Source: Hyphomicrobiales bacterium (GTDB taxonomy: Bacteria > Pseudomonadota > Alphaproteobacteria > Parvibaculales > Parvibaculaceae). Taken from it: a DNA stretch of 64,000 nt. The first letter of the stretch is position 1; the number at the start of each line of letters is the position of its first letter. The notes under the pieces were generated by a model, which did not search any database, had not been told where the DNA came from, and saw only the letters and a list, made by a program, of their open reading frames with translations. Location: the NCBI GenBank assembly GCA_016124805.1, contig WGND01000009.1, forward strand, positions 1 to 64,000, in the 5' to 3' direction. The translations under genes and the position numbers were made by a program. Shown piece after piece: positions 1-64,000 of the stretch.

Positions 1-5
1 ACAAA

Positions 6-31
6 AAGGCCCGCGATCACTCGCGGGCCTT
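6..31 (-). terminator. Rho-independent terminator
   Basis: A perfect 10-bp inverted repeat (AAGGCCCGCG / CGCGGGCCTT) with a 6-nt loop. Read on the minus strand it runs straight into TTTTTGT. It lies about 70 bp past the stop of the minus-strand thiolase gene and most likely ends that transcript. Confidence 0.85.
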
Positions 32-40
32 GATGTCTGA

Positions 41-82
41 CCATCCTTCGAGACGCCGCGTGGCGGCTCCTCAGGATGAGGT
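41..82. repeat. REP-like palindromic element
   Basis: An imperfect palindrome: CATCCT and AGGATG form the outer arms, GCCGC and GCGGC the inner arms around a GTG loop, with the internal GAG/CTC offset typical of these elements. The same general sequence (a CCTCATCCTGAGG...CTCGAAGGATGG type) is known as an abundant intergenic repeat in many alphaproteobacteria. It sits between the thiolase stop codon and its terminator, so it is transcribed in the 3' untranslated region. No second copy was noticed in this window. Confidence 0.6.
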
Positions 83-102
83 TTTCTTTCCGACGAATGC
101 GC

Positions 103-1320
103 TCAGGCGAATTCGAAGAGACCGGCTGCACCCATGCCGCCACCGATGCACATGGTGACAACGCCGTATTTGACGTTCTGGCCAGCGGCCTTGCGGCGCT
201 TGCCTTCGAGCAGGATGTGACCTGTGCAACGGGCACCTGTCATGCCGAAGGGATGGCCGATGGCGATGGAGCCGCCATTGACGTTGTACTTTTCAGGGTC
301 GATGCCGAGACGGTCACGCGAATAAAGGCACTGGCTGGCGAAAGCTTCGTTGAGCTCCCAAAGATCGATATCGTCAACCTTGAGGCCATGACGTTCGAGC
401 AGACGCGGCACGGCGAAGACGGGACCGATGCCCATTTCGTCGGGCTCGCAACCGGCAACCGTGAAACCACGGAAGGTGCCGAGAATGTCCATGCCGCGCT
501 TTTCGGCATCCTTGCGTTCCATCAGCACGACAGCCGCCGCACCATCGGAAAGCTGGCTGGCGTTACCGGCCGTAATATATTTGCCTTCCTTGATCTTCAT
601 GCCGTTCTTGAGAACAGGCTTGAGACCCTGGAGGCTTTCCAGTGTGGTTTCGGGACGGTTGCATTCGTCCTTGTCGACAACGTAATCGACGATGGATTCT
701 TCACCGGTTTCCTTGTTGACCTTCTTCATCTTGGTCTTCATGGGAACGATTTCGTCGTCGAAAATGCCATTGGCCTGGGCCGCGGCAATGCGCTGCTGGC
801 TGCGAAGGGCATATTCGTCCTGATAGTCGCGCGACACGTTGTAACGATCAGCAACGATTTCGGCGGTTTCGATCATCGACATCCAGAGCTCAGGCTTGGT
901 GCGCATGAGTTCTTCTTCGGTGATGTTGTTGTAGTTGGCACCCTGCATCTGCACGAGCGAGATCGACTCAACGCCGGCGCCGACCATGACCGGCACGCCT
1001 TCATTGAGGATGCGGCCGGCGGCCATGGCGATGGTCTGCAGGCCTGAAGAGCAGAAACGGTTGACCGTGACGCCCGATGTGGTGACCGGCAGGCCGGCCC
1101 ACATGGCGGAGAGACGGCCATTATTCATGCCGGTGGCGCCTTCGGGATTGCCGCAACCCATGATGACGTCTTCGACTTCAGCCGGATCGATGCCGGCACG
1201 GGCAACGGCGTGCTTGATGGCGTGGCCACCAAGGGCGGCGCCATGTGTGTTGTTGAAACCGCCGCGACCGGATTTGGCCAGGCCTGTGCGGGCGGTGGAT
1301 ACGATGACTACTTCTCTCAT
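103..1320 (-). CDS. Acetyl-CoA C-acyltransferase (thiolase)
   Basis: A 405-residue thiolase, the usual family length. It cleaves 3-ketoacyl-CoA with CoA, or runs in reverse as an acetoacetyl-CoA-forming enzyme; it should be cytosolic. The catalytic set is visible: nucleophilic Cys90 in NRFCSSG, His356 in GHPFG, and Cys391 in MCIGGGMGA. The GHPFG motif is a small variation on the more common GHPLG/GHPTG. The start ATG is preceded by GGGAG. The gene is monocistronic here, divergent from the next gene and followed by a REP-like element and a terminator. It is a different paralogue from the thiolase at 15816-17021. Substrate length cannot be told from sequence. Confidence 0.93.
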
Positions 1321-1665
1321 GGGGGTCGTTCTCCCGTTTATTGACGCATTTTGAAGTCCGGGCCCGGAGGCACCCGCTGCGTCACGTCACGCAATAAGTG
1401 CCGTTCGCCTCCCTATAAGGCGCCCGTTTCATTGCCGGGGACCATAGACGGGCCGTCGGGCTTTTGGAATCGAAAAACTCAAGGCTTACCGCCACAAAGA
1501 ACAGGATTTCGCAGCGTTTTTATCGCCTCTGCCACAAAATGGCCCCGAAAACTCCCGCTTCACGCCGCCATCGACCCCCGAAGCGGTCACATTCGCGAAC
1601 AATATTTCTCCATAGATGAACAGCAGAGATGCCCAAAACTGACGGGCGCCTGAAAGGGGTCAACA
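1321..1665. other. Divergent intergenic region, no gene seen
   Basis: 345 bp between the minus-strand thiolase and the plus-strand gene at 1666. It must hold both promoters, but I could not assign confident -35/-10 boxes. No RNA gene, operator palindrome or riboswitch was recognised. The open reading frames crossing it have no protein-like features. Confidence 0.5.
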
Positions 1666-2106
1666 ATGAAACGTCTTATGCTCTTGATTATGGCAGGCCT
1701 GGTGACAGCCGTTGGCGCCGCTCTGGCAGCAGACGGTCGCACCACGCAAAGCCAGGCTTTTCCGATTGAGGAACGCGCCGTCATCGTGAGCGCGCTGGAC
1801 AGCCAGCATGCTTCCCCCGTGACGGGCGAGGCAACATTGGTGCAGTTCCCCGTCTATTTCACGGCGTCGGAGACTTCACCCACGCCGGAAGCTGAAATGG
1901 CGCTTGCCGCCGTGGCGGACGAAATCACCATTCGCGGCCTTGATCATGTGAAGGTCGCCCCTGCCCCCAAGGCAGAAATGACCAAGGACCTCAGCCAGCG
2001 GGCGAAGCTTAATGACCGTGTTCTCAGCGTTTCGCAGTCGCTCGAGAGCCATGGCGTGCCCGCCCGCTGGATTGAGGTTGATCTGCCGAACATGTCTGGC
2101 GTCTAG
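1666..2106 (+). CDS. Secreted protein with weak OmpA-like C-terminus
   Basis: A 146-residue protein with a clear Sec signal peptide (basic start, hydrophobic stretch, AAL-ALA-AD cleavage region near residue 22). The ATG has AAAGGGG upstream. The mature part, roughly residues 55-140, faintly follows the OmpA C-terminal pattern: a VQFPVYF strand, a helix, then LSQRAKLNDRV...GVPARWIEV, like the LSxRRAxxV...GV..RI pattern of that fold. The central peptidoglycan-contact motif is not clearly present, so this may be a degenerate relative or a chance likeness. It stands alone, with a hairpin downstream. Function unknown; periplasmic or cell-envelope location is inferred. Confidence 0.75.
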   Translation: MKRLMLLIMAGLVTAVGAALAADGRTTQSQAFPIEERAVIVSALDSQHASPVTGEATLVQFPVYFTASETSPTPEAEMALAAVADEITIRGLDHVKVAPAPKAEMTKDLSQRAKLNDRVLSVSQSLESHGVPARWIEVDLPNMSGV

Positions 2107-2164
2107 CCCCTTCATCTCGGCAGAACCGGGGCATCCCCCCTGCCCGCGACGGTTCTGCGGGATC

Positions 2165-2221
2165 GGCCCGGTCCGTTTTCCTGTCCCCCCCGGCAGGATG
2201 AGCGGGCCGGGCCTTACTTTT
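2165..2221 (+). terminator. Putative terminator hairpin
   Basis: An 11-bp stem with one G-U pair (GGCCCGGTCCG / CGGGCCGGGCC) plus an inner TCCTG/CAGGA stem, followed by TTACTTTT. It lies 60 bp after the stop of the gene at 1666-2106. Confidence 0.6.
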
Positions 2222-2310
2222 CCATCAGCACCCGGCACCGGTTTCCTTGTCAGCCTGCCTTCCAGCCGCTAGACAGTGCCTCACCAATTGTGACCGGTTT
2301 GGAATTCTTC

Positions 2311-2631
2311 ATGAGCGCGCGTTTTGAAATCACTGCCGATGTGGCTGACCTCACCCAGGGCGACCAGCCTGTGAGCGACAGCACGGTTATGGGCCTTTTC
2401 ACAAAGCTCTTTGAAGGACTGGCCCTGTCTCAGGCACCTGACGCCAAAGTACGTCCGCTCTCGATCAATTGCGACTTCGTCAATCAGGCTGACGGCGATG
2501 TCGCCCTGAGCGGATCAGCCGTGGTGACGCGTGCCACGCGTAGCGTGATGTTCATGTCGGCGGAGATCAAGACCGGCGAGCGCTTCATCGCCACGGCCAC
2601 GGCTGTCTACAAAACCCTGCCCAAAGCCTAG
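2311..2631 (+). CDS. Hotdog-fold thioesterase-like protein
   Basis: A 106-residue protein from the ATG at 2311; a GTG at 2290 would add seven residues but has no better ribosome site. The second half (SGSAVVTRATRSVMFMSAEIKTGERFIATATAVYKTLPK, spoken of in pieces) has the strand pattern of PaaI/DUF4442-type hotdog proteins, where an A-x-x-x-Y/F-K ending strand is typical. The N-terminal half lacks a clear HGG motif, so catalysis is uncertain. Probably a small cytosolic acyl-CoA thioesterase or acyl-CoA-binding protein; other thioesterases occur at 5850 and 35339-36273. Confidence 0.65.
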   Translation: MSARFEITADVADLTQGDQPVSDSTVMGLFTKLFEGLALSQAPDAKVRPLSINCDFVNQADGDVALSGSAVVTRATRSVMFMSAEIKTGERFIATATAVYKTLPKA

Positions 2632-2728
2632 ACCGTCCCCACCTTGCAGGCCGGACGGCATTCGATATAGTGACGCGCGCCGGGCCGGGACTTTTCTCCG
2701 CCCGGCCTTCTTGTGAGCACAAACCGAC

Positions 2729-3946
2729 ATGTCCTCGCCCGACGGGATGCCTGATGATGGTGATCCGCTGACGCAGCTTGATGCGCTGATTGCGCGCGGC
2801 GAGCGCGCGCCAACGCTTGCCTATATTGACAGCCTGACAAGCCCGATCATGCCCGGCTGGCTGGCGGTGGAACTCGCCCGGGCGCTGATGGATTTGGGCG
2901 AGGCAGGCCGCGCCATTGCCCTTCTCGCGCCGCTTCGTGATGAAGGACGGGCCAGCACGCGCATGATGATCCTGCTTGGCCGCGCGCTGACGGCTGCAGG
3001 TCAGATCGATACCGCCATCGCGACGCTTTCCGATGCGGCCTATATGGATGGTCAGTCAACGGAGGGTCTGGTGGCGCTGGGCGAAGCCCAGATCGCAGGC
3101 GATGCCCTGCCCGCCGCCATTGCCACGCTGGAGCGGGCACTGCGTCTTGATCAAGGCTCCTATGATGCGCATTTCCGGCTCGGCGAAGCCTGGGCCCTGC
3201 TGGATGAAACAGGCAAGGCGGCGCGCGCCTATCAGCAGGCCATCAATAGCGATGCGCGTGATCCACGTGGCGCGGCACTGCGGCTGGCCGAGATCAATCT
3301 GGCCGCGCCGCCCAGCCGCGCCTCCAATGCCTATGTGCGCCATCTCTTTGACGGCTATGCGCCGCGCTACGACACGCATATGACCGGGGCGCTTGCCTAT
3401 CGCGGGCCGGCGATTCTGGCCGGGCTTGCCGCATGCCTGCTGGGCCCGGCGCCGGCCACCTTCCGGGCGATTGATCTGGGATGCGGCACGGGGCTTTCAG
3501 GGGCCGCCTTTCGGCCCTATTGCGCCCATCTGGACGGCGTCGACCTTTCGCCGCGCATGGTGGCCGCTGCCGAAGCCAGCGGTTATTACGAAAGCGTGAC
3601 CGTGGGCGATCTGCTGAGTGCGCTGGCCGTGCATGCCCATGATCTCGACATGGCGATTGCCTGCGACACGATCATTTATCTGGGCGATCTCGCGCCTCTT
3701 TTCACGCTGCTTGCCCAGGCGCTGAAGCCGGGTGGCTGGTTCTTCTTCAGTGCCGAAAAGCAGGATGAAGACGCAGGAAGCGATTTCGAGGTGGGCCCGA
3801 CACGGCGCTTCCGCCATGCGCGCGCCTATCTGGAGCGGCTGGCAGCGACCCACGGGTTTGAGATTGCGGCCATGGAGGAGACATCGCTCCGGACGGAAAA
3901 ACGGCAGGATGTGGCCGCTTTTGTCTGCGGCTTCCGGCGTCTCTGA
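2729..3946 (+). CDS. TPR-methyltransferase fusion protein
   Basis: 405 residues. Residues about 40-195 form tetratricopeptide repeats (helix pairs such as AIATLERALRLDQGSYDAHF). Residues about 203-405 are a class I SAM-dependent methyltransferase: the VRHLFDGYAPRYD lead-in seen in this TPR-methyltransferase group, motif I at residues 247-255 (AIDLGCGTG), an acidic VDLS motif, and the LKPGGWFFFS strand. The TPR part probably docks the target protein. The substrate is not deducible. It is followed by a hairpin/T-run, then by a regulator gene of different function. Confidence 0.85.
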   Translation: MSSPDGMPDDGDPLTQLDALIARGERAPTLAYIDSLTSPIMPGWLAVELARALMDLGEAGRAIALLAPLRDEGRASTRMMILLGRALTAAGQIDTAIATLSDAAYMDGQSTEGLVALGEAQIAGDALPAAIATLERALRLDQGSYDAHFRLGEAWALLDETGKAARAYQQAINSDARDPRGAALRLAEINLAAPPSRASNAYVRHLFDGYAPRYDTHMTGALAYRGPAILAGLAACLLGPAPATFRAIDLGCGTGLSGAAFRPYCAHLDGVDLSPRMVAAAEASGYYESVTVGDLLSALAVHAHDLDMAIACDTIIYLGDLAPLFTLLAQALKPGGWFFFSAEKQDEDAGSDFEVGPTRRFRHARAYLERLAATHGFEIAAMEETSLRTEKRQDVAAFVCGFRRL

Positions 3947-3949
3947 GCA

Positions 3950-3996
3950 CCAAGCCGGGGGTTAAATCCCCGCTTGGCAGAATTTGCCTGTTTTTT
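3950..3996 (+). terminator. Putative terminator
   Basis: A stem of about 10 bp with one bulged C (CCAAGCCGGGG / CCCCGCTTGG) begins four bases after the stop codon. A second short GGCA/TGCC stem follows and then TGTTTTTT. The T-run belongs to the second stem, so termination strength is uncertain. Confidence 0.55.
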
Positions 3997-4035
3997 GTCA
4001 TTTCAGCCAAGAGCACCGCGCCCTAATGTGGCGGC

Positions 4036-5118
4036 ATGACACAGACAGCCAAAACAACGACACCGAGCGCCAAACCGTCAGCCACCCCGCGGCGGGTGCT
4101 GATGGTCGGCTTTCCGCAGGCCCAGATTGTGGACATCACCGGGCCGATGGAAATTCTCGCACGGGCCCGCCTGCCCGACCGCCGCCCGGCCTATCAGGTG
4201 GAACTGATTGCTGAAGTGGCCGGTCCACTGACGACGACATCGGGGCTCAGCCTTATCGCCACGCGGAGCCTGCGCGATATCAGCGATGCGGAACTTGCCG
4301 GTCTCGACATGCTGCTGATCTCCGGCGGCGACGGGGTGGACGCCCAGCTCACCAATGACGCGCTCCTCACGTTCATCAAGCGGGCAGCGATACCGGCACG
4401 GCGCGTTGCCTCTGTCTGCTCAGGCTCACTTCTGCTGGCGGCTGCGGGCCTGCTGGATGGGCGGCGGGCCGCGACCCACTGGACGGCGATTGACTGGTTC
4501 CGGAAGACCTTTCCTGCCGTCGATGTCGATGGCGATGCGATCTATGTGCGGGATGGCAAATTCTGGTCGTCGGCCGGGATCACCACCGGCATGGATATGG
4601 CGCTCGCGCTGATCGAGGAAGATCTGGGCCGCCAGGCAGCGCTCGGCATTGCCCGACGCATGGTGATGTTTCTGATGCGACCGGGCGGGCAATCGCAATT
4701 CTCCTCCCAGCTTGCCGCGCAGGGCGTGGAGGATGAGCGCATCGCGCGCGTCTGCCGCTTCATTGCGGAGAACCCTGCCGCCCCATTGACGGTGCCGCAG
4801 CTTGCCGACACCGCAGGCATGAGCGCGCGCAATTTTGCCCGCCGCTTTGCCGAGGAAACCGGCGTGACGCCTGCCCAGTTTGTCGAACGGTCGCGCCTTG
4901 ATGCGGCCTGCCAGATGCTGGCCGTGCAGGAAAGATCGCTTGAGCGGATTTCACGCGAGGCCGGCTTTGGCGCCAGCGAGCGCATGCGCCGCTCCTTCCT
5001 GCGCCATCTCGGCATCACGCCGAACCGCTATCGCGAACGCTTCAGCACGGCGCAACGCGACAGCGCCCAACCCCCTCATCCCCCGACCCAGAAAGAAGGC
5101 AACCATGTCGAACATTAA
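4036..5118 (+). CDS. GlxA-type regulator: DJ-1/PfpI domain + AraC HTH
   Basis: 360 residues. Residues about 20-200 are a DJ-1/PfpI (glutamine amidotransferase-like) domain with Cys128 in the nucleophile-elbow motif SVCSGSLLL and His148 in ATHW. Residues about 230-340 are an AraC-type double helix-turn-helix (VPQLADTAGMSARNFARRFAEETG...). Members of this family are transcriptional activators whose DJ-1 domain is thought to sense a small ligand. It overlaps by 14 bp the next gene, a stand-alone DJ-1 protein with a similar domain, so the pair is translationally linked. The ligand and regulon are unknown. Confidence 0.9.
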   Translation: MTQTAKTTTPSAKPSATPRRVLMVGFPQAQIVDITGPMEILARARLPDRRPAYQVELIAEVAGPLTTTSGLSLIATRSLRDISDAELAGLDMLLISGGDGVDAQLTNDALLTFIKRAAIPARRVASVCSGSLLLAAAGLLDGRRAATHWTAIDWFRKTFPAVDVDGDAIYVRDGKFWSSAGITTGMDMALALIEEDLGRQAALGIARRMVMFLMRPGGQSQFSSQLAAQGVEDERIARVCRFIAENPAAPLTVPQLADTAGMSARNFARRFAEETGVTPAQFVERSRLDAACQMLAVQERSLERISREAGFGASERMRRSFLRHLGITPNRYRERFSTAQRDSAQPPHPPTQKEGNHVEH

Positions 5119-5731
5119 GAACCGCACCATCGGCATTCTGATTTTTAATGACGCAGAGGAGCTTGATTTTGTCGGCCCCTATGAAGTCTTCACCATGTCC
5201 AATGAAGTCAATGGCTGGAACGGCAAGGAAGGCCGCGACAAGGTGGTGCTGATTTCAGAGGACGGCAAGCCGGTGACCTGCGCCAAGGGCATGGTGGTGA
5301 GCGCGCATTGCAGCCTTGCCGATGCGCCCGCGCTGGATGTGTTGCTGATCCCCGGCGGGCAGGGTACGCGCAAGGAAGTGAACAATGCCAAGCTGATGGC
5401 CTGGGTGACGAAGGTTGCTCAAAATTGTGAATGGGTGACGAGCGTCTGCACAGGCGCGCTGTTGCTGACGGCGGCTGGTCCGGCGAAGGGCAAGCGTGTG
5501 ACGACACATTGGGGTTTCACCCAGACCCTGCGCGAACGCAAGGAAGCCAGCGAGGTGCTGGAGAATATCCGTTATGTCCGCGACGGCAATGTGGTGACAG
5601 CGGCTGGTGTTTCGGCCGGCATCGACATGGCGCTGTGGCTCTTGGGCCAGATGCATGGCGAAAACCAGGCTCGCCTGACCCAGCGCGGCATGGAATATGA
5701 TCCCGCCCCGCCCTATACCGCCGCCGTCTGA
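5105..5731 (+). CDS. DJ-1/PfpI family protein
   Basis: 208 residues from the ATG at 5105, which is preceded by AGAAGG; a longer open frame upstream only overlaps the previous gene in another frame. The DJ-1/PfpI fold is complete: IGILIFNDAEELDFVGPYEVF at the N-terminus (a pattern shared with isonitrile hydratase-like members), PGGQGT, Cys115 in SVCTGALLL, His135 in TTHWG. Possible activities in the family are isonitrile hydratase, glyoxalase-like or deglycase-like chemistry; none can be chosen from sequence. Its start lies within the regulator gene upstream, with which it shares the domain, suggesting that one arose by duplication from the other. Confidence 0.88.
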   Translation: MSNIKNRTIGILIFNDAEELDFVGPYEVFTMSNEVNGWNGKEGRDKVVLISEDGKPVTCAKGMVVSAHCSLADAPALDVLLIPGGQGTRKEVNNAKLMAWVTKVAQNCEWVTSVCTGALLLTAAGPAKGKRVTTHWGFTQTLRERKEASEVLENIRYVRDGNVVTAAGVSAGIDMALWLLGQMHGENQARLTQRGMEYDPAPPYTAAV

Positions 5732-5788
5732 GAAAGGCTTCGGGGCGAATTCAAGCCTGACAAGCCTGCATGCAACGCCTAGTCTTGC

Positions 5789-5823
5789 GCCCCGACCCGG
5801 AATCACGCCGGGCCGGGGCTTTT
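5789..5823 (+). terminator. Rho-independent terminator
   Basis: A 12-bp stem with one mismatch (GCCCCGACCCGG / CCGGGCCGGGGC), 7-nt loop, then TTTT. It closes the two-gene DJ-1 operon and lies only 26 bp before the next start codon. Confidence 0.8.
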
Positions 5824-5849
5824 ATTCACGACAAGCGACCGGAAGAATC

Positions 5850-6779
5850 ATGAGTGAAATGATCGAAGTGGCCCGCAGCAGCGTGCAGACCTGGGAATGT
5901 GACCAGATGGGTCACATGAATGTGCAGTTCTATGTGGACAAGGCAACGCAGGGCCTTTCGGCCCTTGCCGCCAAGATCGGTCTGGGCAAGCGCTTTGTGG
6001 CGAGCGACGGGGCGCGCCTTTTTGCCCGCGACCATCATGTGCGCTTCCTGCGCGAGCAGCGCCCGGGCGCACCCTATTTCTGGCGCAGCGGCGTTGTCGA
6101 GGTTCGCGACTACAGCCTGCGTGTCTATAGCGAGATGGTGAACACTGTGTCCGGCGAGATTGCCGCGACCGTAACCGCCGATGTCGAATTGATGGATGAG
6201 GAAAAGCGCAGCGTCTTGCCGCTGCCCGCCAAGACAAAAACGGCAGCCCATGGCCTGATGATCGAATTGCCCGCGCATGGCGCGCCGCGCGGCCTGACCA
6301 TGGATGCACCGCGCGCCGCGCCCAAGCTTGCCGATGCCGACAAGATGGGCATGGTTTCAACCTTTACAGGCGAAGTGCTCGAAGCCATGTGCGACGGGCA
6401 GAATTTCATGACGACGCGCTTCTATATGGGCATCGTCTCGGATTCCATTCCCAATCTGCTGGCGCAGACGCGCGGCGAAGACCGCTCCTCCAGCATCGCA
6501 GGCGGCAATATTGGCGGGGCGGCGCTTGAATATCGTTTCATCTATCGCGCCTTCCCGCAGCTCGGCGATGTGCTGACACTGCGCAGCGGGCTGAAGGCTG
6601 TCTCGGAAAAAACCTATGTCTGGGCGCATTGGCTTTTTGACTATGAGACGGGGGCCTGTGTTTCCACCTCCGAGGCCGTGGCGATTTCCCTCGACCTCAC
6701 GGCGCGCAAGGCCGTTCCCATTCCCGAGCAGATGCGCATCGGCCTTGAAAGGCTGGTGATACCGGGGCTCGGCGTCTGA
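5850..6779 (+). CDS. Acyl-CoA thioesterase, double hotdog
   Basis: 309 residues from the ATG at 5850, chosen because GGAAG lies five bases upstream and because the frame before it crosses a terminator. The N-terminal hotdog domain has WECDQMGHMNVQFYVDKA, matching the D-x-x-G-H-M/V-N-x-x-x-Y signature of 4-hydroxybenzoyl-CoA/FadM-type thioesterases. The C-terminal half (about residues 165-300) is a second hotdog lacking that Asp motif. It probably hydrolyses acyl-CoA in the cytosol. It ends 10 bp from a convergent gene. Confidence 0.8.
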   Translation: MSEMIEVARSSVQTWECDQMGHMNVQFYVDKATQGLSALAAKIGLGKRFVASDGARLFARDHHVRFLREQRPGAPYFWRSGVVEVRDYSLRVYSEMVNTVSGEIAATVTADVELMDEEKRSVLPLPAKTKTAAHGLMIELPAHGAPRGLTMDAPRAAPKLADADKMGMVSTFTGEVLEAMCDGQNFMTTRFYMGIVSDSIPNLLAQTRGEDRSSSIAGGNIGGAALEYRFIYRAFPQLGDVLTLRSGLKAVSEKTYVWAHWLFDYETGACVSTSEAVAISLDLTARKAVPIPEQMRIGLERLVIPGLGV

Positions 6780-6789
6780 TCTTCCGCCG

Positions 6790-7044
6790 CTAGGACGACA
6801 GCTTCGCGCGGCGAATGACCAGACCGCGCTCGGCGGCGAGGCGCTGAATGGTTTTCATGCCGCGCACCATGGGCAGAAGCCGCTTCATGTCATGGGCTTT
6901 GCGGGCGGCGGCAGCATGCTTTTGCGTGGCGTGGTATAGCGCCAGCATGTCGGTTTCGCTCATCGCCCGCAGCTGCGCTTCACGCGCAATGCGCTGAGGA
7001 TCATCTTCCTCCAAGGTGAAGGGGGACCTGAGCGGTGCCGTCAT
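6790..7044 (-). CDS. Small protein of unknown function
   Basis: 84 residues, rich in Ala, Arg and Met, predicted mostly helical; no signal peptide, cysteine motif or membrane segment. It starts inside the stop codon of the hydrolase gene upstream (ATGA overlap), so it is translationally coupled and probably real. I do not recognise the family. Confidence 0.6.
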   Translation of the reverse strand: MTAPLRSPFTLEEDDPQRIAREAQLRAMSETDMLALYHATQKHAAAARKAHDMKRLLPMVRGMKTIQRLAAERGLVIRRAKLSS

Positions 7045-8006
7045 GCGTCGGTCAGGCGCGCATCAAGAGCCAGCAATTCACGTCGTATGGCTTCGGGAAA
7101 TTCCATCGGGATGAAGTGACTTGCCTGCCCGATGCGCAGAATGGTGGCATCGGGATCGCTTTCGGCCAATCGCTGCGGGCCAGGGGCGCGGCATGTGGAA
7201 TGTTTTGCCCCGGCATAAATGAGCGTGAGGGGACGGTCGAGTTTCTGGATCGCTGCCCAGACATCATGATCCTGCGCGCGGAAGTTTGCCGCCTCCCAGA
7301 CAGGCGCACAGGTGAGCGTGACCTGCCCATCGGGCATATCCATGGTGCCGCCCTCAATATAGTCGGTGATCACGTCGTCGGGCCATGTGCGGAAGGCGCC
7401 ACGGCCCCGGTAGGAGGCAAGCATGGCGGCGCGGTCGGGAAAGACCGCCCGGCGACGCTCGGCGGCATTGGCCAGCAAGACCGGTGGAACCTTGAGCCCC
7501 AGTTTGGTCACGAGGCTGGTGAGGCTGTTCAGAGCACGCGGAATGAGCACAGGATCGATCAGACATAATCCGCGCACGAGATCGGGCCTTTCGGCCGCTA
7601 CCATCAGGCTTGTGGTGGCCCCCATGGAGTGACCGGCCAGAAGAACCGGGCCACCGGCCTCATCGGCAAAGCGCTCAACCATATGAATGAGGTCGTCGCG
7701 ATAGACATGCCAGCTGCTGTGACTGGCGGGATCTGCCGGCAGATGTGTCTGGCCATGGCCACGCGCATCCCAGGCGCGAATGCGGAAACGACCACTGAGC
7801 GGACTGAGCAGGCGCCGATAGGTGAGCGCATTGAAGCCATTGGCATGAGCGAAATGCAGGGGCGGCTTGTCCGCCTCATGCGGCCATTCCAGATAGGAGA
7901 GAATGCCCGTGTCATGCGGCAGGCTGCGACGGGCAGGCTGTTCGTCCTCATGCATGTGGATACTTGGATTGGCAGTCGTCATGACAATGGCTTTCGAAGT
8001 CAGCAT
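7041..8006 (-). CDS. Alpha/beta hydrolase
   Basis: 321 residues (an in-frame ATG at 7982 would remove eight). The alpha/beta hydrolase core is clear: HFAHANGFNA (oxyanion region), the WDARGHGQT strand, the nucleophile elbow GHSMGA with Ser127, and the catalytic His297 in QASHFIPME. The family covers esterases, lipases, epoxide hydrolases and others; the substrate is unknown. It lies 9 bp after the GST-like gene and overlaps the 84-residue gene downstream, forming a three-gene minus-strand operon. Confidence 0.85.
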   Translation of the reverse strand: MLTSKAIVMTTANPSIHMHEDEQPARRSLPHDTGILSYLEWPHEADKPPLHFAHANGFNALTYRRLLSPLSGRFRIRAWDARGHGQTHLPADPASHSSWHVYRDDLIHMVERFADEAGGPVLLAGHSMGATTSLMVAAERPDLVRGLCLIDPVLIPRALNSLTSLVTKLGLKVPPVLLANAAERRRAVFPDRAAMLASYRGRGAFRTWPDDVITDYIEGGTMDMPDGQVTLTCAPVWEAANFRAQDHDVWAAIQKLDRPLTLIYAGAKHSTCRAPGPQRLAESDPDATILRIGQASHFIPMEFPEAIRRELLALDARLTDA

Positions 8007-8015
8007 TTTCCCGGT

Positions 8016-9122
8016 TCAGGCAAGCGCAAGCTTGAAGTTGCGACGGGTGAGACGCGGGAATGCCGGGAAACTGGCAATGGTATCCGCACCTATATCGTGA
8101 AGTAGGGCCTCGGCGGCCTTTTTCGACTCGCTTTCGAGTGCGGCAAGGCAATCCAGCGGTCGCTGCAGCATCCACAATTCGAAGGGATAAATCACGCGCT
8201 TTTCGGTGACGCCTTCCAGCGTGAAGTCATGCTGGCCCAAGCCGCGCGGGATTTCGCGGTTTTCGCCCTGCCCTTCGGGGTTTTCCGCAACCCATTTTTG
8301 CAGGGCATGGGCAGTGGAGACAAGTTCGGGAATCATTTCGCGCGCAAAGCGTTCCAGCACCGGCATGAGCGTGGCGGGCACCTCGTCATGGGGCAGAAAC
8401 TCGCCGCCCAGCGGGTGAGGCGGCTTCATCATGTCCTTGACCCAGCGCACAACATGGGGCGCCTTCTCTTTCATAATCTCGCCGGAGGCCGGGTCGAGAT
8501 ATTGATGGGCATAGAGCGGACCGATCAGGCCGAAATCACCGATGGAGGGACGGGTGCCGAAAAGAAATTCATATTTGGCAAAATGCGCGTCGAGTTCGGC
8601 GAGCAGGCCTTCATAGGATTTCTCGATGGCCGCGCCCGTCGCCTGCGTGACTCCGAGATTTGGCAGGGCCCCGGCAAAGGGTTTGGCGATCTGTTCGCCC
8701 AGCGCCACCTGCTCTTCCCGGCTGGCAGCGGGCAGGCTGAGCGCGCCGAAAGCGGCAATCGCATAATCGCGGTTCTTGGTCCAGCGATAATGCATGGCGG
8801 GCAGTTTCAGCCATTCATCGCCATAGGTTTCGAGCAGCAGCGAGGCAAGCTTCTGACGCGGCGTGGCGGGTGTGATCGGGGCGGCGGGAAAGCGGCGCTC
8901 CAGCTCGTCGATAATGTCGGATGAATCCTGCAGGCATTCATCTTCCGGCGTGATGACCACCGGGATGACGGGCCAGCCGACACGCGGCAGGATCACCTCC
9001 ATATAGGCCTTCCTGTCCCCCAGATATTCCACAAAGGGGATGCGTTTGAAACGCAGATAGGCCCGTACCTTGCCGGAAAAATAGCTGACTTCTGCGCCAT
9101 AAAGGCTGTATCCGCGTGACAT
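8016..9122 (-). CDS. Glutathione S-transferase family protein, long form
   Basis: 368 residues from the ATG at 9122, chosen because GGGAAGAAG lies six bases upstream; an ATG at 9161 would add 13 residues without such a site. Residues 1-80 look like a thioredoxin-like GST N-domain (LYGAEVSYFSGKVRAYL, then a VPVV-like IPVV and the DSSDIIDELE glutathione-contact pattern with an Asp-Ser). Residues about 90-250 are the helical GST C-domain (FLFGTRPSIGDFGLIGPL). The last ~110 residues are an extension not found in ordinary ~210-residue GSTs. Activity is unknown. It is first in the operon with the hydrolase. Confidence 0.75.
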   Translation of the reverse strand: MSRGYSLYGAEVSYFSGKVRAYLRFKRIPFVEYLGDRKAYMEVILPRVGWPVIPVVITPEDECLQDSSDIIDELERRFPAAPITPATPRQKLASLLLETYGDEWLKLPAMHYRWTKNRDYAIAAFGALSLPAASREEQVALGEQIAKPFAGALPNLGVTQATGAAIEKSYEGLLAELDAHFAKYEFLFGTRPSIGDFGLIGPLYAHQYLDPASGEIMKEKAPHVVRWVKDMMKPPHPLGGEFLPHDEVPATLMPVLERFAREMIPELVSTAHALQKWVAENPEGQGENREIPRGLGQHDFTLEGVTEKRVIYPFELWMLQRPLDCLAALESESKKAAEALLHDIGADTIASFPAFPRLTRRNFKLALA

Positions 9123-9234
9123 GTTGGCTTCTTCCCTGATGCTGTCGACCATTGCAGTCATATTTTGGTTGCAGGGAGCTTAGCGCAGCTTGGCTATTCA
9201 GGGGCAATGAGACGCTGTCCGTTTCTGCACATGC

Positions 9235-9262
9235 AAACGCCGCCCCCTTGCGGGAGCGGCGT
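9235..9262 (-). terminator. Terminator of the autotransporter gene
   Basis: ACGCCGC/GCGGCGT stem extended by a further three pairs past one mismatch. On the minus strand it is followed by TTT. It starts 26 bp after the autotransporter stop codon. Confidence 0.7.
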
Positions 9263-9288
9263 CTGGCCATGCGTGAAAGGACCGAGGC

Positions 9289-12200
9289 TTACCAGCTGTA
9301 ACGCAGATTGAGCGACAGGCCGCCGGATGTGGCGTTTTCGCGGAAGTCGCCCGAGGCAGTGAGGCCAAGGCTCAGATCATCGGTGGCGAAAGCCTGAAGA
9401 CCAAGGCCGAGCAGCAGCGCATCGCGATCCTGCTGGTTGGACGCCACCTGGAAGGCAGAGCCCGGCGAGCCGGCAAAGGACCATGTGGCGGTGTCATCTG
9501 CCTGGTCGATGTCATGGCCCCAGCGAATATCAGCCGAGGGAATGACCTGACCGAGGAAGCCTGCGTCGAACTGTGTGGCAAGGCCCAGACCAAGGCTCGA
9601 CCGCAGCACGACATCATCATAGCTCGACTGGGTGAGATTGGCGCCGGGCGCGCCTGTCTCGGTATAGCCTTCGGTATGGATGTGGAAGAGGTCGAGACCG
9701 GCGACGGGACGAAGCGTCCAGCTGCCTGCCGCGATGGTGTAGCCAAGCTCGGCGGAGCCCGACAACGTCAGGCCGTCATAGTCGCCCTGGGCTTCATAGA
9801 CCGTGCCGAAGAGATTGACGTAGCGCGATGTCTCGTGACGGTTGAAGGCCGCCCCCAGCTGACCGGAAAGGTCGAAGGCGCCGAATGTTTTGCCGGCATA
9901 GAGCCCCACGAGATAGCTGTCGACATTGCCGTCGGTCGTGACGCGATCGGGATTGATGTCGGCATGCGCATAACCGGCTGAGAGGCCGAGGATGGTGCTT
10001 TCATCCAGACGGAAATCGTAACCGGCCTGAAGGCCGCCGCCCTGATAGTCGTAGCCGTCATTGAGGCCGCTGCGGGCATCCGTTTTGCCCGCCTGACCGA
10101 AGGCACGCATCCAGAAACCATAATCGGCACCCGAACCATAAAAGGCCGGGCCATAGAGCGAGGCTGTCAGATCGCCTGCCGCGCCATTGGCTGCCAGCTG
10201 AATGCTGCCGCCAGCGCGCTCGGCGGTGTTGAGCGCGCCGAGGCGACCCTGCACGCCGGAGAAGAAAAGGCCGAGCATATCGGTCGTGATGCCTGTCTGG
10301 GCCCCCGTCGTGTCGGGCATGAGGGCATCAAAGAGCGCGGCACTCTCAGACGCCGAGAGCGAGTCGATCTGGCCGATAAGGGCAGCTACATCCGAGCTGG
10401 GTGTGCCACTGGCGATCAGATTGTCGAGGGCCGTGGCAAGCGGCGCGCCGAACGCATTGGCGTTATCGGCATAGTCAACGCCGGTACGGGTGAAGGAGAG
10501 GGTCAGATTATCCGACTGATAATCAAAGTCCGGTGTGACATAGACCAGATCAAGATAATCATTCACCGTGCCGAAGGTACCCGTCAGGCTGGTGCTGGTG
10601 ATGAGTTCATAGCTCAGGTCGGTGCGGAAAGTTGAGAGCTTGTAGAGGTTGAGTGTGCTGGCACCGTCAAGCGTGGCCGCGCCGGTCACTGCAAGCTGGT
10701 CAACACCCTCTTCACCCATTTCAATGTTGAGACTGCCGGTGGCAGCGTTGGCAAAATCACCATCAATGGTGAGCGTGCCGACCGTGCCGTCACCGCCGGG
10801 GAAGAGATCACCGGCATTGGTGAAGGCGGCTGTGGTGATGGTGCCCGACGACGCGAAGGACGCACCGCTGGCGACATCAAAGCTTGTGGTGGATGAAAAA
10901 TCATTCGTCAGCGTGAGGAAGCCCGACAGAACCGAGGTCACTTCGAAATTGACGAAGTTGTCGCTGTCGTACGTCACGGTGCTGGCTGTATCGAAGTTCA
11001 GTGCATCGCTGCCTGCTTCGCCATCGACGATACCTGTGATGGTGCCGAAATATTGCGTGAAGGCATCGTCGCCGCCGCCCATCTGCACAGCATAGCCATT
11101 GCCGCCCGTGATGCTGCCATAATTGTCAAAGGTCAGGTTATAGGTCCCGGCCGTATTGATCATGCGAACGCCGAAGCCATCCGTGCCTTCAATGCTACCA
11201 AAATTGGTGATGTCCGTGCTGCCCAGTGCATCGCCGCCATTGCTGTCGTCGATGAGAATGCCGTTATCGGCACCTGTGATGGACGCGGTGAGATGGCTGA
11301 GGTCACCATTGACGATGGTGCCGCCACCAAAGGCGATGCCTTCGCTGTTGCTGGGGTTGAGCTCGCCCGGCTTGGTGCCCTTGGAGCCCTGGCCGGCAAT
11401 GGTGCCGTAGTTGTAGACGCTGCCAACGAGATCGATATCCACGCCGTCGCCATCGCCGAAATCATAGGCGTCGTTGAAGGTGCCGATGATGGTGCCGTAA
11501 TTGGTGACCGAGCCATCGGTATCCGAACCGACGCCGGAGCCATTGAGACCGGTGATGGTGGCGCCCAGATCGTTGATGACGGTGACGCCGCTTGTTGCGT
11601 CATCAATGGTGATACCGTGCTTGCCGCCGGTGATGGTGCCACCAGCATAGTTATGCACTGTGGCGTTCAGACCATCGACGCGCACACCATACATGTCGCC
11701 GATTTCATAACCATCATCGCTGGCATCGGCATTTGTGTCCGCGCCGACAACAATGGCACCAGTGGTTTCGATGGTGCCATAGTTGTTGAGAATGCTGTCA
11801 TCGCCTTCCAGACGGACAGCGCCGACTTCGCCCTCATTGGCCCCCTCCTCAACGCTGGCCGCATCGCCATTGGCCTGGATGAGGCCGTAATTGTTGACGG
11901 TGATGGTGCCGCGGTCACCTGCGCGCAGGGCATAGACATTGGAGTCCTGATCCTGGCCGCTCAGATTGGTGGCATTGCCGTTGGAAATGATCTTGGCATT
12001 TTCATAATCGAGTGCCGTGCCGTTGTTCACGACACCAGTGCCGACGCGCAGCGAAATGGCATTGTCGCCAGAGGCGGGCGAGAGGTCGTTCTGGATCGTG
12101 CCGGTGTTTGTCACATCCGCATCATCGTCGAGACGGACCGTTTCGTCACCTGACGAGAAAATCGTCCCCGCATTGATAAGCGTGATGTCATTGTCGAGAC

Positions 12201-12567
12201 GGATGGCATTGCCGCCGCCCAGTGCCTCAATGAGGCCCGAGGCATTATTCGTCAGGACAATGCCATCGGCGCTGCTCGCGCCAATTGCATTCTCGGTCGA
12301 ACCGGCAACGGAGGTGACGGTGCCATTATTGGTGAAGTTGTTGCCACCCGTGATCGTGATGGTTTCAGCGCCGGTGTTGGTTTCATTGCTGACCGTGACG
12401 CCGGACTGGATGGTATCGCCATCGCCGGGCACCGCCGCGCCATTGGTGGTGGCGGCGATGTCGGCGGCGAGAACCGCCTGCACGCTGACGCTCGCCATCA
12501 GAATGGCCGTGGTGAAAACAAGACTGTGATGCAGGGCACGGCCTGTGCCCGAAATATGATGTCGCAT
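9289..12567 (-). CDS. Autotransporter outer-membrane beta-barrel protein
   Basis: 1092 residues, type Va secretion. An extended signal peptide ends near residue 34 (VQAVLAADI). Residues about 40-780 are the passenger, made of many Gly/Asn/Thr-rich turns with recurring N-N/Y-G-T-I units, as in right-handed beta-helix surface proteins. Residues about 815-1092 are the beta-barrel: GFWMRAFGQAG opens it, and it ends in LRYSW, a terminal aromatic as needed for barrel assembly. GGGGGT precedes the ATG. The passenger has few cysteines and no protease triad seen, so an adhesin or structural surface role is most likely. Flanked by a terminator downstream and by a 136-bp leader. Confidence 0.92.
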   Translation of the reverse strand: MRHHISGTGRALHHSLVFTTAILMASVSVQAVLAADIAATTNGAAVPGDGDTIQSGVTVSNETNTGAETITITGGNNFTNNGTVTSVAGSTENAIGASSADGIVLTNNASGLIEALGGGNAIRLDNDITLINAGTIFSSGDETVRLDDDADVTNTGTIQNDLSPASGDNAISLRVGTGVVNNGTALDYENAKIISNGNATNLSGQDQDSNVYALRAGDRGTITVNNYGLIQANGDAASVEEGANEGEVGAVRLEGDDSILNNYGTIETTGAIVVGADTNADASDDGYEIGDMYGVRVDGLNATVHNYAGGTITGGKHGITIDDATSGVTVINDLGATITGLNGSGVGSDTDGSVTNYGTIIGTFNDAYDFGDGDGVDIDLVGSVYNYGTIAGQGSKGTKPGELNPSNSEGIAFGGGTIVNGDLSHLTASITGADNGILIDDSNGGDALGSTDITNFGSIEGTDGFGVRMINTAGTYNLTFDNYGSITGGNGYAVQMGGGDDAFTQYFGTITGIVDGEAGSDALNFDTASTVTYDSDNFVNFEVTSVLSGFLTLTNDFSSTTSFDVASGASFASSGTITTAAFTNAGDLFPGGDGTVGTLTIDGDFANAATGSLNIEMGEEGVDQLAVTGAATLDGASTLNLYKLSTFRTDLSYELITSTSLTGTFGTVNDYLDLVYVTPDFDYQSDNLTLSFTRTGVDYADNANAFGAPLATALDNLIASGTPSSDVAALIGQIDSLSASESAALFDALMPDTTGAQTGITTDMLGLFFSGVQGRLGALNTAERAGGSIQLAANGAAGDLTASLYGPAFYGSGADYGFWMRAFGQAGKTDARSGLNDGYDYQGGGLQAGYDFRLDESTILGLSAGYAHADINPDRVTTDGNVDSYLVGLYAGKTFGAFDLSGQLGAAFNRHETSRYVNLFGTVYEAQGDYDGLTLSGSAELGYTIAAGSWTLRPVAGLDLFHIHTEGYTETGAPGANLTQSSYDDVVLRSSLGLGLATQFDAGFLGQVIPSADIRWGHDIDQADDTATWSFAGSPGSAFQVASNQQDRDALLLGLGLQAFATDDLSLGLTASGDFRENATSGGLSLNLRYSW

Positions 12568-12703
12568 GAATACCCCCAGAAGATCACGCGCGGTCCGCGC
12601 ATGAGATGGAGGTGTTATTGCCCGTCTGTGTGTAGGGAAGACAAAGGTAATATTTAGATTTTATGACGTGACCCGCATGTCACAGGCCGCGAGGGGAAAT
12701 GAT

Positions 12704-13465
12704 CTATTCGCGCAGACCGGAGGTGGCGTTGTTCAGGGGTTCGCTGGGCACCACCTTCAACAGCAAAGCCTGCTTGCACTGGTCGAGGCAGGCAATGATG
12801 CGGCGCGGCGTCTTGTCCTGAAGATAGAAGAAAATATTGTAGCGCGTGTCGACAATATTGCTGATGGCGTCCAGCTGCCAGACATCATCGATCCTGGGCA
12901 GGGGCTGGTTACCCGAGGCGAGCTTCAGCATGGCCAGCGCCCGGGTGAGGCGCTCGTCCTGCGCCTCCGTCCCCATGAGCCGGTTGAAGCGCAGCCCGTA
13001 TCGGGGATCAAAATCGTCCGAGGCCGGTGGCGTATTGGTGCCGGGCGGCTGGGCCAGAATGGAAACCGGGTCTTGCGACCCGTCAACGACCCAACGGCTC
13101 CCCTTGATGGGGACAAGCGCCTGACCGATGGGGGAGCAGACGAGCACCAGCCACTGATTGAAGGGGGACGGGACGGGCGCAATTGTGCCCTCGGGCGCAT
13201 TCAGGCACATGAGATCATCATCAGCATTTTTGGCCTGCGCCGGACGCAGGGGCGGCACGGGTGGCGCGAGATCGGCCCCCTCAGGCAGGTCATTTGATTT
13301 TGTCGCCGCATAGGCTCTGGCAAGCGCTGCGTCTTCGTCCGACCGGACCGGATCGCCAGGCTCCCAGACCGGCACTGTTGCGGCCATGGGCATGTCTTCG
13401 GCATCAGCCGCGAAAGCCGAGACCGGTAACAACAGAAAAAGCAGGACGCGCAGAAGGAGGAACAT
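12704..13465 (-). CDS. Secreted protein of unknown function
   Basis: 253 residues with a signal peptide (hydrophobic residues 4-16, cleavage near AFA-AD, residue 20). GGAGG lies directly upstream of the ATG. The mature protein starts with a proline-rich linker (residues about 60-80) and has four cysteines, at roughly 87, 109, 227 and 231, which could form two disulphides in the periplasm. No family recognised. It lies upstream of the autotransporter gene on the same strand, 136 bp apart, so a functional link is possible but not shown. Confidence 0.7.
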   Translation of the reverse strand: MFLLLRVLLFLLLPVSAFAADAEDMPMAATVPVWEPGDPVRSDEDAALARAYAATKSNDLPEGADLAPPVPPLRPAQAKNADDDLMCLNAPEGTIAPVPSPFNQWLVLVCSPIGQALVPIKGSRWVVDGSQDPVSILAQPPGTNTPPASDDFDPRYGLRFNRLMGTEAQDERLTRALAMLKLASGNQPLPRIDDVWQLDAISNIVDTRYNIFFYLQDKTPRRIIACLDQCKQALLLKVVPSEPLNNATSGLRE

Positions 13466-13516
13466 GTGGGGCTTTCGAGAACTAGTGGCACGATTATAGC
13501 CATATGCTCCGCATAA

Positions 13517-13548
13517 TGAAAAACCCCCCGCTCTAAAAACGGGGGGTT
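13517..13548 (-). terminator. Rho-independent terminator of the fatty-acid operon
   Basis: Perfect 9-bp stem AACCCCCCG/CGGGGGGTT with a 9-nt loop, followed on the minus strand by TTTTTC. It starts 28 bp after the stop of the FadB/FadJ-type gene and ends the five-gene operon. Confidence 0.88.
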
Positions 13549-13575
13549 CATCGTCTCAATTCCGAAGGTCAGCCG

Positions 13576-15768
13576 TCAGGCGGCTGCTTTCTGGGGGGCG
13601 AAGCGGCCATAAAAGGTCTCGCCCTTGTCGGCCATGTCGCGCAGAAGCTTGGTCGGCTTGAAACGGTCGCCATATTTCTGGGCAAGGCTGTCGCAGGCCT
13701 CCACAAAGGCGCGCGTGCCGACCATGTCGATCAGCGAGAGGGGGCCGCCCGTCCAGGGTGCGTAGCCCCAGCCGAGAATCGCCCCGACATCGGCGTCGCG
13801 AACATCCGTGACGACGCCCTCCTCAAAGCAGCGGGCTGCCTCCAGCGCCTGGATATAGAGGAAGCGGTTTTTCAACTCCTGCACATCGACATCGTCAATA
13901 TCCCTGGTGACGGGCACCACATCGGAGAGGCCCGGCCAAAGCCGCTTCTTGCCGTCGGCGGGATAGTCGTAAAAGCCCTTGCCCGCCTTCTTGCCGACGC
14001 GGCCCAGCTTTTCAACCATCTGCTCGATGATGGGGTCGGCAGGGGTCGGCACATATTTGTCGCCGAGATCCTTCTTGGTCTGCTGACGCACCTTGAGGGA
14101 GAGGTCGAGGGCCACCTCGTCATTGAGCGCGAGCGGGGCCATGGGCATGCCGGTCATCTTGCCGACATTCTCGATGATGGCGGGCTTGATGCCTTCAGCG
14201 AGCATGGCCAGACCTTCGCCCACATAGGTGCCGAAGCAGCGCGAGGTGAAGAAGCCACGGCTGTCCTGCACCACGATGGGTGTCTTGCGGATCTGTTTCA
14301 CATAATCCATGGCCTTGGCGAGCGTTTCATCGCTTGTGGCCTTGCCCATGATGATTTCGACCAGCTGCATCTTGTCCACCGGCGAGAAGAAGTGAATGCC
14401 GATGAATTTTTCCGCGTCACGGCTGGCTTCGGCCAGACCGGTGATGGGCAGCGTAGAGGTGTTGGAGCCGAAGATACCGCCCTCAGCCAGCATGGGCTCA
14501 GCCTTTTTTGTCACGTCCGCCTTGACCTGACGGCTTTCAAACACGGCCTCAATGATGAGGTCGCAACCCTTGAGCGCATCGTAATCGGTCGTGGGCGTGA
14601 TAAGATCAAGCAGCTTCTGCTTCTTCTCTTCGGTGGTCTTGCCCCGCGAGAGCGCCTTGTCGAGCAGCTTCTCGGAATAGGCCTTGCCCTTTTCGGCATG
14701 GGCCTGATCCATGTCGAGCAGGACAACTTCGATGCCCGCCTGTGCCGAGACATAGGCAATGCCCGCGCCCATCATGCCGGCACCCAGAATGCCGAGCTTC
14801 CTGACGCTGCTGTCGGCCACATTGGCCGGACGGCGCGCGCCTTTCTGAAGTTCCTGCATGGAGAGGAAGAGCGAGCGGATCATCGCCTTGGAGCGGGGGT
14901 CCATCATCAGCTTGGTGAAGTAGCGCGTCTCGATACGCAGACCGGCTTCGATCGGCACCATGAGACCTTCATAGACGCAGGACATGATGTATTTCTGCGC
15001 CGGATAATTGCCGTGGGTCGATTTGTGGAGCGTGGCCACACCCATGGTGAAGACGGTGCTGGCACCTGAATGGGCATTGCCGCCGGGCACCTTGTAGCCC
15101 TTCTTGTCCCAGGGCTGCACGGCTTCGCCGGTTTTGACCCAGGCCTTGGCTTCGGCGACGATTTTGTCGGCAGGGGCCAGCTTGTGGACGATGCCCAGCT
15201 CAAGCGCCGATTCCGGCGAAAGCGAAGTGCCCTGCAGCAGAAGTGGCAGCGCCTTGGCCGCCCCGATGAGGCGCGGCAAACGCTGTGTGCCACCGCCGCC
15301 GGGCAGCAGGCCGACCTTGGACTCCGGCAGCGCAAGCTGGATTTTCGGATTGTCGGCCACGACGCGGTAATGGCAGGCAAGGGTCACTTCCAGACCGCCG
15401 CCCATGGCCACGCCATTGATGGCGGCGGCTACCGGCTTGCCGCAGGTTTCAAGCTCGCGGAACATCATGTTGAGATGCAGGTTGTTCTCGTAGAGCGCCT
15501 TGACCTTGTCCCCGGCGCCCGCGCCACCGCCACCGGAATTGCCCGCCATCATGGAGAGGTCGGCACCGGCACAAAAGCCCGACGCCTTGCCCGAGGTAAT
15601 GACCGCACCCTTGATGGCGTCTTCGGTCTTGATGCGCTCAATGATGGCTTCAAGCTCGCCCATGGAGGACTGCGAAAGCACATTCATGCTGCGGCCCGGC
15701 ATGTCCCATGTGATGAGGGCGATGCCATCGGCGTCGATATCGACGGTGTAGTTTTCATATGTCGTCAT
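13576..15768 (-). CDS. FadB/FadJ-type enoyl-CoA hydratase/3-hydroxyacyl-CoA dehydrogenase
   Basis: 730 residues from the ATG at 15768 (GGGAG eight bases upstream; a TTG two codons earlier is less likely). Residues 1-190 are the crotonase domain with the oxyanion loop SGFCAGAD and the two acid residues Glu127 (MGGGLE) and Glu149 (LPESKVG). Residues about 324-505 are the NAD-binding domain with GAGMMG at 329-334 and catalytic His459 in GIHFFSP; the C-terminal helical dehydrogenase domain follows. It catalyses the two middle steps of beta-oxidation. It is the last gene of the operon, 41 bp (plus six) after the thiolase, its likely partner in the trifunctional complex. Confidence 0.95.
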   Translation of the reverse strand: MTTYENYTVDIDADGIALITWDMPGRSMNVLSQSSMGELEAIIERIKTEDAIKGAVITSGKASGFCAGADLSMMAGNSGGGGAGAGDKVKALYENNLHLNMMFRELETCGKPVAAAINGVAMGGGLEVTLACHYRVVADNPKIQLALPESKVGLLPGGGGTQRLPRLIGAAKALPLLLQGTSLSPESALELGIVHKLAPADKIVAEAKAWVKTGEAVQPWDKKGYKVPGGNAHSGASTVFTMGVATLHKSTHGNYPAQKYIMSCVYEGLMVPIEAGLRIETRYFTKLMMDPRSKAMIRSLFLSMQELQKGARRPANVADSSVRKLGILGAGMMGAGIAYVSAQAGIEVVLLDMDQAHAEKGKAYSEKLLDKALSRGKTTEEKKQKLLDLITPTTDYDALKGCDLIIEAVFESRQVKADVTKKAEPMLAEGGIFGSNTSTLPITGLAEASRDAEKFIGIHFFSPVDKMQLVEIIMGKATSDETLAKAMDYVKQIRKTPIVVQDSRGFFTSRCFGTYVGEGLAMLAEGIKPAIIENVGKMTGMPMAPLALNDEVALDLSLKVRQQTKKDLGDKYVPTPADPIIEQMVEKLGRVGKKAGKGFYDYPADGKKRLWPGLSDVVPVTRDIDDVDVQELKNRFLYIQALEAARCFEEGVVTDVRDADVGAILGWGYAPWTGGPLSLIDMVGTRAFVEACDSLAQKYGDRFKPTKLLRDMADKGETFYGRFAPQKAAA

Positions 15769-15815
15769 GTTCAAATCTCCCGGGCGCCCCTTACGATGCG
15801 TAAGCGGGCTGCCTC

Positions 15816-17021
15816 TTAAATGCGTTCGATGATTGTCGCGGTGCCCATGCCGGCGCCCACGCAGAGCGTGATGAGCGCGGTGGAGAGATCGCGGCGTTCA
15901 AGTTCATCGAGCACGGTGCCCAGGATCATGCCGCCCGTGGCACCGAGCGGATGACCCATGGCGATGGCACCGCCATTGACGTTCATCTTTTCATGGGGAA
16001 TGTCGAGCGACTGCATCATGCGCAGCACAACAGAGGCGAAGGCTTCGTTGAGCTCATAGAGATCAATGTCGTCGGGGTTCATGCCGGCCTTTTTCAGCAC
16101 CTTGCGCGACACATCTGCCGGACCTGTCAACATGATGCAGGGTTCCGAACCGATGGATGCCATGGCACGAATGCGGGCGCGCGGCTTCATGCCCATGGCC
16201 TTGCCGGTTTCGGCATTGCCGACGAGCACGGCCGAGGCGCCATCCACGATGCCCGATGAATTGCCTGCATGATGGACGTGAATGATCTCTTCGACTTCGG
16301 GATAGCGGTCGAGGGCGACACCATCAAAAGCATATTCACCAAGCGAGGCGAAGGATGGCGTGAGCGCGGCAAGCGACTGCATGGTGGCCGAGGGGCGCAT
16401 ATGCTCATCATGATCGAGAATGGTCAGTCCGTTGATGTCCTTGACGGAGATGACGGAATTCTTGAAGTAGCCCTTCTCCCAGGCATTGGCGGCGCGGCGC
16501 TGTGATTCAACGGCGTAGCTGTCGACATCATCGCGCGAGAAGCCATATTTCGTGGCGACGAGATCGGCACCGATGCCCTGTGGCGTGAAATAGGATTTGA
16601 AGGCAATCGCCGGATCGGAAGACCAGGCACCACCCGAGGCCCCCATGCCGACGCGCGACATGGATTCGACGCCGCCACCGATAGCCATATCGGCTTCGCC
16701 TGACATGACCTTGGCAACCGCCATATTGGTGGCTTCCAGACCCGAAGCGCAGAAACGGTTGATCTGCACACCTGCCGTGGTATCGGCATAGTCGGCATTG
16801 AGCACGGCAATGCGGGCAATGTCGCCGCCCTGCTCGCCGACGGGATCAACGCAACCGAAGACAACGTCATCAACAAGCGATGTGTCGAGATTGTTGCGGT
16901 CGCGAATCGCCTTGAGCACCTGCGTGCCCAGCTCCAGCGCTGTCACTTCATGGAGGGCGCCATCTTTTTTACCCTTGCCGCGCGGGGTGCGCACAGCATC
17001 AAAAATATAAGCTTCGGTCAT
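15816..17021 (-). CDS. Acetyl-CoA C-acyltransferase (FadA-type thiolase)
   Basis: 401 residues. Thiolase catalytic residues are Cys91 (NRFCASG), His357 (GHPLG) and Cys387 (LCVGAGMG). AGGAG lies six bases before the ATG. It performs the last step of beta-oxidation and is encoded directly upstream of the FadB/FadJ-type partner. The 80-bp gap to the upstream acyl-CoA dehydrogenase carries a strong hairpin. Confidence 0.95.
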
Positions 17022-17055
17022 GGGTGTCTCCTGAGAGAATGTGGCTTGTTTATGC

Positions 17056-17083
17056 GGCCATGCCGCCTCGTGGCAGCATGGCC
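17056..17083. other. Intercistronic hairpin
   Basis: GGCCATGC/GCATGGCC, 8 perfect pairs, continued past one mismatch by GCC/GGC around a TCGT loop. On the plus strand it is followed by ATTATTTTT, but no plus-strand gene ends here. Within the minus-strand operon it may stabilise or process the mRNA between the dehydrogenase and thiolase genes. Confidence 0.5.
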
Positions 17084-17101
17084 ATTATTTTTCCCGCGCG
17101 C

Positions 17102-18259
17102 TTAAAGCGTGCGTGCGATCAGCATCTTCATGATCTCGTTGGTGCCGCCATAGATCTTCTGGATGCGGGCATCCTGATACATCTGCGCGATGGGATATTC
17201 CATCATGTAGCCATAGCCGCCAAAGAACTGGAGGCATTCATCAACGATGTCGTTTTCTTTCTGTGTACACCACCATTTGGCCATGGCGGCAGTGGTGGCA
17301 TCGAGCTTGCCGTCGAGCAGCTTGACCGTGCAGTCATCGACGAAAACGCGCGCGATGGTTGCTTCGGTCTTGCATTCGGCCAGCTTGAACTGGGTGTTCT
17401 GGAAATCGAGAATGCGCTGCCCGAACGCCTTGCGCTCTTTCACATATTCCGCGGTGTAACCAATGGCGCGCTCCATGGCGACAACGGCCTGGATCGCAAT
17501 GATGAGACGCTCCTGCGGCAATTGCTGCATGAGCTGGATGAAGCCCTTGCCTTCTTCGGCCCCCAGCAGATTGCTGGTCGGCACTTTGACATCATCAAAG
17601 AAGAGTTCCGATGTGTCCTGCGCATGCTGGCCGAGCTTGTCGAGATTGCGGCCGCGACGGAAACCTTCGACTTCATCTGTTTCAACGACGATGAGCGAGG
17701 TGCCCTTGGCGCCCGCATTCACATCAGTCTTGGCAACAACGCAGATGAGGTTGGCGTGCTGACCATTGGTGATGAAGGTCTTGGACCCGTTGATCACATA
17801 CTGGTTGCCGACTTTCCTGGCCGTTGTCTTGACGCCCTGCAGATCGGAACCGGTACCGGGTTCCGTCATGGCGATGGCGCCGACCATTTCACCCGAGGCC
17901 ATCTTGGGCAGCCATTTCTGCTTCTGCTCTTCGCTGCCGTAAGACTGGATGTAATGGGCAACGATGCCGGAGTGAACGGAATTGCCGAAGCCTGCCACGC
18001 CCGCGCGCGCCTGCTCCTGGGTGATCACAACTTCATGGGCGAAATTGCCGCCACCGCCACCATATTCCTCGCTGATGGATGCACAAAGAATGCCCGCCTC
18101 ACCAGCCTTGTTCCAGGCATCGCGGTCGACCGCGCCCTGGTCATTCCAGCGCTTGGCGTGCGGCGTCATTTCTTTCTCATAGAATTTGCGAACAGCGTCC
18201 TGAAGAATCTCAAGTTCCTCATTCAGCCATGGGGACTTGTAGCCCGCATTCAATTCCAT
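17102..18259 (-). CDS. Acyl-CoA dehydrogenase, long-chain type
   Basis: 385 residues, normal length; FAD enzyme introducing the first double bond. Landmarks: AMTEPGTGSDL (flavin/substrate contacts) near 130-140, ERKAFGQ, and the C-terminal IYGGTNEI. The Glu used as base by medium-chain enzymes (Y-E-G-T) is Gly371 here. Instead Glu250 in LPQERLIIA matches the base position known for long-chain and isovaleryl-CoA dehydrogenases, so the enzyme should be active with long or branched substrates. GGAGAG precedes the ATG. The upstream spacer holds four tandem 13-bp repeats. Confidence 0.93.
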   Translation of the reverse strand: MELNAGYKSPWLNEELEILQDAVRKFYEKEMTPHAKRWNDQGAVDRDAWNKAGEAGILCASISEEYGGGGGNFAHEVVITQEQARAGVAGFGNSVHSGIVAHYIQSYGSEEQKQKWLPKMASGEMVGAIAMTEPGTGSDLQGVKTTARKVGNQYVINGSKTFITNGQHANLICVVAKTDVNAGAKGTSLIVVETDEVEGFRRGRNLDKLGQHAQDTSELFFDDVKVPTSNLLGAEEGKGFIQLMQQLPQERLIIAIQAVVAMERAIGYTAEYVKERKAFGQRILDFQNTQFKLAECKTEATIARVFVDDCTVKLLDGKLDATTAAMAKWWCTQKENDIVDECLQFFGGYGYMMEYPIAQMYQDARIQKIYGGTNEIMKMLIARTL

Positions 18260-18278
18260 TCTTCTCTCCGGTTTCTTA

Positions 18279-18330
18279 CGTGACGGTTAGGCGTGACGGT
18301 TAGGCGTGACGGTTAGGCGTGACGGTTAGG
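18279..18330. repeat. Tandem repeat, 4 x 13 bp
   Basis: Four identical, back-to-back copies of CGTGACGGTTAGG (minus strand CCTAACCGTCACG). They fill most of the 75-bp spacer between the two acyl-CoA dehydrogenase genes, just upstream of the ribosome site of the second. Copy number could vary by slippage and would change the spacing but not any reading frame. Confidence 0.97.
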
Positions 18331-18334
18331 GTGG

Positions 18335-20125
18335 TCAGAAATTCTCCGCACTGAAGGCCATCATGGACTCAGCGCCGGTGCGGATGCGTGCCAGATGGGT
18401 GGCGGTGTCGGGCACGACGCGATCAGCGTAATAGCGGGCCGTCTTGATCTTGGTTTCGTAGAAGTCTTTTTCGCTCGCGCCGGCTTCAAGCTTGTCCAGC
18501 GCCGTCCGGGCCATGCGGGCCCACATGAAAGCGATGCCGACAATGCCGAAGAGATGCATGTAATCGGTTGAGCCCGCACCGGCATTGTCCGGATTGGACA
18601 GGCCGTTTTCCATGAGCCAGTTGGTGGCGGCTTCAAGGTCCTTGCGGGCTGCCGAGAGCGGCGTGATGAAGGGCGTCATCTTGTCATTGCCCTTCTGTTC
18701 GGCAATGAAATCGTCAATCGCCTTGAAGAAGGCGAAGATGCCGCGCCCCCCATTCTGGGCGAGCTTTCGGCCGACCAGATCGAGCGCCTGAATACCGTTG
18801 GCGCCTTCATAGATCATGGCGATACGGGCATCGCGGACAAACTGGCCCATGCCCCATTCATCGATATAGCCATGGCCGCCATAGACCTGCTGGGCTTCAA
18901 CCGCATTGGCAAAACCCTTGTCGGTGAAGTAGCCCTTCAACACGGGCGTGAGCAAAGCCATCATGTCGTCGCCGAATTCGGCAAGGGCCGGATCATCGGA
19001 ACGATGCGCCAGATCACCCATCAGCGAGGTCCAGATCAGGAAGGCGCGCGCGCCTTCGTTGAAGGACTTGGCATTGAGCAGCATGCGCCGCACATCGGGA
19101 TGCACGATGATGGGATCAGCCGGCTTGGATTCTTCCTTGGGACCCGTCAGTGAACGACCCTGAAGGCGCTCGCGGGCATAGGTCACCGCATTCTGATAGG
19201 CCACTTCAGACTGCGAGAGACCCTGCAGGCCAACACCGAGACGCGCCTCGTTCATCATCGTGAACATGGCGCGCATGCCCTTGTTCTCTTCGCCGATGAG
19301 CCAGCCGATGGCCTCATCATAATTGAGCACGCAGGTCGCATTGCCGTGGATGCCCATTTTCTTTTCAAGGCTGCCGACCGAGACGCCGTTGCGCGCGCCT
19401 AGCGAGCCATCCTCATTGACGAGGAATTTGGGGACAAGGAAAAGCGAGACACCCTTGATACCAGCAGGCGCCCCTTCGGCGCGGGCCAGCACGAGATGGA
19501 TGATGTTTTCGGCCAAGTCATGATCGCCCGCCGAGATGAAAATCTTCTGACCGCTGATCTTGAAGGAGCCATCGCCCACCGGCACGGCCTTGGTCCGCAT
19601 CAGACCCAGATCGGTGCCGCAATGGGGCTCGGTCAGGTTCATGGTGCCGGTCCACTCGCCCGTCACGAGCTTGGGCAGATATTTTTCCTGCTGCTCGGGC
19701 GAGCCATGCTGCGAGAGCGCGGCATAGGCGCCGTGGGACAGGCCGGGATACATGCCGAAAGCCATATTGGCCGAGGAGACCATTTCATTGAATACAACAC
19801 CAAGCGTTGCCGGCAGTCCCTGGCCACCATAAGCCGGGTCAGCCACGAGGGATGGCCAGCCGCCTTCGACGAGAAGCTTGTAGGCATCCTTGAAGCCGGT
19901 CGGCGTTGTCACCACACCGTTTTCAAGACGGCAGCCTTCCTCGTCGCCCACCTGATTGAGCGGCGCCAGCACTTCCTCGGCGAGCTTTGCGGCTTCGTCG
20001 AGAATTGCATTGACCAGATCTTCCGGCGCGTCGGCAAAGCCGGGGAGATCCTTATATTGCGCAATGTCGAGAACTTCGTTCAGAACGAAACGATATTCAC
20101 GCAGGGGGGCTTTATAGGTTGGCAT
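18335..20125 (-). CDS. Acyl-CoA dehydrogenase with C-terminal extension (~600 aa type)
   Basis: 596 residues. It belongs to the long acyl-CoA dehydrogenases with an N-terminal leader (starting [13 protein letters not shown]) and a ~130-residue C-terminal helical extension, the type often found in fad operons of proteobacteria. [13 protein letters not shown] marks the flavin/substrate region and Glu440 in [10 protein letters not shown] is the catalytic base. AGAGGG precedes the ATG. It follows merR by 42 bp, so both are likely on one transcript. Confidence 0.93.
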
Positions 20126-20167
20126 GATAATCCCTCTATGGCTGTGGTTTGGCGGTAGTCTGCCTCA

Positions 20168-20686
20168 TCAGGACATAGATTGCTTCCGTGACTTTTTCAC
20201 TTTTTCGCTGGCGTCTTTCATGTCCTGCGCGATCATTTTTTCCATACGCTCGACGCCTTCCTGAAGACCCTTGATCTGCAGGTCGATCTCGTCGCGCTGG
20301 CTTTCCAGACTCTCGATACGCTTGCGAAACTTGTCTGCGGCCACGCGATACTGGGTCTCACAACCATCTTCGAGGTCATAAAGGTCCAGAATCTCGCGGA
20401 TTTCCGAGAGGGCGAGGCCCACATTGCGGCCCCGGACGATGAGAATGAGGCGGGCACGGTCGCGGTGGTGATAGATGCGTGTCTGGCCCTGACGCTCAGG
20501 GGAGAGCAGGCCCTTATCCTCGTAAAAGCGGATGGCGCGCGTTGTGAGATCGAATTCCTCGGCAAGCTGCGTGATCGAGAAAGTGGTCTCGGCGGGGCTG
20601 CGCGATGCCTCATTTGAGACCGTAGTCGATGACGTCTGAACGTTCTGATCCATAGACATATCCTCTCCCAGGGAGCTGACCGTCAT
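20168..20686 (-). CDS. MerR-family regulator of the fatty-acid operon
   Basis: 172 residues from the ATG at 20686, seven bases after AGAGG. Residues about 35-105 are the MerR DNA-binding domain (FSITQLAEEFDLTTRAIRFYEDKGLLSP, then the wing and YHHRDRARL). A long coiled coil follows (about 110-160), and there is no cysteine metal site at the C-terminus. This layout matches the LiuR-like MerR regulators that control acyl-CoA and branched-chain amino acid breakdown genes. It heads the operon and has an inverted repeat upstream, consistent with autoregulation. The effector is probably an acyl-CoA, by inference. Confidence 0.88.
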   Translation of the reverse strand: MTVSSLGEDMSMDQNVQTSSTTVSNEASRSPAETTFSITQLAEEFDLTTRAIRFYEDKGLLSPERQGQTRIYHHRDRARLILIVRGRNVGLALSEIREILDLYDLEDGCETQYRVAADKFRKRIESLESQRDEIDLQIKGLQEGVERMEKMIAQDMKDASEKVKKSRKQSMS

Positions 20687-20796
20687 TTGCACGCCTCTTT
20701 GGACGTCTAAGATGCGATCAGCGACAATATTTTTCGTTGCTGGACTTTTATTGTTGGTTTTCTGCCGCTTTCAGCGAAGGCCGCAATTTATTTGAC

Positions 20797-20814
20797 GTTG
20801 ACGTAAGCGTCAAC
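20797..20814. promoter_or_regulatory. Inverted-repeat operator candidate
   Basis: GTTGACGTAAGCGTCAAC: two perfect 7-bp arms separated by four bases. A further TTGACG just before gives a nested repeat. It lies in the divergent region between merR and the CAP-domain gene, in the size and core (ACGT-N-ACGT-like) range of LiuR-type MerR operators. It could control both directions. Confidence 0.65.
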
Positions 20815-20907
20815 TGGAATCGTAAAAAAACTAATTTGGGGTGCTAGTGCCCCTGCAGGGAGAGGGCTATCTTGCCCGTCCACGCGCCCAGAACAGGAAA
20901 GCCCGGC

Positions 20908-21486
20908 ATGACGAACCCATGGTCTGCGACCACCCGATTGACGCTCTTTCTCGTGTTGTCCCTGACACTTGCGGCCTGTGCCGGCAACGTGAATGCCCCG
21001 AGCGCGCCGCCAAGCCGTACCAATATTTCCAGCCTGCCATCGGCGGCGGTCGCCCAGGCCAATCTCAATGATCCCGCCGCTGCCGCGCTTACCAAGGCGA
21101 TCAGTGCCCGCCGCGCCGAGAAGGGTCTGCCACCGCTTGTCAACGATGCCACCCTGTCCAGGGCGGCGGCGACGCACAGCACCGACATGGCGCTGCGCGG
21201 TTTCTTCGGCCATTACAATCCGGATGGTCAGGGCCCCAAGGAGCGCGTGCTGGCGCTCGCACCTGACAGCAAGAACATCATTGTCGGTGAGAATGTGATT
21301 ACGGTTCAGGGCCAGAGCTTTGCCGTGATGTCCCCTGAACTGCTGGCTGATGCACTTGTCTCGCGCTGGATTGCCAGCCCGCCCCATCGCAAAAATATCG
21401 AAGACAAGACCTATCGTCGCAGCGGGATCGGCATTGCCCGCAAGGGCGAGCAAATCTGGGCGACAGAGGTTTTCGCCGCCCCCTGA
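20908..21486 (+). CDS. CAP-domain (SCP-like) lipoprotein
   Basis: 192 residues from the ATG at 20908 (GGAAAG seven bases upstream). A lipoprotein signal peptide ends in LAAC with Cys24 as the lipidated residue. Residues about 60-190 are a CAP/SCP domain: a first His in ATHSTDMALRGFFGHYNPDG, a GEN motif, and WIASPPHRKNIE. Bacterial members are extracytoplasmic; their activity is mostly unknown. It is divergent from merR, with the operator candidate between them. Confidence 0.85.
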   Translation: MTNPWSATTRLTLFLVLSLTLAACAGNVNAPSAPPSRTNISSLPSAAVAQANLNDPAAAALTKAISARRAEKGLPPLVNDATLSRAAATHSTDMALRGFFGHYNPDGQGPKERVLALAPDSKNIIVGENVITVQGQSFAVMSPELLADALVSRWIASPPHRKNIEDKTYRRSGIGIARKGEQIWATEVFAAP

Positions 21487-21702
21487 GCGGCGCCATCCGT
21501 TAACCCGGTCTTAATGCCCTTTTGCGCCATATAGGGACTGTTGGTACCCGATTTTCGGGAAACGCCGCCCTTGAGTGCCAAATGGGATGAAATAAACCCG
21601 CATTGGTGCGCCAGCCCCCTGATTTAGGGGTAGAGGGCGTTCGTAACGCAAGATGGGGTGCCCTATACTGCTCAAAATTCAAGAGCGGGCATAGTGATTC
21701 GG

Positions 21703-24489
21703 ATGAGATCAGGGGTTCCCTGGAGTGTCAAAGGCATCGAGCCAGAAGCGCGGGAAGCAGCCAAGCAGGCTGCGCGGCGCCATGGGCTCACACTTGGCGC
21801 GTGGCTTAATCAGATGATCATGGATTCAGGCACCGACGATGTGCAGAAGGATGAGCCGCAAAACGGGTCGGCGCGGCCCTATGACCGCGACCTGATTTCG
21901 CTGACCTCGCAGGCTCCCTCGCCCGGCGCTACGTCGGCAGGGCCCGAGACGGCGGCAATGCATGACAGCCTGCGCGATGTGAGCGAGCGGATGAGCCAGA
22001 GCGAAAAGCGCGCGGCCGATCTTGCCCGCAAACTTGAAGCCTCGATCAATCAGATCGCCGAGCGCCTGGAAACGGTGCGGCAGCCCGCGGCCGATGCAGC
22101 TGACGCTGAGGCCAGCCTTTTGGACCCCATTGAACGCAAACTCGCCCAGCTGACCGAAAAGCTTGAAGCGGCTGAACGCCAGCGGCTGGCAGCGGCAGCG
22201 GCAGGCAAGAAACCCGACGACAAGGCCGTTGCCGCCCTTGAGCGCACGGTCAGCGCGGTTGTGGACCATCTGGAAGCCAGTGAAAAACGGCACGAGGAAT
22301 CGCTTGCCGAAATCCGTGCCTCGCTGGGGCAGATGCAAAGCCGGTTTGTGGAAGCCGAGGAAGCCAATGCGCGCGAGGAAGCCGAGGCGCGGGCCCGCCA
22401 TCTTGAAACAAATCTCGATACCCTGGCGACGCGTCTGGAGCGGATGGAACAAAGCTTCACGGGCATCGGATCGACGCTTGAGAAGACACAGTCGCAAGCC
22501 GTTGAAGCAGCCCTCAAAGCCATTGCCGAACGCGCCGATGCGGATGGCCAGAAAAATACGATCAACCATCTGCAGCAGAGTCTGAGCGCCATGGCGCAGC
22601 GCCTGGAAAAGGCCGAGAGCCGTGCTGACCAGTCACTGGGCCAGTTTGAAAAGACGGTCGAGACCATTTCCAAGAAGCTTGAGAGTCTCGACAAGCCACG
22701 CCCGGAAGTCGTGCCCGCTGTGGTCAAAGCCGTTGAGCAGCGCCTCGATCAAATGTCAAAGCGGCTGGAGACGAACGAGAAGCTTTCGATTGAAGCGGCG
22801 CAGATGCTGGAAAAGGCTATGTCCAGCATCAACCAGTCGCTGCAGACAACGGACATCCACAGCCGCGAAACGGTGGAGACGCTTCAGCAGATGCTGCAGC
22901 GCATGTCGGATCGCATGGCACGTGTGGAAAAACAGGCCAAGGCCAGAGCCAGCCAGCCCATGCTGTCGCCGCAGATCGGGATTGGCGCCGGACATAATGG
23001 CGGCCCTGGCATGGGCTTCATGCCGGGTGGCACCGGCTTTCCGGCTCCCAATTTTGACAGCGCGCCCGTGATGGGCGGCAACGGCTTTGGTGATCAGTCG
23101 ATGCGGCAGAACTTCCGCGCGCCAGAGGCGGTTGCCCCTGCCGCCGCACCGGTCCCTGAGCCGCGCCTTGCCCCGGCACCGCCACCTGTGGCGCCGCCCA
23201 TGGCACGGGAACAGGCCGCACCGCCACCGCCCTTTGCCGAACCTGACGACATCGACGACGAAGAGGATGATGTCTCGCCGGAAGAGAGTGTCACGGATGC
23301 GCAGGTTCAAGGCGCCCATGATTTTCTCGCCGCAGCCCGACGCGCGGCCCAGATGGCGGCCCAGAACGGCCAGAATGGCGCCGGCCCCTATTTCGGCCCC
23401 GGCGGCCAGCCGCCTTATGTGGATGCCGACTCCCGCTTTGGTGCCTTCAAGGCAGAAACCTCTGAAGGTCCGAGCAAGCTGCTGATTGCAGCAGCATCGC
23501 TGATGCTTGTCGCGGCACTCGCGATCGGCGGCTATTTTGCCTACAGCTCGAATGAGCGCGCCGAGACGCCGCTGACACCTGAAATGACAGCGCCCGAGGT
23601 GACGGCAAAAACACCCGACACAGTCTATCCGGAGGCCACACCGGAGGACGCCGACGCAGAAGACCAAGCGTCGGCGTCGCCCATGGTCGAGCCGGAAGCC
23701 GGACCGGCAGATGAGAAAACCGATGTGCCCACACCTGTTTCCAAGCCTGCGGCACCGAAACCGGAAACCAGCGCACCGACTGCCAAGGATGCCGGCACGG
23801 CAACGCTGACCCCGGGCCCCAAGCTCACACCCCAGCCTTCCAAACCCGTTGAAACGGCGCCTCTGCCTGCGGCCAATGATCTGGCCAGCAAGGCGGCAAG
23901 CGGTGATCCCGCCGCCGAATATCAGCTCGGCCTCGACTACGCCAATGGCGACGGGGTGGGCGCGGATATGACCAAAGCAGCGGAGTGGTATCGCAAATCC
24001 GCCGATCAGGGCATGGCCGTTGCGCAATATCGTCTGGCGGCGCTTTATGAAAAAGGCCGTGGCGTGTCGCAGAGCAACAGCAAGGCGATGGAGTGGTATG
24101 CCAAGGCTGCCGCCGGCGGCAATGTGAAGGCCATGCATAATCTGGCCGTGATCTATGCCGAGGGACGCGGCGCCAAGCAGGATTTTGCCACAGCGGCCAA
24201 ATGGTTTGAACAGGCTGCCCAATATGGACTGGGTGACAGCCAGTATAATCTCGCCATTCTCAATGAGCGCGGGCTTGGCGTGACCGCCAATCCGGTCGAG
24301 GCCTATAAGTGGTTCTCGATTGCTGCCAAGGGTGGCGATAGCGGCGCGGCCAAGAAGCGCGATGATCTGGCCACCCGCATGGAGCCCAGCGCATTGGCCA
24401 AGGCCAAGGTCGCCGCCGAGACCTTCCGCCCCCGTCAGGAGAGCGCTGTTGCCAATGGCGATATCAGCTCCCTCAAAAGCTGGAAATAA
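21703..24489 (+). CDS. PodJ-like polarity protein: coiled coil, TM, Sel1 repeats
   Basis: About 928 residues from the ATG at 21703 (a GTG at 21694 is also possible; the start is uncertain). Order: a short N-terminal module (VKGIEPEAREAAKQAARRHGLTLGAWLNQMI) typical of alphaproteobacterial PodJ-like proteins; about 370 residues of repeated SxRLEKxE-type coiled coil; a Gly/Pro-rich linker; an acidic stretch; one membrane segment near residue 600 (LLIAAASLMLVAALAIGGYF); a Thr/Pro/Glu-rich periplasmic linker; and four or five Sel1-like repeats at the C-terminus. Caulobacter PodJ uses this plan to organise a cell pole. No peptidoglycan-binding domain is seen after the Sel1 repeats. Confidence 0.85.
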   Translation: MRSGVPWSVKGIEPEAREAAKQAARRHGLTLGAWLNQMIMDSGTDDVQKDEPQNGSARPYDRDLISLTSQAPSPGATSAGPETAAMHDSLRDVSERMSQSEKRAADLARKLEASINQIAERLETVRQPAADAADAEASLLDPIERKLAQLTEKLEAAERQRLAAAAAGKKPDDKAVAALERTVSAVVDHLEASEKRHEESLAEIRASLGQMQSRFVEAEEANAREEAEARARHLETNLDTLATRLERMEQSFTGIGSTLEKTQSQAVEAALKAIAERADADGQKNTINHLQQSLSAMAQRLEKAESRADQSLGQFEKTVETISKKLESLDKPRPEVVPAVVKAVEQRLDQMSKRLETNEKLSIEAAQMLEKAMSSINQSLQTTDIHSRETVETLQQMLQRMSDRMARVEKQAKARASQPMLSPQIGIGAGHNGGPGMGFMPGGTGFPAPNFDSAPVMGGNGFGDQSMRQNFRAPEAVAPAAAPVPEPRLAPAPPPVAPPMAREQAAPPPPFAEPDDIDDEEDDVSPEESVTDAQVQGAHDFLAAARRAAQMAAQNGQNGAGPYFGPGGQPPYVDADSRFGAFKAETSEGPSKLLIAAASLMLVAALAIGGYFAYSSNERAETPLTPEMTAPEVTAKTPDTVYPEATPEDADAEDQASASPMVEPEAGPADEKTDVPTPVSKPAAPKPETSAPTAKDAGTATLTPGPKLTPQPSKPVETAPLPAANDLASKAASGDPAAEYQLGLDYANGDGVGADMTKAAEWYRKSADQGMAVAQYRLAALYEKGRGVSQSNSKAMEWYAKAAAGGNVKAMHNLAVIYAEGRGAKQDFATAAKWFEQAAQYGLGDSQYNLAILNERGLGVTANPVEAYKWFSIAAKGGDSGAAKKRDDLATRMEPSALAKAKVAAETFRPRQESAVANGDISSLKSWK

Positions 24490-24667
24490 GCAGGATCACG
24501 CCAACACTCCCTAGGAATCGTCTCAGGGACGTGCTACCCCAAATTCAATCCACTCCTCTTCTGTTTCCGCGTCCAAAATCAATCCGATAAAGCAGGCCGG
24601 ACACAGGTGAGAGAAAACGGGTCGGCTCGTGCCTGGGCCGAAAAAGAGTGGAATCGGGGCTGGCTGA

Positions 24668-25594
24668 ATGCAGATCTATCTTCCGATTGCAGAAATGCCC
24701 ATCAATGTCTTGTCCATTCTCGTGATGGGCCTGACTGTGGGATTTCTCTCGGGCATGTTCGGCATTGGCGGCGGCTTTCTGATGACGCCGCTCCTCATCT
24801 TTATCGGCATTCCGCCCGCCATCGCCGTGGGCACCCAATCCATTCAGGTTGTCGCCTCCTCCGTGACCGGGGCGCTGGCCCATTTCGGGCGCAAATCCAT
24901 TGATTTCAAAATGGGGGGTGTGCTGCTGGTCGGCGGTATTGCGGGCTCGCTCTCGGGCATCGTCGTCTTCAAGGCACTGGCCAAGATCGGCCAGATCGAT
25001 CTTGTCATTTCCATCATCTATGTCGTCTTCCTGAGTGTGATCGGCGGGCTGATGATGGTTGAAAGCGTCAAGGCCATTCGCGCGGCGCGTGCAGGCGGCG
25101 CATCGAGCGGCAGCCGGGCCGGGCATCACAGCTGGCTGCATGGCCTGCCCTTCAAGATGCGTTTCCGTCGCTCCAAGCTCTATATCAGCATCATTCCTCC
25201 CATCATGGTGGGCTATTTCGTCGGCATGCTCTCCGCCATCATGGGCGTGGGCGGCGGCTTCATCATGATCCCGGCCATGATCTATCTGCTGCGCATGCCC
25301 ACCAATGTCGTCATCGGCACCTCCTTCTTCCAGATCGTCTTCGTGACGGCGCTGACGGGCATTCTCCATTCGGTTGAAAACCAGGCGGTGGATGTGGTGC
25401 TGGGCATGCTGCTCGTCATTGGTGGCGTGATCGGCGCCCAATATGGCGTGCGCGCCGCCGAGCGCCTGCCTGCCGAACAGCTGCGCGCCCTGCTTGCCGC
25501 CCTGCTGCTGCTGATCGGGTTGCGGCTTGGCTATGACCTCTTCACGCCACCTTCCGATGTGTTCTCCATTTCCGATGTGTCGCCGCACTCATGA
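24668..25594 (+). CDS. TauE/SafE family membrane transporter
   Basis: 308 residues with about eight hydrophobic segments in two related halves; both contain the family's Gly-rich helix (SGMFGIGGGFLMTP near 30 and SAIMGVGGGFIMIP near 190). The family is linked to export of sulfite or organosulfur anions across the inner membrane, but specificity cannot be read here. It overlaps the next gene by ATGA. The ribosome site is weak. Confidence 0.88.
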   Translation: MQIYLPIAEMPINVLSILVMGLTVGFLSGMFGIGGGFLMTPLLIFIGIPPAIAVGTQSIQVVASSVTGALAHFGRKSIDFKMGGVLLVGGIAGSLSGIVVFKALAKIGQIDLVISIIYVVFLSVIGGLMMVESVKAIRAARAGGASSGSRAGHHSWLHGLPFKMRFRRSKLYISIIPPIMVGYFVGMLSAIMGVGGGFIMIPAMIYLLRMPTNVVIGTSFFQIVFVTALTGILHSVENQAVDVVLGMLLVIGGVIGAQYGVRAAERLPAEQLRALLAALLLLIGLRLGYDLFTPPSDVFSISDVSPHS

Positions 25595-26391
25595 TCCGTA
25601 TCCGACATATCGCCCCGCTCTGCCTTCTCATGATGATGGGCGTCGGCTTTGCGCCGCTTCAGGCCGACCAGCTGGTGACCGATCTTTCCGAACACCAGAT
25701 TGCCATCCGCTCCAATTTCACCGGCACGCAGATCCTTCTCTTCGGCGCGGTGGAAGCCAATACGCCCGGCGAGCGCGCGCTCGACCGCGACATTATCGTG
25801 GTGGTGACGGGGCCCAGCCATGCCGTCCGCGTGCGCCGCAAGGAAGCGGTGGCGGGCATCTGGATCAATCATGACTCCGTCACCTTTCCGCGGGTGCCGG
25901 GCTATTATGCAATTGCCAGCACACGACCGCTCGAAGTGACGCTGACGCCGGAAGTGCTGTCGGCCCAGAAGATCGGCATTGAAAATGCCGATATCGGCAC
26001 GGCCTCGGCCAGTTCCATTGACGGGAAACAGGAAATTCTGGCACCGGCAACCGAAGAGACCTTCTGGAAGGCGCTGGTGCGCAACAAGCGTCGCGAGGGG
26101 CTCTTCATCAATGATCCGGGCGGCGTGACCTTTCTCGGCCAGACGCTTTTCCGCGCCACGGTGGATATTCCGGCCAATGTGCCCGTGGGGCTCTACACGG
26201 CAAAAGTCTATCTTGTGCGCGGTGGCGAGGTGATTGATGCGATTTCATCGCCGCTCTATATCGACAAGCGCGGTCTTGAACGCTTTCTCTATCGCGTCGC
26301 CCATGCCGACCCGCTGCTTTACGGCCTGATTGCCGTTTTTGCGGCCGGATTTGCCGGTTGGCTTGCCTCAGCCGTGATGCGCCGTAACTGA
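25591..26391 (+). CDS. TIGR02186 family membrane-anchored protein
   Basis: 266 residues: signal peptide (residues 1-25), a large extracytoplasmic part, and one C-terminal membrane helix (about 243-262, LLYGLIAVFAAGFAGWLAS). The order IAIRSNFTGTQILLFGA...VVVTGP is characteristic of the TIGR02186 family, which is usually encoded next to TauE-type transporters in alphaproteobacteria, as here (ATGA overlap). The role is unknown; an accessory subunit of the transporter is likely. Confidence 0.85.
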   Translation: MIRIRHIAPLCLLMMMGVGFAPLQADQLVTDLSEHQIAIRSNFTGTQILLFGAVEANTPGERALDRDIIVVVTGPSHAVRVRRKEAVAGIWINHDSVTFPRVPGYYAIASTRPLEVTLTPEVLSAQKIGIENADIGTASASSIDGKQEILAPATEETFWKALVRNKRREGLFINDPGGVTFLGQTLFRATVDIPANVPVGLYTAKVYLVRGGEVIDAISSPLYIDKRGLERFLYRVAHADPLLYGLIAVFAAGFAGWLASAVMRRN

Positions 26392-26495
26392 CTTGTGATG
26401 GCGGCGCGACCATCTGTTACAGGCTTCTCACTTTGCGGGGGCTGATCGGGCCGTTAAGGTCTGCCACCTCCGACGATCAAAAGAGCAGGGACTGA

Positions 26496-27266
26496 ATGCC
26501 CGAATTGACAATCAGCTATGCGGCGGCGGCTGCAGGTGGCCTGCTGAGTTTCCTCAGCCCCTGCGTGTTGCCGCTTGTGCCTGCCTATCTCTGCTTTATC
26601 GCGGGCACCTCGCTGGAAGAACTGACAAAAGAAGACAGCGCTGGCAACAGCCCCGTGCTCACGCAGCGCATCCTGCTTGGCGCCATCGGCTTCGTGCTCG
26701 GCTTTACCACCGTCTTCGTGTCGCTGGGCGCAACGGCATCGGCCATCAATCCCTATATTCTGGCGCATAAGGATATTCTGGGTCGCATCGCCGGCGTCAT
26801 CATCATCATTTTCGGCCTGCATTATATGGGGCTTTTCCGCATTGCCTTTCTGGACCGCGACGCCCGATTTCATATTGGCGGCACCGGTTTTGAAGAACGC
26901 CCGCTCTGGTCGCAGTTTCTGAGCCCCTATGTGCTGGGCCTTGCCTTCGCCTTTGGCTGGACGCCCTGCATCGGGCCCATTCTGGCAACCATCCTGACAA
27001 TTGCGGCCTCGCAGGAGAGCCTTTCCAGTGGCGTGACGTTGCTGACGGCCTATTCACTCGGCCTCGGCATTCCCTTTCTTGTGGCGGCCTTCGCCATTCG
27101 CGGTTTTCTGGCCTTTGCCGGAAAATTCCGCCGTCACATGAAGAAGGTCGAGATTGCCGCCGGCCTGCTGCTTGCCGTGACCGGCCTGCTGATGGTGACC
27201 GGCTCCTTTGAAAAGATTGCCGTTTTCCTGATCAACACCTTTCCATCCCTGGCAAAACTCGGGTAA
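26496..27266 (+). CDS. ccdA: CcdA-family thiol-disulfide transporter
   Basis: 256 residues, six membrane helices. The paired redox cysteines of the DsbD/CcdA core are present: Cys23 in LSPCVLPLVP and Cys158 in GWTPCIGPI, each followed by Pro as usual. The protein carries reducing power from cytosolic thioredoxin to the periplasm, for cytochrome c maturation or other thiol pathways. AGGGA precedes the ATG. No cytochrome c maturation genes lie nearby; it follows the TauE/TIGR02186 pair by 104 bp. Confidence 0.92.
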   Translation: MPELTISYAAAAAGGLLSFLSPCVLPLVPAYLCFIAGTSLEELTKEDSAGNSPVLTQRILLGAIGFVLGFTTVFVSLGATASAINPYILAHKDILGRIAGVIIIIFGLHYMGLFRIAFLDRDARFHIGGTGFEERPLWSQFLSPYVLGLAFAFGWTPCIGPILATILTIAASQESLSSGVTLLTAYSLGLGIPFLVAAFAIRGFLAFAGKFRRHMKKVEIAAGLLLAVTGLLMVTGSFEKIAVFLINTFPSLAKLG

Positions 27267-27326
27267 ATCCTGAAGATGAGGAAACGGGCGGCCGCAGGGC
27301 TGCCGCAGAAAAATTTTGTGAGTTCA

Positions 27327-27779
27327 ATGAAGATTGCCCCGAAACTCAACGCCGCCCAAATTCTGGGCTATAGCGGCCTGATCCCGCTTTATGTGCTGGC
27401 GATCAGTCTGGTGTTTGTCTGGCCGGGTGAAACGGGCGCAAAGCTTTTGCAGGCCGAAGTCTTCTACGCCGCCATCATTCTTTCCTTCCTCGGCGGCACG
27501 CGCTGGGGCATCGCCATGCGCTCAGGGCCCGATCACCAGCAGATCGGCGGGCTCTTTCTCACAACGCTGCCCGCGCTTATTGCCTGGCTGGTGCTCTTTG
27601 TCGGGCCGGTCAACCAGATGCTCATTCTGATGGCGGCCTTTGCGCTCGCCTTCATCGGGGATCGCGTTGTGGCGCGCAAGGGGCTGATGCCCGACTGGTA
27701 TGAACATATGCGCCTGACGCTGACACTGCTTTTTGAAATTGCGCTGGCCCTGACACTGGTGCGCATTCTCGCGCATTGA
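27327..27779 (+). CDS. DUF3429 membrane protein
   Basis: 150 residues from the ATG at 27327; an ATG at 27276 is possible but its ribosome site is too close. Five hydrophobic helices, with GGTRWGIAMR between the second and third, a hallmark of DUF3429. Function unknown. It ends directly at the stop codon of convergent pdeM, with no spacer. Confidence 0.78.
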   Translation: MKIAPKLNAAQILGYSGLIPLYVLAISLVFVWPGETGAKLLQAEVFYAAIILSFLGGTRWGIAMRSGPDHQQIGGLFLTTLPALIAWLVLFVGPVNQMLILMAAFALAFIGDRVVARKGLMPDWYEHMRLTLTLLFEIALALTLVRILAH

Positions 27780-28508
27780 TCAGTCCGCAGAAAGACGCGT
27801 TGCGGCGACTGGCACGACGGATTTTGCCCCCATCATCCAGGCATGGAATGACAAACCCGGCAGCAAGTCATCATAGGCGGCATCCAGCACATTGAGCCCG
27901 CCTGCATAGGCGCCGAAGGCCGGCATGATGAGACGCTGGCCGTCGCTTGCAAAACAGCGACGCCGCAAACGACGCCCCCGAATATGCACCGCCGCACAAG
28001 GATGGAGATGGCCCGCGATCTCGCCCGGCGCGGGTGCAGGCTGCGGTTCATGGCGCAGGCGCAAGGGGCCAATGGCCAAATGCGAGACGGCCCGCCCGCC
28101 CAGACCTTCCGGCGGCAGCGGATCGTGATTGCCTTCCATCCATATCCAGTCGGTGCGGCTGGCGAGCGCGCGAATTTTGGCGCGGTCATCCTCGGGCAGA
28201 CGTTCGCCGGCCAGCCTGTCATGGAAACTGTCGCCCAGCGCCACAAGACTGTCGGGCGCCAGACGGGCGATCAGGCTTTCAAGGCGGGCAAGCGTGGCGC
28301 GCGTGTCATATGGCGGCAGGGCAATGCCGCGGGCGGCAAAGGATGAACCTTTTTCCAGATGCAAATCGGCGACGATGAGCATGCGCTCCGCTGGCCACCA
28401 GAGCGCGCCTTCGGGCAGGGCTTCAACCATCGCCCCATTCACCCGCAATGTGGCGACAGGTTTGGCCGTCTCTTCGATGCCGGGGGTTTCAAACAAGTCG
28501 TGTGGCAT
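27780..28508 (-). CDS. pdeM: Ligase-associated phosphoesterase PdeM
   Basis: 242 residues from the ATG at 28508. A calcineurin-like metallophosphoesterase: DLHLEKGSSF, GDSFHD, GNHD and GHLHP are the metal-binding motifs in order. This small family is typically encoded with an Lhr-type helicase, an ATP-dependent DNA ligase and an exonuclease of a DNA-repair group. Here only the helicase is adjacent; the two genes overlap by 20 bp. Confidence 0.88.
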   Translation of the reverse strand: MPHDLFETPGIEETAKPVATLRVNGAMVEALPEGALWWPAERMLIVADLHLEKGSSFAARGIALPPYDTRATLARLESLIARLAPDSLVALGDSFHDRLAGERLPEDDRAKIRALASRTDWIWMEGNHDPLPPEGLGGRAVSHLAIGPLRLRHEPQPAPAPGEIAGHLHPCAAVHIRGRRLRRRCFASDGQRLIMPAFGAYAGGLNVLDAAYDDLLPGLSFHAWMMGAKSVVPVAATRLSAD

Positions 28509-31053
28509 CTTCAATCAGACTGTCGGCAGCTTCAGACAACAGGGCTTCATTGGCTTCACCATTGACTGATTCCTTGCCGATATCGAGCAGCACGGGGACG
28601 GCCAGCGGCGAGACACGATCAAGCCGCTGAAGCCCGATCTTGCCCCGGATGCGCTTCAGCATATCGCCGAGACGGCCAATATCGAGCAGACCCGTTGTCG
28701 CATCGGCATAGGTGGCGCGCAGGAGGATATGATCAGGCTCATGCTCGCGCAGGACATTATAGATGAGGTCGGAGGAGAATGTGACCTGTCGCCCGGTCTT
28801 TTCCTTGCCAGGAAAGCGTCGTTCGATGAGACCAGAGATCACGGCGCAATCCCGGAAGGTGCGCTTGAGCAGGCTTGATTCAGCGAGCCAGTTTTCCAGA
28901 TCGTCGCCCAGCATGTCCTGTGCAAAAAGCTCATCCATCGGCAATTGCCCGCGCTCGGCCATGAGGCCGACATCGCGCAGACACCAGATCGCCAATGCAT
29001 AATCCGAGGCCACAAAGCCAAGCGGGCGGGCCCCTGCCCGATCAAGCCGCCGGGTGAGCAGCATGCCCAATGTCTGATGCGCCAGACGCCCTTCAAAGGG
29101 GTAGCAGACAAGATAAAACTTGTCGGCGCGGGGAAAGGTTTCGACCAGCAGTTCCCCTTCGCGCGGCAGGCGCGAGCGCCATTGCTGCATCTTCAACCAT
29201 TCTCCCACCTGTGTGGGCAGGCTGCCCCAGTCTGACGGGGTCGCCAGCATATGACGGACACGGGCCGCCAGATGGGTGGAGAGCGGAAACTTGCCGCCCA
29301 TATAGCTCGGGATCATGGGGTCACCGGTCTTGCCAATCGAGACCAGCGCCTCGGTTTCGGCAAGCCCTTCAAAAGCGAGCATGCGACCGGCAAACAGGAA
29401 TGTGTCGCCCGGCGTCAACTGATCGACGAAATATTCCTCGATCTCGCCCAGATAGCGCCCGCCACCGCCGCCCATGGGCCGTTTGCCGCGACGAATGAGG
29501 CGCACCTTCAGCATGGGTGCTTCAACAATGGTGCCGACATTCATCCGGTATTGCTGAATGACGGATGGACTTGCCGCGCGCAGGCGCCTGTCGCCTTCCA
29601 GCGGCCTGTTGGGACGCAGCCGTGCAAAGCGGTCATAGGTTTTGAGGGCGTAGCCGCCTGTCGAGACAAAATTTACAACGCGGTCAAATGTGTCGCGTGT
29701 CATCGCACTATAGGGCGCGGCGGAAATGACCTCCGTATAAAGATCATCCGGCTCAAAGGGCGCGGAGCAGGCCAGCCCCAGAACATGCTGGGCGAGCACA
29801 TCAAGCGCGCCATCGCGCGCGATCATGCCATCCTGCGCGCCTTCAAGGGCGGCTGTCCGGGCGGCCTCGCATTCCAGCACCTCAAAGCGGTTGGCCGGCA
29901 CAAGCAGTGCCCGACTTGGCTCATCAAGACGGTGATTGGCGCGGCCGATACGCTGCAACAAACGGCTGGCGCCCTTGGGCGCGCCCATATTGATGACGAG
30001 ATCGACCTCGCCCCAGTCGATGCCAAGATCAAGGGTGGAGGTACAGACCACGGCCCGCAGCGTGCCCGCCGCCATGGCCGCCTCGACCTTGCGACGGCTT
30101 TCCACCGCCAGCGAGCCGTGATGCAAGGCGATGGGCAGGTTGTCCTCGTTGAGATGCCACAATTCCTGAAAGACATATTCGGCTTGCGACCGCGTGTTCA
30201 CAAAAACAAGCGACATGCGGTTCCTGCCGATGGCGTCGTAGACAGCAGGCAGCGCATGGCGCGCGGAATGGCCGGACCAGGGAATGCGCGCTTCCGTGTC
30301 GGGGTCTTCTGCCGAGGGTGAGGCCGCCATGATGCGGATCTGCGGCACGGCGCCGGGCGGCGCGATAATAATCTCGCTCAAGCTCTCCCGGCCCGGCAGC
30401 TGTGGCATGAGATAGCGACGCAGCATGTCGGGTTCGGCAACCGTTGCCGAGAGGCCCACCCGGCGCATCTGCGGGGCGAGGCGCGAAAGCCGCGCAAGAC
30501 CGAGCGCCAGCAGGTCGCCGCGTTTGGAATTGGCGAGCGCATGCAGCTCATCAAGCACCACACAGTCAAGCGAGCCGAAGAAGCTGGCCGCATCGGGATA
30601 GGAGAGAAGCAGCGCCAGCTGCTCGGGCGTGGTCATGAGAATGTCGGGCGGGTCACGCCGTTGTCTGAGGCGACGATTGCCGGGCGTGTCACCCGTGCGG
30701 GTTTCAACACGCAGGTCGAGCCCCATTTCGGCAATGGGCGTTTCAAGATTTCGCTTCACGTCAACGGCCAGCGCCTTGAGCGGCGAAATATAGAGCGTGT
30801 GGAGATGGCCTGCCCGACGCGGCTTCTCCGTGAGATCAATCAGACTTGGCAGAAAGCCCGCCATGGTCTTGCCGGCCCCTGTCGGGGCGATCAGCAGAAC
30901 GGACTTCCCGGCGCGTGCCTTGGCGAGCAATTCAAGCTGATGGCTGCGAGGCGACCAGCCGCGCGTGGCAAACCAGGCGGCAAAGGCTGCGGGCAGGGTT
31001 TCTGCCGCCCTCCCCTCTCCCGCCTGCCTTATTGCGCCAGTCTGTTCTGTCAT
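28489..31053 (-). CDS. Ligase-associated DEXH-box DNA helicase (Lhr-like)
   Basis: 854 residues from the ATG at 31053 (a GTG at 31080 is the alternative; a TATAGT box 15 bases before the ATG could even make the message leaderless). Superfamily 2 helicase: APTGAGKT (residues 56-63), DELH in the Walker B position, SATV, and the arginine-finger motif LLQRIGRANHR. An Lhr winged-helix/C-terminal domain follows. It is a 3'-5' helicase of the DNA damage response set with PdeM. Divergent from the small membrane protein at 31185. Confidence 0.9.
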   Translation of the reverse strand: MTEQTGAIRQAGEGRAAETLPAAFAAWFATRGWSPRSHQLELLAKARAGKSVLLIAPTGAGKTMAGFLPSLIDLTEKPRRAGHLHTLYISPLKALAVDVKRNLETPIAEMGLDLRVETRTGDTPGNRRLRQRRDPPDILMTTPEQLALLLSYPDAASFFGSLDCVVLDELHALANSKRGDLLALGLARLSRLAPQMRRVGLSATVAEPDMLRRYLMPQLPGRESLSEIIIAPPGAVPQIRIMAASPSAEDPDTEARIPWSGHSARHALPAVYDAIGRNRMSLVFVNTRSQAEYVFQELWHLNEDNLPIALHHGSLAVESRRKVEAAMAAGTLRAVVCTSTLDLGIDWGEVDLVINMGAPKGASRLLQRIGRANHRLDEPSRALLVPANRFEVLECEAARTAALEGAQDGMIARDGALDVLAQHVLGLACSAPFEPDDLYTEVISAAPYSAMTRDTFDRVVNFVSTGGYALKTYDRFARLRPNRPLEGDRRLRAASPSVIQQYRMNVGTIVEAPMLKVRLIRRGKRPMGGGGGRYLGEIEEYFVDQLTPGDTFLFAGRMLAFEGLAETEALVSIGKTGDPMIPSYMGGKFPLSTHLAARVRHMLATPSDWGSLPTQVGEWLKMQQWRSRLPREGELLVETFPRADKFYLVCYPFEGRLAHQTLGMLLTRRLDRAGARPLGFVASDYALAIWCLRDVGLMAERGQLPMDELFAQDMLGDDLENWLAESSLLKRTFRDCAVISGLIERRFPGKEKTGRQVTFSSDLIYNVLREHEPDHILLRATYADATTGLLDIGRLGDMLKRIRGKIGLQRLDRVSPLAVPVLLDIGKESVNGEANEALLSEAADSLIEDATRLV

Positions 31054-31184
31054 GATGGTGAGACTATAAAGGGTTAACACCGGAAGCCCTATGGCTGAGG
31101 AAAACTCCCCAATGGCGCATTTTCTGGGTAGTATGCGGCGAAACGGACCCGACGGGCCCCATGCGCGAAAAGGTGGAGCAGCAG

Positions 31185-31454
31185 ATGAACAGTTTTTTTG
31201 GCGGACCGGTTTTACCGACCCTACTCAAGCTGGTGATTGCTTCTGTTGCCGTCGGCATTGTGCTTGCCGTCTTCGGCATTCAACCGGTTGACCTGTGGCG
31301 CGATTTTCTCGATACCATTGGCCGCATCTGGCAGATGGGCTTTGACGCGATCGACTGGTCGTTCCGCTATCTGCTGCTTGGCGCCGTCGTGGTGATTCCG
31401 ATTTTCATTCTGGTGCGTCTCTGGTCGCTCCTGGTCGAACGCAAGAAAGACTGA
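31185..31454 (+). CDS. DUF6460 small membrane protein
   Basis: 89 residues from the ATG at 31185, six bases after GGTGGAG. Two membrane helices (about 11-32 and 61-80) and a short basic tail. The opening SFFGGPVLPTLLKLVIASVAVGIVLAVFGI pattern, in parts, is that of DUF6460, found in alphaproteobacteria. Function unknown. Confidence 0.75.
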   Translation: MNSFFGGPVLPTLLKLVIASVAVGIVLAVFGIQPVDLWRDFLDTIGRIWQMGFDAIDWSFRYLLLGAVVVIPIFILVRLWSLLVERKKD

Positions 31455-31457
31455 ACC

Positions 31458-32435
31458 TTAGTCACAGGTGATGACGACCTTGCCGATGGCCTTTCTGTCC
31501 TGCAGCAGGCGCATGGCATCGACTGCTTTTTCCAGCGGGAATGTGGCGCAGACATAGGGCGAAATTTTCCCCTCGGCGGCCCATTGGTCAATCGTTTCCA
31601 GATTACGCCGCCCGGCTTCCGGATTGTTGCGGCCATATTCGCCCGCCCGCAGGCCGACCACCGAAAAGCCCTTGATGAGCGGCATGTTGACCGAGATGGT
31701 GGGGATGCGGCCACTGGTGAAGCCAACAACCAGCAACCGCCCGTTAAACGCGATGCAGCGCACGCTCTCATCGAAGACATCGCCACCCACCGGATCAAAA
31801 ATCACATCAGCGCCGCGCCCATCGGTGAGCTCTTTCACCTTTTCGCGAAAGCCGGTCGTGACATTGATGACGTGATCAGCGCCGCGCTCTTTCACGGTCT
31901 TGAGTTTTTCATCCGAGGCCGATGTGGCAATGACTTTTGCGCCCAGCAGGCGACCGACATCGACAGCGGCAAGCCCCACCCCGCCCGAACTGCCATGAAC
32001 GAGCAATGTCTCACCCGGCTGCAGATTGGCGCGGATCACAAGCCCTACATAGGCCGTGAGATAGGCTGCCGGATAGGCTGCCGCCGTGATGAAGTCGAGG
32101 CCTTTGGGCTTGGCGCGTGTCGAGATCGCCAGCACATTGGCTTCCTCGGCAAAGCCGCCGGAGCGCATGCCGGTGACGACTTCATCACCAATCGCAAAGC
32201 CCGTCACCTCGGCACCAATATCGGTGACGATGCCAGCGCCTTCCATGCCGGGTGAAAAAGGCAATTGCGGCTTGTATTGATATTTTCCCTGCACCATCAG
32301 GATGTCGGGGAAGTTGACGGCGCAGGCCTTGAGCCGTACGCGCAACTCGCCCTTGCCGGGTGGCGGCAGCGTGATCTCTTCCATCCGCAGCACATTGATG
32401 TCGTCGGAAAGTTCATTCACCCGCATGGCGTGCAT
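31458..32435 (-). CDS. NADPH:quinone oxidoreductase family protein
   Basis: 325 residues of the medium-chain dehydrogenase/reductase superfamily without the zinc ligands: a GroES-like N-domain (AVNFPDILMVQGKYQ, PFSPGMEGAGIV) and a Rossmann domain with VHGSSGGVGLAAVD for NADPH. AGAGGA is eight bases upstream of the ATG. It reduces quinones or enoyl compounds; the exact substrate is unknown. Convergent with DUF6460, ending 3 bp away. Confidence 0.88.
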   Translation of the reverse strand: MHAMRVNELSDDINVLRMEEITLPPPGKGELRVRLKACAVNFPDILMVQGKYQYKPQLPFSPGMEGAGIVTDIGAEVTGFAIGDEVVTGMRSGGFAEEANVLAISTRAKPKGLDFITAAAYPAAYLTAYVGLVIRANLQPGETLLVHGSSGGVGLAAVDVGRLLGAKVIATSASDEKLKTVKERGADHVINVTTGFREKVKELTDGRGADVIFDPVGGDVFDESVRCIAFNGRLLVVGFTSGRIPTISVNMPLIKGFSVVGLRAGEYGRNNPEAGRRNLETIDQWAAEGKISPYVCATFPLEKAVDAMRLLQDRKAIGKVVITCD

Positions 32436-32488
32436 GGTGGCATCCTCTTGTTGTTTTTCTTCAGCCTAGAGGAGGGCGCACCCGAGTT

Positions 32489-33061
32489 CTAGAGCGCGCC
32501 CAGCGAATGCAGCAGGGCGACCGCGCCCAGTGCCATAAAGATGGCGGCGGCGGCACCGCGCACAAGCTGCATGGGAATGCGGCTGGCCGCCTTTTCCCCG
32601 AGGAAAACGGCAGGCACATCAGCCAGCATCATGCCCGCTGTCGTGCCCGCCACAACAAGCCACAAATCCTGAAAGCGGGCAGCGAAGGCAGCTGTGGCGA
32701 TCTGGGTCTTGTCGCCCATTTCAACGAGAAAGAAAGCAATTGTTGTGGCAAGGAAAGGCCCGAAGCGGCTTTCATGCGGCGCCTCGTCATCATCCAGCTT
32801 GTCGGGGATGAGCATCCAGATCCCCATGGCAAAAAAGGAGAGCGCCAATATCCATGACAGCATTGTTTCGGTGAGCCATTCGGCCAGGATGATGCCGACA
32901 TAGCCGGCCATGAGATGATTGAAAATCGTTGCGACGAAAATGCCCGCGATCACCGCCATGGGCGCGCGAAAGCGTACGGCGAGCACGAAGGCGAGCAATT
33001 GTGTCTTGTCACCAATTTCGGCAAAGGCCACGCCGAAGAGGGAAATGAGAAAAGCATCCAT
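32489..33061 (-). CDS. GDT1/TMEM165-family cation (Mn) exporter
   Basis: 190 residues from the ATG at 33061. A longer frame to 33124 runs over the mRNA leader and is not protein-like. Six membrane helices in two inverted halves, each with the family signature E-x-G-D-K-T: AEIGDKTQ (about residues 14-21) and VEMGDKTQ (about 111-118). Bacterial members include manganese exporters. The leader holds a yybP-ykoY riboswitch, which fits export of excess Mn2+. Confidence 0.92.
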   Translation of the reverse strand: MDAFLISLFGVAFAEIGDKTQLLAFVLAVRFRAPMAVIAGIFVATIFNHLMAGYVGIILAEWLTETMLSWILALSFFAMGIWMLIPDKLDDDEAPHESRFGPFLATTIAFFLVEMGDKTQIATAAFAARFQDLWLVVAGTTAGMMLADVPAVFLGEKAASRIPMQLVRGAAAAIFMALGAVALLHSLGAL

Positions 33062-33076
33062 TTGAAAATTCCACGG

Positions 33077-33106
33077 GGCGCGTTCAACCAATGACTTGCA
33101 CGCGCC
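33077..33106 (-). promoter_or_regulatory. Expression-platform hairpin candidate
   Basis: GGCGCGT/ACGCGCC, 7 perfect pairs with a 16-nt loop, between the riboswitch core and the start codon at 33061. Its 3' arm ends 15 bases before the ATG, next to GTGGA, so it may act by masking the ribosome site; no long U-run follows. Confidence 0.5.
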
Positions 33107-33130
33107 GCCGCCCGGAGACAGCACGTCAAG

Positions 33131-33290
33131 CCAAAGGTCTCGTCAGTTCAAACCGGCAAACCGGATTTGAATGTGAATGCCATGGCGCAGGCGGCTCGTT
33201 TCGCGCGTGCCAAGTCTGTTGACATCCACCCCTCTCACACAATTGATCTGCCGTGCAGATATTGGCGGAAGGCGGCTACTCCCCTAAGGA
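33131..33290 (-). ncRNA. yybP-ykoY (manganese) riboswitch
   Basis: Read on the minus strand, the 5' part has AGGGGAGTAGCCGCC, the hallmark of the class; the middle has GTCAACAGACTTGGC (33209-33223); the 3' part has CTGACGAGACCTTTGG. These are the conserved loop and junction segments of the yybP-ykoY aptamer in the right order, with CCUUAGG and CCUUUGG able to close an imperfect P1 stem. The class binds Mn2+ and activates exporter genes. It precedes the GDT1-family gene directly. Confidence 0.88.
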
Positions 33291-33338
33291 CGCGCGTTCA
33301 ATAACACATCCATTTTTGCAAAACAAATGCCCGGCCTG

Positions 33339-34373
33339 TCAGGCTTTGACCCGCAGGGCGGTGGCGAGATCCGTTGCCAGTTCCTCGCAAGCCTGACGGG
33401 CGGCCGGAATCATGCCCCCCATGGCGGTGAAGGCATGAACCTGCGTGTCGTAGCAATGATAGGTGACCGGCACGCCCGCCTCGCGCAGACGGTCGGCATA
33501 GGCTGCGCCCTGATCGCGCAGCGGGTCGAAACCGGCCGTCGCCACAATGGCGCGCGGCAGGCCGGACAGGTCACTGGCTTTCATCACGGAGACGCGGGTG
33601 TCCTTGCCTTCTTCGGGGCTGTTGAGATAGTGCCCCATGAACCAGTCCATCACATCTTTTGTCAGCGGATACACTTCCGCACAGCTCTCCATGGAGCCGC
33701 CTGTCGCTTCCAGATCGGTCATGGGATAGATCAGAAGCTGCACAGAGGGGCCCTGTTCGCCCGCCGCCTTCATGGTTTGCGAAACCACAGCAGAGAGATA
33801 GCCACCTGCGCTGTCGCCGCCCACGGCGATATTGCCGGGCAGCATGCCGAGCGTCACGGCATTGGCCTTGGCCCAGCGGAAAGCGGTGATGGCGTCATCG
33901 ACGGCTGCAGGAAACTTGTGCTCGGGCGCCATGCGGTAATCGACCGAGAGCACCACACAGCCTGCGATTTCCGACAGCATGGTGCAGAAGCTGTGGCAGG
34001 TTTCGAGATTGCCGATGACGCAGCCACCCATGTGAAAATAAATGAGCCCCGGCAAGGCGCCTGAGGCTTGCGAGGGGGCATAGCGGCGCGCCGGAATGCG
34101 GCCCGTCGGGCCTGGAATGCTCATATCCGTGATGGTGACATCAGGACGCGGCGCGGCATCCAGCATCGCCAGACCGGCATTGCTGAGGTCGCGCATCTGC
34201 TCGACGGTCATATCGTTCACGTTGGGGCCCCTGGCACCCTGTGCGGCTATGAACTGCGCCCGCGGGTCCATGACGCGACCATCAATTTCGATGGGCGGGC
34301 GGCCCGACAGTTTCACAAGCCAGCGACCGGGAAGCATCATCATCAGACGCAGAATAAATTTTTGCAGAGACAT
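33339..34373 (-). CDS. Alpha/beta hydrolase, hormone-sensitive lipase family
   Basis: 344 residues. HSL-family esterase: an oxyanion motif HMGG at residues 114-117 (usually HGGG), the VDYRMAPEHKFPAAVDD strand/helix, the nucleophile elbow GGDSAGG with Ser188, and DPLRDQG and the His of QVHAF near the C-terminus. The second Gly-to-Met change in the oxyanion motif is unusual but the two glycines that matter most remain. AGAGGA lies before the ATG. It follows a TetR gene on the same strand by 38 bp, so the regulator may control it. Confidence 0.88.
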   Translation of the reverse strand: MSLQKFILRLMMMLPGRWLVKLSGRPPIEIDGRVMDPRAQFIAAQGARGPNVNDMTVEQMRDLSNAGLAMLDAAPRPDVTITDMSIPGPTGRIPARRYAPSQASGALPGLIYFHMGGCVIGNLETCHSFCTMLSEIAGCVVLSVDYRMAPEHKFPAAVDDAITAFRWAKANAVTLGMLPGNIAVGGDSAGGYLSAVVSQTMKAAGEQGPSVQLLIYPMTDLEATGGSMESCAEVYPLTKDVMDWFMGHYLNSPEEGKDTRVSVMKASDLSGLPRAIVATAGFDPLRDQGAAYADRLREAGVPVTYHCYDTQVHAFTAMGGMIPAARQACEELATDLATALRVKA

Positions 34374-34411
34374 GACTGTCCTCTTGTTATGTCGGGAAAT
34401 AAGGCCCGGAT

Positions 34412-35056
34412 TTATTTCGGCTGCAGCGCCTTGTAGCCCTGAATCACCAGTGTCGTGGCAAAAGCCGCGGCCTGTTCAGGATCAGGTTTGGCGCGCGCCA
34501 GCATGCGATCACCGATCTCCATGGCAATGCCGACAACGGCGGCCATGAGGAATTCGGAATCAACGGCAGGCAGGATACCGTTGCGGATATCCTCTTCGAT
34601 ATATTCGCGAATTTCTTCAAAACCGGCAACGATCTCCGGCGTATCCATGCGCACACGCAGCGCATTGGGATTGCGCCGCATGATATGGAAGGTTTCCATG
34701 TCGGCTGCCAGATATTCGAAATAGGCGTGATAGGCGTTGCGAATGAATTCATCAAAGGTGCGCGAGCGGATGCGCTCGGCGCGGATGCGCGGACGAATGC
34801 GCATCATCCCCTCATCCATCAGCGCTTCGAAGACTTCTTCCTTCGATTTGAAATAATTGTAGAAGGTGCCTGAGGCGAGCCCGGTTTTGCGGATGATGTC
34901 GCGCACCGTGGTTTCGCCATAGCCGAGTTCGGCAAAGACCTCGCGTGCGGCATTCAGGATCGATTCCCGATTGGCAAGCTTCGTCTGTTCCCTCTTGCCG
35001 AGCTTTCCCGATGTCTTCTCCACATCATTCAGCTCCACCAAATCCGTATCGGCCAT
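34412..35056 (-). CDS. TetR-family transcriptional regulator
   Basis: 214 residues from the ATG at 35056, seven bases after AGGA; the frame extends upstream but without protein character. The TetR helix-turn-helix is at about residues 32-75 (ESILNAAREVFAELGYGETTVRDIIRKTGLASGTFYNYFKSKEEVF, seen in sections). The C-terminal ligand domain is of unknown specificity. It is upstream of the HSL-type hydrolase and divergent from two thioesterase genes, so a fatty-acyl or ester ligand is plausible by context. Confidence 0.88.
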   Translation of the reverse strand: MADTDLVELNDVEKTSGKLGKREQTKLANRESILNAAREVFAELGYGETTVRDIIRKTGLASGTFYNYFKSKEEVFEALMDEGMMRIRPRIRAERIRSRTFDEFIRNAYHAYFEYLAADMETFHIMRRNPNALRVRMDTPEIVAGFEEIREYIEEDIRNGILPAVDSEFLMAAVVGIAMEIGDRMLARAKPDPEQAAAFATTLVIQGYKALQPK

Positions 35057-35338
35057 CTCACTATCCTGCTTACTGCTCGCCATCCCGCCGGGCCGACCGG
35101 TCTGATGGACCGAACAGACGAATTTCTGACACCAGACTGTTGTGCCAGCCCCCCGGCTCAAAAGTGACATTATTCTATCATTCTCTGTCGGCAAAGGCTG
35201 TGGGATAATGCCATCAGCAGAAAATACAGCAGAATCAACCGATTTTTGATTCTGAGGCCTCCGTCTGGTTGACGGCAAGCCCTTGCCGAAGCCAAATTGA
35301 TGCCGCCTGTCGTCACGCCGTCGAAAGAAAGAAAAACA

Positions 35339-35842
35339 ATGAGCGGGAAGAAAATCTCCCCCAAAGTCATGGAGATGATGCGGTCGGCGCTGCTGCAATA
35401 TGTGCCCCAGGCCCGGGAACTGGGCATGGAGCTTGTCGATGCCGGCAAGGGGGAATGCTGGATGCGCGTCCCCTATGCCGAGAAGCTGATCGGCGATCCG
35501 CGCACGGGGGTCATTCATGGCGGGGTCCTCACCACATTACTGGACAATGCCTGCGGCGCCGCCGTGCAGCTTTCCCTGCCGGAGCGTCAGTCCATCGCCA
35601 CACTTGACCTGCGCATCGACTATATGAAGTCGGCCACACCCGGGCTTGACCTGCTGGCGCATACGCAATGCTACAAGGTGGCGCGCAGTGTCGCCTTTGT
35701 ACGCGGGACGGCCTATCACGACGATCCCGCCGATCCGATCGCCACCTGCGTGGCGACCTTCATGCTGGCGGCCAATCGGGCAACGCCGATGACCGAGGCG
35801 ATGATGAGCGACATGTCGCAGAGCACGGGGGTGATCGAATGA
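35339..35842 (+). CDS. PaaI-family thioesterase (first of pair)
   Basis: 167 residues from the ATG at 35339, with GAAAGAAAG upstream. Hotdog fold with the PaaI motif VIHGGVLTTLLDNACG (about residues 58-73), in which the Asp is the catalytic acid of the group, followed by TLDLRIDYMKSA. It overlaps the second thioesterase by ATGA. Cytosolic acyl-CoA hydrolysis is expected. Divergent from tetR with a 282-bp gap. Confidence 0.85.
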   Translation: MSGKKISPKVMEMMRSALLQYVPQARELGMELVDAGKGECWMRVPYAEKLIGDPRTGVIHGGVLTTLLDNACGAAVQLSLPERQSIATLDLRIDYMKSATPGLDLLAHTQCYKVARSVAFVRGTAYHDDPADPIATCVATFMLAANRATPMTEAMMSDMSQSTGVIE

Positions 35843-36273
35843 GCGACAAAGCGGAGGTGCCCGATATCAACGCCCTGATCCAGAGCATCCCCTATGCGCA
35901 GTTTCTGGGGATGACCGTCGACCAGCGCGGCAATGAAATTACAGCGCTGCTTCACTTCAGCGAAAAGCTGATCGGCAATCCAGTGCTGCCTGCGCTGCAT
36001 GGTGGCGTGATTGGCGCTTTTCTGGAGCTGACATCGGTTGCGCAGCTGACATTTGAAACGGGCACCGATGCACTGCCCAAATCCATCGGTCTGACATTCG
36101 ACTATCTGCGCTCAGGCCGCCCGGTGGATACATTTGCGCGTGCCCGCATCACGAAACATGGCCGACGGGTGGCAACCGTCACCGCCGAGGCCTGGCAGGA
36201 TGACCGCTCAAAGCCGATTGCAACTTCGCATGGCCATTTTCTGCTGCGCCAGCCGGAGACCGAGCAGGGCTGA
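35839..36273 (+). CDS. PaaI-family thioesterase (second of pair)
   Basis: 144 residues; its ATG overlaps the stop codon of the first thioesterase. Hotdog fold with PALHGGVIGAFLELTSVAQL: the HGG is kept, but the catalytic Asp of the first protein is Glu here (FLEL). GLTFDYLRSGRPVDTFARA matches the central strands. The coupled pair may form a heteromer. Ends six bases from convergent pyrD. Confidence 0.82.
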   Translation: MSDKAEVPDINALIQSIPYAQFLGMTVDQRGNEITALLHFSEKLIGNPVLPALHGGVIGAFLELTSVAQLTFETGTDALPKSIGLTFDYLRSGRPVDTFARARITKHGRRVATVTAEAWQDDRSKPIATSHGHFLLRQPETEQG

Positions 36274-36279
36274 CTTCAC

Positions 36280-37335
36280 TCAGAGGCCTGAATCGATGCC
36301 GACAGCATCTTTGATATGGGCAAAGCCGTCTGCTTGCAGCAAGGTTTCCAGCTCACCCTTGATGCGCGTGACGAGACCCGGGCCCTGATAGGTCAATGCC
36401 GAGTAAAGCTGGACGAGCGAGGCACCCGCCCTGATCTTGGCGTAAGCATCAGCCCCGCTGGAAATGCCCCCCACGCCAATCAGGGGCAGGCTGCCCTTGG
36501 TGAGACGATAAATGTCGCGCAGCACAGCTGTCGACAGACTGAAGAGTGGCCGCCCCGAAAGGCCGCCTGTTTCATTCGCCAAAGGCCCGGTGACAAAGCC
36601 CTGCCGCATGATGGTGGTGTTGGAAATGATGATGCCGTCGAGCCTCATCTCCATGGCGACCTGCGCAATGTCAGCCACTTCCTCAGGCGTCAGATCAGGC
36701 GCTATCTTGAGAAGGATGGGCGTTGCGCCTTTGCGCTTGGCCATGACGCGACCCACAAGCGACTGCAATTCGCCGATGCTTTGCAATGCGCGCAGGCCGG
36801 GCGTGTTGGGCGAGGAAATATTGACCGTGAAGTAACTCGCCAGCCCTTCGAATGTCTCAATGCCTTTTTCATAATCGGCGATGCGATCTGCGCTGTCCTT
36901 GTTGGCGCCGATATTGACACCAAGTATACCGCCCCTGTTCCGACGGGCTTCCAGCCGCTTCTTCAGCGCGGCATGGCCCTGATTGTTGAAGCCCAACCGG
37001 TTGATGACGGCGCCCTGATCGGTAAGGCGGAAAACACGCGGTCTGGGATTGCCCGCCTGGGGCAGCGGGGTGACGGTGCCGACCTCGGCAAAGCCAAAGC
37101 CCATTGCCATCATGGCATCTGGCACTTCGCCATTCTTGTCGAAGCCCGCCGCAATGCCGACCGGATTTGAAAATGTCAGTCCCCAGATTGTCTGATGGAG
37201 GCTTGCCGGATCGGCTTTTTTCTGGCGCGGCCCGAGCCCCAGCCGCAGCGCCTTCAGGGTCGCCATATGTGCCTGCTCGGGTTCCATCAGGCCCAGCGCG
37301 ATGCGGGCCAGTGGAAAGAGGTCAAAACCCGTCAT
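36280..37335 (-). CDS. pyrD: Dihydroorotate dehydrogenase (quinone), class 2
   Basis: 351 residues, FMN enzyme of pyrimidine synthesis using membrane quinone. Class 2 features: N-terminal extension (residues 1-40), NPVGIAAGFDKNGE, FAEVGTVTPLPQAGNPRPR, and catalytic Ser in NISSPNTPGLR. The GG-x-S motif VGGISSGADA binds FMN phosphate. Its start overlaps the stop of the DUF952 gene (ATGA). Confidence 0.96.
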   Translation of the reverse strand: MTGFDLFPLARIALGLMEPEQAHMATLKALRLGLGPRQKKADPASLHQTIWGLTFSNPVGIAAGFDKNGEVPDAMMAMGFGFAEVGTVTPLPQAGNPRPRVFRLTDQGAVINRLGFNNQGHAALKKRLEARRNRGGILGVNIGANKDSADRIADYEKGIETFEGLASYFTVNISSPNTPGLRALQSIGELQSLVGRVMAKRKGATPILLKIAPDLTPEEVADIAQVAMEMRLDGIIISNTTIMRQGFVTGPLANETGGLSGRPLFSLSTAVLRDIYRLTKGSLPLIGVGGISSGADAYAKIRAGASLVQLYSALTYQGPGLVTRIKGELETLLQADGFAHIKDAVGIDSGL

Positions 37336-37688
37336 GACAGATCATCCGGAAAGACATGGTCGCCATTTTCATCAAGCAGCAGCGGCCAGATATTGGTGAC
37401 GGTGGCGAGATCAAGCACGCCGTAAAGATGGGGGAAAAGATCACCGCCACGCGAGGGTTCCCATTTCAGGGCATCGCCCAGCGCCCCGCCGTCTATGGCA
37501 ACAAGCAGGAGATGCCGTCGACCGGCAAAATGGCGTCGAGCGGTTTCGGCAGCCTGGGCGGCTGTCGAAAAATGGATATAGCCATCATCAATATCAACGG
37601 GAGAACCGATGAAATGGCCCTCTGCTTCGGCCAGCGCCCATTCATGGGTGCTGACGATTTTGTAGATGATTTGACCGGCCACGTGCAT
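37332..37688 (-). CDS. DUF952 domain protein
   Basis: 118 residues: IYKIVSTHEWALAEAEGHFIGSPVDIDDGYIHFST, in parts, and LYGVLDLATVT are typical of DUF952. The family has no established function; its fold resembles ADP-ribosyl-handling domains in some proposals. Commonly found upstream of pyrD in alphaproteobacteria, as here. Overlaps pyrD by ATGA. Confidence 0.83.
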   Translation of the reverse strand: MHVAGQIIYKIVSTHEWALAEAEGHFIGSPVDIDDGYIHFSTAAQAAETARRHFAGRRHLLLVAIDGGALGDALKWEPSRGGDLFPHLYGVLDLATVTNIWPLLLDENGDHVFPDDLS

Positions 37689-37753
37689 CCCCCTGCAGAT
37701 GGGCGGACTTTAGCCGTGTGAAGCACATGCGACAAGGAAAGAGGTCGCCCGGT

Positions 37754-38566
37754 TCAGGGATTTGGCAGGGAGATCGGGTCATTCTCAAGCGCCATCTGGC
37801 GGCTGATAAAGCTATTCAGCGCCTCGCGATCACCTTTTTCAATGAGCCCTTCCAGCAAATGCGCACGCGCCATGCCCAGCCGCTCAAATGCATCTGCGGG
37901 CAAAACATCGTGAAGCGAGGCCAGAAGAGATCGGGCCCGCGCTGTTCCGCTCTCCGCATCCAGCGCCATCAACTGGACGGCATATTGAAAAATGATGGAG
38001 GGATTATTCGGATCAAGCGCGATGGCTTTTTCAAATGCGTCGATACCATTGGAAACAGAAGCGCGATAAATCGAGCGCCCCAGCAAGCCGCCCCGGATGC
38101 AGATTTCCAAATTCCAGCCACCAAGAACAGCATGTGCCCAGCCATCCCCCGGTGCAAGTTCCAATGCCCGCTGGATATGTTGATAGGCCTCATGGCCAAG
38201 ACCCTCGAAATGGGCGGCCATGCGGCCTTCCATGCGCGCCTTGAAGCCGAGCGCAATGGCGAGATAAAGATGTGCTTCCGGGTCGGTGTCATCGCGCGCG
38301 ACCGCGCGGCGGGCATCTGCCAAAGCGATTGGCAATAACGAGGCGCGACTGGAGACGGGCGCAAGAAATTCGATATCAATAAGTGTGGCGCGCGCGGCCA
38401 GCGCATCGCCCCGGGCTGTACCCAAGAGGCGGGCTTCCTTTGCCGCATTGAGAAAATCACCGCGCGCAAAGGAATCGCCTGCCGTATCTGCATAAAGCCC
38501 TGCCGGCACAAGCAACAGGGCGAGGCAAAGACAGAGCTGAAAGACCGGGAAGCGGCGCAGCGTCAT
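37754..38566 (-). CDS. Secreted TPR-repeat protein
   Basis: 270 residues from the ATG at 38566, chosen because it begins the signal peptide (RRFPVFQLCLCLALLLVPAGLYA, cleaved near residue 26); a frame to 38620 would bury it. The rest consists of TPR-like helix pairs, e.g. EAHLYLAIALGFKAR and AIALDPNNPSIIFQYA. Probably a periplasmic scaffold; no specific role known. It lies 98 bp after lysS. Confidence 0.75.
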   Translation of the reverse strand: MTLRRFPVFQLCLCLALLLVPAGLYADTAGDSFARGDFLNAAKEARLLGTARGDALAARATLIDIEFLAPVSSRASLLPIALADARRAVARDDTDPEAHLYLAIALGFKARMEGRMAAHFEGLGHEAYQHIQRALELAPGDGWAHAVLGGWNLEICIRGGLLGRSIYRASVSNGIDAFEKAIALDPNNPSIIFQYAVQLMALDAESGTARARSLLASLHDVLPADAFERLGMARAHLLEGLIEKGDREALNSFISRQMALENDPISLPNP

Positions 38567-38664
38567 GTGAAATATCCCGTCAGGCAGTGCCAAGCCAATG
38601 CGGTTCACCGGAACCGTCATGCCCGCACTCTATACGGGATATCAGTCCGCGCGGACCAATTGCA

Positions 38665-40296
38665 TTACGCTTTTGACAGGTCTTCTCCCGCCAGCGCGCG
38701 CCGGATCAGCTTTTCGGTCTGCCGCACCCCATAAAGTGCTGCAAAGGAGCCGAAGCGCGGCCCCTGCTCTTCACCCAGCAATACTTCATAAAGCGCCTTG
38801 AACCAGTCGCGCAGCGGCTCGAAACCATGGCCCTTTCCGATCTCGTACACAATATTCTGGAGATCTTCCGCCGTCGAATGCTCCGGTGCTGCAGCGAAGC
38901 GATCTGCCAGATCGGCCAGCGCCGCCTGCTCCTTCACGGAAGGTTCGCGATAGGTCTTTCCCGGCTTGACGAAATCATTGAAGTAATTGATCGCGTAGCC
39001 GACCATCTGATCGAGGCGGGGCTGATTTTCCGGCGTGGCTTCCGGCGCGTAGCTGTTGATGAAGCCCCAGAGCACATCCTTGTCTTCCGAATGGCTGGCG
39101 CTGGCGAGATTGAGCAGCAGCGAGAAACTGATCGGCAGATCAACCTCCGGCGGATTGCCCGCATGAATATGCCAGACCGGATTGCCCAGACGTTCCTTGG
39201 CGGCCTGGCGCGGATAGGCCGCCAGAAAGGAAAGATATTCATCCACATTCTTGGGGATGACATCGAAATAAAGACGCTTGCCGGTGCGCGGTGACTGATA
39301 CATGAAAAGCTGCAGGCTCTCGGGACTTGCATAACGCAGCCAGTCGTCAATCGTCAGGCCGTTGCCTTTCGACTTTGAAATCTTCTTGCCTTCCTCATCA
39401 AGGAACAGCTCGTAGTTGAAGCCTTCAGGCGGCTTGCCGCCCAGCACACGACAGATACGACCCGACAGCTTCATGCCGTCGATGTGATCCTTGCCCGCCA
39501 TTTCATAATCAATGCCGAGGGCGGCCCAGCGCATGCCCCAATCAGCTTTCCATTGCAGCTTGGCATGGCCGCCGAGCACGTTCTGCTCAACCGTTTCATG
39601 GGTTTCGGGATCCTCATATGTGACCGTGCCCTTGTCCGGATCGCGATCCAGAATCGGGACCAGCAGCACCTGCCCGGTGCGCGGGCTGATGGGGAGCACC
39701 GGGCTATAGGTCTGGGCGCGCTCCTCGCGCAGCGATGGCAGCATGATGTCCATGATGGCATCAAAATTCCTGAGCACGCCGCGCATGGCGTCATCGAACT
39801 TGCCACCACGATAACAATCGGTCGCGCTCACAAATTCATAGTCGAAGCCATAATGATCAAGGAACGAGCGCAGCATGGCATTGTTGTGATGGCCGAAGCT
39901 CTCAAACTTGCCAAAGGGGTCCGGCACCACGGTCAGCGGCTTGAACATGTGCTCGGCCAGCATGTCCCGATTAGGCACATTGTCCGGCACCTTGCGCATG
40001 CCGTCCATGTCATCGGAAAAACAGATGAGACGGGTGGGCACACCCGGCATGAGCGTCTCGAAGGCATGGCGGACCATGCTCGTGCGGGCGACTTCGCCGA
40101 AGGTGCCGATATGCGGCAGGCCGCTGGGCCCATAGCCGGTCTCAAACAGGATCGTCCGGTCCGGGCCGCCCTCTTTTTCCAGTCTCTGCACCAGTTTGCG
40201 CGCTTCCTCGAAGGGCCAGGCCTTGCTGACCCTGGCAGCTTCGAGAAGTTCGTCCGGCGAGATGGAAATCGGTGTCGAGGTGGTGTCGGCGGTCAT
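38665..40296 (-). CDS. lysS: Lysine--tRNA ligase, class I
   Basis: 543 residues. A class I LysRS of the archaeal type: PHIG of the HIGH motif (residues 61-64) and KISKS at 305-309, plus the [19 protein letters not shown] section. It charges tRNA-Lys. Most bacteria use the unrelated class II enzyme; class I LysRS is normal in many alphaproteobacteria and spirochaetes. Divergent from the sensor-kinase-like gene. Confidence 0.96.
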
Positions 40297-40399
40297 TTTT
40301 GAACCCGTTTGACGCTTAAGGTTTTATCAAGCGCCGGACCCTAAGCTGGCCTCTGCATGCAGTCAACGCGGCACAGGCCGACGACAGGGCTGCAACCTG

Positions 40400-42202
40400 T
40401 TGTGGAGTGTGTTGTTGGACCGAGTTGGCAAAGATAGCGAGGCAAGTGAGGCTTCTGCCCCCCGGGAGCTTCGCCTTCAGCGCCGCCCTGAACTGGAAAA
40501 GCGGATTCTGGCCGAACGGGTTCGTTTGCTCTATGGCCTGGGCGCCACCAACCGGTGGTCCATGTTCTTCATTATCGCCGTTATCGGCCTGATTTTCTGG
40601 CCTTTTGCCCCGCTCTGGACCCTGATCCCGGTGCTGGCCGTGCAGGCCCTTGCCCAGTTCAGCTTTGATATCTTGCGCGCCCGATTTCATGCCGATCCGA
40701 ACCTGACCGAGCGGGCCGAGCTCTGGGGCCGACGCTATGCCGCCGTCACCCTCATCAGCGGCACGACCTGGTCGCTCGGGGCCTATCTCTGGCTGCCATC
40801 GGCCACATATGACTATCAGATCATCTATCTGCTGGTGCTGGCCTGTCTGGCCATGGCCACAGCCGTCACCCGCGCCACCTATCCGCTCGCCGTCGTGACC
40901 TATGTGAGCACCTGCTGCGCGCCCACGGTTTTCTGGCTGATCGCGACCACCCCGACACTGGGCATCCCGCTCGCCGTCATGGGCAGCATTTTTCTGCTGG
41001 TGGCCTATGGCTGGACGCGCAAGATCAATGAATCCTATGTCGAGGCGATGCAATTGCGGTTTGAAAATGCCGATCTCGTCGAAAGCATGATGCGGGCGCA
41101 TGTCGCCAATGAACAGAAGCGGCGTGATGCCGAAGACGCCGAATGGCGCGCAAGGGCGACGGCCCAATCCAAGGATGAATTCCTTTCGCTGATGACCGAT
41201 GAAATCGCAACGCCGCTTGATGCGCTGGATGAAATGACGCAGCGACTGGAGAATAATGTCTCGGAGCAGGGACAGGTCATTCTGCGTGACATGCGCGACA
41301 CGCATCACTTCATTCGCCGCCTGATTGCCGATGTGGTTGATTTCTCGGATATGGAAGCGCAGTCCCTTGATCTGAAGATTGCGCCATTTGATCCGGCCAA
41401 TCTTGTGCGGGGTGTTGTGCGCATCATGCGCCATCAGGCAGATGCCAAGGGGCTCTCGCTCGAACTGGATCTGTCTGCGGACACGCCTGAATTGATGATC
41501 GGCGATGCCGATCGCGTCCGCCAGATCATGGTGGCCCTGATCGCAAATGCCATTCAGTTGACCGAACAGGGGGGCATCGTGCTTCAGATCGCCCCGGTCT
41601 TTGCACCTGATGCGGCAGCCCAACTCCGCTTCTCGGTGAGCGACACTGGCGCCGGTCTCAGCCCGGATGAGATTGACGGCATTTTTTATGATGATGGCAA
41701 TGGCAAGGGCAGTCTGAGCCTCACCATCTGCGACCGTCTGGTGCAGTTGATGGGCGGCCGCATCGGCGTGGACAGCACGCCGGGTATGGGCAGTCGCTTC
41801 TGGTTCCTTCTGCCCGTGCAACCAGATCAGCTTGCGCGGCCCGATCAGACGCGCGCCCTGATTGATCACGCCTTCCTGTTTGAAATGGAACGCGAGATGG
41901 GCTCAGACAGCATCACCAATCATCTGGTGAGCGGGCTTGAGCTGGTGCTTGCCCTGCACCGCAAGGTTGAAAAGGCCCGTATCCAGCGCGATGAACTTGC
42001 GCTGGGCCTCTATATTACCGAGCTCGAAAAAGCCGCTTCCGCCATCGGCATGACCGGCATTGCGCAGGTCGCCCATGAGATTGACCGCGCGATACTGGCG
42101 GGCGAGGCCGATGCCGCGCTCAAGGATGTGCCCCGAATCCAGCAGAAAATAACGGCCAGCTGGCGCGAGCTGGCCAAGGCCTATCCAAGCCTCGGCGGAT
42201 AG
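40400..42202 (+). CDS. Sensor-kinase-like protein lacking phospho-histidines
   Basis: 600 residues from a TTG at 40400 (a TTG at 40415, eight bases after GGAG, is the other choice). About six membrane helices (residues 55-205), a coiled coil (210-258), then a HisKA-like dimerisation domain whose H-box reads [13 protein letters not shown]: Asp267 is where the phospho-His belongs. The ATPase domain keeps Asn383 (N-box) and D415-x-G-x-G, but the G2 loop is GKGSLSL. A C-terminal domain (490-600) looks like Hpt, with Thr540 in place of its His ([12 protein letters not shown]). Likely a signalling pseudokinase, as DivL is in Caulobacter. No response regulator is adjacent. Confidence 0.82.
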
Positions 42203-42261
42203 ATCGCTTCCCCGGCATCGCAGTCTCCCACTGGCGCATTCGCTCGTTATACTGCGCAGCC

Positions 42262-45168
42262 ATGTCAGACCCTCTTCCCACCGATTCGGCCCGCCCATCC
42301 GGGACCGGCCTTGTCCTGCCTGATGCCCCGGCCCTGCTTGCGCTGCGCGGGCGCCAGTCCAATGCGGCTGCGCTGGCGGTCACGTCCGATGGGGAAATTG
42401 ACGAACTGGGTCAGGATGCCGCCTTGCGGATGCTGGAGCATGACGCGGTGATGGTGGTGCATGCGGGCTTTACCGCCCGGCGCATTGCCGGGGCACAGGG
42501 CAATCTGCGCATTTCGCGGGAGCCGGGACCACGTGTCTTTGACCTGCTGGAACTCTTTGCCTTTGTCTATCCGGCGCAAGCCTGCCTGCCAACGCCGGAA
42601 GGACTTTGCAAGGCCCTCTCCATGCCGCCTGCCGCCTCGCCAGAGGATCTCGCACTGCAGTTCCACGAAGCCGCCGCCTACATGCTGAGCGCGCTAAGTG
42701 CGCGCAACTATCCCCATCGCCATCTGGCCGCCCGCACCGCCTTGCGCATGGCGCAGGGTGGCTGGTCATGGGGGCCGGGTGTGGTGGCAGCCCTTGCCGA
42801 TGTGATGCGCAGCGACGAACAGCTCGCCAAGGGGTCGGGCTTCGACATCTGGAACAATCTGCCCGAATGGGAAGAAAAAGCGCCGCGTGGTCCAGCCTCA
42901 TCGCTGCCGGTGAGTGGCGAGGACGCCGAGACACGGCTGATCGAACTTGCAGGCGAGAGCGCGGAGTCACGCCCGGGACAGCGCGAATTTACCCGTGTTG
43001 CAGCGGGCGCCTTTGCCCCGCGCGAGCGCGCCGGCGCAACCCATATCGTGCTCGCTGAAGCAGGCACCGGCATCGGCAAGACCATCGGCTATATCGCGCC
43101 TGCCAGTCTCTGGGCGGAGCGCAACAAGGGCACGGTCTGGCTTTCAACCTATACCAAGAACCTGCAACGGCAACTTGATCAGGAGCTGACGCGGCTCTAT
43201 CCCGATCCTGCCGAAAAAATAGAGAAGGCGGTTATCCGCAAGGGGCGGGAAAACTATCTCTGCCTGCTCAATTTCGCCGAGAGCGCTGACCGCGCGGCCA
43301 TTGGCGGTGGTGCCGTTTCCACCGGCCTTGTGGCGCGATGGGCACTGGCGAGCCGCGATGGCGACATGGTGGGGGGCGACTTCCCGGCCTGGCTTGCCCA
43401 GCGTCCTGCCGCCCAGAGCCTGACCGACCGGCGCGGCGAATGCGTCTATGCCGCCTGCCCCTATTACAAAAAATGCTTTATCGAAAAAGCCATTCGCAAG
43501 GCACAGCGTGCCGACATTGTGGTCGCCAATCATGCGCTGGTGATGCGCCAGGCCGCCGTTGACATGGCGGTGATGTCGCTCAACCCTGCCGCGCTTCGAC
43601 CAGCCGCCCCTGACATTTCTGCGGGTGCCGAAGATGAAGAACCCAGCGGGCGCGAAGCCCGCATGCGCTTTGTCTTTGACGAGGGCCATCATATTTTCGA
43701 TGCGGCGGACAGCGCCTTTTCGGCCCATCTTTCCATTATTGAAACAGCCGAATTGCGGCGCTGGATACGCGGCGCGGAAGGCCAGCGCGGGCGACGCGGG
43801 CGCGGCCTTGATGACCGCATCGGTGATCTCGTATCCGGTGATGCTGTTGCCGAGGAAGCGCTTGATGCGGCGCTGAGCGCGGCGGCGGCGCTGCCCGGTC
43901 CCGGCTGGCAGGCGCGGATGAATGACGGCACGCCAAGGGGGGCTGCTGAACAGTTTCTCGCGCTGCTGCGACAGCAGGTTCACGCCCGGTCGCGCGATGA
44001 GGATGCAGCCTATTCGCTCGAGACTGACATATTGCCCACGGTCGAGGGGCTGGATGAGGCCGCCAAGGCGCTGGAGACAGCGATCGGCAAACTGATTGCG
44101 CCGATGAAACTGCTCGCCGAGCGCATGCGCATTCGCCTCGATGAAGGGGCTGAAGAACTCGACAGCAGCATGCGTATCCGGCTTGATGCCGCCGCGCGCG
44201 GACTTGACCGGCGCGCCATGCTGTTGCTGCCGGCGTGGCGCTCCATGCTGGCCGGTATCGGGCAGGCGAGCGACAAGGATTTCTATGAATGGTTTGCCGT
44301 TGAGCGTCTGGCCGGTCGCGAAATCGATGCCGGTATGTATCGCCACTGGCGCGATCCGACGATCCCCTTTGCTGCCTCCGTGCTGGAAACAGCCCATGGG
44401 GTGCTGATTGCCTCCGCCACGCTGCGCGACGGCCTGCATCAGGACGCAGATGACGGGGAAAAATGGGAAAATGAAAGCTGGCAGAGTGCTGAAATCCGCA
44501 CCGGCGCCTCGCATCTGCCGCTGCCTGCGATTCGCGCCTTCATGGCGTCGCCCTTTGACTATCAAAAACAGGCACGCATTTTTGTGGTCAATGACATCAA
44601 CCGCAATGACATGGATGCGATTGCTGCGGCCTATCGTGCGCTCTTCATGGCGGCGGGTGGTGGCGCACTCGGCCTCTTCACGGCAATCCGCCGGCTCCGC
44701 GCCGTGCATGAGCGCATTTCAGGCGCGCTCGAAGCCGAGGGCCTGCCGCTCTATGCCCAGCATATGGATGGGCTCGACACCGGCACATTGGTTGATATCT
44801 TCCGGGCGGATCGGCATGCCTGCCTGCTGGGTACCGATGCCGTGCGCGACGGGGTGGATGTGCCCGGCGACTCGCTGCGCATGATCGTGTTTGACCGCAC
44901 CCCCTGGCCACGACCTGACCTGCTGCACAAGGCGCGGCGTGAAATTTTCGGCGGCGGGCGCTATGACGACATGCTGACCCGGCTAAGGCTGAAACAGGCC
45001 TTTGGCCGCCTGATCCGAACGGAAGCTGACCGGGGCGTCTTCGTCACACTCGACTCCCGCCTGCCGACCCGCCTGACCTCGGCCTTTCCACCGGGCCTGA
45101 CTGTGGAACGCGTGGGTCTGGCCGAGGCCATCGCCGCCTCGCGGGACTTTCTAGCCCAGCGGGACTGA
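42262..45168 (+). CDS. DinG-family ATP-dependent DNA helicase
   Basis: 968 residues, XPD/DinG superfamily 2 helicase. Walker A GTGIGKT at 268-274, Walker B DEGH at 473-476, and four cysteines (334, 394, 399, 405) spaced for the iron-sulphur cluster of this family. Motif VI is in the GRLIRTEADRG section near the end. Residues about 20-130 look like the remnant of a DnaQ-type exonuclease domain (VMVVHAGFTARR, RVFDLLELFAFVYP) without its acidic catalytic residues. Such N-terminal domains occur in DinG of other groups. It probably unwinds 5'-overhang DNA, R-loops or other repair substrates. Confidence 0.92.
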   Translation: MSDPLPTDSARPSGTGLVLPDAPALLALRGRQSNAAALAVTSDGEIDELGQDAALRMLEHDAVMVVHAGFTARRIAGAQGNLRISREPGPRVFDLLELFAFVYPAQACLPTPEGLCKALSMPPAASPEDLALQFHEAAAYMLSALSARNYPHRHLAARTALRMAQGGWSWGPGVVAALADVMRSDEQLAKGSGFDIWNNLPEWEEKAPRGPASSLPVSGEDAETRLIELAGESAESRPGQREFTRVAAGAFAPRERAGATHIVLAEAGTGIGKTIGYIAPASLWAERNKGTVWLSTYTKNLQRQLDQELTRLYPDPAEKIEKAVIRKGRENYLCLLNFAESADRAAIGGGAVSTGLVARWALASRDGDMVGGDFPAWLAQRPAAQSLTDRRGECVYAACPYYKKCFIEKAIRKAQRADIVVANHALVMRQAAVDMAVMSLNPAALRPAAPDISAGAEDEEPSGREARMRFVFDEGHHIFDAADSAFSAHLSIIETAELRRWIRGAEGQRGRRGRGLDDRIGDLVSGDAVAEEALDAALSAAAALPGPGWQARMNDGTPRGAAEQFLALLRQQVHARSRDEDAAYSLETDILPTVEGLDEAAKALETAIGKLIAPMKLLAERMRIRLDEGAEELDSSMRIRLDAAARGLDRRAMLLLPAWRSMLAGIGQASDKDFYEWFAVERLAGREIDAGMYRHWRDPTIPFAASVLETAHGVLIASATLRDGLHQDADDGEKWENESWQSAEIRTGASHLPLPAIRAFMASPFDYQKQARIFVVNDINRNDMDAIAAAYRALFMAAGGGALGLFTAIRRLRAVHERISGALEAEGLPLYAQHMDGLDTGTLVDIFRADRHACLLGTDAVRDGVDVPGDSLRMIVFDRTPWPRPDLLHKARREIFGGGRYDDMLTRLRLKQAFGRLIRTEADRGVFVTLDSRLPTRLTSAFPPGLTVERVGLAEAIAASRDFLAQRD

Positions 45169-45244
45169 GCCGCGCGCCTTGCCCATCGGCACCCAAATCC
45201 CTAAGCTGCGCCCGCTTCTTACTCTCTTTCTGTCAGGACCTCCC

Positions 45245-45655
45245 ATGTCAACGATCGCGCCGGAAAATGCCCTCATTTACATCATGGTCACGATGAGCGC
45301 CGTTGATAGCGCCATGGACGACAATGAATTGATGGAAATCGGCAGCATCGTGAAAGTCCTGCCAGTCTTCAGGGATTTCAATCCCGAGCGCATCATTCCG
45401 GTGGCAAAAGAATGCGCGGCGATCCTGCATGAGGATGGCGGACTGGATGCTGTTCTGGGTCTGGTCAAGGACGCGCTGCCGCTGCATCTGCGCGAAACGG
45501 GCTATGTGCTTGCCGTCGAAATTGCGGCTGCCGATCTCAATGTGTCAGCCGAGGAACTGCGCCTGTTGCAGCTGCTGCGCGATACGCTGGAAATCGACAA
45601 GTTGACGGCTGCCGCCCTTGAGCGCGGCGCGCGCGCGCGCCACATGACGATCTGA
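45245..45655 (+). CDS. TerB-family protein
   Basis: 136 residues from the ATG at 45245 with AGGA upstream. An all-helical TerB-like fold: ALIYIMVTMSAVDSAMDDNELMEI and GYVLAVEIAAADLNVSAEELRLL carry the two Asp/Glu metal-binding helix starts of the tellurite-resistance TerB/DjlA family. Its role outside tellurite operons is unclear; no other ter genes are near. Confidence 0.8.
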   Translation: MSTIAPENALIYIMVTMSAVDSAMDDNELMEIGSIVKVLPVFRDFNPERIIPVAKECAAILHEDGGLDAVLGLVKDALPLHLRETGYVLAVEIAAADLNVSAEELRLLQLLRDTLEIDKLTAAALERGARARHMTI

Positions 45656-45672
45656 GAAATACAGCCCGCGCC

Positions 45673-46431
45673 CTAGTCTTCGCAGGGGCCTGTGCCAGTC
45701 TCTTTCAGTTCCTCGCCGATCCGGTCAAAATAGGTTCGCTGGCAGATGCCATTTGCGCCATAGCGATCATGCTGGCGATGGGTCATCACCAGCACATCCT
45801 CATTATAAGTGTAGAAGTCGGTTTCATAATCGGCGGCGCTGCTGCGGTTTGTCGCGCGAATTTCCTGGGCTTCCATGTCAAAGATGGGTGAGCTGAGCTC
45901 ATCAAGGGCCGGATCAGGAACGAAGCTGTCGGCCATCATCGACCAGAGATAATTGGTATAAAATACATTGGCGCCGGGCGTTGTCTGCCGGATCAGCCGC
46001 AAATCGGCATAGCCGTCAAAATTCATGTCAAGCAGTTCAAAGCCGTTTGCCGCCAGCGCTGTTGGGGCAACGGAGTCGACAGGCTCAATGGTCTGGACGG
46101 GTGTGCCCTTGTCTTCCTGCGTGATTGTGATGGACTCAATGACGCGCAGATCGCTGGACGGTTTCAGATATCCCTGCAGCTTGAAGTCGAGAACGGGCAG
46201 GCCCGCACTGACAATGCCACGGCATGTCAAAGGCGGCGGCTTGAGGGCGGCTGCTTCCTCGCATTCATATATGAAAGGGGCGCTTTCTCCGCCTGCTTCA
46301 AGCGCATCGCCCAGCTCATGGCTCGGCAGCACCTCTCCGGCGTGGGCACATGACGCCGATACGCCGATAAGAAACAGCGCCATCATCGCGATGGCCGCCG
46401 CCTCAGGGAATATGCCCCTTATTCCGCCCAT
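45673..46431 (-). CDS. Secreted XAC2610-like protein
   Basis: 252 residues with a signal peptide (residues 1-31, ending CAHAGE). The centre has LLDMNFDGYADLRLIRQ followed by TNYLWSM, the pattern of the XAC2610-related family (a calcium-loop-like D-x-N-x-D-G-x-x-D segment). Related proteins include putative lysozyme inhibitors of the periplasm. Four or more cysteines. Convergent with the TerB gene. Confidence 0.7.
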   Translation of the reverse strand: MGGIRGIFPEAAAIAMMALFLIGVSASCAHAGEVLPSHELGDALEAGGESAPFIYECEEAAALKPPPLTCRGIVSAGLPVLDFKLQGYLKPSSDLRVIESITITQEDKGTPVQTIEPVDSVAPTALAANGFELLDMNFDGYADLRLIRQTTPGANVFYTNYLWSMMADSFVPDPALDELSSPIFDMEAQEIRATNRSSAADYETDFYTYNEDVLVMTHRQHDRYGANGICQRTYFDRIGEELKETGTGPCED

Positions 46432-46554
46432 TTTTATCCCGTCTTCAGAAAATCCAACAGGTGCTCAGGCGACGCGCTCTTTCTATTGGCGAACCGCAAG
46501 CCGATTTCGGCTAAGGTTCGCATAATGCCATAAAGTCAGGATGACCGCGACCCC

Positions 46555-47382
46555 ATGGACCAGTTCTTGATATCGCAGGAAGCCGGCATCAGGCTGATGG
46601 CCTTTGCAGCCGTGCTGGCCGTGATGATGGTGTGGGAGTTTCTGGCACCCCGTCGCGCTCAGGCTTTGCCGCGTCAGAAAAGATGGCCCACCAATCTGGG
46701 CCTGAGCCTGTTCAACACGGCACTGTTGCGAATTGCCGTGCCCGTGGCGGCGACAGGCGCGGCGCTCTGGGCGGCACAGGCTGGCGTGGGCCTCCTCAAC
46801 CAGACCGAGATGCCACTGGTGTTTGCCTATATCATCACCCTGCTTGCCCTCGACTTTCTCATTTATGCCCAGCATGTCCTGTTTCATCGGGTGCCGCTGC
46901 TCTGGCGCGTTCACAAGATGCATCATGCCGACACCGATCTTGATGTCACCAGCGGCATCCGCTTTCATCCCATCGAGATCCTGCTCAGCGTTGCGATCAA
47001 GATGGCGGCGATCATCGCGCTTGGCGCGCCTGCCGGTGCCGTGATCCTGTTTGAAATCCTGCTCAACGCCATGGCGATGTTCAATCATGCCAATATCAAT
47101 CTTGCGCCGGGCCTTGATCGTGTTTTGAGAAAAATCATCGTCACGCCGGACATGCACCGCGTTCATCACTCTGTGATACCGGCAGAGCATCATCGCAATT
47201 TCGGCTTTAACCTGTCGCTTTGGGATCGCCTGTTTCACACTTACATCGCCCAGCCGCGTGAAGGCCATCTCGGCATGAAAATCGGACTGACTGATTATCC
47301 GGGGCCACAGCCTGCTGAGTTCCTGTGGAACCTTGTGCTACCCTTCACCCGTGACATGCGCGAGGAGGAGAAAAAGGCATGA
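46555..47382 (+). CDS. Sterol desaturase/fatty acid hydroxylase family protein
   Basis: 275 residues, about four membrane helices, with the His clusters of the di-iron family: HVLFHRVPLLWRVHKMHH (about 108-124), FNHANI, and HRVHHS (about 203-208). It hydroxylates or desaturates a lipid in the inner membrane; substrate unknown. It overlaps the phosphatase gene by ATGA. Confidence 0.88.
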   Translation: MDQFLISQEAGIRLMAFAAVLAVMMVWEFLAPRRAQALPRQKRWPTNLGLSLFNTALLRIAVPVAATGAALWAAQAGVGLLNQTEMPLVFAYIITLLALDFLIYAQHVLFHRVPLLWRVHKMHHADTDLDVTSGIRFHPIEILLSVAIKMAAIIALGAPAGAVILFEILLNAMAMFNHANINLAPGLDRVLRKIIVTPDMHRVHHSVIPAEHHRNFGFNLSLWDRLFHTYIAQPREGHLGMKIGLTDYPGPQPAEFLWNLVLPFTRDMREEEKKA

Positions 47383-47906
47383 AGCGGCTTTGCCTTTTTC
47401 GGCATGCAAAATCTGACTGGCGCGACGCAGGCTTGAATGATTTCGAGCGGCCCCTGAATGAGCGCGGTCGCAAGGCGGCCGATTTCATGGCCCATTTCAT
47501 TGATCAATCGCAATGGCGTCCCGACGCCGTTCTCTGCTCCACAGCCGTGCGCGCGCGCGAAACTTTTGCGCCGCTGCAGGCACTTCTCGGCACCGGCATG
47601 CCCGTCCAGTTTATTGACAGGCTCTATCACGCCATGCCGGATGTGCTGCTGGAGGTGATCCACGCCGAAGCATCCGATGATGCCGACACATTGCTTGTCA
47701 TCGCCCATAATCCGGGACTGGCGCTCATGGCTGCCGACCTTGCCCCGGCTGAGACAGACGAGGCGATGGCGCATGGTGACGGCATGCCGACGGGCGGCTT
47801 CATCGTTTTTGAATTTGATGTCGACCATTGGCGCGATGTGAAGGAACATCAAGGACGCCTCGTCTTCTTCGGCAAGCCGCGCCAGCTAATGGCCGAGGCC
47901 AAATAG
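47379..47906 (+). CDS. SixA-like histidine phosphatase family protein
   Basis: 175 residues of the branch-2-like short histidine phosphatases: LFRHAKSDW holds the catalytic RHxK/G motif at residues 8-11, and IAHNPGL carries the second His. SixA of E. coli removes phosphate from Hpt domains; relatives have other substrates. The start overlaps the desaturase stop. There is a (degenerate) Hpt-type protein 5 kb upstream, but no link is proven. Confidence 0.85.
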   Translation: MKRLCLFRHAKSDWRDAGLNDFERPLNERGRKAADFMAHFIDQSQWRPDAVLCSTAVRARETFAPLQALLGTGMPVQFIDRLYHAMPDVLLEVIHAEASDDADTLLVIAHNPGLALMAADLAPAETDEAMAHGDGMPTGGFIVFEFDVDHWRDVKEHQGRLVFFGKPRQLMAEAK

Positions 47907-47910
47907 CCGT

Positions 47911-48930
47911 CTAGTAAATGCTCTGGCTGAAATAGCGATTGCTGATGGCGGCATAGGAGCCATCCGCCACCATGCCCGCCAGCGCCGCATTCATGCGGTC
48001 GCGCAACGCCCCGTTTTCGGCCTTGAGGGCGATGCCTGCGCCCTGCCCGAAATAGGCGGGGTCTGCATAATCAGACCCGACAAGCCTGCAGCATGCAGCA
48101 CCTTTGCCAGCGATCGTCCAGCGCAAGAGTGCATTGCGGTCGGCAAAGACAAGATCAGCCTCACCTGCGGCAAGTGCCGTTTCCAGCGCCTTTAAGGACC
48201 CGAGTTCCACGCGCTGAATATCGGAGAAATGGGTCTTCAGATAGGCCATGTGGACGGAGCCTGCCTGCACGGCAACTTTTTTGCCGCGCAGAGCCTCAGG
48301 TGAGGCCGCCGCTGGCACCTTGTCGCGGCGGGCGGCAAAGTGACCCGGCGTGCCGTAATAACGCTCGGTGAAGATCACGTCATTGAGGTTCTTCACATTC
48401 TCGCGCGCCTTTGAGGGGCGCAGCAGGGAGGCAACCACCGCATCGGCCTTTCCTGCTTCGAGGCGCGGAATGAGGTCGGCCCAAGGCGCGGCCTCGATGC
48501 GGCATTCGGCATCAAGACGCTGGCAAAGTGCCCGGGCCAGATCGACATCAAAGCCTGTGAGATCGCCCGATGCCGTCTTGAAGTTGAAGGGCGGATAGGC
48601 GCCTTCAGTCAGGATCAGGAGTTTTTCCCTGGGCGCCTCGATTGTCTTCTCATCCGGGCGTGCCGGGTTCGGAAATGGCAGATGCAACTGGCTCAGCGTT
48701 GCTTCATCCAGCGGCGCTTGTGGCTCATCTGAAGGGGCGGGCACAAGCTCATCAGGCATCGGCACAATGTCATCGCGCGCCACTGTCGTGGTCTCTGCCG
48801 CGGCTAAGGTCGCATCAAGCTGGCCTTGCGGTGCCAAAAGCCAGTCCAGCGGCGCGCCGGTGTAAAATTTCCCCAGGGCCCCGGCGAGCAGAACAATGGC
48901 CAGTAGATTGAGGTAAATCAGGTAACGCAT
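47911..48930 (-). CDS. Membrane-anchored solute-binding domain protein
   Basis: 339 residues from the ATG at 48930, where a hydrophobic N-terminus begins (LIYLNLLAIVLLAGALGKFY); it reads as an anchor or uncleaved signal. A Pro/Asp/Glu-rich linker follows (about 45-95). Residues about 105-335 are a family-3 periplasmic solute-binding domain (TEGAYPPFNFK...LTGFDVDLARALC; LRGKKVAVQAGSVH). No ABC permease or ATPase is near, so it is an orphan receptor or sensor. Confidence 0.8.
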   Translation of the reverse strand: MRYLIYLNLLAIVLLAGALGKFYTGAPLDWLLAPQGQLDATLAAAETTTVARDDIVPMPDELVPAPSDEPQAPLDEATLSQLHLPFPNPARPDEKTIEAPREKLLILTEGAYPPFNFKTASGDLTGFDVDLARALCQRLDAECRIEAAPWADLIPRLEAGKADAVVASLLRPSKARENVKNLNDVIFTERYYGTPGHFAARRDKVPAAASPEALRGKKVAVQAGSVHMAYLKTHFSDIQRVELGSLKALETALAAGEADLVFADRNALLRWTIAGKGAACCRLVGSDYADPAYFGQGAGIALKAENGALRDRMNAALAGMVADGSYAAISNRYFSQSIY

Positions 48931-49190
48931 CGGGACCCAGCTCTTTTCGGCGAGACATTCGCGGCAGCTTCCTAGCATGCGCAATGCTGTTTCTTTATGA
49001 AACAGTCCGCCCGCCAGGGGAAATAGTATTGGCCTCAAGGCCGCTTCTGCCCCTTTTAACGCAATGGCCATGCCATGCAGGCGGCGCACAAGGTACCGGA
49101 TTATGGGTCATTCTTGCTATCCGCCATATTTTACCATAAAACAAAAATGCAGAGTTCATTTGGCACGATGGTGCAGAATGGAGGCGTGGG

Positions 49191-51143
49191 ATGTCCGGTC
49201 GAGGGGACGGCGACAGGCATGTGCGGCAGCAGCCCGCCAAGCGACGCCCCTTGTCCGGCGACACAAGGCAGCGCCGACGCAAGCACCTTCTGATGGGCGA
49301 ACTTGCCCTTGCGCGCGGACTGATCGCTCCTCACGAGCTCCTGCCTTTGCTGGGTCTGCAAAAAAAATGGGGCACCAGACTGGGCCCCACCCTTCTTTCT
49401 TCAGGTCACGCAACGCCGCATGACATTGCGCGGCTTGTCGCCACGCAGCGCGACCTGCCCCTGATAAATCTGCGCCACGAGCCGCCCGATGCAGCCCTGC
49501 TGCGCGCAAATGACATCGCCTTCTATCTGGCGCATCACTGTCTGCCCTGGCGGCGCGTCAACGGCGAAGTGGTCTATGTGGCGGCTGATCCTGTCGAAGC
49601 CGCAAAGATCATTGCCCAGCGCAATGGACGCCTTGCACGCATCCATGTGGCGTCGGCGCGCGACATCCAGAAAACTGTCGCCGCGCATTTTGGTGAGGAA
49701 CTCAGCGAGCTGGCGATCCATGGCCTCGAGCGCACGCATGCGACATTTTCGGCCTCGCGACGTACCACGCCTTCGCAGGACATATGGATCGGGTGCCTCG
49801 CACTGCTCACCCTCGCTGCCCTGTTATTCGCACCGGACTCAAGCCTGGTAGCTTTGAACGTCATTCTGGGGTCCTGCTTTCTCGGCATCGGGGCGTTGCG
49901 GCTGCTATCCATCCTGATCGGCCTGACCGCTGCACCCAGTGCGGAACAGCGCGCCTTTGCCCAATCCCGACCGGTCGCTGATTGCGACTTGCCGATCTAT
50001 ACGATCATCGTGCCGCTGTTCAGGGAATCTGCGGTGCTGCCAGTCATTGCACATGCCCTGCAACGGCTTGACTATCCCGCCGCCAAGCTCGACATCAAAC
50101 TTGTCTTTGAGGAAAGTGATCCGCAAACCTATGCGGATGCCAAGGCGCTGAACCTGCCCGGTCACATCGAATTCATCCGTGTACCCGACAGTCTTCCCCG
50201 CACCAAGCCCAAGGCCTGCAATTACGCGCTCCCCTTTGTACGCGGCCGCTATGCCGTCGTTTATGATGCCGAGGATATGCCCGAGCCGGATCAATTGCGC
50301 AAAGCCATCGCCGCGTTCGATCTCGGCGACCCGAGGCTTGCCTGCGTGCAGGCCCAGCTCAATTATTACAACTGGAACGAGAACTGGCTGACCCGACAAT
50401 TCGCACTTGAATATGCCGCCTTTTTCGATCTGCTTCTGCCGGCGCTGGACCAGTTGCGCCTGCCGATACCGCTCGGCGGCACGTCGACCCATTTCCGTGT
50501 TGATGCGCTGCGGGCCTGCGGCGGCTGGGATGCCTATAATGTGACGGAGGATGCCGATCTCGGGATACGCCTGAGAGTGCTTGGCTATCGCTGCGGCATC
50601 ATCAATTCAACGACGCAGGAAGAAGCCAATTGCCGACCCGGCAACTGGATCCGGCAACGCTCACGCTGGGTGAAAGGCTGGGTACAGACCTATCTGGTGC
50701 ATATGCGTCATCCGGTGAGCCTGTTTCGTGCGCTTGGCTGGCGGGGCTTCCTCGGCTTTCAGCTGGTGATCGGCGGCTTCAGCCTTTCCAATCTCGTCCA
50801 TCCTTTTTTTTATGCCGTGCTTGTTAACCATGTTTTTCTGAACCATGGCAGCGAAACGGATATGCCGCTGGTCATCTTCAATCTGGTGGTGCTGGTCTCC
50901 GGCTACAGCCTGACCATCATCGCGGGCATGGTGGCGGTGTCGCGGCGCGGGCTGGTACGCCTCATTCCCTCCGCCCTCAGCCTGCCCGCCTATTGGCTGC
51001 TGATATCGCTGGCCTCCTACAAGGCGCTGTATCAATTCGTAACGCGGCCCTTTCACTGGGAAAAGACCGATCACGGCCTCAGCCGCATGAAACTGCCCGA
51101 CATCCAGATTGCAAAAGAGCCCCGCTCGATAACCAATCACTAA
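49191..51143 (+). CDS. GT2 glycosyltransferase with N-terminal MshEN-like domain
   Basis: 650 residues; GGAGG is six bases before the ATG. Residues 33-175 follow the GspE/MshE N-terminal pattern: LLMGELALARGLI, then TRLGPTLLSSG, the RLGxxLxxxG segment used by MshEN domains to bind c-di-GMP. After membrane helices (198-245) comes a processive family-2 transferase domain (265-495) with DAED (359-362), TED (452-454) and QRSRW (489-493), as in cellulose-synthase-like enzymes. More helices follow (about 510-620). It should polymerise a beta-glycan at the inner membrane, with c-di-GMP control by inference. A response regulator follows 59 bp downstream. Confidence 0.88.
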   Translation: MSGRGDGDRHVRQQPAKRRPLSGDTRQRRRKHLLMGELALARGLIAPHELLPLLGLQKKWGTRLGPTLLSSGHATPHDIARLVATQRDLPLINLRHEPPDAALLRANDIAFYLAHHCLPWRRVNGEVVYVAADPVEAAKIIAQRNGRLARIHVASARDIQKTVAAHFGEELSELAIHGLERTHATFSASRRTTPSQDIWIGCLALLTLAALLFAPDSSLVALNVILGSCFLGIGALRLLSILIGLTAAPSAEQRAFAQSRPVADCDLPIYTIIVPLFRESAVLPVIAHALQRLDYPAAKLDIKLVFEESDPQTYADAKALNLPGHIEFIRVPDSLPRTKPKACNYALPFVRGRYAVVYDAEDMPEPDQLRKAIAAFDLGDPRLACVQAQLNYYNWNENWLTRQFALEYAAFFDLLLPALDQLRLPIPLGGTSTHFRVDALRACGGWDAYNVTEDADLGIRLRVLGYRCGIINSTTQEEANCRPGNWIRQRSRWVKGWVQTYLVHMRHPVSLFRALGWRGFLGFQLVIGGFSLSNLVHPFFYAVLVNHVFLNHGSETDMPLVIFNLVVLVSGYSLTIIAGMVAVSRRGLVRLIPSALSLPAYWLLISLASYKALYQFVTRPFHWEKTDHGLSRMKLPDIQIAKEPRSITNH

Positions 51144-51202
51144 AGAAATTCTGCGACCATCCCCTCAACAATTGCCGTCTGATTCTGATCAAGGACCTGA
51201 CT

Positions 51203-51712
51203 TTGTCTCATATTTCCTTCACAACCACGCTGCCGCTCGAAACCTACAGGCAATTGGGTGTCCTGGTTGTCGAGGATTCACCCCATATGGCATCGATGCT
51301 GCGCATCATCCTGAATGAGCTTGGGGTGACACGCATCTGGTCGGCACGCAGTGGCGAGGATGCCCTGGGCGTCTTCTCGCGTCACAGCGTCGATATTTCG
51401 GTGATTGATGAACTCGAGCCGCCTCTTGATGGCCTTTCCATCGTGCGCGCCATCCGCATGGCGGAAACTGATGATCTGCAGCGCGTGCCTGCGATCTATC
51501 TGACGACGCAGCGCTCGCGCGAGGAGATTATCGCTGCGCGCGATGCCGGCGTGACCGAAATTCTCTCCAAACCTTTTTCAGCTGCCCAATTTGTCGCGCG
51601 ACTGGAAACCGTGCTGAAGCGCCCGCGCCCGATCATCAAAAGTGAAAATTTCATCGGCCCGGACCGTCGTCGCCGCGAACAAGGCGCGACGGACGAACGC
51701 CGCAAGGGCTGA
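51203..51712 (+). CDS. Response regulator (receiver domain, GPDRRRR tail)
   Basis: 169 residues from a TTG at 51203, chosen because AAGGA lies seven bases upstream and no ATG occurs before the conserved core. Single receiver domain: acidic pair Glu24/Asp25 (VVEDSP), phospho-acceptor Asp69 (SVIDELEP), and Lys123 (LSKPFS). The C-terminal tail FIGPDRRRR is a motif shared by a group of alphaproteobacterial receivers. No output domain, so it acts by binding a partner. Likely co-transcribed with the glycosyltransferase. Confidence 0.88.
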   Translation: MSHISFTTTLPLETYRQLGVLVVEDSPHMASMLRIILNELGVTRIWSARSGEDALGVFSRHSVDISVIDELEPPLDGLSIVRAIRMAETDDLQRVPAIYLTTQRSREEIIAARDAGVTEILSKPFSAAQFVARLETVLKRPRPIIKSENFIGPDRRRREQGATDERRKG

Positions 51713-51757
51713 CAGGCATTGAGCGAATGTCCGTTCTGACGGTCGGGCATTTGGGGT

Positions 51758-51831
51758 TGGAGCGGGTGAAGGGAATCGAACCCTCGTCGTAAGCTTGGGA
51801 AGCTTCTGCTCTACCATTGAGCTACACCCGC
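51758..51831 (-). tRNA. tRNA-Gly(UCC)
   Basis: 74 nt with encoded CCA. GCGGGTG pairs with CACCCGC for the acceptor stem; D-arm GCTC-GAGC; anticodon loop CTTCCCA with anticodon UCC (reads GGA/GGG); T-loop GTTCGATTC closed by GAGGG/CCCTT. It lies between the response regulator and the DUF2804 gene. Confidence 0.96.
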
Positions 51832-51875
51832 CTCGCCTCATGTTTAGCCTGCGGCACTGTCTCCGGCAAGCATCC

Positions 51876-52895
51876 TTACCAGCGGTTCTGCACTTCTTCG
51901 GCAAAGCCCAGAATATCCGCAATCTCGAGCCTGCGCCCGTCATCCAGAACCACGCTGCCTGAAAAGCGGCCAAAGACCTGATGCTGGATGGACCGCAGAA
52001 GGTCCAAATTCATATTGGCCGCGCGGTCGATGATGGGCGCGAAATTCATTTCAAAGCGGCCATCATTGCTGGTGAACCGCCAGGGCGCCGCATCATAGCC
52101 TTCCGGCGGGATGTGGAAGGTGACGGCCTCAAGCTTGTGGGCCCTGCCGTCATAAAACAGCATGTTCTCCGAGGCGGCGGATGTGTCGCCGAAGCCATAA
52201 CCGATATTGAAGCCGAAGGGTCTGCCTTCGTGATGGCCCGACGCCGAGCCCCAATACCAGGTGTTGTCATAGGTCCAGACACCACGACCCCAGTCCAGCA
52301 CGGCGGAGGCCGTTGCCGGATCAAACACGAAGGATTTTCCATCGAAAACAACCGTGCCTTCAGCAGGCATGCAGTTGATCTTTTGATTGTAATAAAAGGC
52401 GCGCGGCGCTTTGGCAAAGGGGGTGGCAATCACCATGCGATCCATCGCCGGCTGGCTGAGCGTGACATCGACCTTGAGGCCCTTGCCCTTGCCAAAGCCC
52501 GGGCAATCCATCGACAGGTGCCGGGCTTCAGGCGCGAGACGAAAGGCCATGTTCATTCTGGGGTGGGTCTGGACGATGTCATCGGCATCGGCCGTTTCGG
52601 GTAGCCCCATGCGCCCCATCGGGAAAGGGATCAGAATGCTTTCGGTTGTTTCTTTCGGGGTGGCCAAATCCATCCAGGTGGCCGAGAGCAGACCCATATA
52701 GCCATTATCAGCGACTGTCAGCGCCAGACCGTGGTCTTCGCTCAGCACACAGTAATAGTCCCATTCCTTGATCCGCAGGGATGAGGCCCCCACCGAGGCG
52801 CGCCGATAGCGCTTCACTTCCGATGTCGCAAAGCCTGCTTCCTGCAGATGCCCTCTGGCATCCAGCAGGTCACCCGGACCAAGTTCGCGCTGCAT
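51876..52895 (-). CDS. DUF2804 protein
   Basis: 339 residues from the ATG at 52895 with AAGGGAAA upstream; the longer frame runs into the divergent gene. YYNQKINCMPAEG and DWGRGVWTYDNTWYWGSASG are the typical DUF2804 segments; the protein is beta-rich with many tryptophans, and has no signal peptide. The family is uncharacterised, though its fold resembles lipocalin-like carotenoid hydratases. It is divergent from a radical SAM gene (82 bp). Confidence 0.85.
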   Translation of the reverse strand: MQRELGPGDLLDARGHLQEAGFATSEVKRYRRASVGASSLRIKEWDYYCVLSEDHGLALTVADNGYMGLLSATWMDLATPKETTESILIPFPMGRMGLPETADADDIVQTHPRMNMAFRLAPEARHLSMDCPGFGKGKGLKVDVTLSQPAMDRMVIATPFAKAPRAFYYNQKINCMPAEGTVVFDGKSFVFDPATASAVLDWGRGVWTYDNTWYWGSASGHHEGRPFGFNIGYGFGDTSAASENMLFYDGRAHKLEAVTFHIPPEGYDAAPWRFTSNDGRFEMNFAPIIDRAANMNLDLLRSIQHQVFGRFSGSVVLDDGRRLEIADILGFAEEVQNRW

Positions 52896-52977
52896 GTCGT
52901 TTCCCTTTTTTGCCCAATCTACCCCCGCTCGCAAGAATGTGAATGGTGAAAATGGGGGCGGCTGATAGTCTGACGGC

Positions 52978-53919
52978 ATGAATATTTCGATCCCCCCTGC
53001 CAAATTCAGCGACCCCGATGTGACGGCGAAGGGCGAGACCCGCGCGCATGTGGCACTGGTGCAGCTCGAAACGCTCTGGATCAATACCGGCACACTCTGC
53101 AACATCGAATGCGCCCATTGCTATATTCATTCCAGCCCGACGGATGATCGCCTGAGCTATTTCACGCTGGCTGACACCCTGATTTTTCTCGACGAGATCG
53201 AGCGTGAGGAACTGGGCACGAAAGAGATCGGTTTTACCGGTGGCGAACCCTTCATGAACCCGGACATGCTGGCCATGGCGGAGGCTGCACTGGCGCGTGG
53301 CCATCAGGTGCTGATCCTGACCAATGCCATGCAGCCGCTGATGCGACCCAAAATCCGCGACGGTCTCCTGGCCCTCAAAAGCCGCCATGGCACGGCCCTG
53401 CGCCTGCGCATCAGCATCGACCATTACAGCGAAACGCTCCACGACGCCGAGCGCGGCGCGGGTGCCTTTGAAAAAACGCTGACCGGGCTCAAATGGCTGG
53501 CCGGGGAAGGCTTCTCCCTCACCATTGCCGGGCGCACGGCGCCGGGCGAAAGCGAGACTGATGAGCGCGCGGGCTATGCTGCCCTTTTTGCGCGGGAAGG
53601 GATCGACCTTGATCCACATGACCCGTCGATGCTCATCGTTTTTCCGGAAATGGACGAAACGACAGACGTGCCTGAAATCACCACCGCCTGCTGGGATATT
53701 CTCAACGTCAATCCCGACAACATGATGTGTGCGACGAGCCGCATGGTGATCAAACGCAAGGGCGCGGCAGGGCCTGCTGTCGTGGCGTGTACCCTGCTGC
53801 CGGATGATCCACAATTTGAACTGGGCCAGACGCTGAAAGAGGCTTCGGGGCCCATTAAACTCAACCACCGCCATTGCGCAAAATTCTGCGTGCTGGGCGG
53901 GGCAAGCTGTTCGGGCTAG
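52978..53919 (+). CDS. Radical SAM protein of unknown function
   Basis: 313 residues. The radical SAM cluster motif C-x3-C-x2-C is at Cys41, Cys45 and Cys48 (CNIECAHCY), then GFTGGEPF for SAM binding. More cysteines near the C-terminus (271, 300, 304, 311 in VVACTLLP and HRHCAKFCVLGGASC) look like an extra iron-sulphur site, reminiscent of SPASM/twitch-type enzymes. No peptide substrate gene was seen close by. It ends in an overlapping stop codon with convergent lrgB. Confidence 0.87.
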   Translation: MNISIPPAKFSDPDVTAKGETRAHVALVQLETLWINTGTLCNIECAHCYIHSSPTDDRLSYFTLADTLIFLDEIEREELGTKEIGFTGGEPFMNPDMLAMAEAALARGHQVLILTNAMQPLMRPKIRDGLLALKSRHGTALRLRISIDHYSETLHDAERGAGAFEKTLTGLKWLAGEGFSLTIAGRTAPGESETDERAGYAALFAREGIDLDPHDPSMLIVFPEMDETTDVPEITTACWDILNVNPDNMMCATSRMVIKRKGAAGPAVVACTLLPDDPQFELGQTLKEASGPIKLNHRHCAKFCVLGGASCSG

Positions 53920-54638
53920 CTGAACAGCAACCATATGACCGGCAGCAACAGCGCCGTGATGATGCCGTTGAGCGTCATCGCCACGCCTGAAAATGTGCCC
54001 GCCTCCCAGCTCACCTGAAAGGCGCGCGCCGTGCCGATGCCATGCGCGGCAATGCCCATGGCAAAGCCGCGCGCGCGCGGGTCCTTGATGCCGAGCGCGT
54101 TAAAAATCCAGCTCCCGAAAACCGCACCGATGGCACCTGTGAAAATCACGAAAACGGCAGCGAGCGCCGGAATGCCCCCGATCTGGTCCGCGATGCCCAT
54201 GGCGATGGGTGTGGTGACGGATTTGGGTGCAAGGGATGAGATGGTTTCAGGGCTTGCGCCGAGCGCCATGCCGATCAGCACGGCGGAAAGCACGGCCGTG
54301 AGCGAGCCCGCCAACAGGGCTACAAACATGGGTCGGGCGACGGATCGCACCTGCCTGAAGTTCAGGTAAAGCGGGATGGCCAGCGAGACGGTCGCAGGCC
54401 CCAATATCCACAAGAGCCATTGCCCGCCATCATTGTAGTGATCGTAATCGCGCCCGCTCAGCATCATCAGGCCGATAATGACGGCGCTCGCGAGCAATAC
54501 GGGATTGATCAGCGGATTGCCGTTCAGGCGCTGCTGCAAATTGCGGAACAGCATATAGGCAAGCAGGGTCAGACCGATCCAGACAAGACCCTCCCCGACC
54601 CGGTCCCAATAGACCGGTTGCCATGCGATATCGCTCAT
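53916..54638 (-). CDS. lrgB: LrgB family protein
   Basis: 240 residues with about six or seven membrane helices; ASSLAPKSVTTPIAMGIA is the family signature. LrgAB/CidAB proteins modulate murein hydrolase activity, cell lysis or small organic acid transport. The start overlaps the lrgA stop (ATGA), and its stop TAG shares CTAG with the stop of the radical SAM gene on the other strand. Confidence 0.92.
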   Translation of the reverse strand: MSDIAWQPVYWDRVGEGLVWIGLTLLAYMLFRNLQQRLNGNPLINPVLLASAVIIGLMMLSGRDYDHYNDGGQWLLWILGPATVSLAIPLYLNFRQVRSVARPMFVALLAGSLTAVLSAVLIGMALGASPETISSLAPKSVTTPIAMGIADQIGGIPALAAVFVIFTGAIGAVFGSWIFNALGIKDPRARGFAMGIAAHGIGTARAFQVSWEAGTFSGVAMTLNGIITALLLPVIWLLFS

Positions 54639-55018
54639 GGCTCGCCCTCACGCGAGGCGTCCTTTTTCTGCATCCACTGGAAGACCAGCGCGCCGACAAC
54701 AAGCGAGAGAAAGGTGGAGCCGAAAAGGGCAGCGATAATGGGGATCAGGTCCTGCCGCACCAGCGCGACATGGGCCATGATGCCAATGGCGGCGGGGATG
54801 TAGAACAGGTTGAGGTGGCGCAGCAGATATTCCGCGACGACACGCAACGGCCCGGGAACGCGCCCCCAATAGATCAGCACAGCCAGCATCAAAAGAATGC
54901 CGATCACCGTGCCCGGCACCGGCAGATGGAGCGTGCGCGACAGCAGCGCGCCGATGATCTGGCAACCGGCGAGCGTTGCAAAGGCGGCCAGCCATCCGAT
55001 GATCTGCTGACGCTGCAT
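54635..55018 (-). CDS. lrgA: CidA/LrgA family holin-like protein
   Basis: 127 residues, four membrane helices (GWLAAFATLAGCQIIGALL, PVPGTVIGILLMLAVLIY and others), matching CidA/LrgA; LPVPGTVIG is the conserved segment. Its start is two bases after the dcd stop codon and it overlaps lrgB. Confidence 0.9.
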   Translation of the reverse strand: MQRQQIIGWLAAFATLAGCQIIGALLSRTLHLPVPGTVIGILLMLAVLIYWGRVPGPLRVVAEYLLRHLNLFYIPAAIGIMAHVALVRQDLIPIIAALFGSTFLSLVVGALVFQWMQKKDASREGEP

Positions 55019-55020
55019 CC

Positions 55021-56181
55021 TCAGATCGCTCTGAAATGCTTGGAGAGCTTGAGGCGCTGGTTCTGATAATTGGAATGGAGGCTTTCGCCATAAAGACTGG
55101 CGGGCCGGTCTGTCAGGCGCTCATAAACGAGACGCCCGATGATCTGTCCATGTTCCAGAATGAAGGGCACGTCATGGCTGCGCACTTCCAGCACCGCGCG
55201 GCTGCCGGCACCCCCTGCCTCGCGGGCACCAAAGCCGGGATCAAAGAAGCCTGCATAATGGACACGGAATTCACCCACCAGCGGATTATAGGGCACCATT
55301 TCAGCGGCATGGGAGGCGGGCACCTGCACGGCTTCGCGCGAGGCGAGAATATAGAATTCATCCGGGTCCAGAATAAGTCCCTTGCCGCCGCGGCTGTGGA
55401 TCGGTTCCCAGAAATCGAGCACGTCATAGCCGTCACGCTTGTCGACATCGATGAGACCGGCATGGCGCTTGGCGCGAAAACCGACACGGCCGCCTTCACG
55501 CTCGGGCCGCAGATTGACCGTCAGGGCAATGCCATTGTCGATATCAACATCGCCATCAACGAGGCGTACCTCTTCCTGCAGACGTTTCAGTTCCGCATCG
55601 CTGAATGTGGCGCTGCCACGGCGGAACCGGATTTGCGAGAGGCGCGAGCCGGGACGCACGAGAATGGGAAAAGTCCGCGGGGAAATTTCAAGATAGAGAT
55701 GACCTTTGTAGCCCGCCGCGACCTGATCGAACTCGGCGGAAAAATCGGTGATGACACGCGTGAAGACATCCAGACGCCCGGTGGAGCTTTTGGGATTTGC
55801 TGCCGCGCTCGTACGCTCCGAAAGCGCCAGCGCTTCAATCAGCGGGACGAGATAGACGCAACCGGTCTCCAGCACGGCCCCTTCGCTCAGGTCGATTTTG
55901 TGGAGCATCAACTCCTCAACCCGCTCCATGACGCCGCGATCGGGGCCGGGCAGAAAGCTTGCCCGCAAGCGGTAGGCCGTGTTGCCCAGCCGCATGTCGA
56001 GGCTTGCCGGCTGGATCTGGTCCTTGTCGATCTCGCGGCTTGCCCAGATTTCCTTTTCGCGGATCATGGCGGCAATCGCATGCGAGGGCAGGATACCCGT
56101 GGTGTGGACCTGGCCCGGGCCCACACGGCGCGGTTCCATGTCTTCATGATGTGGGAAAAGATCGTCCGCCGCCTTGGTCAT
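55021..56181 (-). CDS. dcd: 2'-deoxycytidine 5'-triphosphate deaminase, long form
   Basis: 386 residues from the ATG at 56181 (AGGAAG just upstream; 56184 is an alternative). It is about twice the length of classical dCTP deaminase: two related dUTPase-fold modules (QPASLDMRLGN in the first, HYAGFFDPGFG in the second). This two-module form occurs in alphaproteobacteria. It supplies dUTP for dTMP synthesis. First gene of an operon with lrgA and lrgB. Confidence 0.9.
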   Translation of the reverse strand: MTKAADDLFPHHEDMEPRRVGPGQVHTTGILPSHAIAAMIREKEIWASREIDKDQIQPASLDMRLGNTAYRLRASFLPGPDRGVMERVEELMLHKIDLSEGAVLETGCVYLVPLIEALALSERTSAAANPKSSTGRLDVFTRVITDFSAEFDQVAAGYKGHLYLEISPRTFPILVRPGSRLSQIRFRRGSATFSDAELKRLQEEVRLVDGDVDIDNGIALTVNLRPEREGGRVGFRAKRHAGLIDVDKRDGYDVLDFWEPIHSRGGKGLILDPDEFYILASREAVQVPASHAAEMVPYNPLVGEFRVHYAGFFDPGFGAREAGGAGSRAVLEVRSHDVPFILEHGQIIGRLVYERLTDRPASLYGESLHSNYQNQRLKLSKHFRAI

Positions 56182-56339
56182 CATTCTTCCTGGGCTCAAA
56201 AAGGCCTGATCCGGCCCGCCAAAGGCCCGTTATAGTGCCCCCAAGGCGCCACTGAAAGCCCTCTCTGGCCGAAGGCTTTGCTTGCCGCCGGGGCATTACA
56301 GCCTAATTCTATGTCTATCAGAGCGCCGAGGGAGGCCCC

Positions 56340-56738
56340 ATGACCTATATCATCGCCTATATCGCCACGGCTGTCGTTTTTTTCGGTCTGGATTTTCTCT
56401 GGCTCGGCAGCATTGCCAAGGATTTCTACGCCCGCGAGATGGGCGCCCTGCTGCGGCCCAAGCCCAATATGGGGATCGCCGCCCTCTTCTATCTCGGCTA
56501 TGTGGGCGGCATTGTCTATTTCGCCGTCCTGCCCTCAATCCAATCGGGCAGCCTTGGTACGGCAGCGCTTTCCGGCCTGCTTCTGGGCCTCATAGCCTAT
56601 GGCACCTATGATGTGACCAATCTGGCAACGCTTAAGAACTGGCCTGTCACCATGTCGCTGGTGGACATGGCCTGGGGGTCAGTGCTGACATCCATTGCCG
56701 CCATGGCCGGACATCTGGCCCTGCGGCTCTGGGGATAG
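56340..56738 (+). CDS. DUF2177 membrane protein
   Basis: 132 residues, four membrane helices. VFFGLDFLWLGSIAKDFY, YGTYDVTNLATLKNWP and VDMAWGS are the conserved DUF2177 segments. GGGAGG is five bases upstream of the ATG. Function unknown. Confidence 0.88.
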   Translation: MTYIIAYIATAVVFFGLDFLWLGSIAKDFYAREMGALLRPKPNMGIAALFYLGYVGGIVYFAVLPSIQSGSLGTAALSGLLLGLIAYGTYDVTNLATLKNWPVTMSLVDMAWGSVLTSIAAMAGHLALRLWG

Positions 56739-56789
56739 GTTCAACGCTTGACGCGCGCGCCCATTGCCCCTTAAATGCGCCCCAACACC

Positions 56790-56841
56790 CGTGGTGATTT
56801 GAGCCGACCGGCTTGCGGCCACGTTAAACAAATCGCTAAAA
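56790..56841 (+). ncRNA. SAM-II riboswitch
   Basis: The aptamer P1 stem is CGTGG (56790-56794) with CCACG (56819-56823). The pseudoknot is GATTTG (56796-56801) with CAAATC (56829-56834). The conserved AGCCGACCGGCTTGC and GTTAAACAAATCGCTAAA segments are intact. SAM-II binds S-adenosylmethionine and represses methionine genes in alphaproteobacteria; the next gene is metZ. Confidence 0.95.
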
Positions 56842-56842
56842 A

Positions 56843-56871
56843 GGTCGGGTATGCGTACCCCCGATCTTTTT
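56843..56871 (+). terminator. SAM-II expression-platform terminator
   Basis: GGTCGGG pairs with CCCGATC (one G-U), followed by TTTTT. It starts one base after the aptamer, so SAM binding can be coupled to premature termination. A further G-run and T7 tract (about 56876-56889) follow. Confidence 0.8.
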
Positions 56872-56921
56872 GCTGGTCGGGGTTTTTTTATTGCGCATTT
56901 CGGCTCAGAAACGGCAAGCCC

Positions 56922-58121
56922 ATGACACAGACATCCGACACATCCAAACGCAACTGGCATCCGCGCACCTCGGCTGTGCATGGCGGGACCGCGCGCACCC
57001 CCTTTTGCGAAACCAGCGAGGCGCTGTTTCTGACGTCGGGCTATGTCTATGACTCCATGGAAGCCGCCGAGCGCCGCTTCAAGAATGAAGAGCCGGGCTA
57101 TGTCTATAGCCGCTTCGGCAATCCGACAGTGCGCATGCTGGAAGAACGCATGGCAGCACTTGAGGGCGCGGATGATGCGCGCGCCACAGCCACCGGCATG
57201 GCGGCCGTGACGGCAGCCATGCTCTGCCAGCTCAAGGCGGGGGATCATGTGCTTTCATCGCGCGCGCTCTTCGGCTCCTGCCGCTATATCGTGGAAGAAT
57301 TGCTGCCGCGCTTCGGGGTCACATCGACGCTGATCGACGGGCGCGATCTTGACGCGTGGAAGAAAGGCATCCAACCCAACACCAAGGTCGTGTTTCTGGA
57401 ATCGCCCTCCAACCCGACGCTCGAAGTGATTAACATCCGGGCGGTGGCGGAGATCGCCCATGCCGCAGGTGCGCGCCTCGTCATCGACAATGTTTTTGCA
57501 ACGCCCGTGCTCCAGCATCCGCTGAAGCTTGGTGCCGATGTCGTCGTCTATTCGGCGACCAAACATATTGACGGCCAGGGACGCTGCCTTGGCGGCGTGA
57601 TCCTGGCCGATCAGGCCTTCATCACCGACCATCTGGCCAATTTCCTGCGCCAGACCGGTCCCTCCATCAGCCCCTTCAATGCCTGGGTCATGCTGAAAAG
57701 CCTTGAGACGCTCGATCTGCGCATTCGCGAGCATGGCCGCAATGCCGAGCTTGTGGCCGCCAGCCTCGAAGGCCATGAGAAAATCGGCAAGGTTTTCTAC
57801 CCGGGTCTCAAGAGCCATCCCCAGCATGAACTCGCCATGAGCCAGATGTCGCAGGGCGGCAACATGATCGCCTTTGAGGTCAAGGGCGGCAAGGACGCTG
57901 CCTTCCGTTTCGCCAATGGGCTGGAGATCATCAAGATTTCCAACAATCTGGGCGACGCCAAAAGCCTGATCACCCATCCGGCAACAACCACACATCAACG
58001 GCTGAGCCCTGAGGCCCGTGCCGAACTCGGCATTGATGAAGGCTTGCTGCGGCTTTCGGTTGGTCTGGAAGACGGGCAGGATCTGGTCGCCGACATCGCC
58101 CAAGCGCTGGCTCGCGTTTAG
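56922..58121 (+). CDS. metZ: O-succinylhomoserine sulfhydrylase
   Basis: 399 residues from the ATG at 56922; an upstream frame would run through the riboswitch. Cys/Met-metabolism PLP enzyme: YSRFGNPT, YSATKHIDGQGR with the PLP-binding Lys, and SLGDAKSLI-like NLGDAKSLITHPATTTH. It makes homocysteine directly from O-succinylhomoserine and sulfide in the cytosol. Its control by SAM-II supports the role. Confidence 0.95.
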   Translation: MTQTSDTSKRNWHPRTSAVHGGTARTPFCETSEALFLTSGYVYDSMEAAERRFKNEEPGYVYSRFGNPTVRMLEERMAALEGADDARATATGMAAVTAAMLCQLKAGDHVLSSRALFGSCRYIVEELLPRFGVTSTLIDGRDLDAWKKGIQPNTKVVFLESPSNPTLEVINIRAVAEIAHAAGARLVIDNVFATPVLQHPLKLGADVVVYSATKHIDGQGRCLGGVILADQAFITDHLANFLRQTGPSISPFNAWVMLKSLETLDLRIREHGRNAELVAASLEGHEKIGKVFYPGLKSHPQHELAMSQMSQGGNMIAFEVKGGKDAAFRFANGLEIIKISNNLGDAKSLITHPATTTHQRLSPEARAELGIDEGLLRLSVGLEDGQDLVADIAQALARV

Positions 58122-58130
58122 GCGGCGCCC

Positions 58131-58150
58131 GGCTCACGCAAAGGTGAGCC
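58131..58150 (+). terminator. Hairpin after metZ
   Basis: GGCTCAC/GTGAGCC, 7 perfect pairs, 6-nt loop, nine bases after the metZ stop. There is no T-run, so it may stabilise the mRNA end and not stop transcription. Confidence 0.4.
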
Positions 58151-58309
58151 ATGCCGCAGACCTGACGTGGAAATGCCTCTATTTTGCCGGAGTTCCAGCG
58201 TTAATTGAGCATTAGACAGTTTGACGTAATGTCCACGAACGCCGCAAAGGCGGCACCAGAAGGGTGCTGAATGCAGGTGGGCAAGGTTTTACGCGCCAAG
58301 GAAAGAGCG

Positions 58310-58702
58310 ATGTACAGCAGCATGACGCGATCCATCAAAATCCAGGTTGAGCCAACCTATCTTGAGGACCAGTCGGAGCCCGAGCAGGATTACTATGTCT
58401 GGGCCTATCATGTTGTGATCGAGAATGCCGGCGACGAGACGGTGCAGCTGCGCTCGCGCTACTGGAAGATCACCGATTCATCGGGCCGTGTGCATGAAGT
58501 GCGCGGCGCGGGCGTGGTGGGCGAGCAGCCCGTTCTGCAGCCCGGCGAGCGCTTTGAATATACCAGCGGCACACCGCTCGGCACGCCTTCGGGCATCATG
58601 TTCGGCAATTACGAGATGGAAAACGACCACGGCGAAACCTTCGAGGTCGATATTCCCGCCTTCTCGCTAGATTGCCCGCATGCCAAAAGGATGCTGCATT
58701 AG
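58310..58702 (+). CDS. apaG: ApaG (DUF525) protein
   Basis: 130 residues from the ATG at 58310, with AAGGA seven bases upstream. The usual ApaG length and beta-sandwich pattern: [31 protein letters not shown], and [15 protein letters not shown]. Associated with Co2+/Mg2+ tolerance; the molecular role is unsettled. Confidence 0.93.
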
Positions 58703-58764
58703 TCAGCGCGCCTTCCACAGGCTAGAATGGCGCAACTGTCATTCGCCCCTGTCCGAGGTCTTTC

Positions 58765-59937
58765 ATGTCCGTTGCCCGGCGCTACTCATCCCGCGAGATG
58801 ATCGACAAGCTCGTGTCCTTTGACACGACCAGCCACAAGTCCAATCTCGAACTTGTCGCCTTTGTGGAAGATTATCTCAGCAGCTATGGCGTGGCCTCGC
58901 ACCTCGTGAGCAATGACGACAACACAAAAGCCAATCTCTTTGCAACGCTCGGCCCCACAGACAAGCCGGGCGGCGTTGTCCTTTCCGGCCATACCGATGT
59001 CGTGCCAGTGACCGATCAGGACTGGTCGAGCGACCCCTTCCGGACGGTGGAGCGAAACGGGCGCCTTTATGGGCGCGGCACATCAGACATGAAAAGTTTC
59101 ATCGCGATCGGCCTTGCAATGGTGCCGGATTTCCTGGCGAAGGGACCGCAAGTTCCGATTCATTTCGCACTCTCCTATGACGAAGAAGTCGGCTGCCTGG
59201 GGGTGCGCCCTATGATCGACGAAATCATCCGCGGCATGCCGCGCCCGGACGTGGTGATTGTGGGCGAACCCTCCAACATGAAGGTCGTCAATGCGCATAA
59301 GAGCATCCAGTCCTTTGTTACCCGAGTGACGGGGCTGGAAAACCACTCCAGCGCGCCGAATAATGGCGTGAATGCCGTAATCTATGCCGCCGAGCTGATC
59401 GGCTTTCTGGCACGGCTGGCCGATGAAATGCGCGAGCGCGGCGATCCCAGCGGGCGCTTTGCACCGCCCTATACGACGGTGCATGTCGGGCCCGTTCATG
59501 GCGGCACGGCCCTCAACATCGTGCCGCGCCATTGCGAATTCATGTGGGAATGCCGTGGCCTGCCCGGCATTGACGCTGACGAACCACTGCGCCGCCTGAC
59601 CGAATTTGCGGAAACGGAATTGCTGCCGCGCATGCAGGCTGTTTATCCGCAGGCCAAAATCGTCACGACGCCACGCGCCTCGGCCCCCGGCCTGGTGCCG
59701 CTTGATGGCTCACCCGCCGAAACGCTGGTGATGCAACTTGCCCAGTGCAACAGCGCAGAAGCCGTGTCCTATGCCACAGAAGCCGGACTCTTTCAGATGG
59801 CCGATATTCCGACGGTTGTCTGTGGTCCCGGTGATATCGCGCAGGCGCACAAGCCCGATGAATTTGTCGAGCTGTCCCAGATCGCTGCCTGCGAGAATTT
59901 CATGACGCGGCTGGTTGCCTATGCGGCGGGAAGCTGA
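58765..59937 (+). CDS. argE: Acetylornithine deacetylase
   Basis: 390 residues, M20 metallopeptidase family: SGHTDVVPV, GRGTSDMKSF and YDEEVGCLG hold the zinc ligands and the catalytic acids, and VGEPSNM the next metal ligand. It removes the acetyl group from N-acetylornithine in arginine synthesis. GAGG precedes the ATG. argD and argF lie 3-4 kb away on the other strand. Confidence 0.92.
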   Translation: MSVARRYSSREMIDKLVSFDTTSHKSNLELVAFVEDYLSSYGVASHLVSNDDNTKANLFATLGPTDKPGGVVLSGHTDVVPVTDQDWSSDPFRTVERNGRLYGRGTSDMKSFIAIGLAMVPDFLAKGPQVPIHFALSYDEEVGCLGVRPMIDEIIRGMPRPDVVIVGEPSNMKVVNAHKSIQSFVTRVTGLENHSSAPNNGVNAVIYAAELIGFLARLADEMRERGDPSGRFAPPYTTVHVGPVHGGTALNIVPRHCEFMWECRGLPGIDADEPLRRLTEFAETELLPRMQAVYPQAKIVTTPRASAPGLVPLDGSPAETLVMQLAQCNSAEAVSYATEAGLFQMADIPTVVCGPGDIAQAHKPDEFVELSQIAACENFMTRLVAYAAGS

Positions 59938-59949
59938 CCGGCAGATGGC

Positions 59950-60546
59950 CTATCGCAGAACAGGCGACATGCTGCGTCTGACCTCGGCGCTCAGTGTCTC
60001 GTCAAACTGACGGGCAAGCGTATTCATCAAAACCATATAGGCGGCATCACGCTCGTTGAGCGTCGCGCTCTGCAGGATCGTGCGCTCCGCCGAGGCGTCC
60101 ACATCAGCGGTATAGGTTGTGGAGTCGCCGACCCGCAAACCAGGCACTGACACTGTCAGACGGGCCTTCAGACGGGCCTTGAGCTTGGTGTCCTGCTGAT
60201 CCCCGAAGAAACCCGTGAGGCCACCTTTAAGCGGAAGCTTTTCGGCCACGACGCTGCCGTCAAGCACTGTCAGGGTTGCAATGCCGCGCTGGCCCGTTGT
60301 GACCACACGTGACGTTGCCCAGCGCTCGGCGATGCTGGCAGGCGACACGGGATGCAACTGCTCGACATTGGGCGGTGTCGATGAACTGCGATAGCGCTGG
60401 TCGACGGCGATGCTCGCTACATCAAGCTGCAGCGGTGCGCTGGCCACAAAGCTCACATCACGCGGCGCGGAAGTTGTCGATTTGGAGGCACAGGCTGCCG
60501 GAAACAGGGCCGCCAGAAAAAATGCCATTTTTGCCAGACGGGTCAT
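59950..60546 (-). CDS. Lipoprotein of unknown function
   Basis: 198 residues; a lipoprotein signal peptide with PAAC and Cys19 as lipidation site. The remainder is a mixed fold with a helical end (NERDAAYMVLMNTLARQFDETLSAEVRRSM). No family named. Convergent with argE. Confidence 0.72.
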   Translation of the reverse strand: MTRLAKMAFFLAALFPAACASKSTTSAPRDVSFVASAPLQLDVASIAVDQRYRSSSTPPNVEQLHPVSPASIAERWATSRVVTTGQRGIATLTVLDGSVVAEKLPLKGGLTGFFGDQQDTKLKARLKARLTVSVPGLRVGDSTTYTADVDASAERTILQSATLNERDAAYMVLMNTLARQFDETLSAEVRRSMSPVLR

Positions 60547-60563
60547 AGATGCTCGCTCCGATA

Positions 60564-60863
60564 TCAGATCGGCGAGCGTTCACCCGCCTCGAATTTTGAA
60601 ATGTCCATCGCGCTGACGTCGATGTCGCTCATGCCTTCTGCGAAGCGCACCATATGCGGCATGGTGAAATGCCTGGTGAGCGCTTCTTCGCTTTCCCATT
60701 CCTCATAGATGCGGAAACACTGCGGATTTTCGATATCCACATAGAAGCCGTAGCTGATGCAGCCCGGCTCCTGTCGTGTCGCCTGCGCCACTTCGACCGC
60801 CAGTGCCATGGCCTGATCGCGAGAGCCTTCACCGACCTCGACAGTTCCTGTGACAACAATCAT
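60564..60863 (-). CDS. Antibiotic biosynthesis monooxygenase-domain protein
   Basis: 99 residues of the ABM (putative quinol monooxygenase, YgiN-like) family: an N-terminal strand, EPGCISYGFYVDIENP and FRIYEEWESEEALTRHF. Small dimeric ferredoxin-like fold; the substrate is unknown. Confidence 0.87.
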   Translation of the reverse strand: MIVVTGTVEVGEGSRDQAMALAVEVAQATRQEPGCISYGFYVDIENPQCFRIYEEWESEEALTRHFTMPHMVRFAEGMSDIDVSAMDISKFEAGERSPI

Positions 60864-60919
60864 TGAACACTCCCATTTCGGCTTAATTGTGGCTGAGACG
60901 ACATCAGAGAGGGACAGGT

Positions 60920-61918
60920 CTACGCCTGACTCTCTTTCAGTTCGTCAGGCGTGAAAATATAGACCTCGCTGCAGAATTCGCAGGTGACTTCGATCTTGCC
61001 GTCCTCGGCCATATCGTCAATTTCCGCCGCCCCGAAAGAACTGAGCACGCGCGTCATGCGCTCATGAGAACAATGGCAGTCAAAAGCTATGCTCGACTGG
61101 CCAAAGGCGCGGACGCCATCTTCGTGGAAAAGGCGGAAGAGAAGACGTGTCGGGGCGAGATCGGGATCGAGAAGCTCGTGATCCTCAACGGTGTCGAGGA
61201 GAATGGAGGCGCGGTTCCAGTTTTCTTCCTCATCGGTGATAGGCCGATTGTCATCGGGATCTTCGCGCTTGCCTGTGATCCCACCATCGGTGGCGATGTG
61301 CTGGATCATGATCGCACCGGCGCGCCAGTTCTTCTCGCTCGGGCCGCCGGAGTCCCGATGATAATAGGGACCTGCCGCAACACGGATGCGGGTGGCGACC
61401 TGCTCGGAGCTGGCAAAATATTCATGCGCCGAATGGCTGAGGCCTGCCGGATCAATCGCCACGATGCCCTGATAGGGCTCCATGTCGGCGCCCTGATCGA
61501 TGGTCAGCGCCAGATAGCCCTCACCCATCAATTCAGCCGGCGAGGTGCGGCCCGTCGCAATATAGTCGGCAACACGCTCGGCATCCATCGACGCATAGCC
61601 GCGCACCTGACCGGGAAATTCAAAATCAGCCACCAGCATCGAGACCGGCCCGTCACTGCGCGTCTGCAGGATGAAGCGCCCGCCCTTGTCGCTTGGAAAT
61701 TTCAGGGCCGAGCCGATCATCGCGGTCAGTGCCAGCGCCTCTCCAAGCAGACGGGAGACGGGTTCGGGATAATCATGGCTTTTCAGGACCCGATCAACGA
61801 GCGGCCCGAGACGGACAAGACGCCCGCGAATGCCCAGACCTTCGATCTGGAAAGGCTGCACCAGATCATCGGTATGGGTCTCCACGACCGGAATGCCCGT
61901 CGGAACATTCTGGTTCAT
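60920..61918 (-). CDS. hslO: Hsp33 redox-activated chaperone
   Basis: 332 residues from the ATG at 61918, which overlaps the argF stop (ATGA). The C-terminal zinc-binding redox switch is present: CHC near residue 276 and CEFC near 306-309. Oxidation releases zinc and turns on holdase activity. Translation is probably coupled to argF; no good ribosome site is seen. Confidence 0.94.
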
Positions 61919-62847
61919 GCAAAACACCAGGCGAGAACGCCTTTTTGGGTGTGCAACCGATTTTCCGCCTCGTCCCAGACCACGGAAGCCGGGCCGTCGA
62001 TCACGTCAGCGGTCATTTCCTCACCGCGATGGGCGGGCAGACAATGCATGAAGATCGCGTCTTTATGCGCGGCGGCCATGATCTTCTCATTCACCTGATA
62101 GGGCGCGAGAAGATTGTGACGCTGCTTGGCCTTGGCTTCTTCATCGCCCATGGAGACCCACGTATCGGTGACGATGCAGTCTGCCCCGTCTGCGGCTTCG
62201 AAGGGATCGCGCGTGACAATGATTTTGGCCGATTTCGACGAAGCCCAGTCCATGACTTCCTGTGTCGGGGAAAGTTCCGGCGGGCAGGCAATACGCAGTT
62301 CAAAACCGAGCTGACCGGCGGCATGCACCCATGAGGCAGCCACATTGTTGCCATCGCCCGACCAGGCGACTTTCTTGCCTTTGATCGGGCCCTTCTTTTC
62401 CTCGAATGTGAGGATGTCGGCCATGATCTGGCAGGGATGGGATTTATCCGTGAGGCCGTTGATGACCGGCACGGATCCATATTCCGCGAGCTCTTCGAGA
62501 TGGCGATGGTCCGTGGCGCGGATCATGATCGCATCGACATAGCGCGAGAGAACGCGTGCCGTATCGGCAATGGTTTCCCCGCGACCAAGCTGCGTGTCGC
62601 TCGCGCTCAGCAGCAGCGTCTCACCGCCCAACTGACGCATGCCCACATCAAAAGAGACGCGAGTGCGGGTGGATGGTTTTTCAAAGATCATGGCGAGCAG
62701 CTTGCCCTTAAGCGGCTTGTCGTCATCGGGCTCGGCCTGACCTTTCTCGCCGCGCCGCGATTTGCGCATCCCTGAGTCCGTCAGAATAGCGCGCAGATCG
62801 GCAGGATCCACATCATGGAGATCAAGGAAATTGCGATAGGCCGTCAT
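61915..62847 (-). CDS. argF: Ornithine carbamoyltransferase
   Basis: 310 residues from the ATG at 62847 (AGGAG upstream; overlaps the argD stop). STRT at residues 59-62 binds carbamoyl phosphate and HCLPAHRG near residue 270 is the ornithine-side motif. Makes citrulline from ornithine. Middle gene of argD-argF-hslO. Confidence 0.95.
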
Positions 62848-64000
62848 GTTGTCGCTCCTGCAGCCTGTTTTTGAGCGGCTGCTTCTTCGAGAGCGCAACA
62901 GGCACGTTCAAGGCCATCCAGCGCTTCATCCAAATGCTTTTCTTCAATATTGAGTGGCGGCAGCATGCGAACGACATTGTCGCCGGCACCGATCATCAGC
63001 ACATGCTCCTTGCGCAGCGCGGCCACGAGGTCAGTGTTCAGGACACGGCATTTAAGGCCGATCATCAGGCCCTCGCCACGCACTTCTTCAATGATGGTGG
63101 GGTGCTGATCGACAAGCCGAGCAAGCTTCTGTTTCAGCTTGATGCCCAACTCGCGCACATGCGGCAGAAAATTCTCCTCGGTGACGAGATCAATCACGGC
63201 ATTGGCCACCGCCATGGCGAGCGGATTGCCCCCGAAAGTGGAGCCATGTGTGCCCGCCGTCATGCCGCGGGCTGCATTTTCCGTTGCCAGACAAGCGCCC
63301 ACGGGAAAGCCGCCACCGATGGCCTTGGCAATAGCCATGATGTCTGGCGTGATGCCTGCTTGCTCATGGGCAAAAAGGGTGCCGGTGCGCCCGACGCCTG
63401 TCTGCACTTCATCAAGAACGAGCAGGATGTCGGCCTCGTCGCAAATCGCCCGAATGTTCCGCAGAATATCGCGCGGGACGACGCGCAAGCCACCTTCGCC
63501 CTGAATGGGTTCGATCAGGACGCCGGCCGTTGCGGGGCCGATCGCCTCTTTCAGCGCCTTGAGGTCGCCAAAGGGCACCTGCACAAAACCAGGCGTGGCA
63601 GGCCCGAAGCCTTCAAGATATTTGGCCTGCCCGCCTGCGGCGATGGTCGCCAAGGTGCGGCCATGAAAGGCGCCTTCCATGGTGATCAGTTCATAGCGTT
63701 CGGGATGGCCACCGGCGGCGTGGAATTTGCGCGCCATCTTGATGGCGCATTCCAGCGCCTCGGCACCCGAATTGGCAAAAAAGACGGTGTCCGCAAATGT
63801 CAGGTCAATCAGGCGGCGGGCAAGCTTGTCCTGTCCCGGCACGCGATAGAGATTGGAGGTGTGCCAGACCTTGTGGGCCTGCTCGGTCAGGGCGGCAATC
63901 AGGGCGGGGTGGGCATGGCCCACGACATTGACCGCCACGCCGGCACCGAAGTCGAGATATCGTTCGCCGCTGGCTGTCACCAGATACGGTCCCTCGCCGG
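62844..64000 (-). CDS. argD: Acetylornithine aminotransferase (partial)
   Basis: The 5' end is outside the window: the frame is open to the last base, and the residues before the internal GTG at 63980 (GEGPYL) still fit the family. Class III PLP aminotransferase: [32 protein letters not shown], and [14 protein letters not shown] with the PLP Lys. Acts in arginine (and possibly lysine) synthesis. Overlaps argF by ATGA. Confidence 0.94.

Follow-up and report, generated by a model that had tools for sequence, protein, structure and literature searches.

What can a sensor histidine kinase still do when neither of its phospho-accepting histidines is left? This question is raised by a gene in the window, the 64,000-nucleotide stretch of Hyphomicrobiales DNA that we analysed. 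A sequence-only reading had placed Asp267 in the H box and Thr540 in a terminal Hpt-like domain, had found the ATP-binding residues kept, and had proposed a signalling pseudokinase that acts by conformation. The gene, its parts and the neighbours that define its locus are as follows.

38665-40296, - strand: lysK, class I lysyl-tRNA synthetase, the divergent neighbour that anchors orthology (Pfam; synteny).
40400-42202, + strand: hybrid-derived sensor histidine kinase, predicted to be catalytically dead; ORF of 600 aa with TTG start and TAG stop (Pfam; same-slot orthologues).
40538-41017, + strand: membrane sensor region, residues ~47-206, a predicted helical bundle (AlphaFold2 model; invariant columns).
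41015-41167, + strand: coiled-coil linker, residues 206-256 (AlphaFold2 model; conservation).
41168-41365, + strand: DHp (HisKA) domain, residues 257-322 (Pfam; rates).
41198-41200, + strand: codon GAT, Asp267 at the phospho-accepting His position (codon read; orthologue alignment).
41366-41827, + strand: CA (HATPase_c) domain, residues 323-476, fold retained (Pfam; model and PDB comparison).
41534-41563, + strand: N box, with N383 kept and N379 and K386 lost (N379A, K386Q) (comparison with congeners).
41681-41728, + strand: F box, ATP lid and G2 box, with F432D, G436K, G438S and G440S and a lid 9-15 residues shorter than that of congeners (alignment).
41855-42199, + strand: Hpt-fold domain without phospho-His, ending in a C-terminal AYPSL tail (AlphaFold2 pLDDT 95; Hpt PDB matches; alignment).
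42017-42019, + strand: codon ACC, Thr540 at the Hpt His position (codon read; orthologue alignment).
42262-45168, + strand: DinG-like helicase, starting 59 bp past the kinase stop and probably co-transcribed (Pfam; synteny; gap).
45179-45655, + strand: TerB-like protein, the conserved next gene (Pfam; synteny).

Pfam searches of the kinase ORF gave HATPase_c over residues 368-474 (2.1e-18), HisKA over residues 258-320 (4.4e-5, just under the curated cut-off) and a weak Hpt match over residues 545-586. A receiver domain was absent by Pfam, and no PAS match was obtained at E up to 1; membrane helices take the place of PAS. The AlphaFold2 model of the whole protein (mean pLDDT 80.7) contained membrane helices, the CA domain and a C-terminal helical bundle, and a single unbroken helix (188-283) extended from the final membrane helix along the coiled coil and on into the DHp. 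Alignment columns S120, G121, W124, W131, R158, Y168 and P175 of the membrane sensor region are invariant in the family. Compared with the PDB, the kinase-core model matched DivL first (4q20, Z 23.0), RetS (6dk7, Z 22.7) and many ordinary kinases too; matches to a predicted model of this kind show fold only. Residues 486-600, folded alone, reached pLDDT 95.4 and matched HptB (Z 16.8, 2.0 Å over 113 residues) and the ArcB Hpt (Z 14.7). Hpt or phosphotransfer proteins made up the 23 top-ranked PDB entries, with Z from 16.8 down to 12.0 (the title of one, 4euk, says no more than 'Crystal structure'). As modelled, the C-terminus adopts a genuine Hpt fold: the helical bundle of an Hpt phosphotransfer domain is there, and its phospho-accepting His is not (Thr540). 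A 517-aa open frame lies antisense to the kinase (40316-41869, - strand) and is probably a by-product of high-GC codon use.

Of 26 congeneric genomes, 23 contained full-length or near-full-length relatives of the kinase; the other three, which gave no strong match, are 57-79% complete. Relatives were present in every checked genome of genera g3, g4 and g5, and the order lysK-kinase-helicase-TerB was shared by the fetched relatives wherever contig ends allowed. Orthologues within the genus were 44-52% identical to the window protein (nearest ~51%). The same slot is occupied in other families of the class (G039, G040, G163, G152, G147, G305 and G233), and because the neighbours are the same across families, orthology is not based on similarity alone. 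The window protein belongs to this lysK-locus group both by its slot, between the divergent lysK and the DinG-like helicase, and by full-length similarity. HisKA, HATPase, receiver and Hpt are all intact in the G039 relative; those of G147, G305 and G233 lack the receiver and keep both His residues. Comparison of these sequences suggests descent from what was probably a phosphorelay kinase in which the DHp His, the CA and the Hpt His were intact and which, in some lineages, had a receiver. The receiver was likely lost first and the Hpt His second, followed by repeated losses of the ATP site or the DHp His; we infer the order of the first two steps.

Several features of the locus vary. Two divergent versions of lysK occur among congeners, ~60-62% or 72-83% identical to that of the window (38665-40296; L042, L043, L045), and they differ even between genomes with near-identical kinases (G013 vs. 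G001 and G022), a pattern suggesting that horizontally acquired copies replaced lysK without a change of site. In G027 and G031 (genus g2), neither a class I lysyl-tRNA synthetase nor the kinase was found at the thresholds used. In G244 (C16:1652-5709, L081) the kinase is tandemly duplicated, the second copy being shorter (~506-aa open frame).

The two phospho sites have different histories. The codons and the orthologue alignment confirmed both substitutions, placing residue 267 on the H-box His and residue 540 on the Hpt His; aligned relatives with an intact Hpt His read LSHSLAGASANLG (G039) and AHDLKSTAGNIG (G147). A shifted alignment that hides a true H box was rejected: orthologues align gap-free across the H box, and there is no alternative His. 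Position 267 is His in 22 of 23 congeners and Arg in G003; outside the genus it is Gln in genus g4, Arg in G030 and His in 7 of 7 g3 genomes. A tree built without the catalytic columns requires at least four losses of the H-box His (to D, R, Q and R). Because His267 is present in nearly all congeners, Asp267 is specific to the window lineage. Position 540 is R, G, E, L, A, Q, D or T in orthologues and His in only 4 of 33 others in the order; the Hpt His is thus not conserved in the order, and Thr540 was inherited with no special event. Loss of both phospho sites as one event, as first suggested, does not hold: Asp267 arose in one lineage, and the Hpt His is missing as a conserved feature across the order. 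Orthologues with His had been named as grounds for refutation. Those found at position 267 do refute an ancient pseudokinase family, but the pseudokinase reading of the window protein itself stands.

N383 and D415-G417-G419 are present, in agreement with the sequence-only reading. However, N379, K386, F432, G436, G438 and G440, which are invariant in 23 of 23 congeners, are lost in the window protein, and its lid region (419-441) has 23 residues vs. 32-38 in congeners. Among congener-invariant CA sites, 6 of 15 in ATP-site motifs were changed vs. 2 of 35 elsewhere (Fisher p=0.006). The identity of the CA domain to congeners (52%) is like that of the control species (51-55%); thus, the CA fold has been kept although the pocket is broken. 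When congener-invariant sites of the core were compared with the rest, no difference emerged (12/65 vs. 10/52); only the motif-level and DHp tests gave one. Genera g3, g4 and g5 have lost the N-box Asn and the G2 box, and 13 of 34 orthologues, all at the conserved locus, lack one or more of H, N, G1-Asp and G2. These sequences point to independent loss of the ATP site in sister genera. Judged as a HisKA autokinase, the window protein has neither the H-box His (Asp267) nor intact N, G1, F and G2 boxes, and the pseudokinase reading is supported more strongly than had been argued, since the ATP-binding motifs are broken as well. Weak nucleotide binding is possible, as N383 and G1 remain. Two other congeners deserve mention: in G017 (L051:5962-7842) the H-box His is present but Ala stands in for the G1-box Asp (VTATGPG), which may be another independent inactivation, and G003 (L058:5977-7851), with Arg for the H-box His, has a seemingly intact ATP site, a possible early stage of inactivation.

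The kinase frame is open over 600 codons with no internal stops. To compare rates, the neighbour tree was used as fixed topology, and lysK was left out because its two divergent versions distorted that tree. The branch of the window species accounted for 5.9% of kinase tree length vs. 6.0% of the tree of four neighbour genes. Branch share per domain (parsimony) was 9.7% for DHp, 5.8% for TM, 5.9% for linker, 6.2% for CA and 5.1% for Hpt; DHp was faster than the rest (uncorrected p=0.006), and a chi-square test across the five domains gave p=0.054. Identity of the DHp to congeners was 35.5% vs. 50-54% in control species. In the linker, the segment with the highest conservation (mean 66% identity to congeners), and in the Hpt (51.5%), identity was similar to or above that of controls. 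This domain pattern is the one expected when kinase chemistry is lost and sensor, linker and Hpt-fold domain are retained; the faster DHp also fits partial decay. The intact ORF and a rate no faster than that of neighbours argue against an obvious decaying pseudogene, and the open frame and ordinary rate show, indirectly, that the protein is being maintained.

By its residues the protein has no phosphotransfer step left: receiver, Hpt His and DHp His are missing, and the ATP pocket is crippled. From this we infer the absence of catalytic activity. We give somewhat better than even chances to the reading that the protein is a membrane-bound adaptor that acts by conformation, is catalytically dead and has kept its sensor, linker and Hpt-fold domain. 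A signal from the membrane region would run via the coiled coil to the DHp-like dimer, and the DHp, CA-like and Hpt-like surfaces would in turn bind a partner differently, the partner being either a receiver or a second kinase. The protein would then serve as adaptor or competitor by conformation, and no phosphate would flow through it. Support comes from the parallel losses at a conserved locus; moreover, the same genome holds no covering paralogue, the next best match being ~30-32% identical and nothing exceeding ~32%. The residues at H+8, H+11 and H+15 govern receiver choice in other kinases. In the window protein they are A, E and R, and all differ from those of congeners; therefore, binding to the ancestral receiver may be lost, which counts against the adaptor reading.

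A role confined to phosphatase activity, in which the protein strips phosphate from a receiver through the acid-x-x-T motif of the DHp as RetS does on GacS, is unlikely. The window H box does read DExxT, with E268-x-x-T271 present and P272 adjoining, and RetS, with its degenerate HATPase, keeps HExxT and is a transmitter phosphatase (PMC5992135). However, most congeners have Ala in place of T271, and the motif is therefore not ancestral there; the residue before E268 is Asp rather than His, and the receiver-specificity positions are changed. We regard as rather unlikely that the protein is a dominant partner, forming mixed dimers with an intact histidine kinase and inhibiting or activating that kinase. 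ChrS turned pseudokinase acts via heterodimers with HrrS (PMC9491836), the broken CA site with a kept H-box His in the 7 g3 genomes fits phosphorylation in trans, and the model retains the DHp fold and the coiled coil. Against these points, the genome offers no close paralogue as partner (~30-32% at best), and the DHp is the lowest-conserved part of the protein.

Several catalytic sites are lost and the DHp is faster, as would be seen if the gene were in decay, its kinase function unneeded and its protein a remnant on the way to loss; the two g2 genomes without both lysK and kinase at the thresholds used point the same way. This outcome is nevertheless quite improbable. The ORF is intact, the whole-gene rate equals that of the neighbours, losses cluster in ATP motifs and are not spread over the CA domain, and dead forms persist in several genera, on long branches, in the same slot. 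Finally, Asp267 is carried by one genome and is a single base from a His codon (CAT to GAT), as in a sequencing or assembly error in an otherwise ordinary kinase. Such an error is extremely improbable: the ATP site has lost six further residues and a stretch of its lid, damage that restoring His at 267 would leave unrepaired, and sister lineages display the same kind of loss.

The adaptor reading can be extended to relatives. The whole lysK-locus kinase family in the order might signal mainly by conformation, through the linker and a His-less Hpt-fold domain with an AYPxL tail, with kinase activity dispensable and catalytic residues shed repeatedly; we hold this extension to be possible, with the chances clearly against it. 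If true, the family would document, in natural intermediate stages, the passage from a phosphorelay kinase to a protein that signals purely by conformation. Pseudo-histidine kinases are known singly, mostly as old, fixed cases. Here, one chromosomal slot shows intact, half-broken and fully dead orthologues together, with a separate loss of the ATP site besides the at least four phospho-His losses, so that one can ask which function selection maintains once catalysis is no longer under it, and whether the ATP site or the His is the first to go.

Known systems resemble the window protein in part. RcsD is membrane bound and has a kinase-like core without catalysis fused to an Hpt, which retains its His and transfers phosphate. 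Plant pseudo-HPt proteins such as AHP6 are stand-alone, have the Hpt fold without the phospho-His, and are thought to compete for receivers. RcsD-type phosphotransferases (NCBIfam NF007907) share the non-catalytic core and the Hpt with the window protein, which differs in having Thr at the Hpt His. AHP6 shares the Hpt fold without the phospho-His; as a stand-alone plant protein, it is likened by fold only.

DivL of Caulobacter and relatives has, like the window protein, a DHp-CA fold, a replaced phospho-His and weak or absent catalysis (PMC4211667). However, DivL has PAS domains and a Tyr that is conserved among DivL orthologues (PMC4211667), whereas orthologues of the window protein mostly have His, the substitutes being D, R, Q and R, and an Hpt-fold domain follows the CA. 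The comparison with DivL made earlier thus holds as analogy and no further, given that conserved Tyr and a separate DivL-type kinase in the genome. Orthology to DivL was rejected: the H box has Asp where a DivL would have Tyr (or Ala), 22 of 23 congeners have His, PAS is absent and a DivL-type protein is encoded elsewhere. The latter, L162 (G000:C4:88300-90900), has Tyr in the H box (SYQLRTPL, FIGHVSYQLRTPL). Among the 18 other readable kinases of the genome, the H box has His in 17 and Tyr in 1 (L162); loss of the phospho-His is therefore rare in this genome.

RetS of Pseudomonas is likewise a hybrid-type kinase with degenerate HATPase, and it acts on another kinase (PMC5992135). It keeps the H-box His (HExxT) and receiver domains; the window protein has DExxT and no receiver, and is thus not a RetS. 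The ChrS pseudokinase of Corynebacterium glutamicum is also a kinase in which catalysis is lost while function is gained or retained through pairing with a second kinase; it arose by a laboratory frameshift in the CA, whereas losses in the window family are natural, repeated and at several sites (PMC9491836). Pseudo-histidine kinases are thus a known kind (DivL, RetS, ChrS); what is new is the repeated, graded loss in one syntenic group and the His-less Hpt-fold domain.

The SixA-like phosphatase and the stand-alone receiver reported near the kinase are both real: a histidine-phosphatase-like protein is encoded at 47379-47906 and a receiver at 51203-51712. The SixA-like gene is syntenic in the genus, and the receiver, which retains the pattern of a working receiver, is ~9-13 kb away from the kinase in those congeners that were checked. 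Because the block is genus-conserved whether or not the kinase is intact, nearness is weak evidence of partnership, though either gene product may still be a partner. The receiver carries an Arg-rich tail (FIGPDRRRR) and directly follows an MshEN-domain glycosyltransferase (49191-51143), an arrangement conserved in the genus; the two are possibly a control unit for an exopolysaccharide.

Follow-up and report, generated by a model that had tools for sequence, protein, structure and literature searches.

The window analysed here, a 64,000-nucleotide stretch of DNA from a Hyphomicrobiales bacterium (family Parvibaculaceae), encodes a membrane synthase in which a c-di-GMP-type MshEN domain precedes a GT2 core and, directly behind it on the same strand, a single-domain receiver of the Cle type, and this arrangement is kept in most genomes of the order in which it was looked for. 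On balance, we favour the reading that the two genes specify a c-di-GMP-controlled exopolysaccharide synthase and a genetically coupled Cle-type c-di-GMP effector (features in Table 1). The fusion of MshEN to GT2 enzymes is already known; as far as the open papers show, the new part is the conserved coupling with a Cle-type receiver, and no description of a Cle protein paired with a glycosyltransferase was found in open-licence PMC full text.

Table 1. Features of the synthase–receiver pair, with positions counted from the first letter of the window.
Feature	Position	Strand	Basis
MshEN-GT2 membrane synthase gene, 650 aa	49191..51143	+	Open reading frame, Pfam, fold model
MshEN_N, tandem 24-residue c-di-GMP motifs (predicted), residues 34-86	49290..49448	+	Residue alignment, entropy test, NF053729 below cut-off
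MshEN_C, residues 87-175	49449..49715	+	Pfam MshEN best stretch 88-172; model
GT-A catalytic core, residues ~258-505, with DAED, TED, QRSRW	49962..50705	+	Pfam, motifs, PDB match
Shine-Dalgarno-like AAGGA, seven bases before TTG 51203	51191..51195	+	Read from sequence
Cle-type single-domain receiver gene, 169 aa from TTG 51203	51203..51712	+	Response_reg; start by inspection; kept downstream of synthase
D69, presumed phosphorylatable Asp of receiver	51407..51409	+	Read from sequence
R113, helix-4 Arg, position equivalent to CleD R113	51539..51541	+	Sequence; excerpts of PMC5677366
Arg-rich C-terminal stretch of receiver, FIGPDRRRREQGATDERRKG	51650..51709	+	Motif definition in excerpts of PMC5677366

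The synthase open reading frame has no internal stop, and its ATG lies six bases beyond a Shine-Dalgarno-like GGAGG (49180–49184). Pfam assigned Glyco_trans_2_3 (81.4 bits) and Glyco_tranf_2_3 (72.1 bits) to the encoded protein, and the motifs DAED (residues 359–362), TED (452–454) and QRSRW (489–493) were kept across the aligned relatives, one of which (L046) has MED in place of TED. An AlphaFold model built with 61 related sequences had a mean pLDDT of 92.3, and its top PDB matches were BcsA/bacterial cellulose synthase and hyaluronan synthase. Pfam, motifs and fold models thus bear out the proposal of the earlier note that an MshEN domain is fused to a processive GT2 enzyme with all catalytic motifs. 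From family, motifs and fold model, we infer that the GT2 core with its membrane helices would polymerise sugar and export the polymer through the inner membrane, much as cellulose and hyaluronan synthases do. The best PDB match, BcsA, has the GT2 core in common with the window synthase. The c-di-GMP site of BcsA is a PilZ domain, whereas the window enzyme has MshEN; no bcs genes were seen at the locus, and membership of the cellulose synthases was rejected (NCBIfam CelA, 45.6 against a cut-off of 699.1). The synthase is a core gene of the order: of 40 genomes, 38 gave a match at E ≤ 1e-60 and the others are 57% and 70% complete. A second copy is present in two genomes (G015 and G019). In two other genomes the gene is split at different places (L036 in G008, L057 in G033), with inserts bearing ISXO2/IS1595-type transposases, and these are two separate events. 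The genome that bears the window (G000; 3.2 Mb, 20 contigs) encodes eight GGDEF and seven EAL domains.

The MshEN domain of the synthase scored 48.5 bits in Pfam (cut-off 23.1, E 8.8e-13). When modelled alone (pLDDT 95.1), the N-terminal domain matched first the c-di-GMP-bound structures of PilF and MshE (5htl), and the Foldseek comparison with 5htl (E 1.0e-7, TMt 0.76) identified an MshE-like fold. The published MshEN motif, RLGxx(L/V/I)(L/V/I)xxG(L/V/I)(L/V/I)xxxxLxxxLxxQ, occurs twice (excerpts of PMC5013675). This canonical form is not kept in both halves of the window domain jointly: motif I starts with LMG in place of RLG and ends at Gln57, and motif II starts with RLG, ends at Gln86 and fits the pattern except at the first of the hydrophobic pair after the second Gly (HA). 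The string RLGPTLLSSG, previously singled out as the c-di-GMP-binding MshEN segment, represents only the second of the two 24-residue motifs. The NCBIfam c-di-GMP motif model NF053729 gave 30.1 bits with the window synthase, below its cut-off of 38, and was matched at E ≤ 0.01 by all 28 aligned members.

Conservation within the domain was uneven. At the position of MshE Arg9, 25 of the 32 aligned family sequences, including that of the window, have Leu and none has Arg, and at the position of Arg38 an Arg is retained in 16 of the 32. The six Gly and Gln positions of the motifs had a mean entropy of 0.13 bits in 29 family orthologues, against 1.68 bits elsewhere in residues 34–86, and none of 20,000 random six-position sets was as conserved; in 70 other relatives the values were 1.96 and 2.47 bits (the family group was counted without L040, L041 and L048 and the other group without L061, L062 and L063; L065 was too short for alignment). 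In MshE, the R9A substitution costs 83% of binding (excerpts of PMC4624772), and Arg9 packs against the guanine via side-chain atoms (excerpts of PMC5013675), a packing that Leu might replace. NfrB of E. coli, which binds c-di-GMP with a Kd of 1 µM (excerpts of PMC8669469), has Pro at the Arg9 position in our alignment. With near-invariant Gly and Gln positions on the one hand and Leu in place of the motif I Arg on the other, we consider binding of c-di-GMP by the synthase MshEN to be likely, not certain.

The receiver gave a Response_reg match of 63.1 bits (E 3.4e-17). It had been described as a TTG-initiated single-domain receiver; domain and codon stand, but the start at TTG 51203, which leaves 59 bases between the two genes, is likelier than that at TTG 50993, which falls 150 bases within the synthase gene. 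D69, T101 and K123, which we take to be the residues of a phosphorylatable receiver, are retained. The tail, NFIGPDRRRREQGATDERRKG, contains [YF]xGP[DE][RK]R, which in tandem forms the core of the c-di-GMP-binding Arg-rich region (ARR) of the Cle proteins described by Nesper et al., with an Arg before the motif, an Asp after it and a contributing Arg in helix 4; in CleD, R113 and R156 are 43 residues apart (excerpts of PMC5677366). FIGPDRR (51650–51670) fits this motif in the window receiver, and the second copy is degenerate (DERR). The helix-4 Arg lies within ARDAG and is present in 27 of 27 aligned receivers, and its distance to the second Arg of the motif is likewise 43 residues, as judged from the published CleD positions and not from an alignment; given a start at 51203, even the numbering coincides with R113 and R156. 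Tails of the own genus mostly read FTGPDRRRR..KRRESD or similar, the second copy being KRR..D in most own-genus members and full or near-full in genus g3. By itself the ARR pattern is no rarity at the DNA level: the own genome contains 15 matches to it, compared with 8 to a reversed control pattern. It carries weight only through its position at the receiver end and its conservation. Among the translated matches listed, two were ARR-bearing receivers: that of the window and a second one with a complete tandem motif (G000:C7:346829-347290). The GPDRRRR tail seen in the earlier note is indeed present; it had not been recognised as a described c-di-GMP-binding signature, and this changes the likely role of the receiver. 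CleA and CleD can dispense with their phosphorylation residues and require c-di-GMP binding (excerpts of PMC5677366). Motif, spacing and flanking residues together point to a Cle-type protein whose Arg-rich tail would bind c-di-GMP.

The earlier note had suggested checking whether the pair co-occurs across genomes, and it does: a receiver lies directly 3' of the synthase on the same strand in 33 of the 37 order genomes examined (own genus g1, 25/25; g3, 7/7; g5, 1/1; g4, 0/2; g2, 0/2), a count that omits G005, with a synthase fragment at a contig end, and G020 and G034, in which no synthase was found. A tail-bearing receiver occurs within 2.6 kb downstream at 29 of the 39 loci read as sequence, namely all 25 loci of the own genus and all 4 read from g3, with the ARR motif in the GT-linked receiver throughout, and receiver identity between genera falls to about 38%. 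The ten loci without a tail match comprise two paralogue loci, g5, two of g4, two of g2 and three of other families; the tail of the g5 receiver reads HMGPERR, which the search pattern missed. A second receiver stands in tandem at four g1 loci, at all four g3 loci read and in all three further g3 genomes (G061–G063). The g2 synthase orthologues (L055, L056) have neither MshEN nor a receiver. Two other genes follow them, one for a small membrane protein and one for a GH17-like protein, whose best PDB match in the case of L055 is the beta-1,3-glucanosyltransferase 4wtp (E 3.7e-18); this hints at a beta-glucan product, and is seen only in the lineage that lost MshEN.

Beyond the family the pair is scarce. 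A class-wide sample of 387 genomes contained 46 with the synthase at E ≤ 1e-90, of which 40 lie outside the family. Of 38 such outside loci, a few on short contigs, none had a single-domain receiver directly downstream; in 3 of these 38 a larger receiver protein follows an XagC-like gene. At the remaining two loci (L041, L058), no receiver with the tail was seen within 2.6 kb. At least 591 synthase relatives turned up in a scan of named genomes; the best 80 loci, from several phyla, were kept, and 7 of these had a receiver within 100 bases of the synthase. Four of these come from genomes already counted and three (L064, L081, L129) from new MAGs outside the family. All three have an eroded MshEN pocket; L064 and L081 have the receiver tail (with Cys for Asp), which in L129 is degenerate.

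The annotated genes of the stretch 40400–59937 include no further polysaccharide gene, in agreement, as far as this stretch goes, with the earlier statement that no bcs or other polysaccharide genes are present. Conserved across the family upstream of the pair are genes for a DinG-like helicase, a TerB-like protein, a fatty-acid hydroxylase, a SixA-like histidine phosphatase (47379–47906, + strand in the window) and, divergent from the synthase, a membrane-anchored SBP_bac_3 protein (47911–49089, − strand), whose longest open reading frame probably starts too far upstream (domain at 159–388 of 392). Downstream of the pair, most of the genus has genes for an acyl-CoA-ligase-like and a BCCT-like protein (the DinG, SixA, ligase and BCCT names were assigned by eye from sequence); in the window DUF2804 and other genes replace these two and the receiver is retained. 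Just 3' of the receiver, on the opposite strand, lies a tRNA-Gly (CCC) gene (51758–51831, − strand). A histidine kinase gene (40400–42202, + strand) encodes an HATPase domain, a HisKA match of 23.9 bits, below the cut-off of 26.9, and a C-terminus that by eye looks Hpt-like and has no usual His motif; it may be a pseudokinase. This kinase, 9 kb upstream, the divergent SBP and the SixA-like gene were rejected as parts of the system, being conserved neighbours for which position is the sole evidence. A promoter scan returned 0 promoters, and a terminator scan returned 4 terminator-like sites where 2.6 are expected, which is not clearly above chance.

Elsewhere in the genome, unlinked to the synthase locus, is a single XagA-like gene (L141, G000:C8:15489-16283), of a kind found in 22 of 22 genomes searched; it adjoins a threonyl-tRNA-synthetase-like gene (named by eye) and one for a 572-aa protein. 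The encoded protein could be the outer-membrane partner of the synthase, so that synthase and receiver need not be the whole pathway. Beside the second synthases of G015 and G019 lie XagA- and XagC-like genes, and no receiver with the tail follows them. The idea of a minimal c-di-GMP-controlled polysaccharide system is partly supported: the conserved pair agrees with it, and the XagA-like gene elsewhere suggests that the system may be larger. Fusions of this kind are already known from XagB and Sfz2 and, with the domains reversed, from NfrB.

The closest known systems are XagB of Xanthomonas and Sfz2 of Mariprofundus, which have an N-terminal MshEN/T2SSE_N and a C-terminal GT2 domain at a similar length. 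The window synthase belongs to this type by its MshEN-GT2 order, full-length homology and DxD, TED and QxxRW motifs. It shares 44% identity over query residues 30–632 with a Xanthomonas homologue (L069), identified as XagB from its context and not from annotation, and 42–43% with Mariprofundus homologues (L070, L072). XagB-dependent polysaccharide has been linked to the HD-GYP protein RpfG (excerpts of PMC3609779), Sfz2 is an EpsE-like domain plus GT2 protein of the Mariprofundus stalk cluster (excerpts of PMC8250860), and Wang et al. had already noted MshEN fused to glycosyltransferases (excerpts of PMC5013675). In contrast to the XagB and Sfz2 genes, which adjoin XagA-like and XagC-like (or BcsB-like) genes, the window synthase has no xagA-, xagC- or bcsB-like gene adjacent to it and is followed by a Cle-type receiver. 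The earlier note had regarded a conserved association with a known polysaccharide locus as evidence against its proposal: relatives elsewhere do lie in such loci (xag-type operons, the Mariprofundus stalk cluster or with BcsB next door), and none adjoins the window pair. Nine alphaproteobacterial xag-type operons (L066, L067, L068, L071, L073, L076, L077, L078, L080) carry a receiver protein of 313–460 aa after the XagC-like gene; receivers beside XagB-type synthases thus come in more than one form. By eye this larger protein resembles a receiver joined to a degenerate GGDEF, of which Pfam finds the receiver alone.

NfrB is likewise a c-di-GMP-activated GT2 enzyme with MshEN (excerpts of PMC8669469), but its domains are reversed relative to the window synthase, similarity in the GT region is weak (24% over 453 columns) and its operon has NfrA/YbcH; membership was rejected (15.8 bits against 1170 for the NCBIfam equivalog). 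The window receiver resembles CleA–E of Caulobacter in being a single receiver with an Arg-rich C-terminus bearing [YF]xGP[DE][RK]R, a helix-4 Arg and the same spacing, and differs from them in that its gene stands behind a polysaccharide synthase and, in the own genus, in its degenerate second motif.

According to the reading we favour, the receiver would bind c-di-GMP through its Arg-rich tail and then dock on a target, and the operon would, as we hold likeliest, couple polymer production to the flagellated state, with the Cle protein either gating the synthase a second time through c-di-GMP or carrying the same signal to the motor. Activation, receiver–synthase contact and the polymer are all predictions from the evidence above. 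The lost Arg of motif I, the NF053729 score below cut-off and the degenerate second ARR copy in the own genus count against the favoured reading, as do the two g4 genomes, which retain the synthase and flagella but have no receiver beside it. The receiver is tied to flagellated genomes, and few independent events lie behind this pattern. FliM was found in 35 of the 40 order genomes and in 32 of the 33 that bear the pair; the exception, G016, has FliG, so that its missing FliM is probably an assembly gap. Neither g2 genome has a linked receiver or an MshEN domain on its synthase, and in the complete one, G027, FliM and FliG are both missing. These observations, together with the action of the studied Cle proteins on the flagellar switch (excerpts of PMC5677366), speak for an alternative in which the receiver binds FliM like CleA and CleD, and not the synthase, the shared operon serving co-expression of motor control and polymer synthesis. 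We give this somewhat less than an even chance, because no receiver is linked to the synthase in two g4 genomes that do have flagellar genes, the g2 loss concerns one lineage only, and the receivers beside the eroded-MshEN synthases of L064, L081 and L129 would fit a role at the synthase, although the tail of L129 is itself degenerate. A tentative proposal to which we grant a similar standing is that the Cle protein acts on the synthase directly, as an allosteric partner, so that two sensors, the internal MshEN and the separate Arg-rich tail, gate the enzyme.

The MshEN domain might no longer bind c-di-GMP and serve for docking or structure, leaving the receiver alone, or nothing, to sense the signal. 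The loss of the Arg9 position in most of the family and of Arg38 in half of the aligned sequences, the binding defect of MshE R9A and the NF053729 result favour this, but we think it unlikely, as Gln57, Gln86 and the four Gly are near-invariant within the family, unlike in other relatives, NfrB binds without an Arg at the Arg9 position, and Leu might take over the guanine packing. It is more doubtful still that the receiver controls the synthase through phosphorylation, as an ordinary response regulator would, and that its Arg-rich tail is incidental: the phosphorylation residues of the receiver and the larger receivers of the xag-type operons in other Alphaproteobacteria would suit such a role, and yet the tail motif persists at every own-genus and g3 locus read despite the low receiver identity between genera, and no kinase gene adjoins the pair. 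Least probable to us is a chance neighbourhood, in which an XagB-type synthase and an unrelated receiver are held together by the general synteny of the genus. The helicase, SixA-like and SBP neighbours are conserved too, so that synteny alone could explain part of the adjacency; against this, the receiver stays where the window genes beyond it differ from most of the genus, and the pair extends across three genera, includes tandem receiver duplications and recurs in three MAGs outside the family.

Overall, the favoured reading of a c-di-GMP-controlled synthase coupled to a Cle-type effector suggests that synthesis of a sugar polymer and swimming may both answer to a single signal. The window MshEN provides a pocket without the Arg of motif I in which to ask what c-di-GMP binding requires. 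The family-wide adjacency of Cle protein and synthase raises two questions that lend themselves to direct experiment: do Cle proteins have targets beyond the motor, and does a single operon link control of the motor to synthesis of a surface polymer? If the receiver were a direct partner of the synthase, the Cle family would gain a target outside the flagellar motor.
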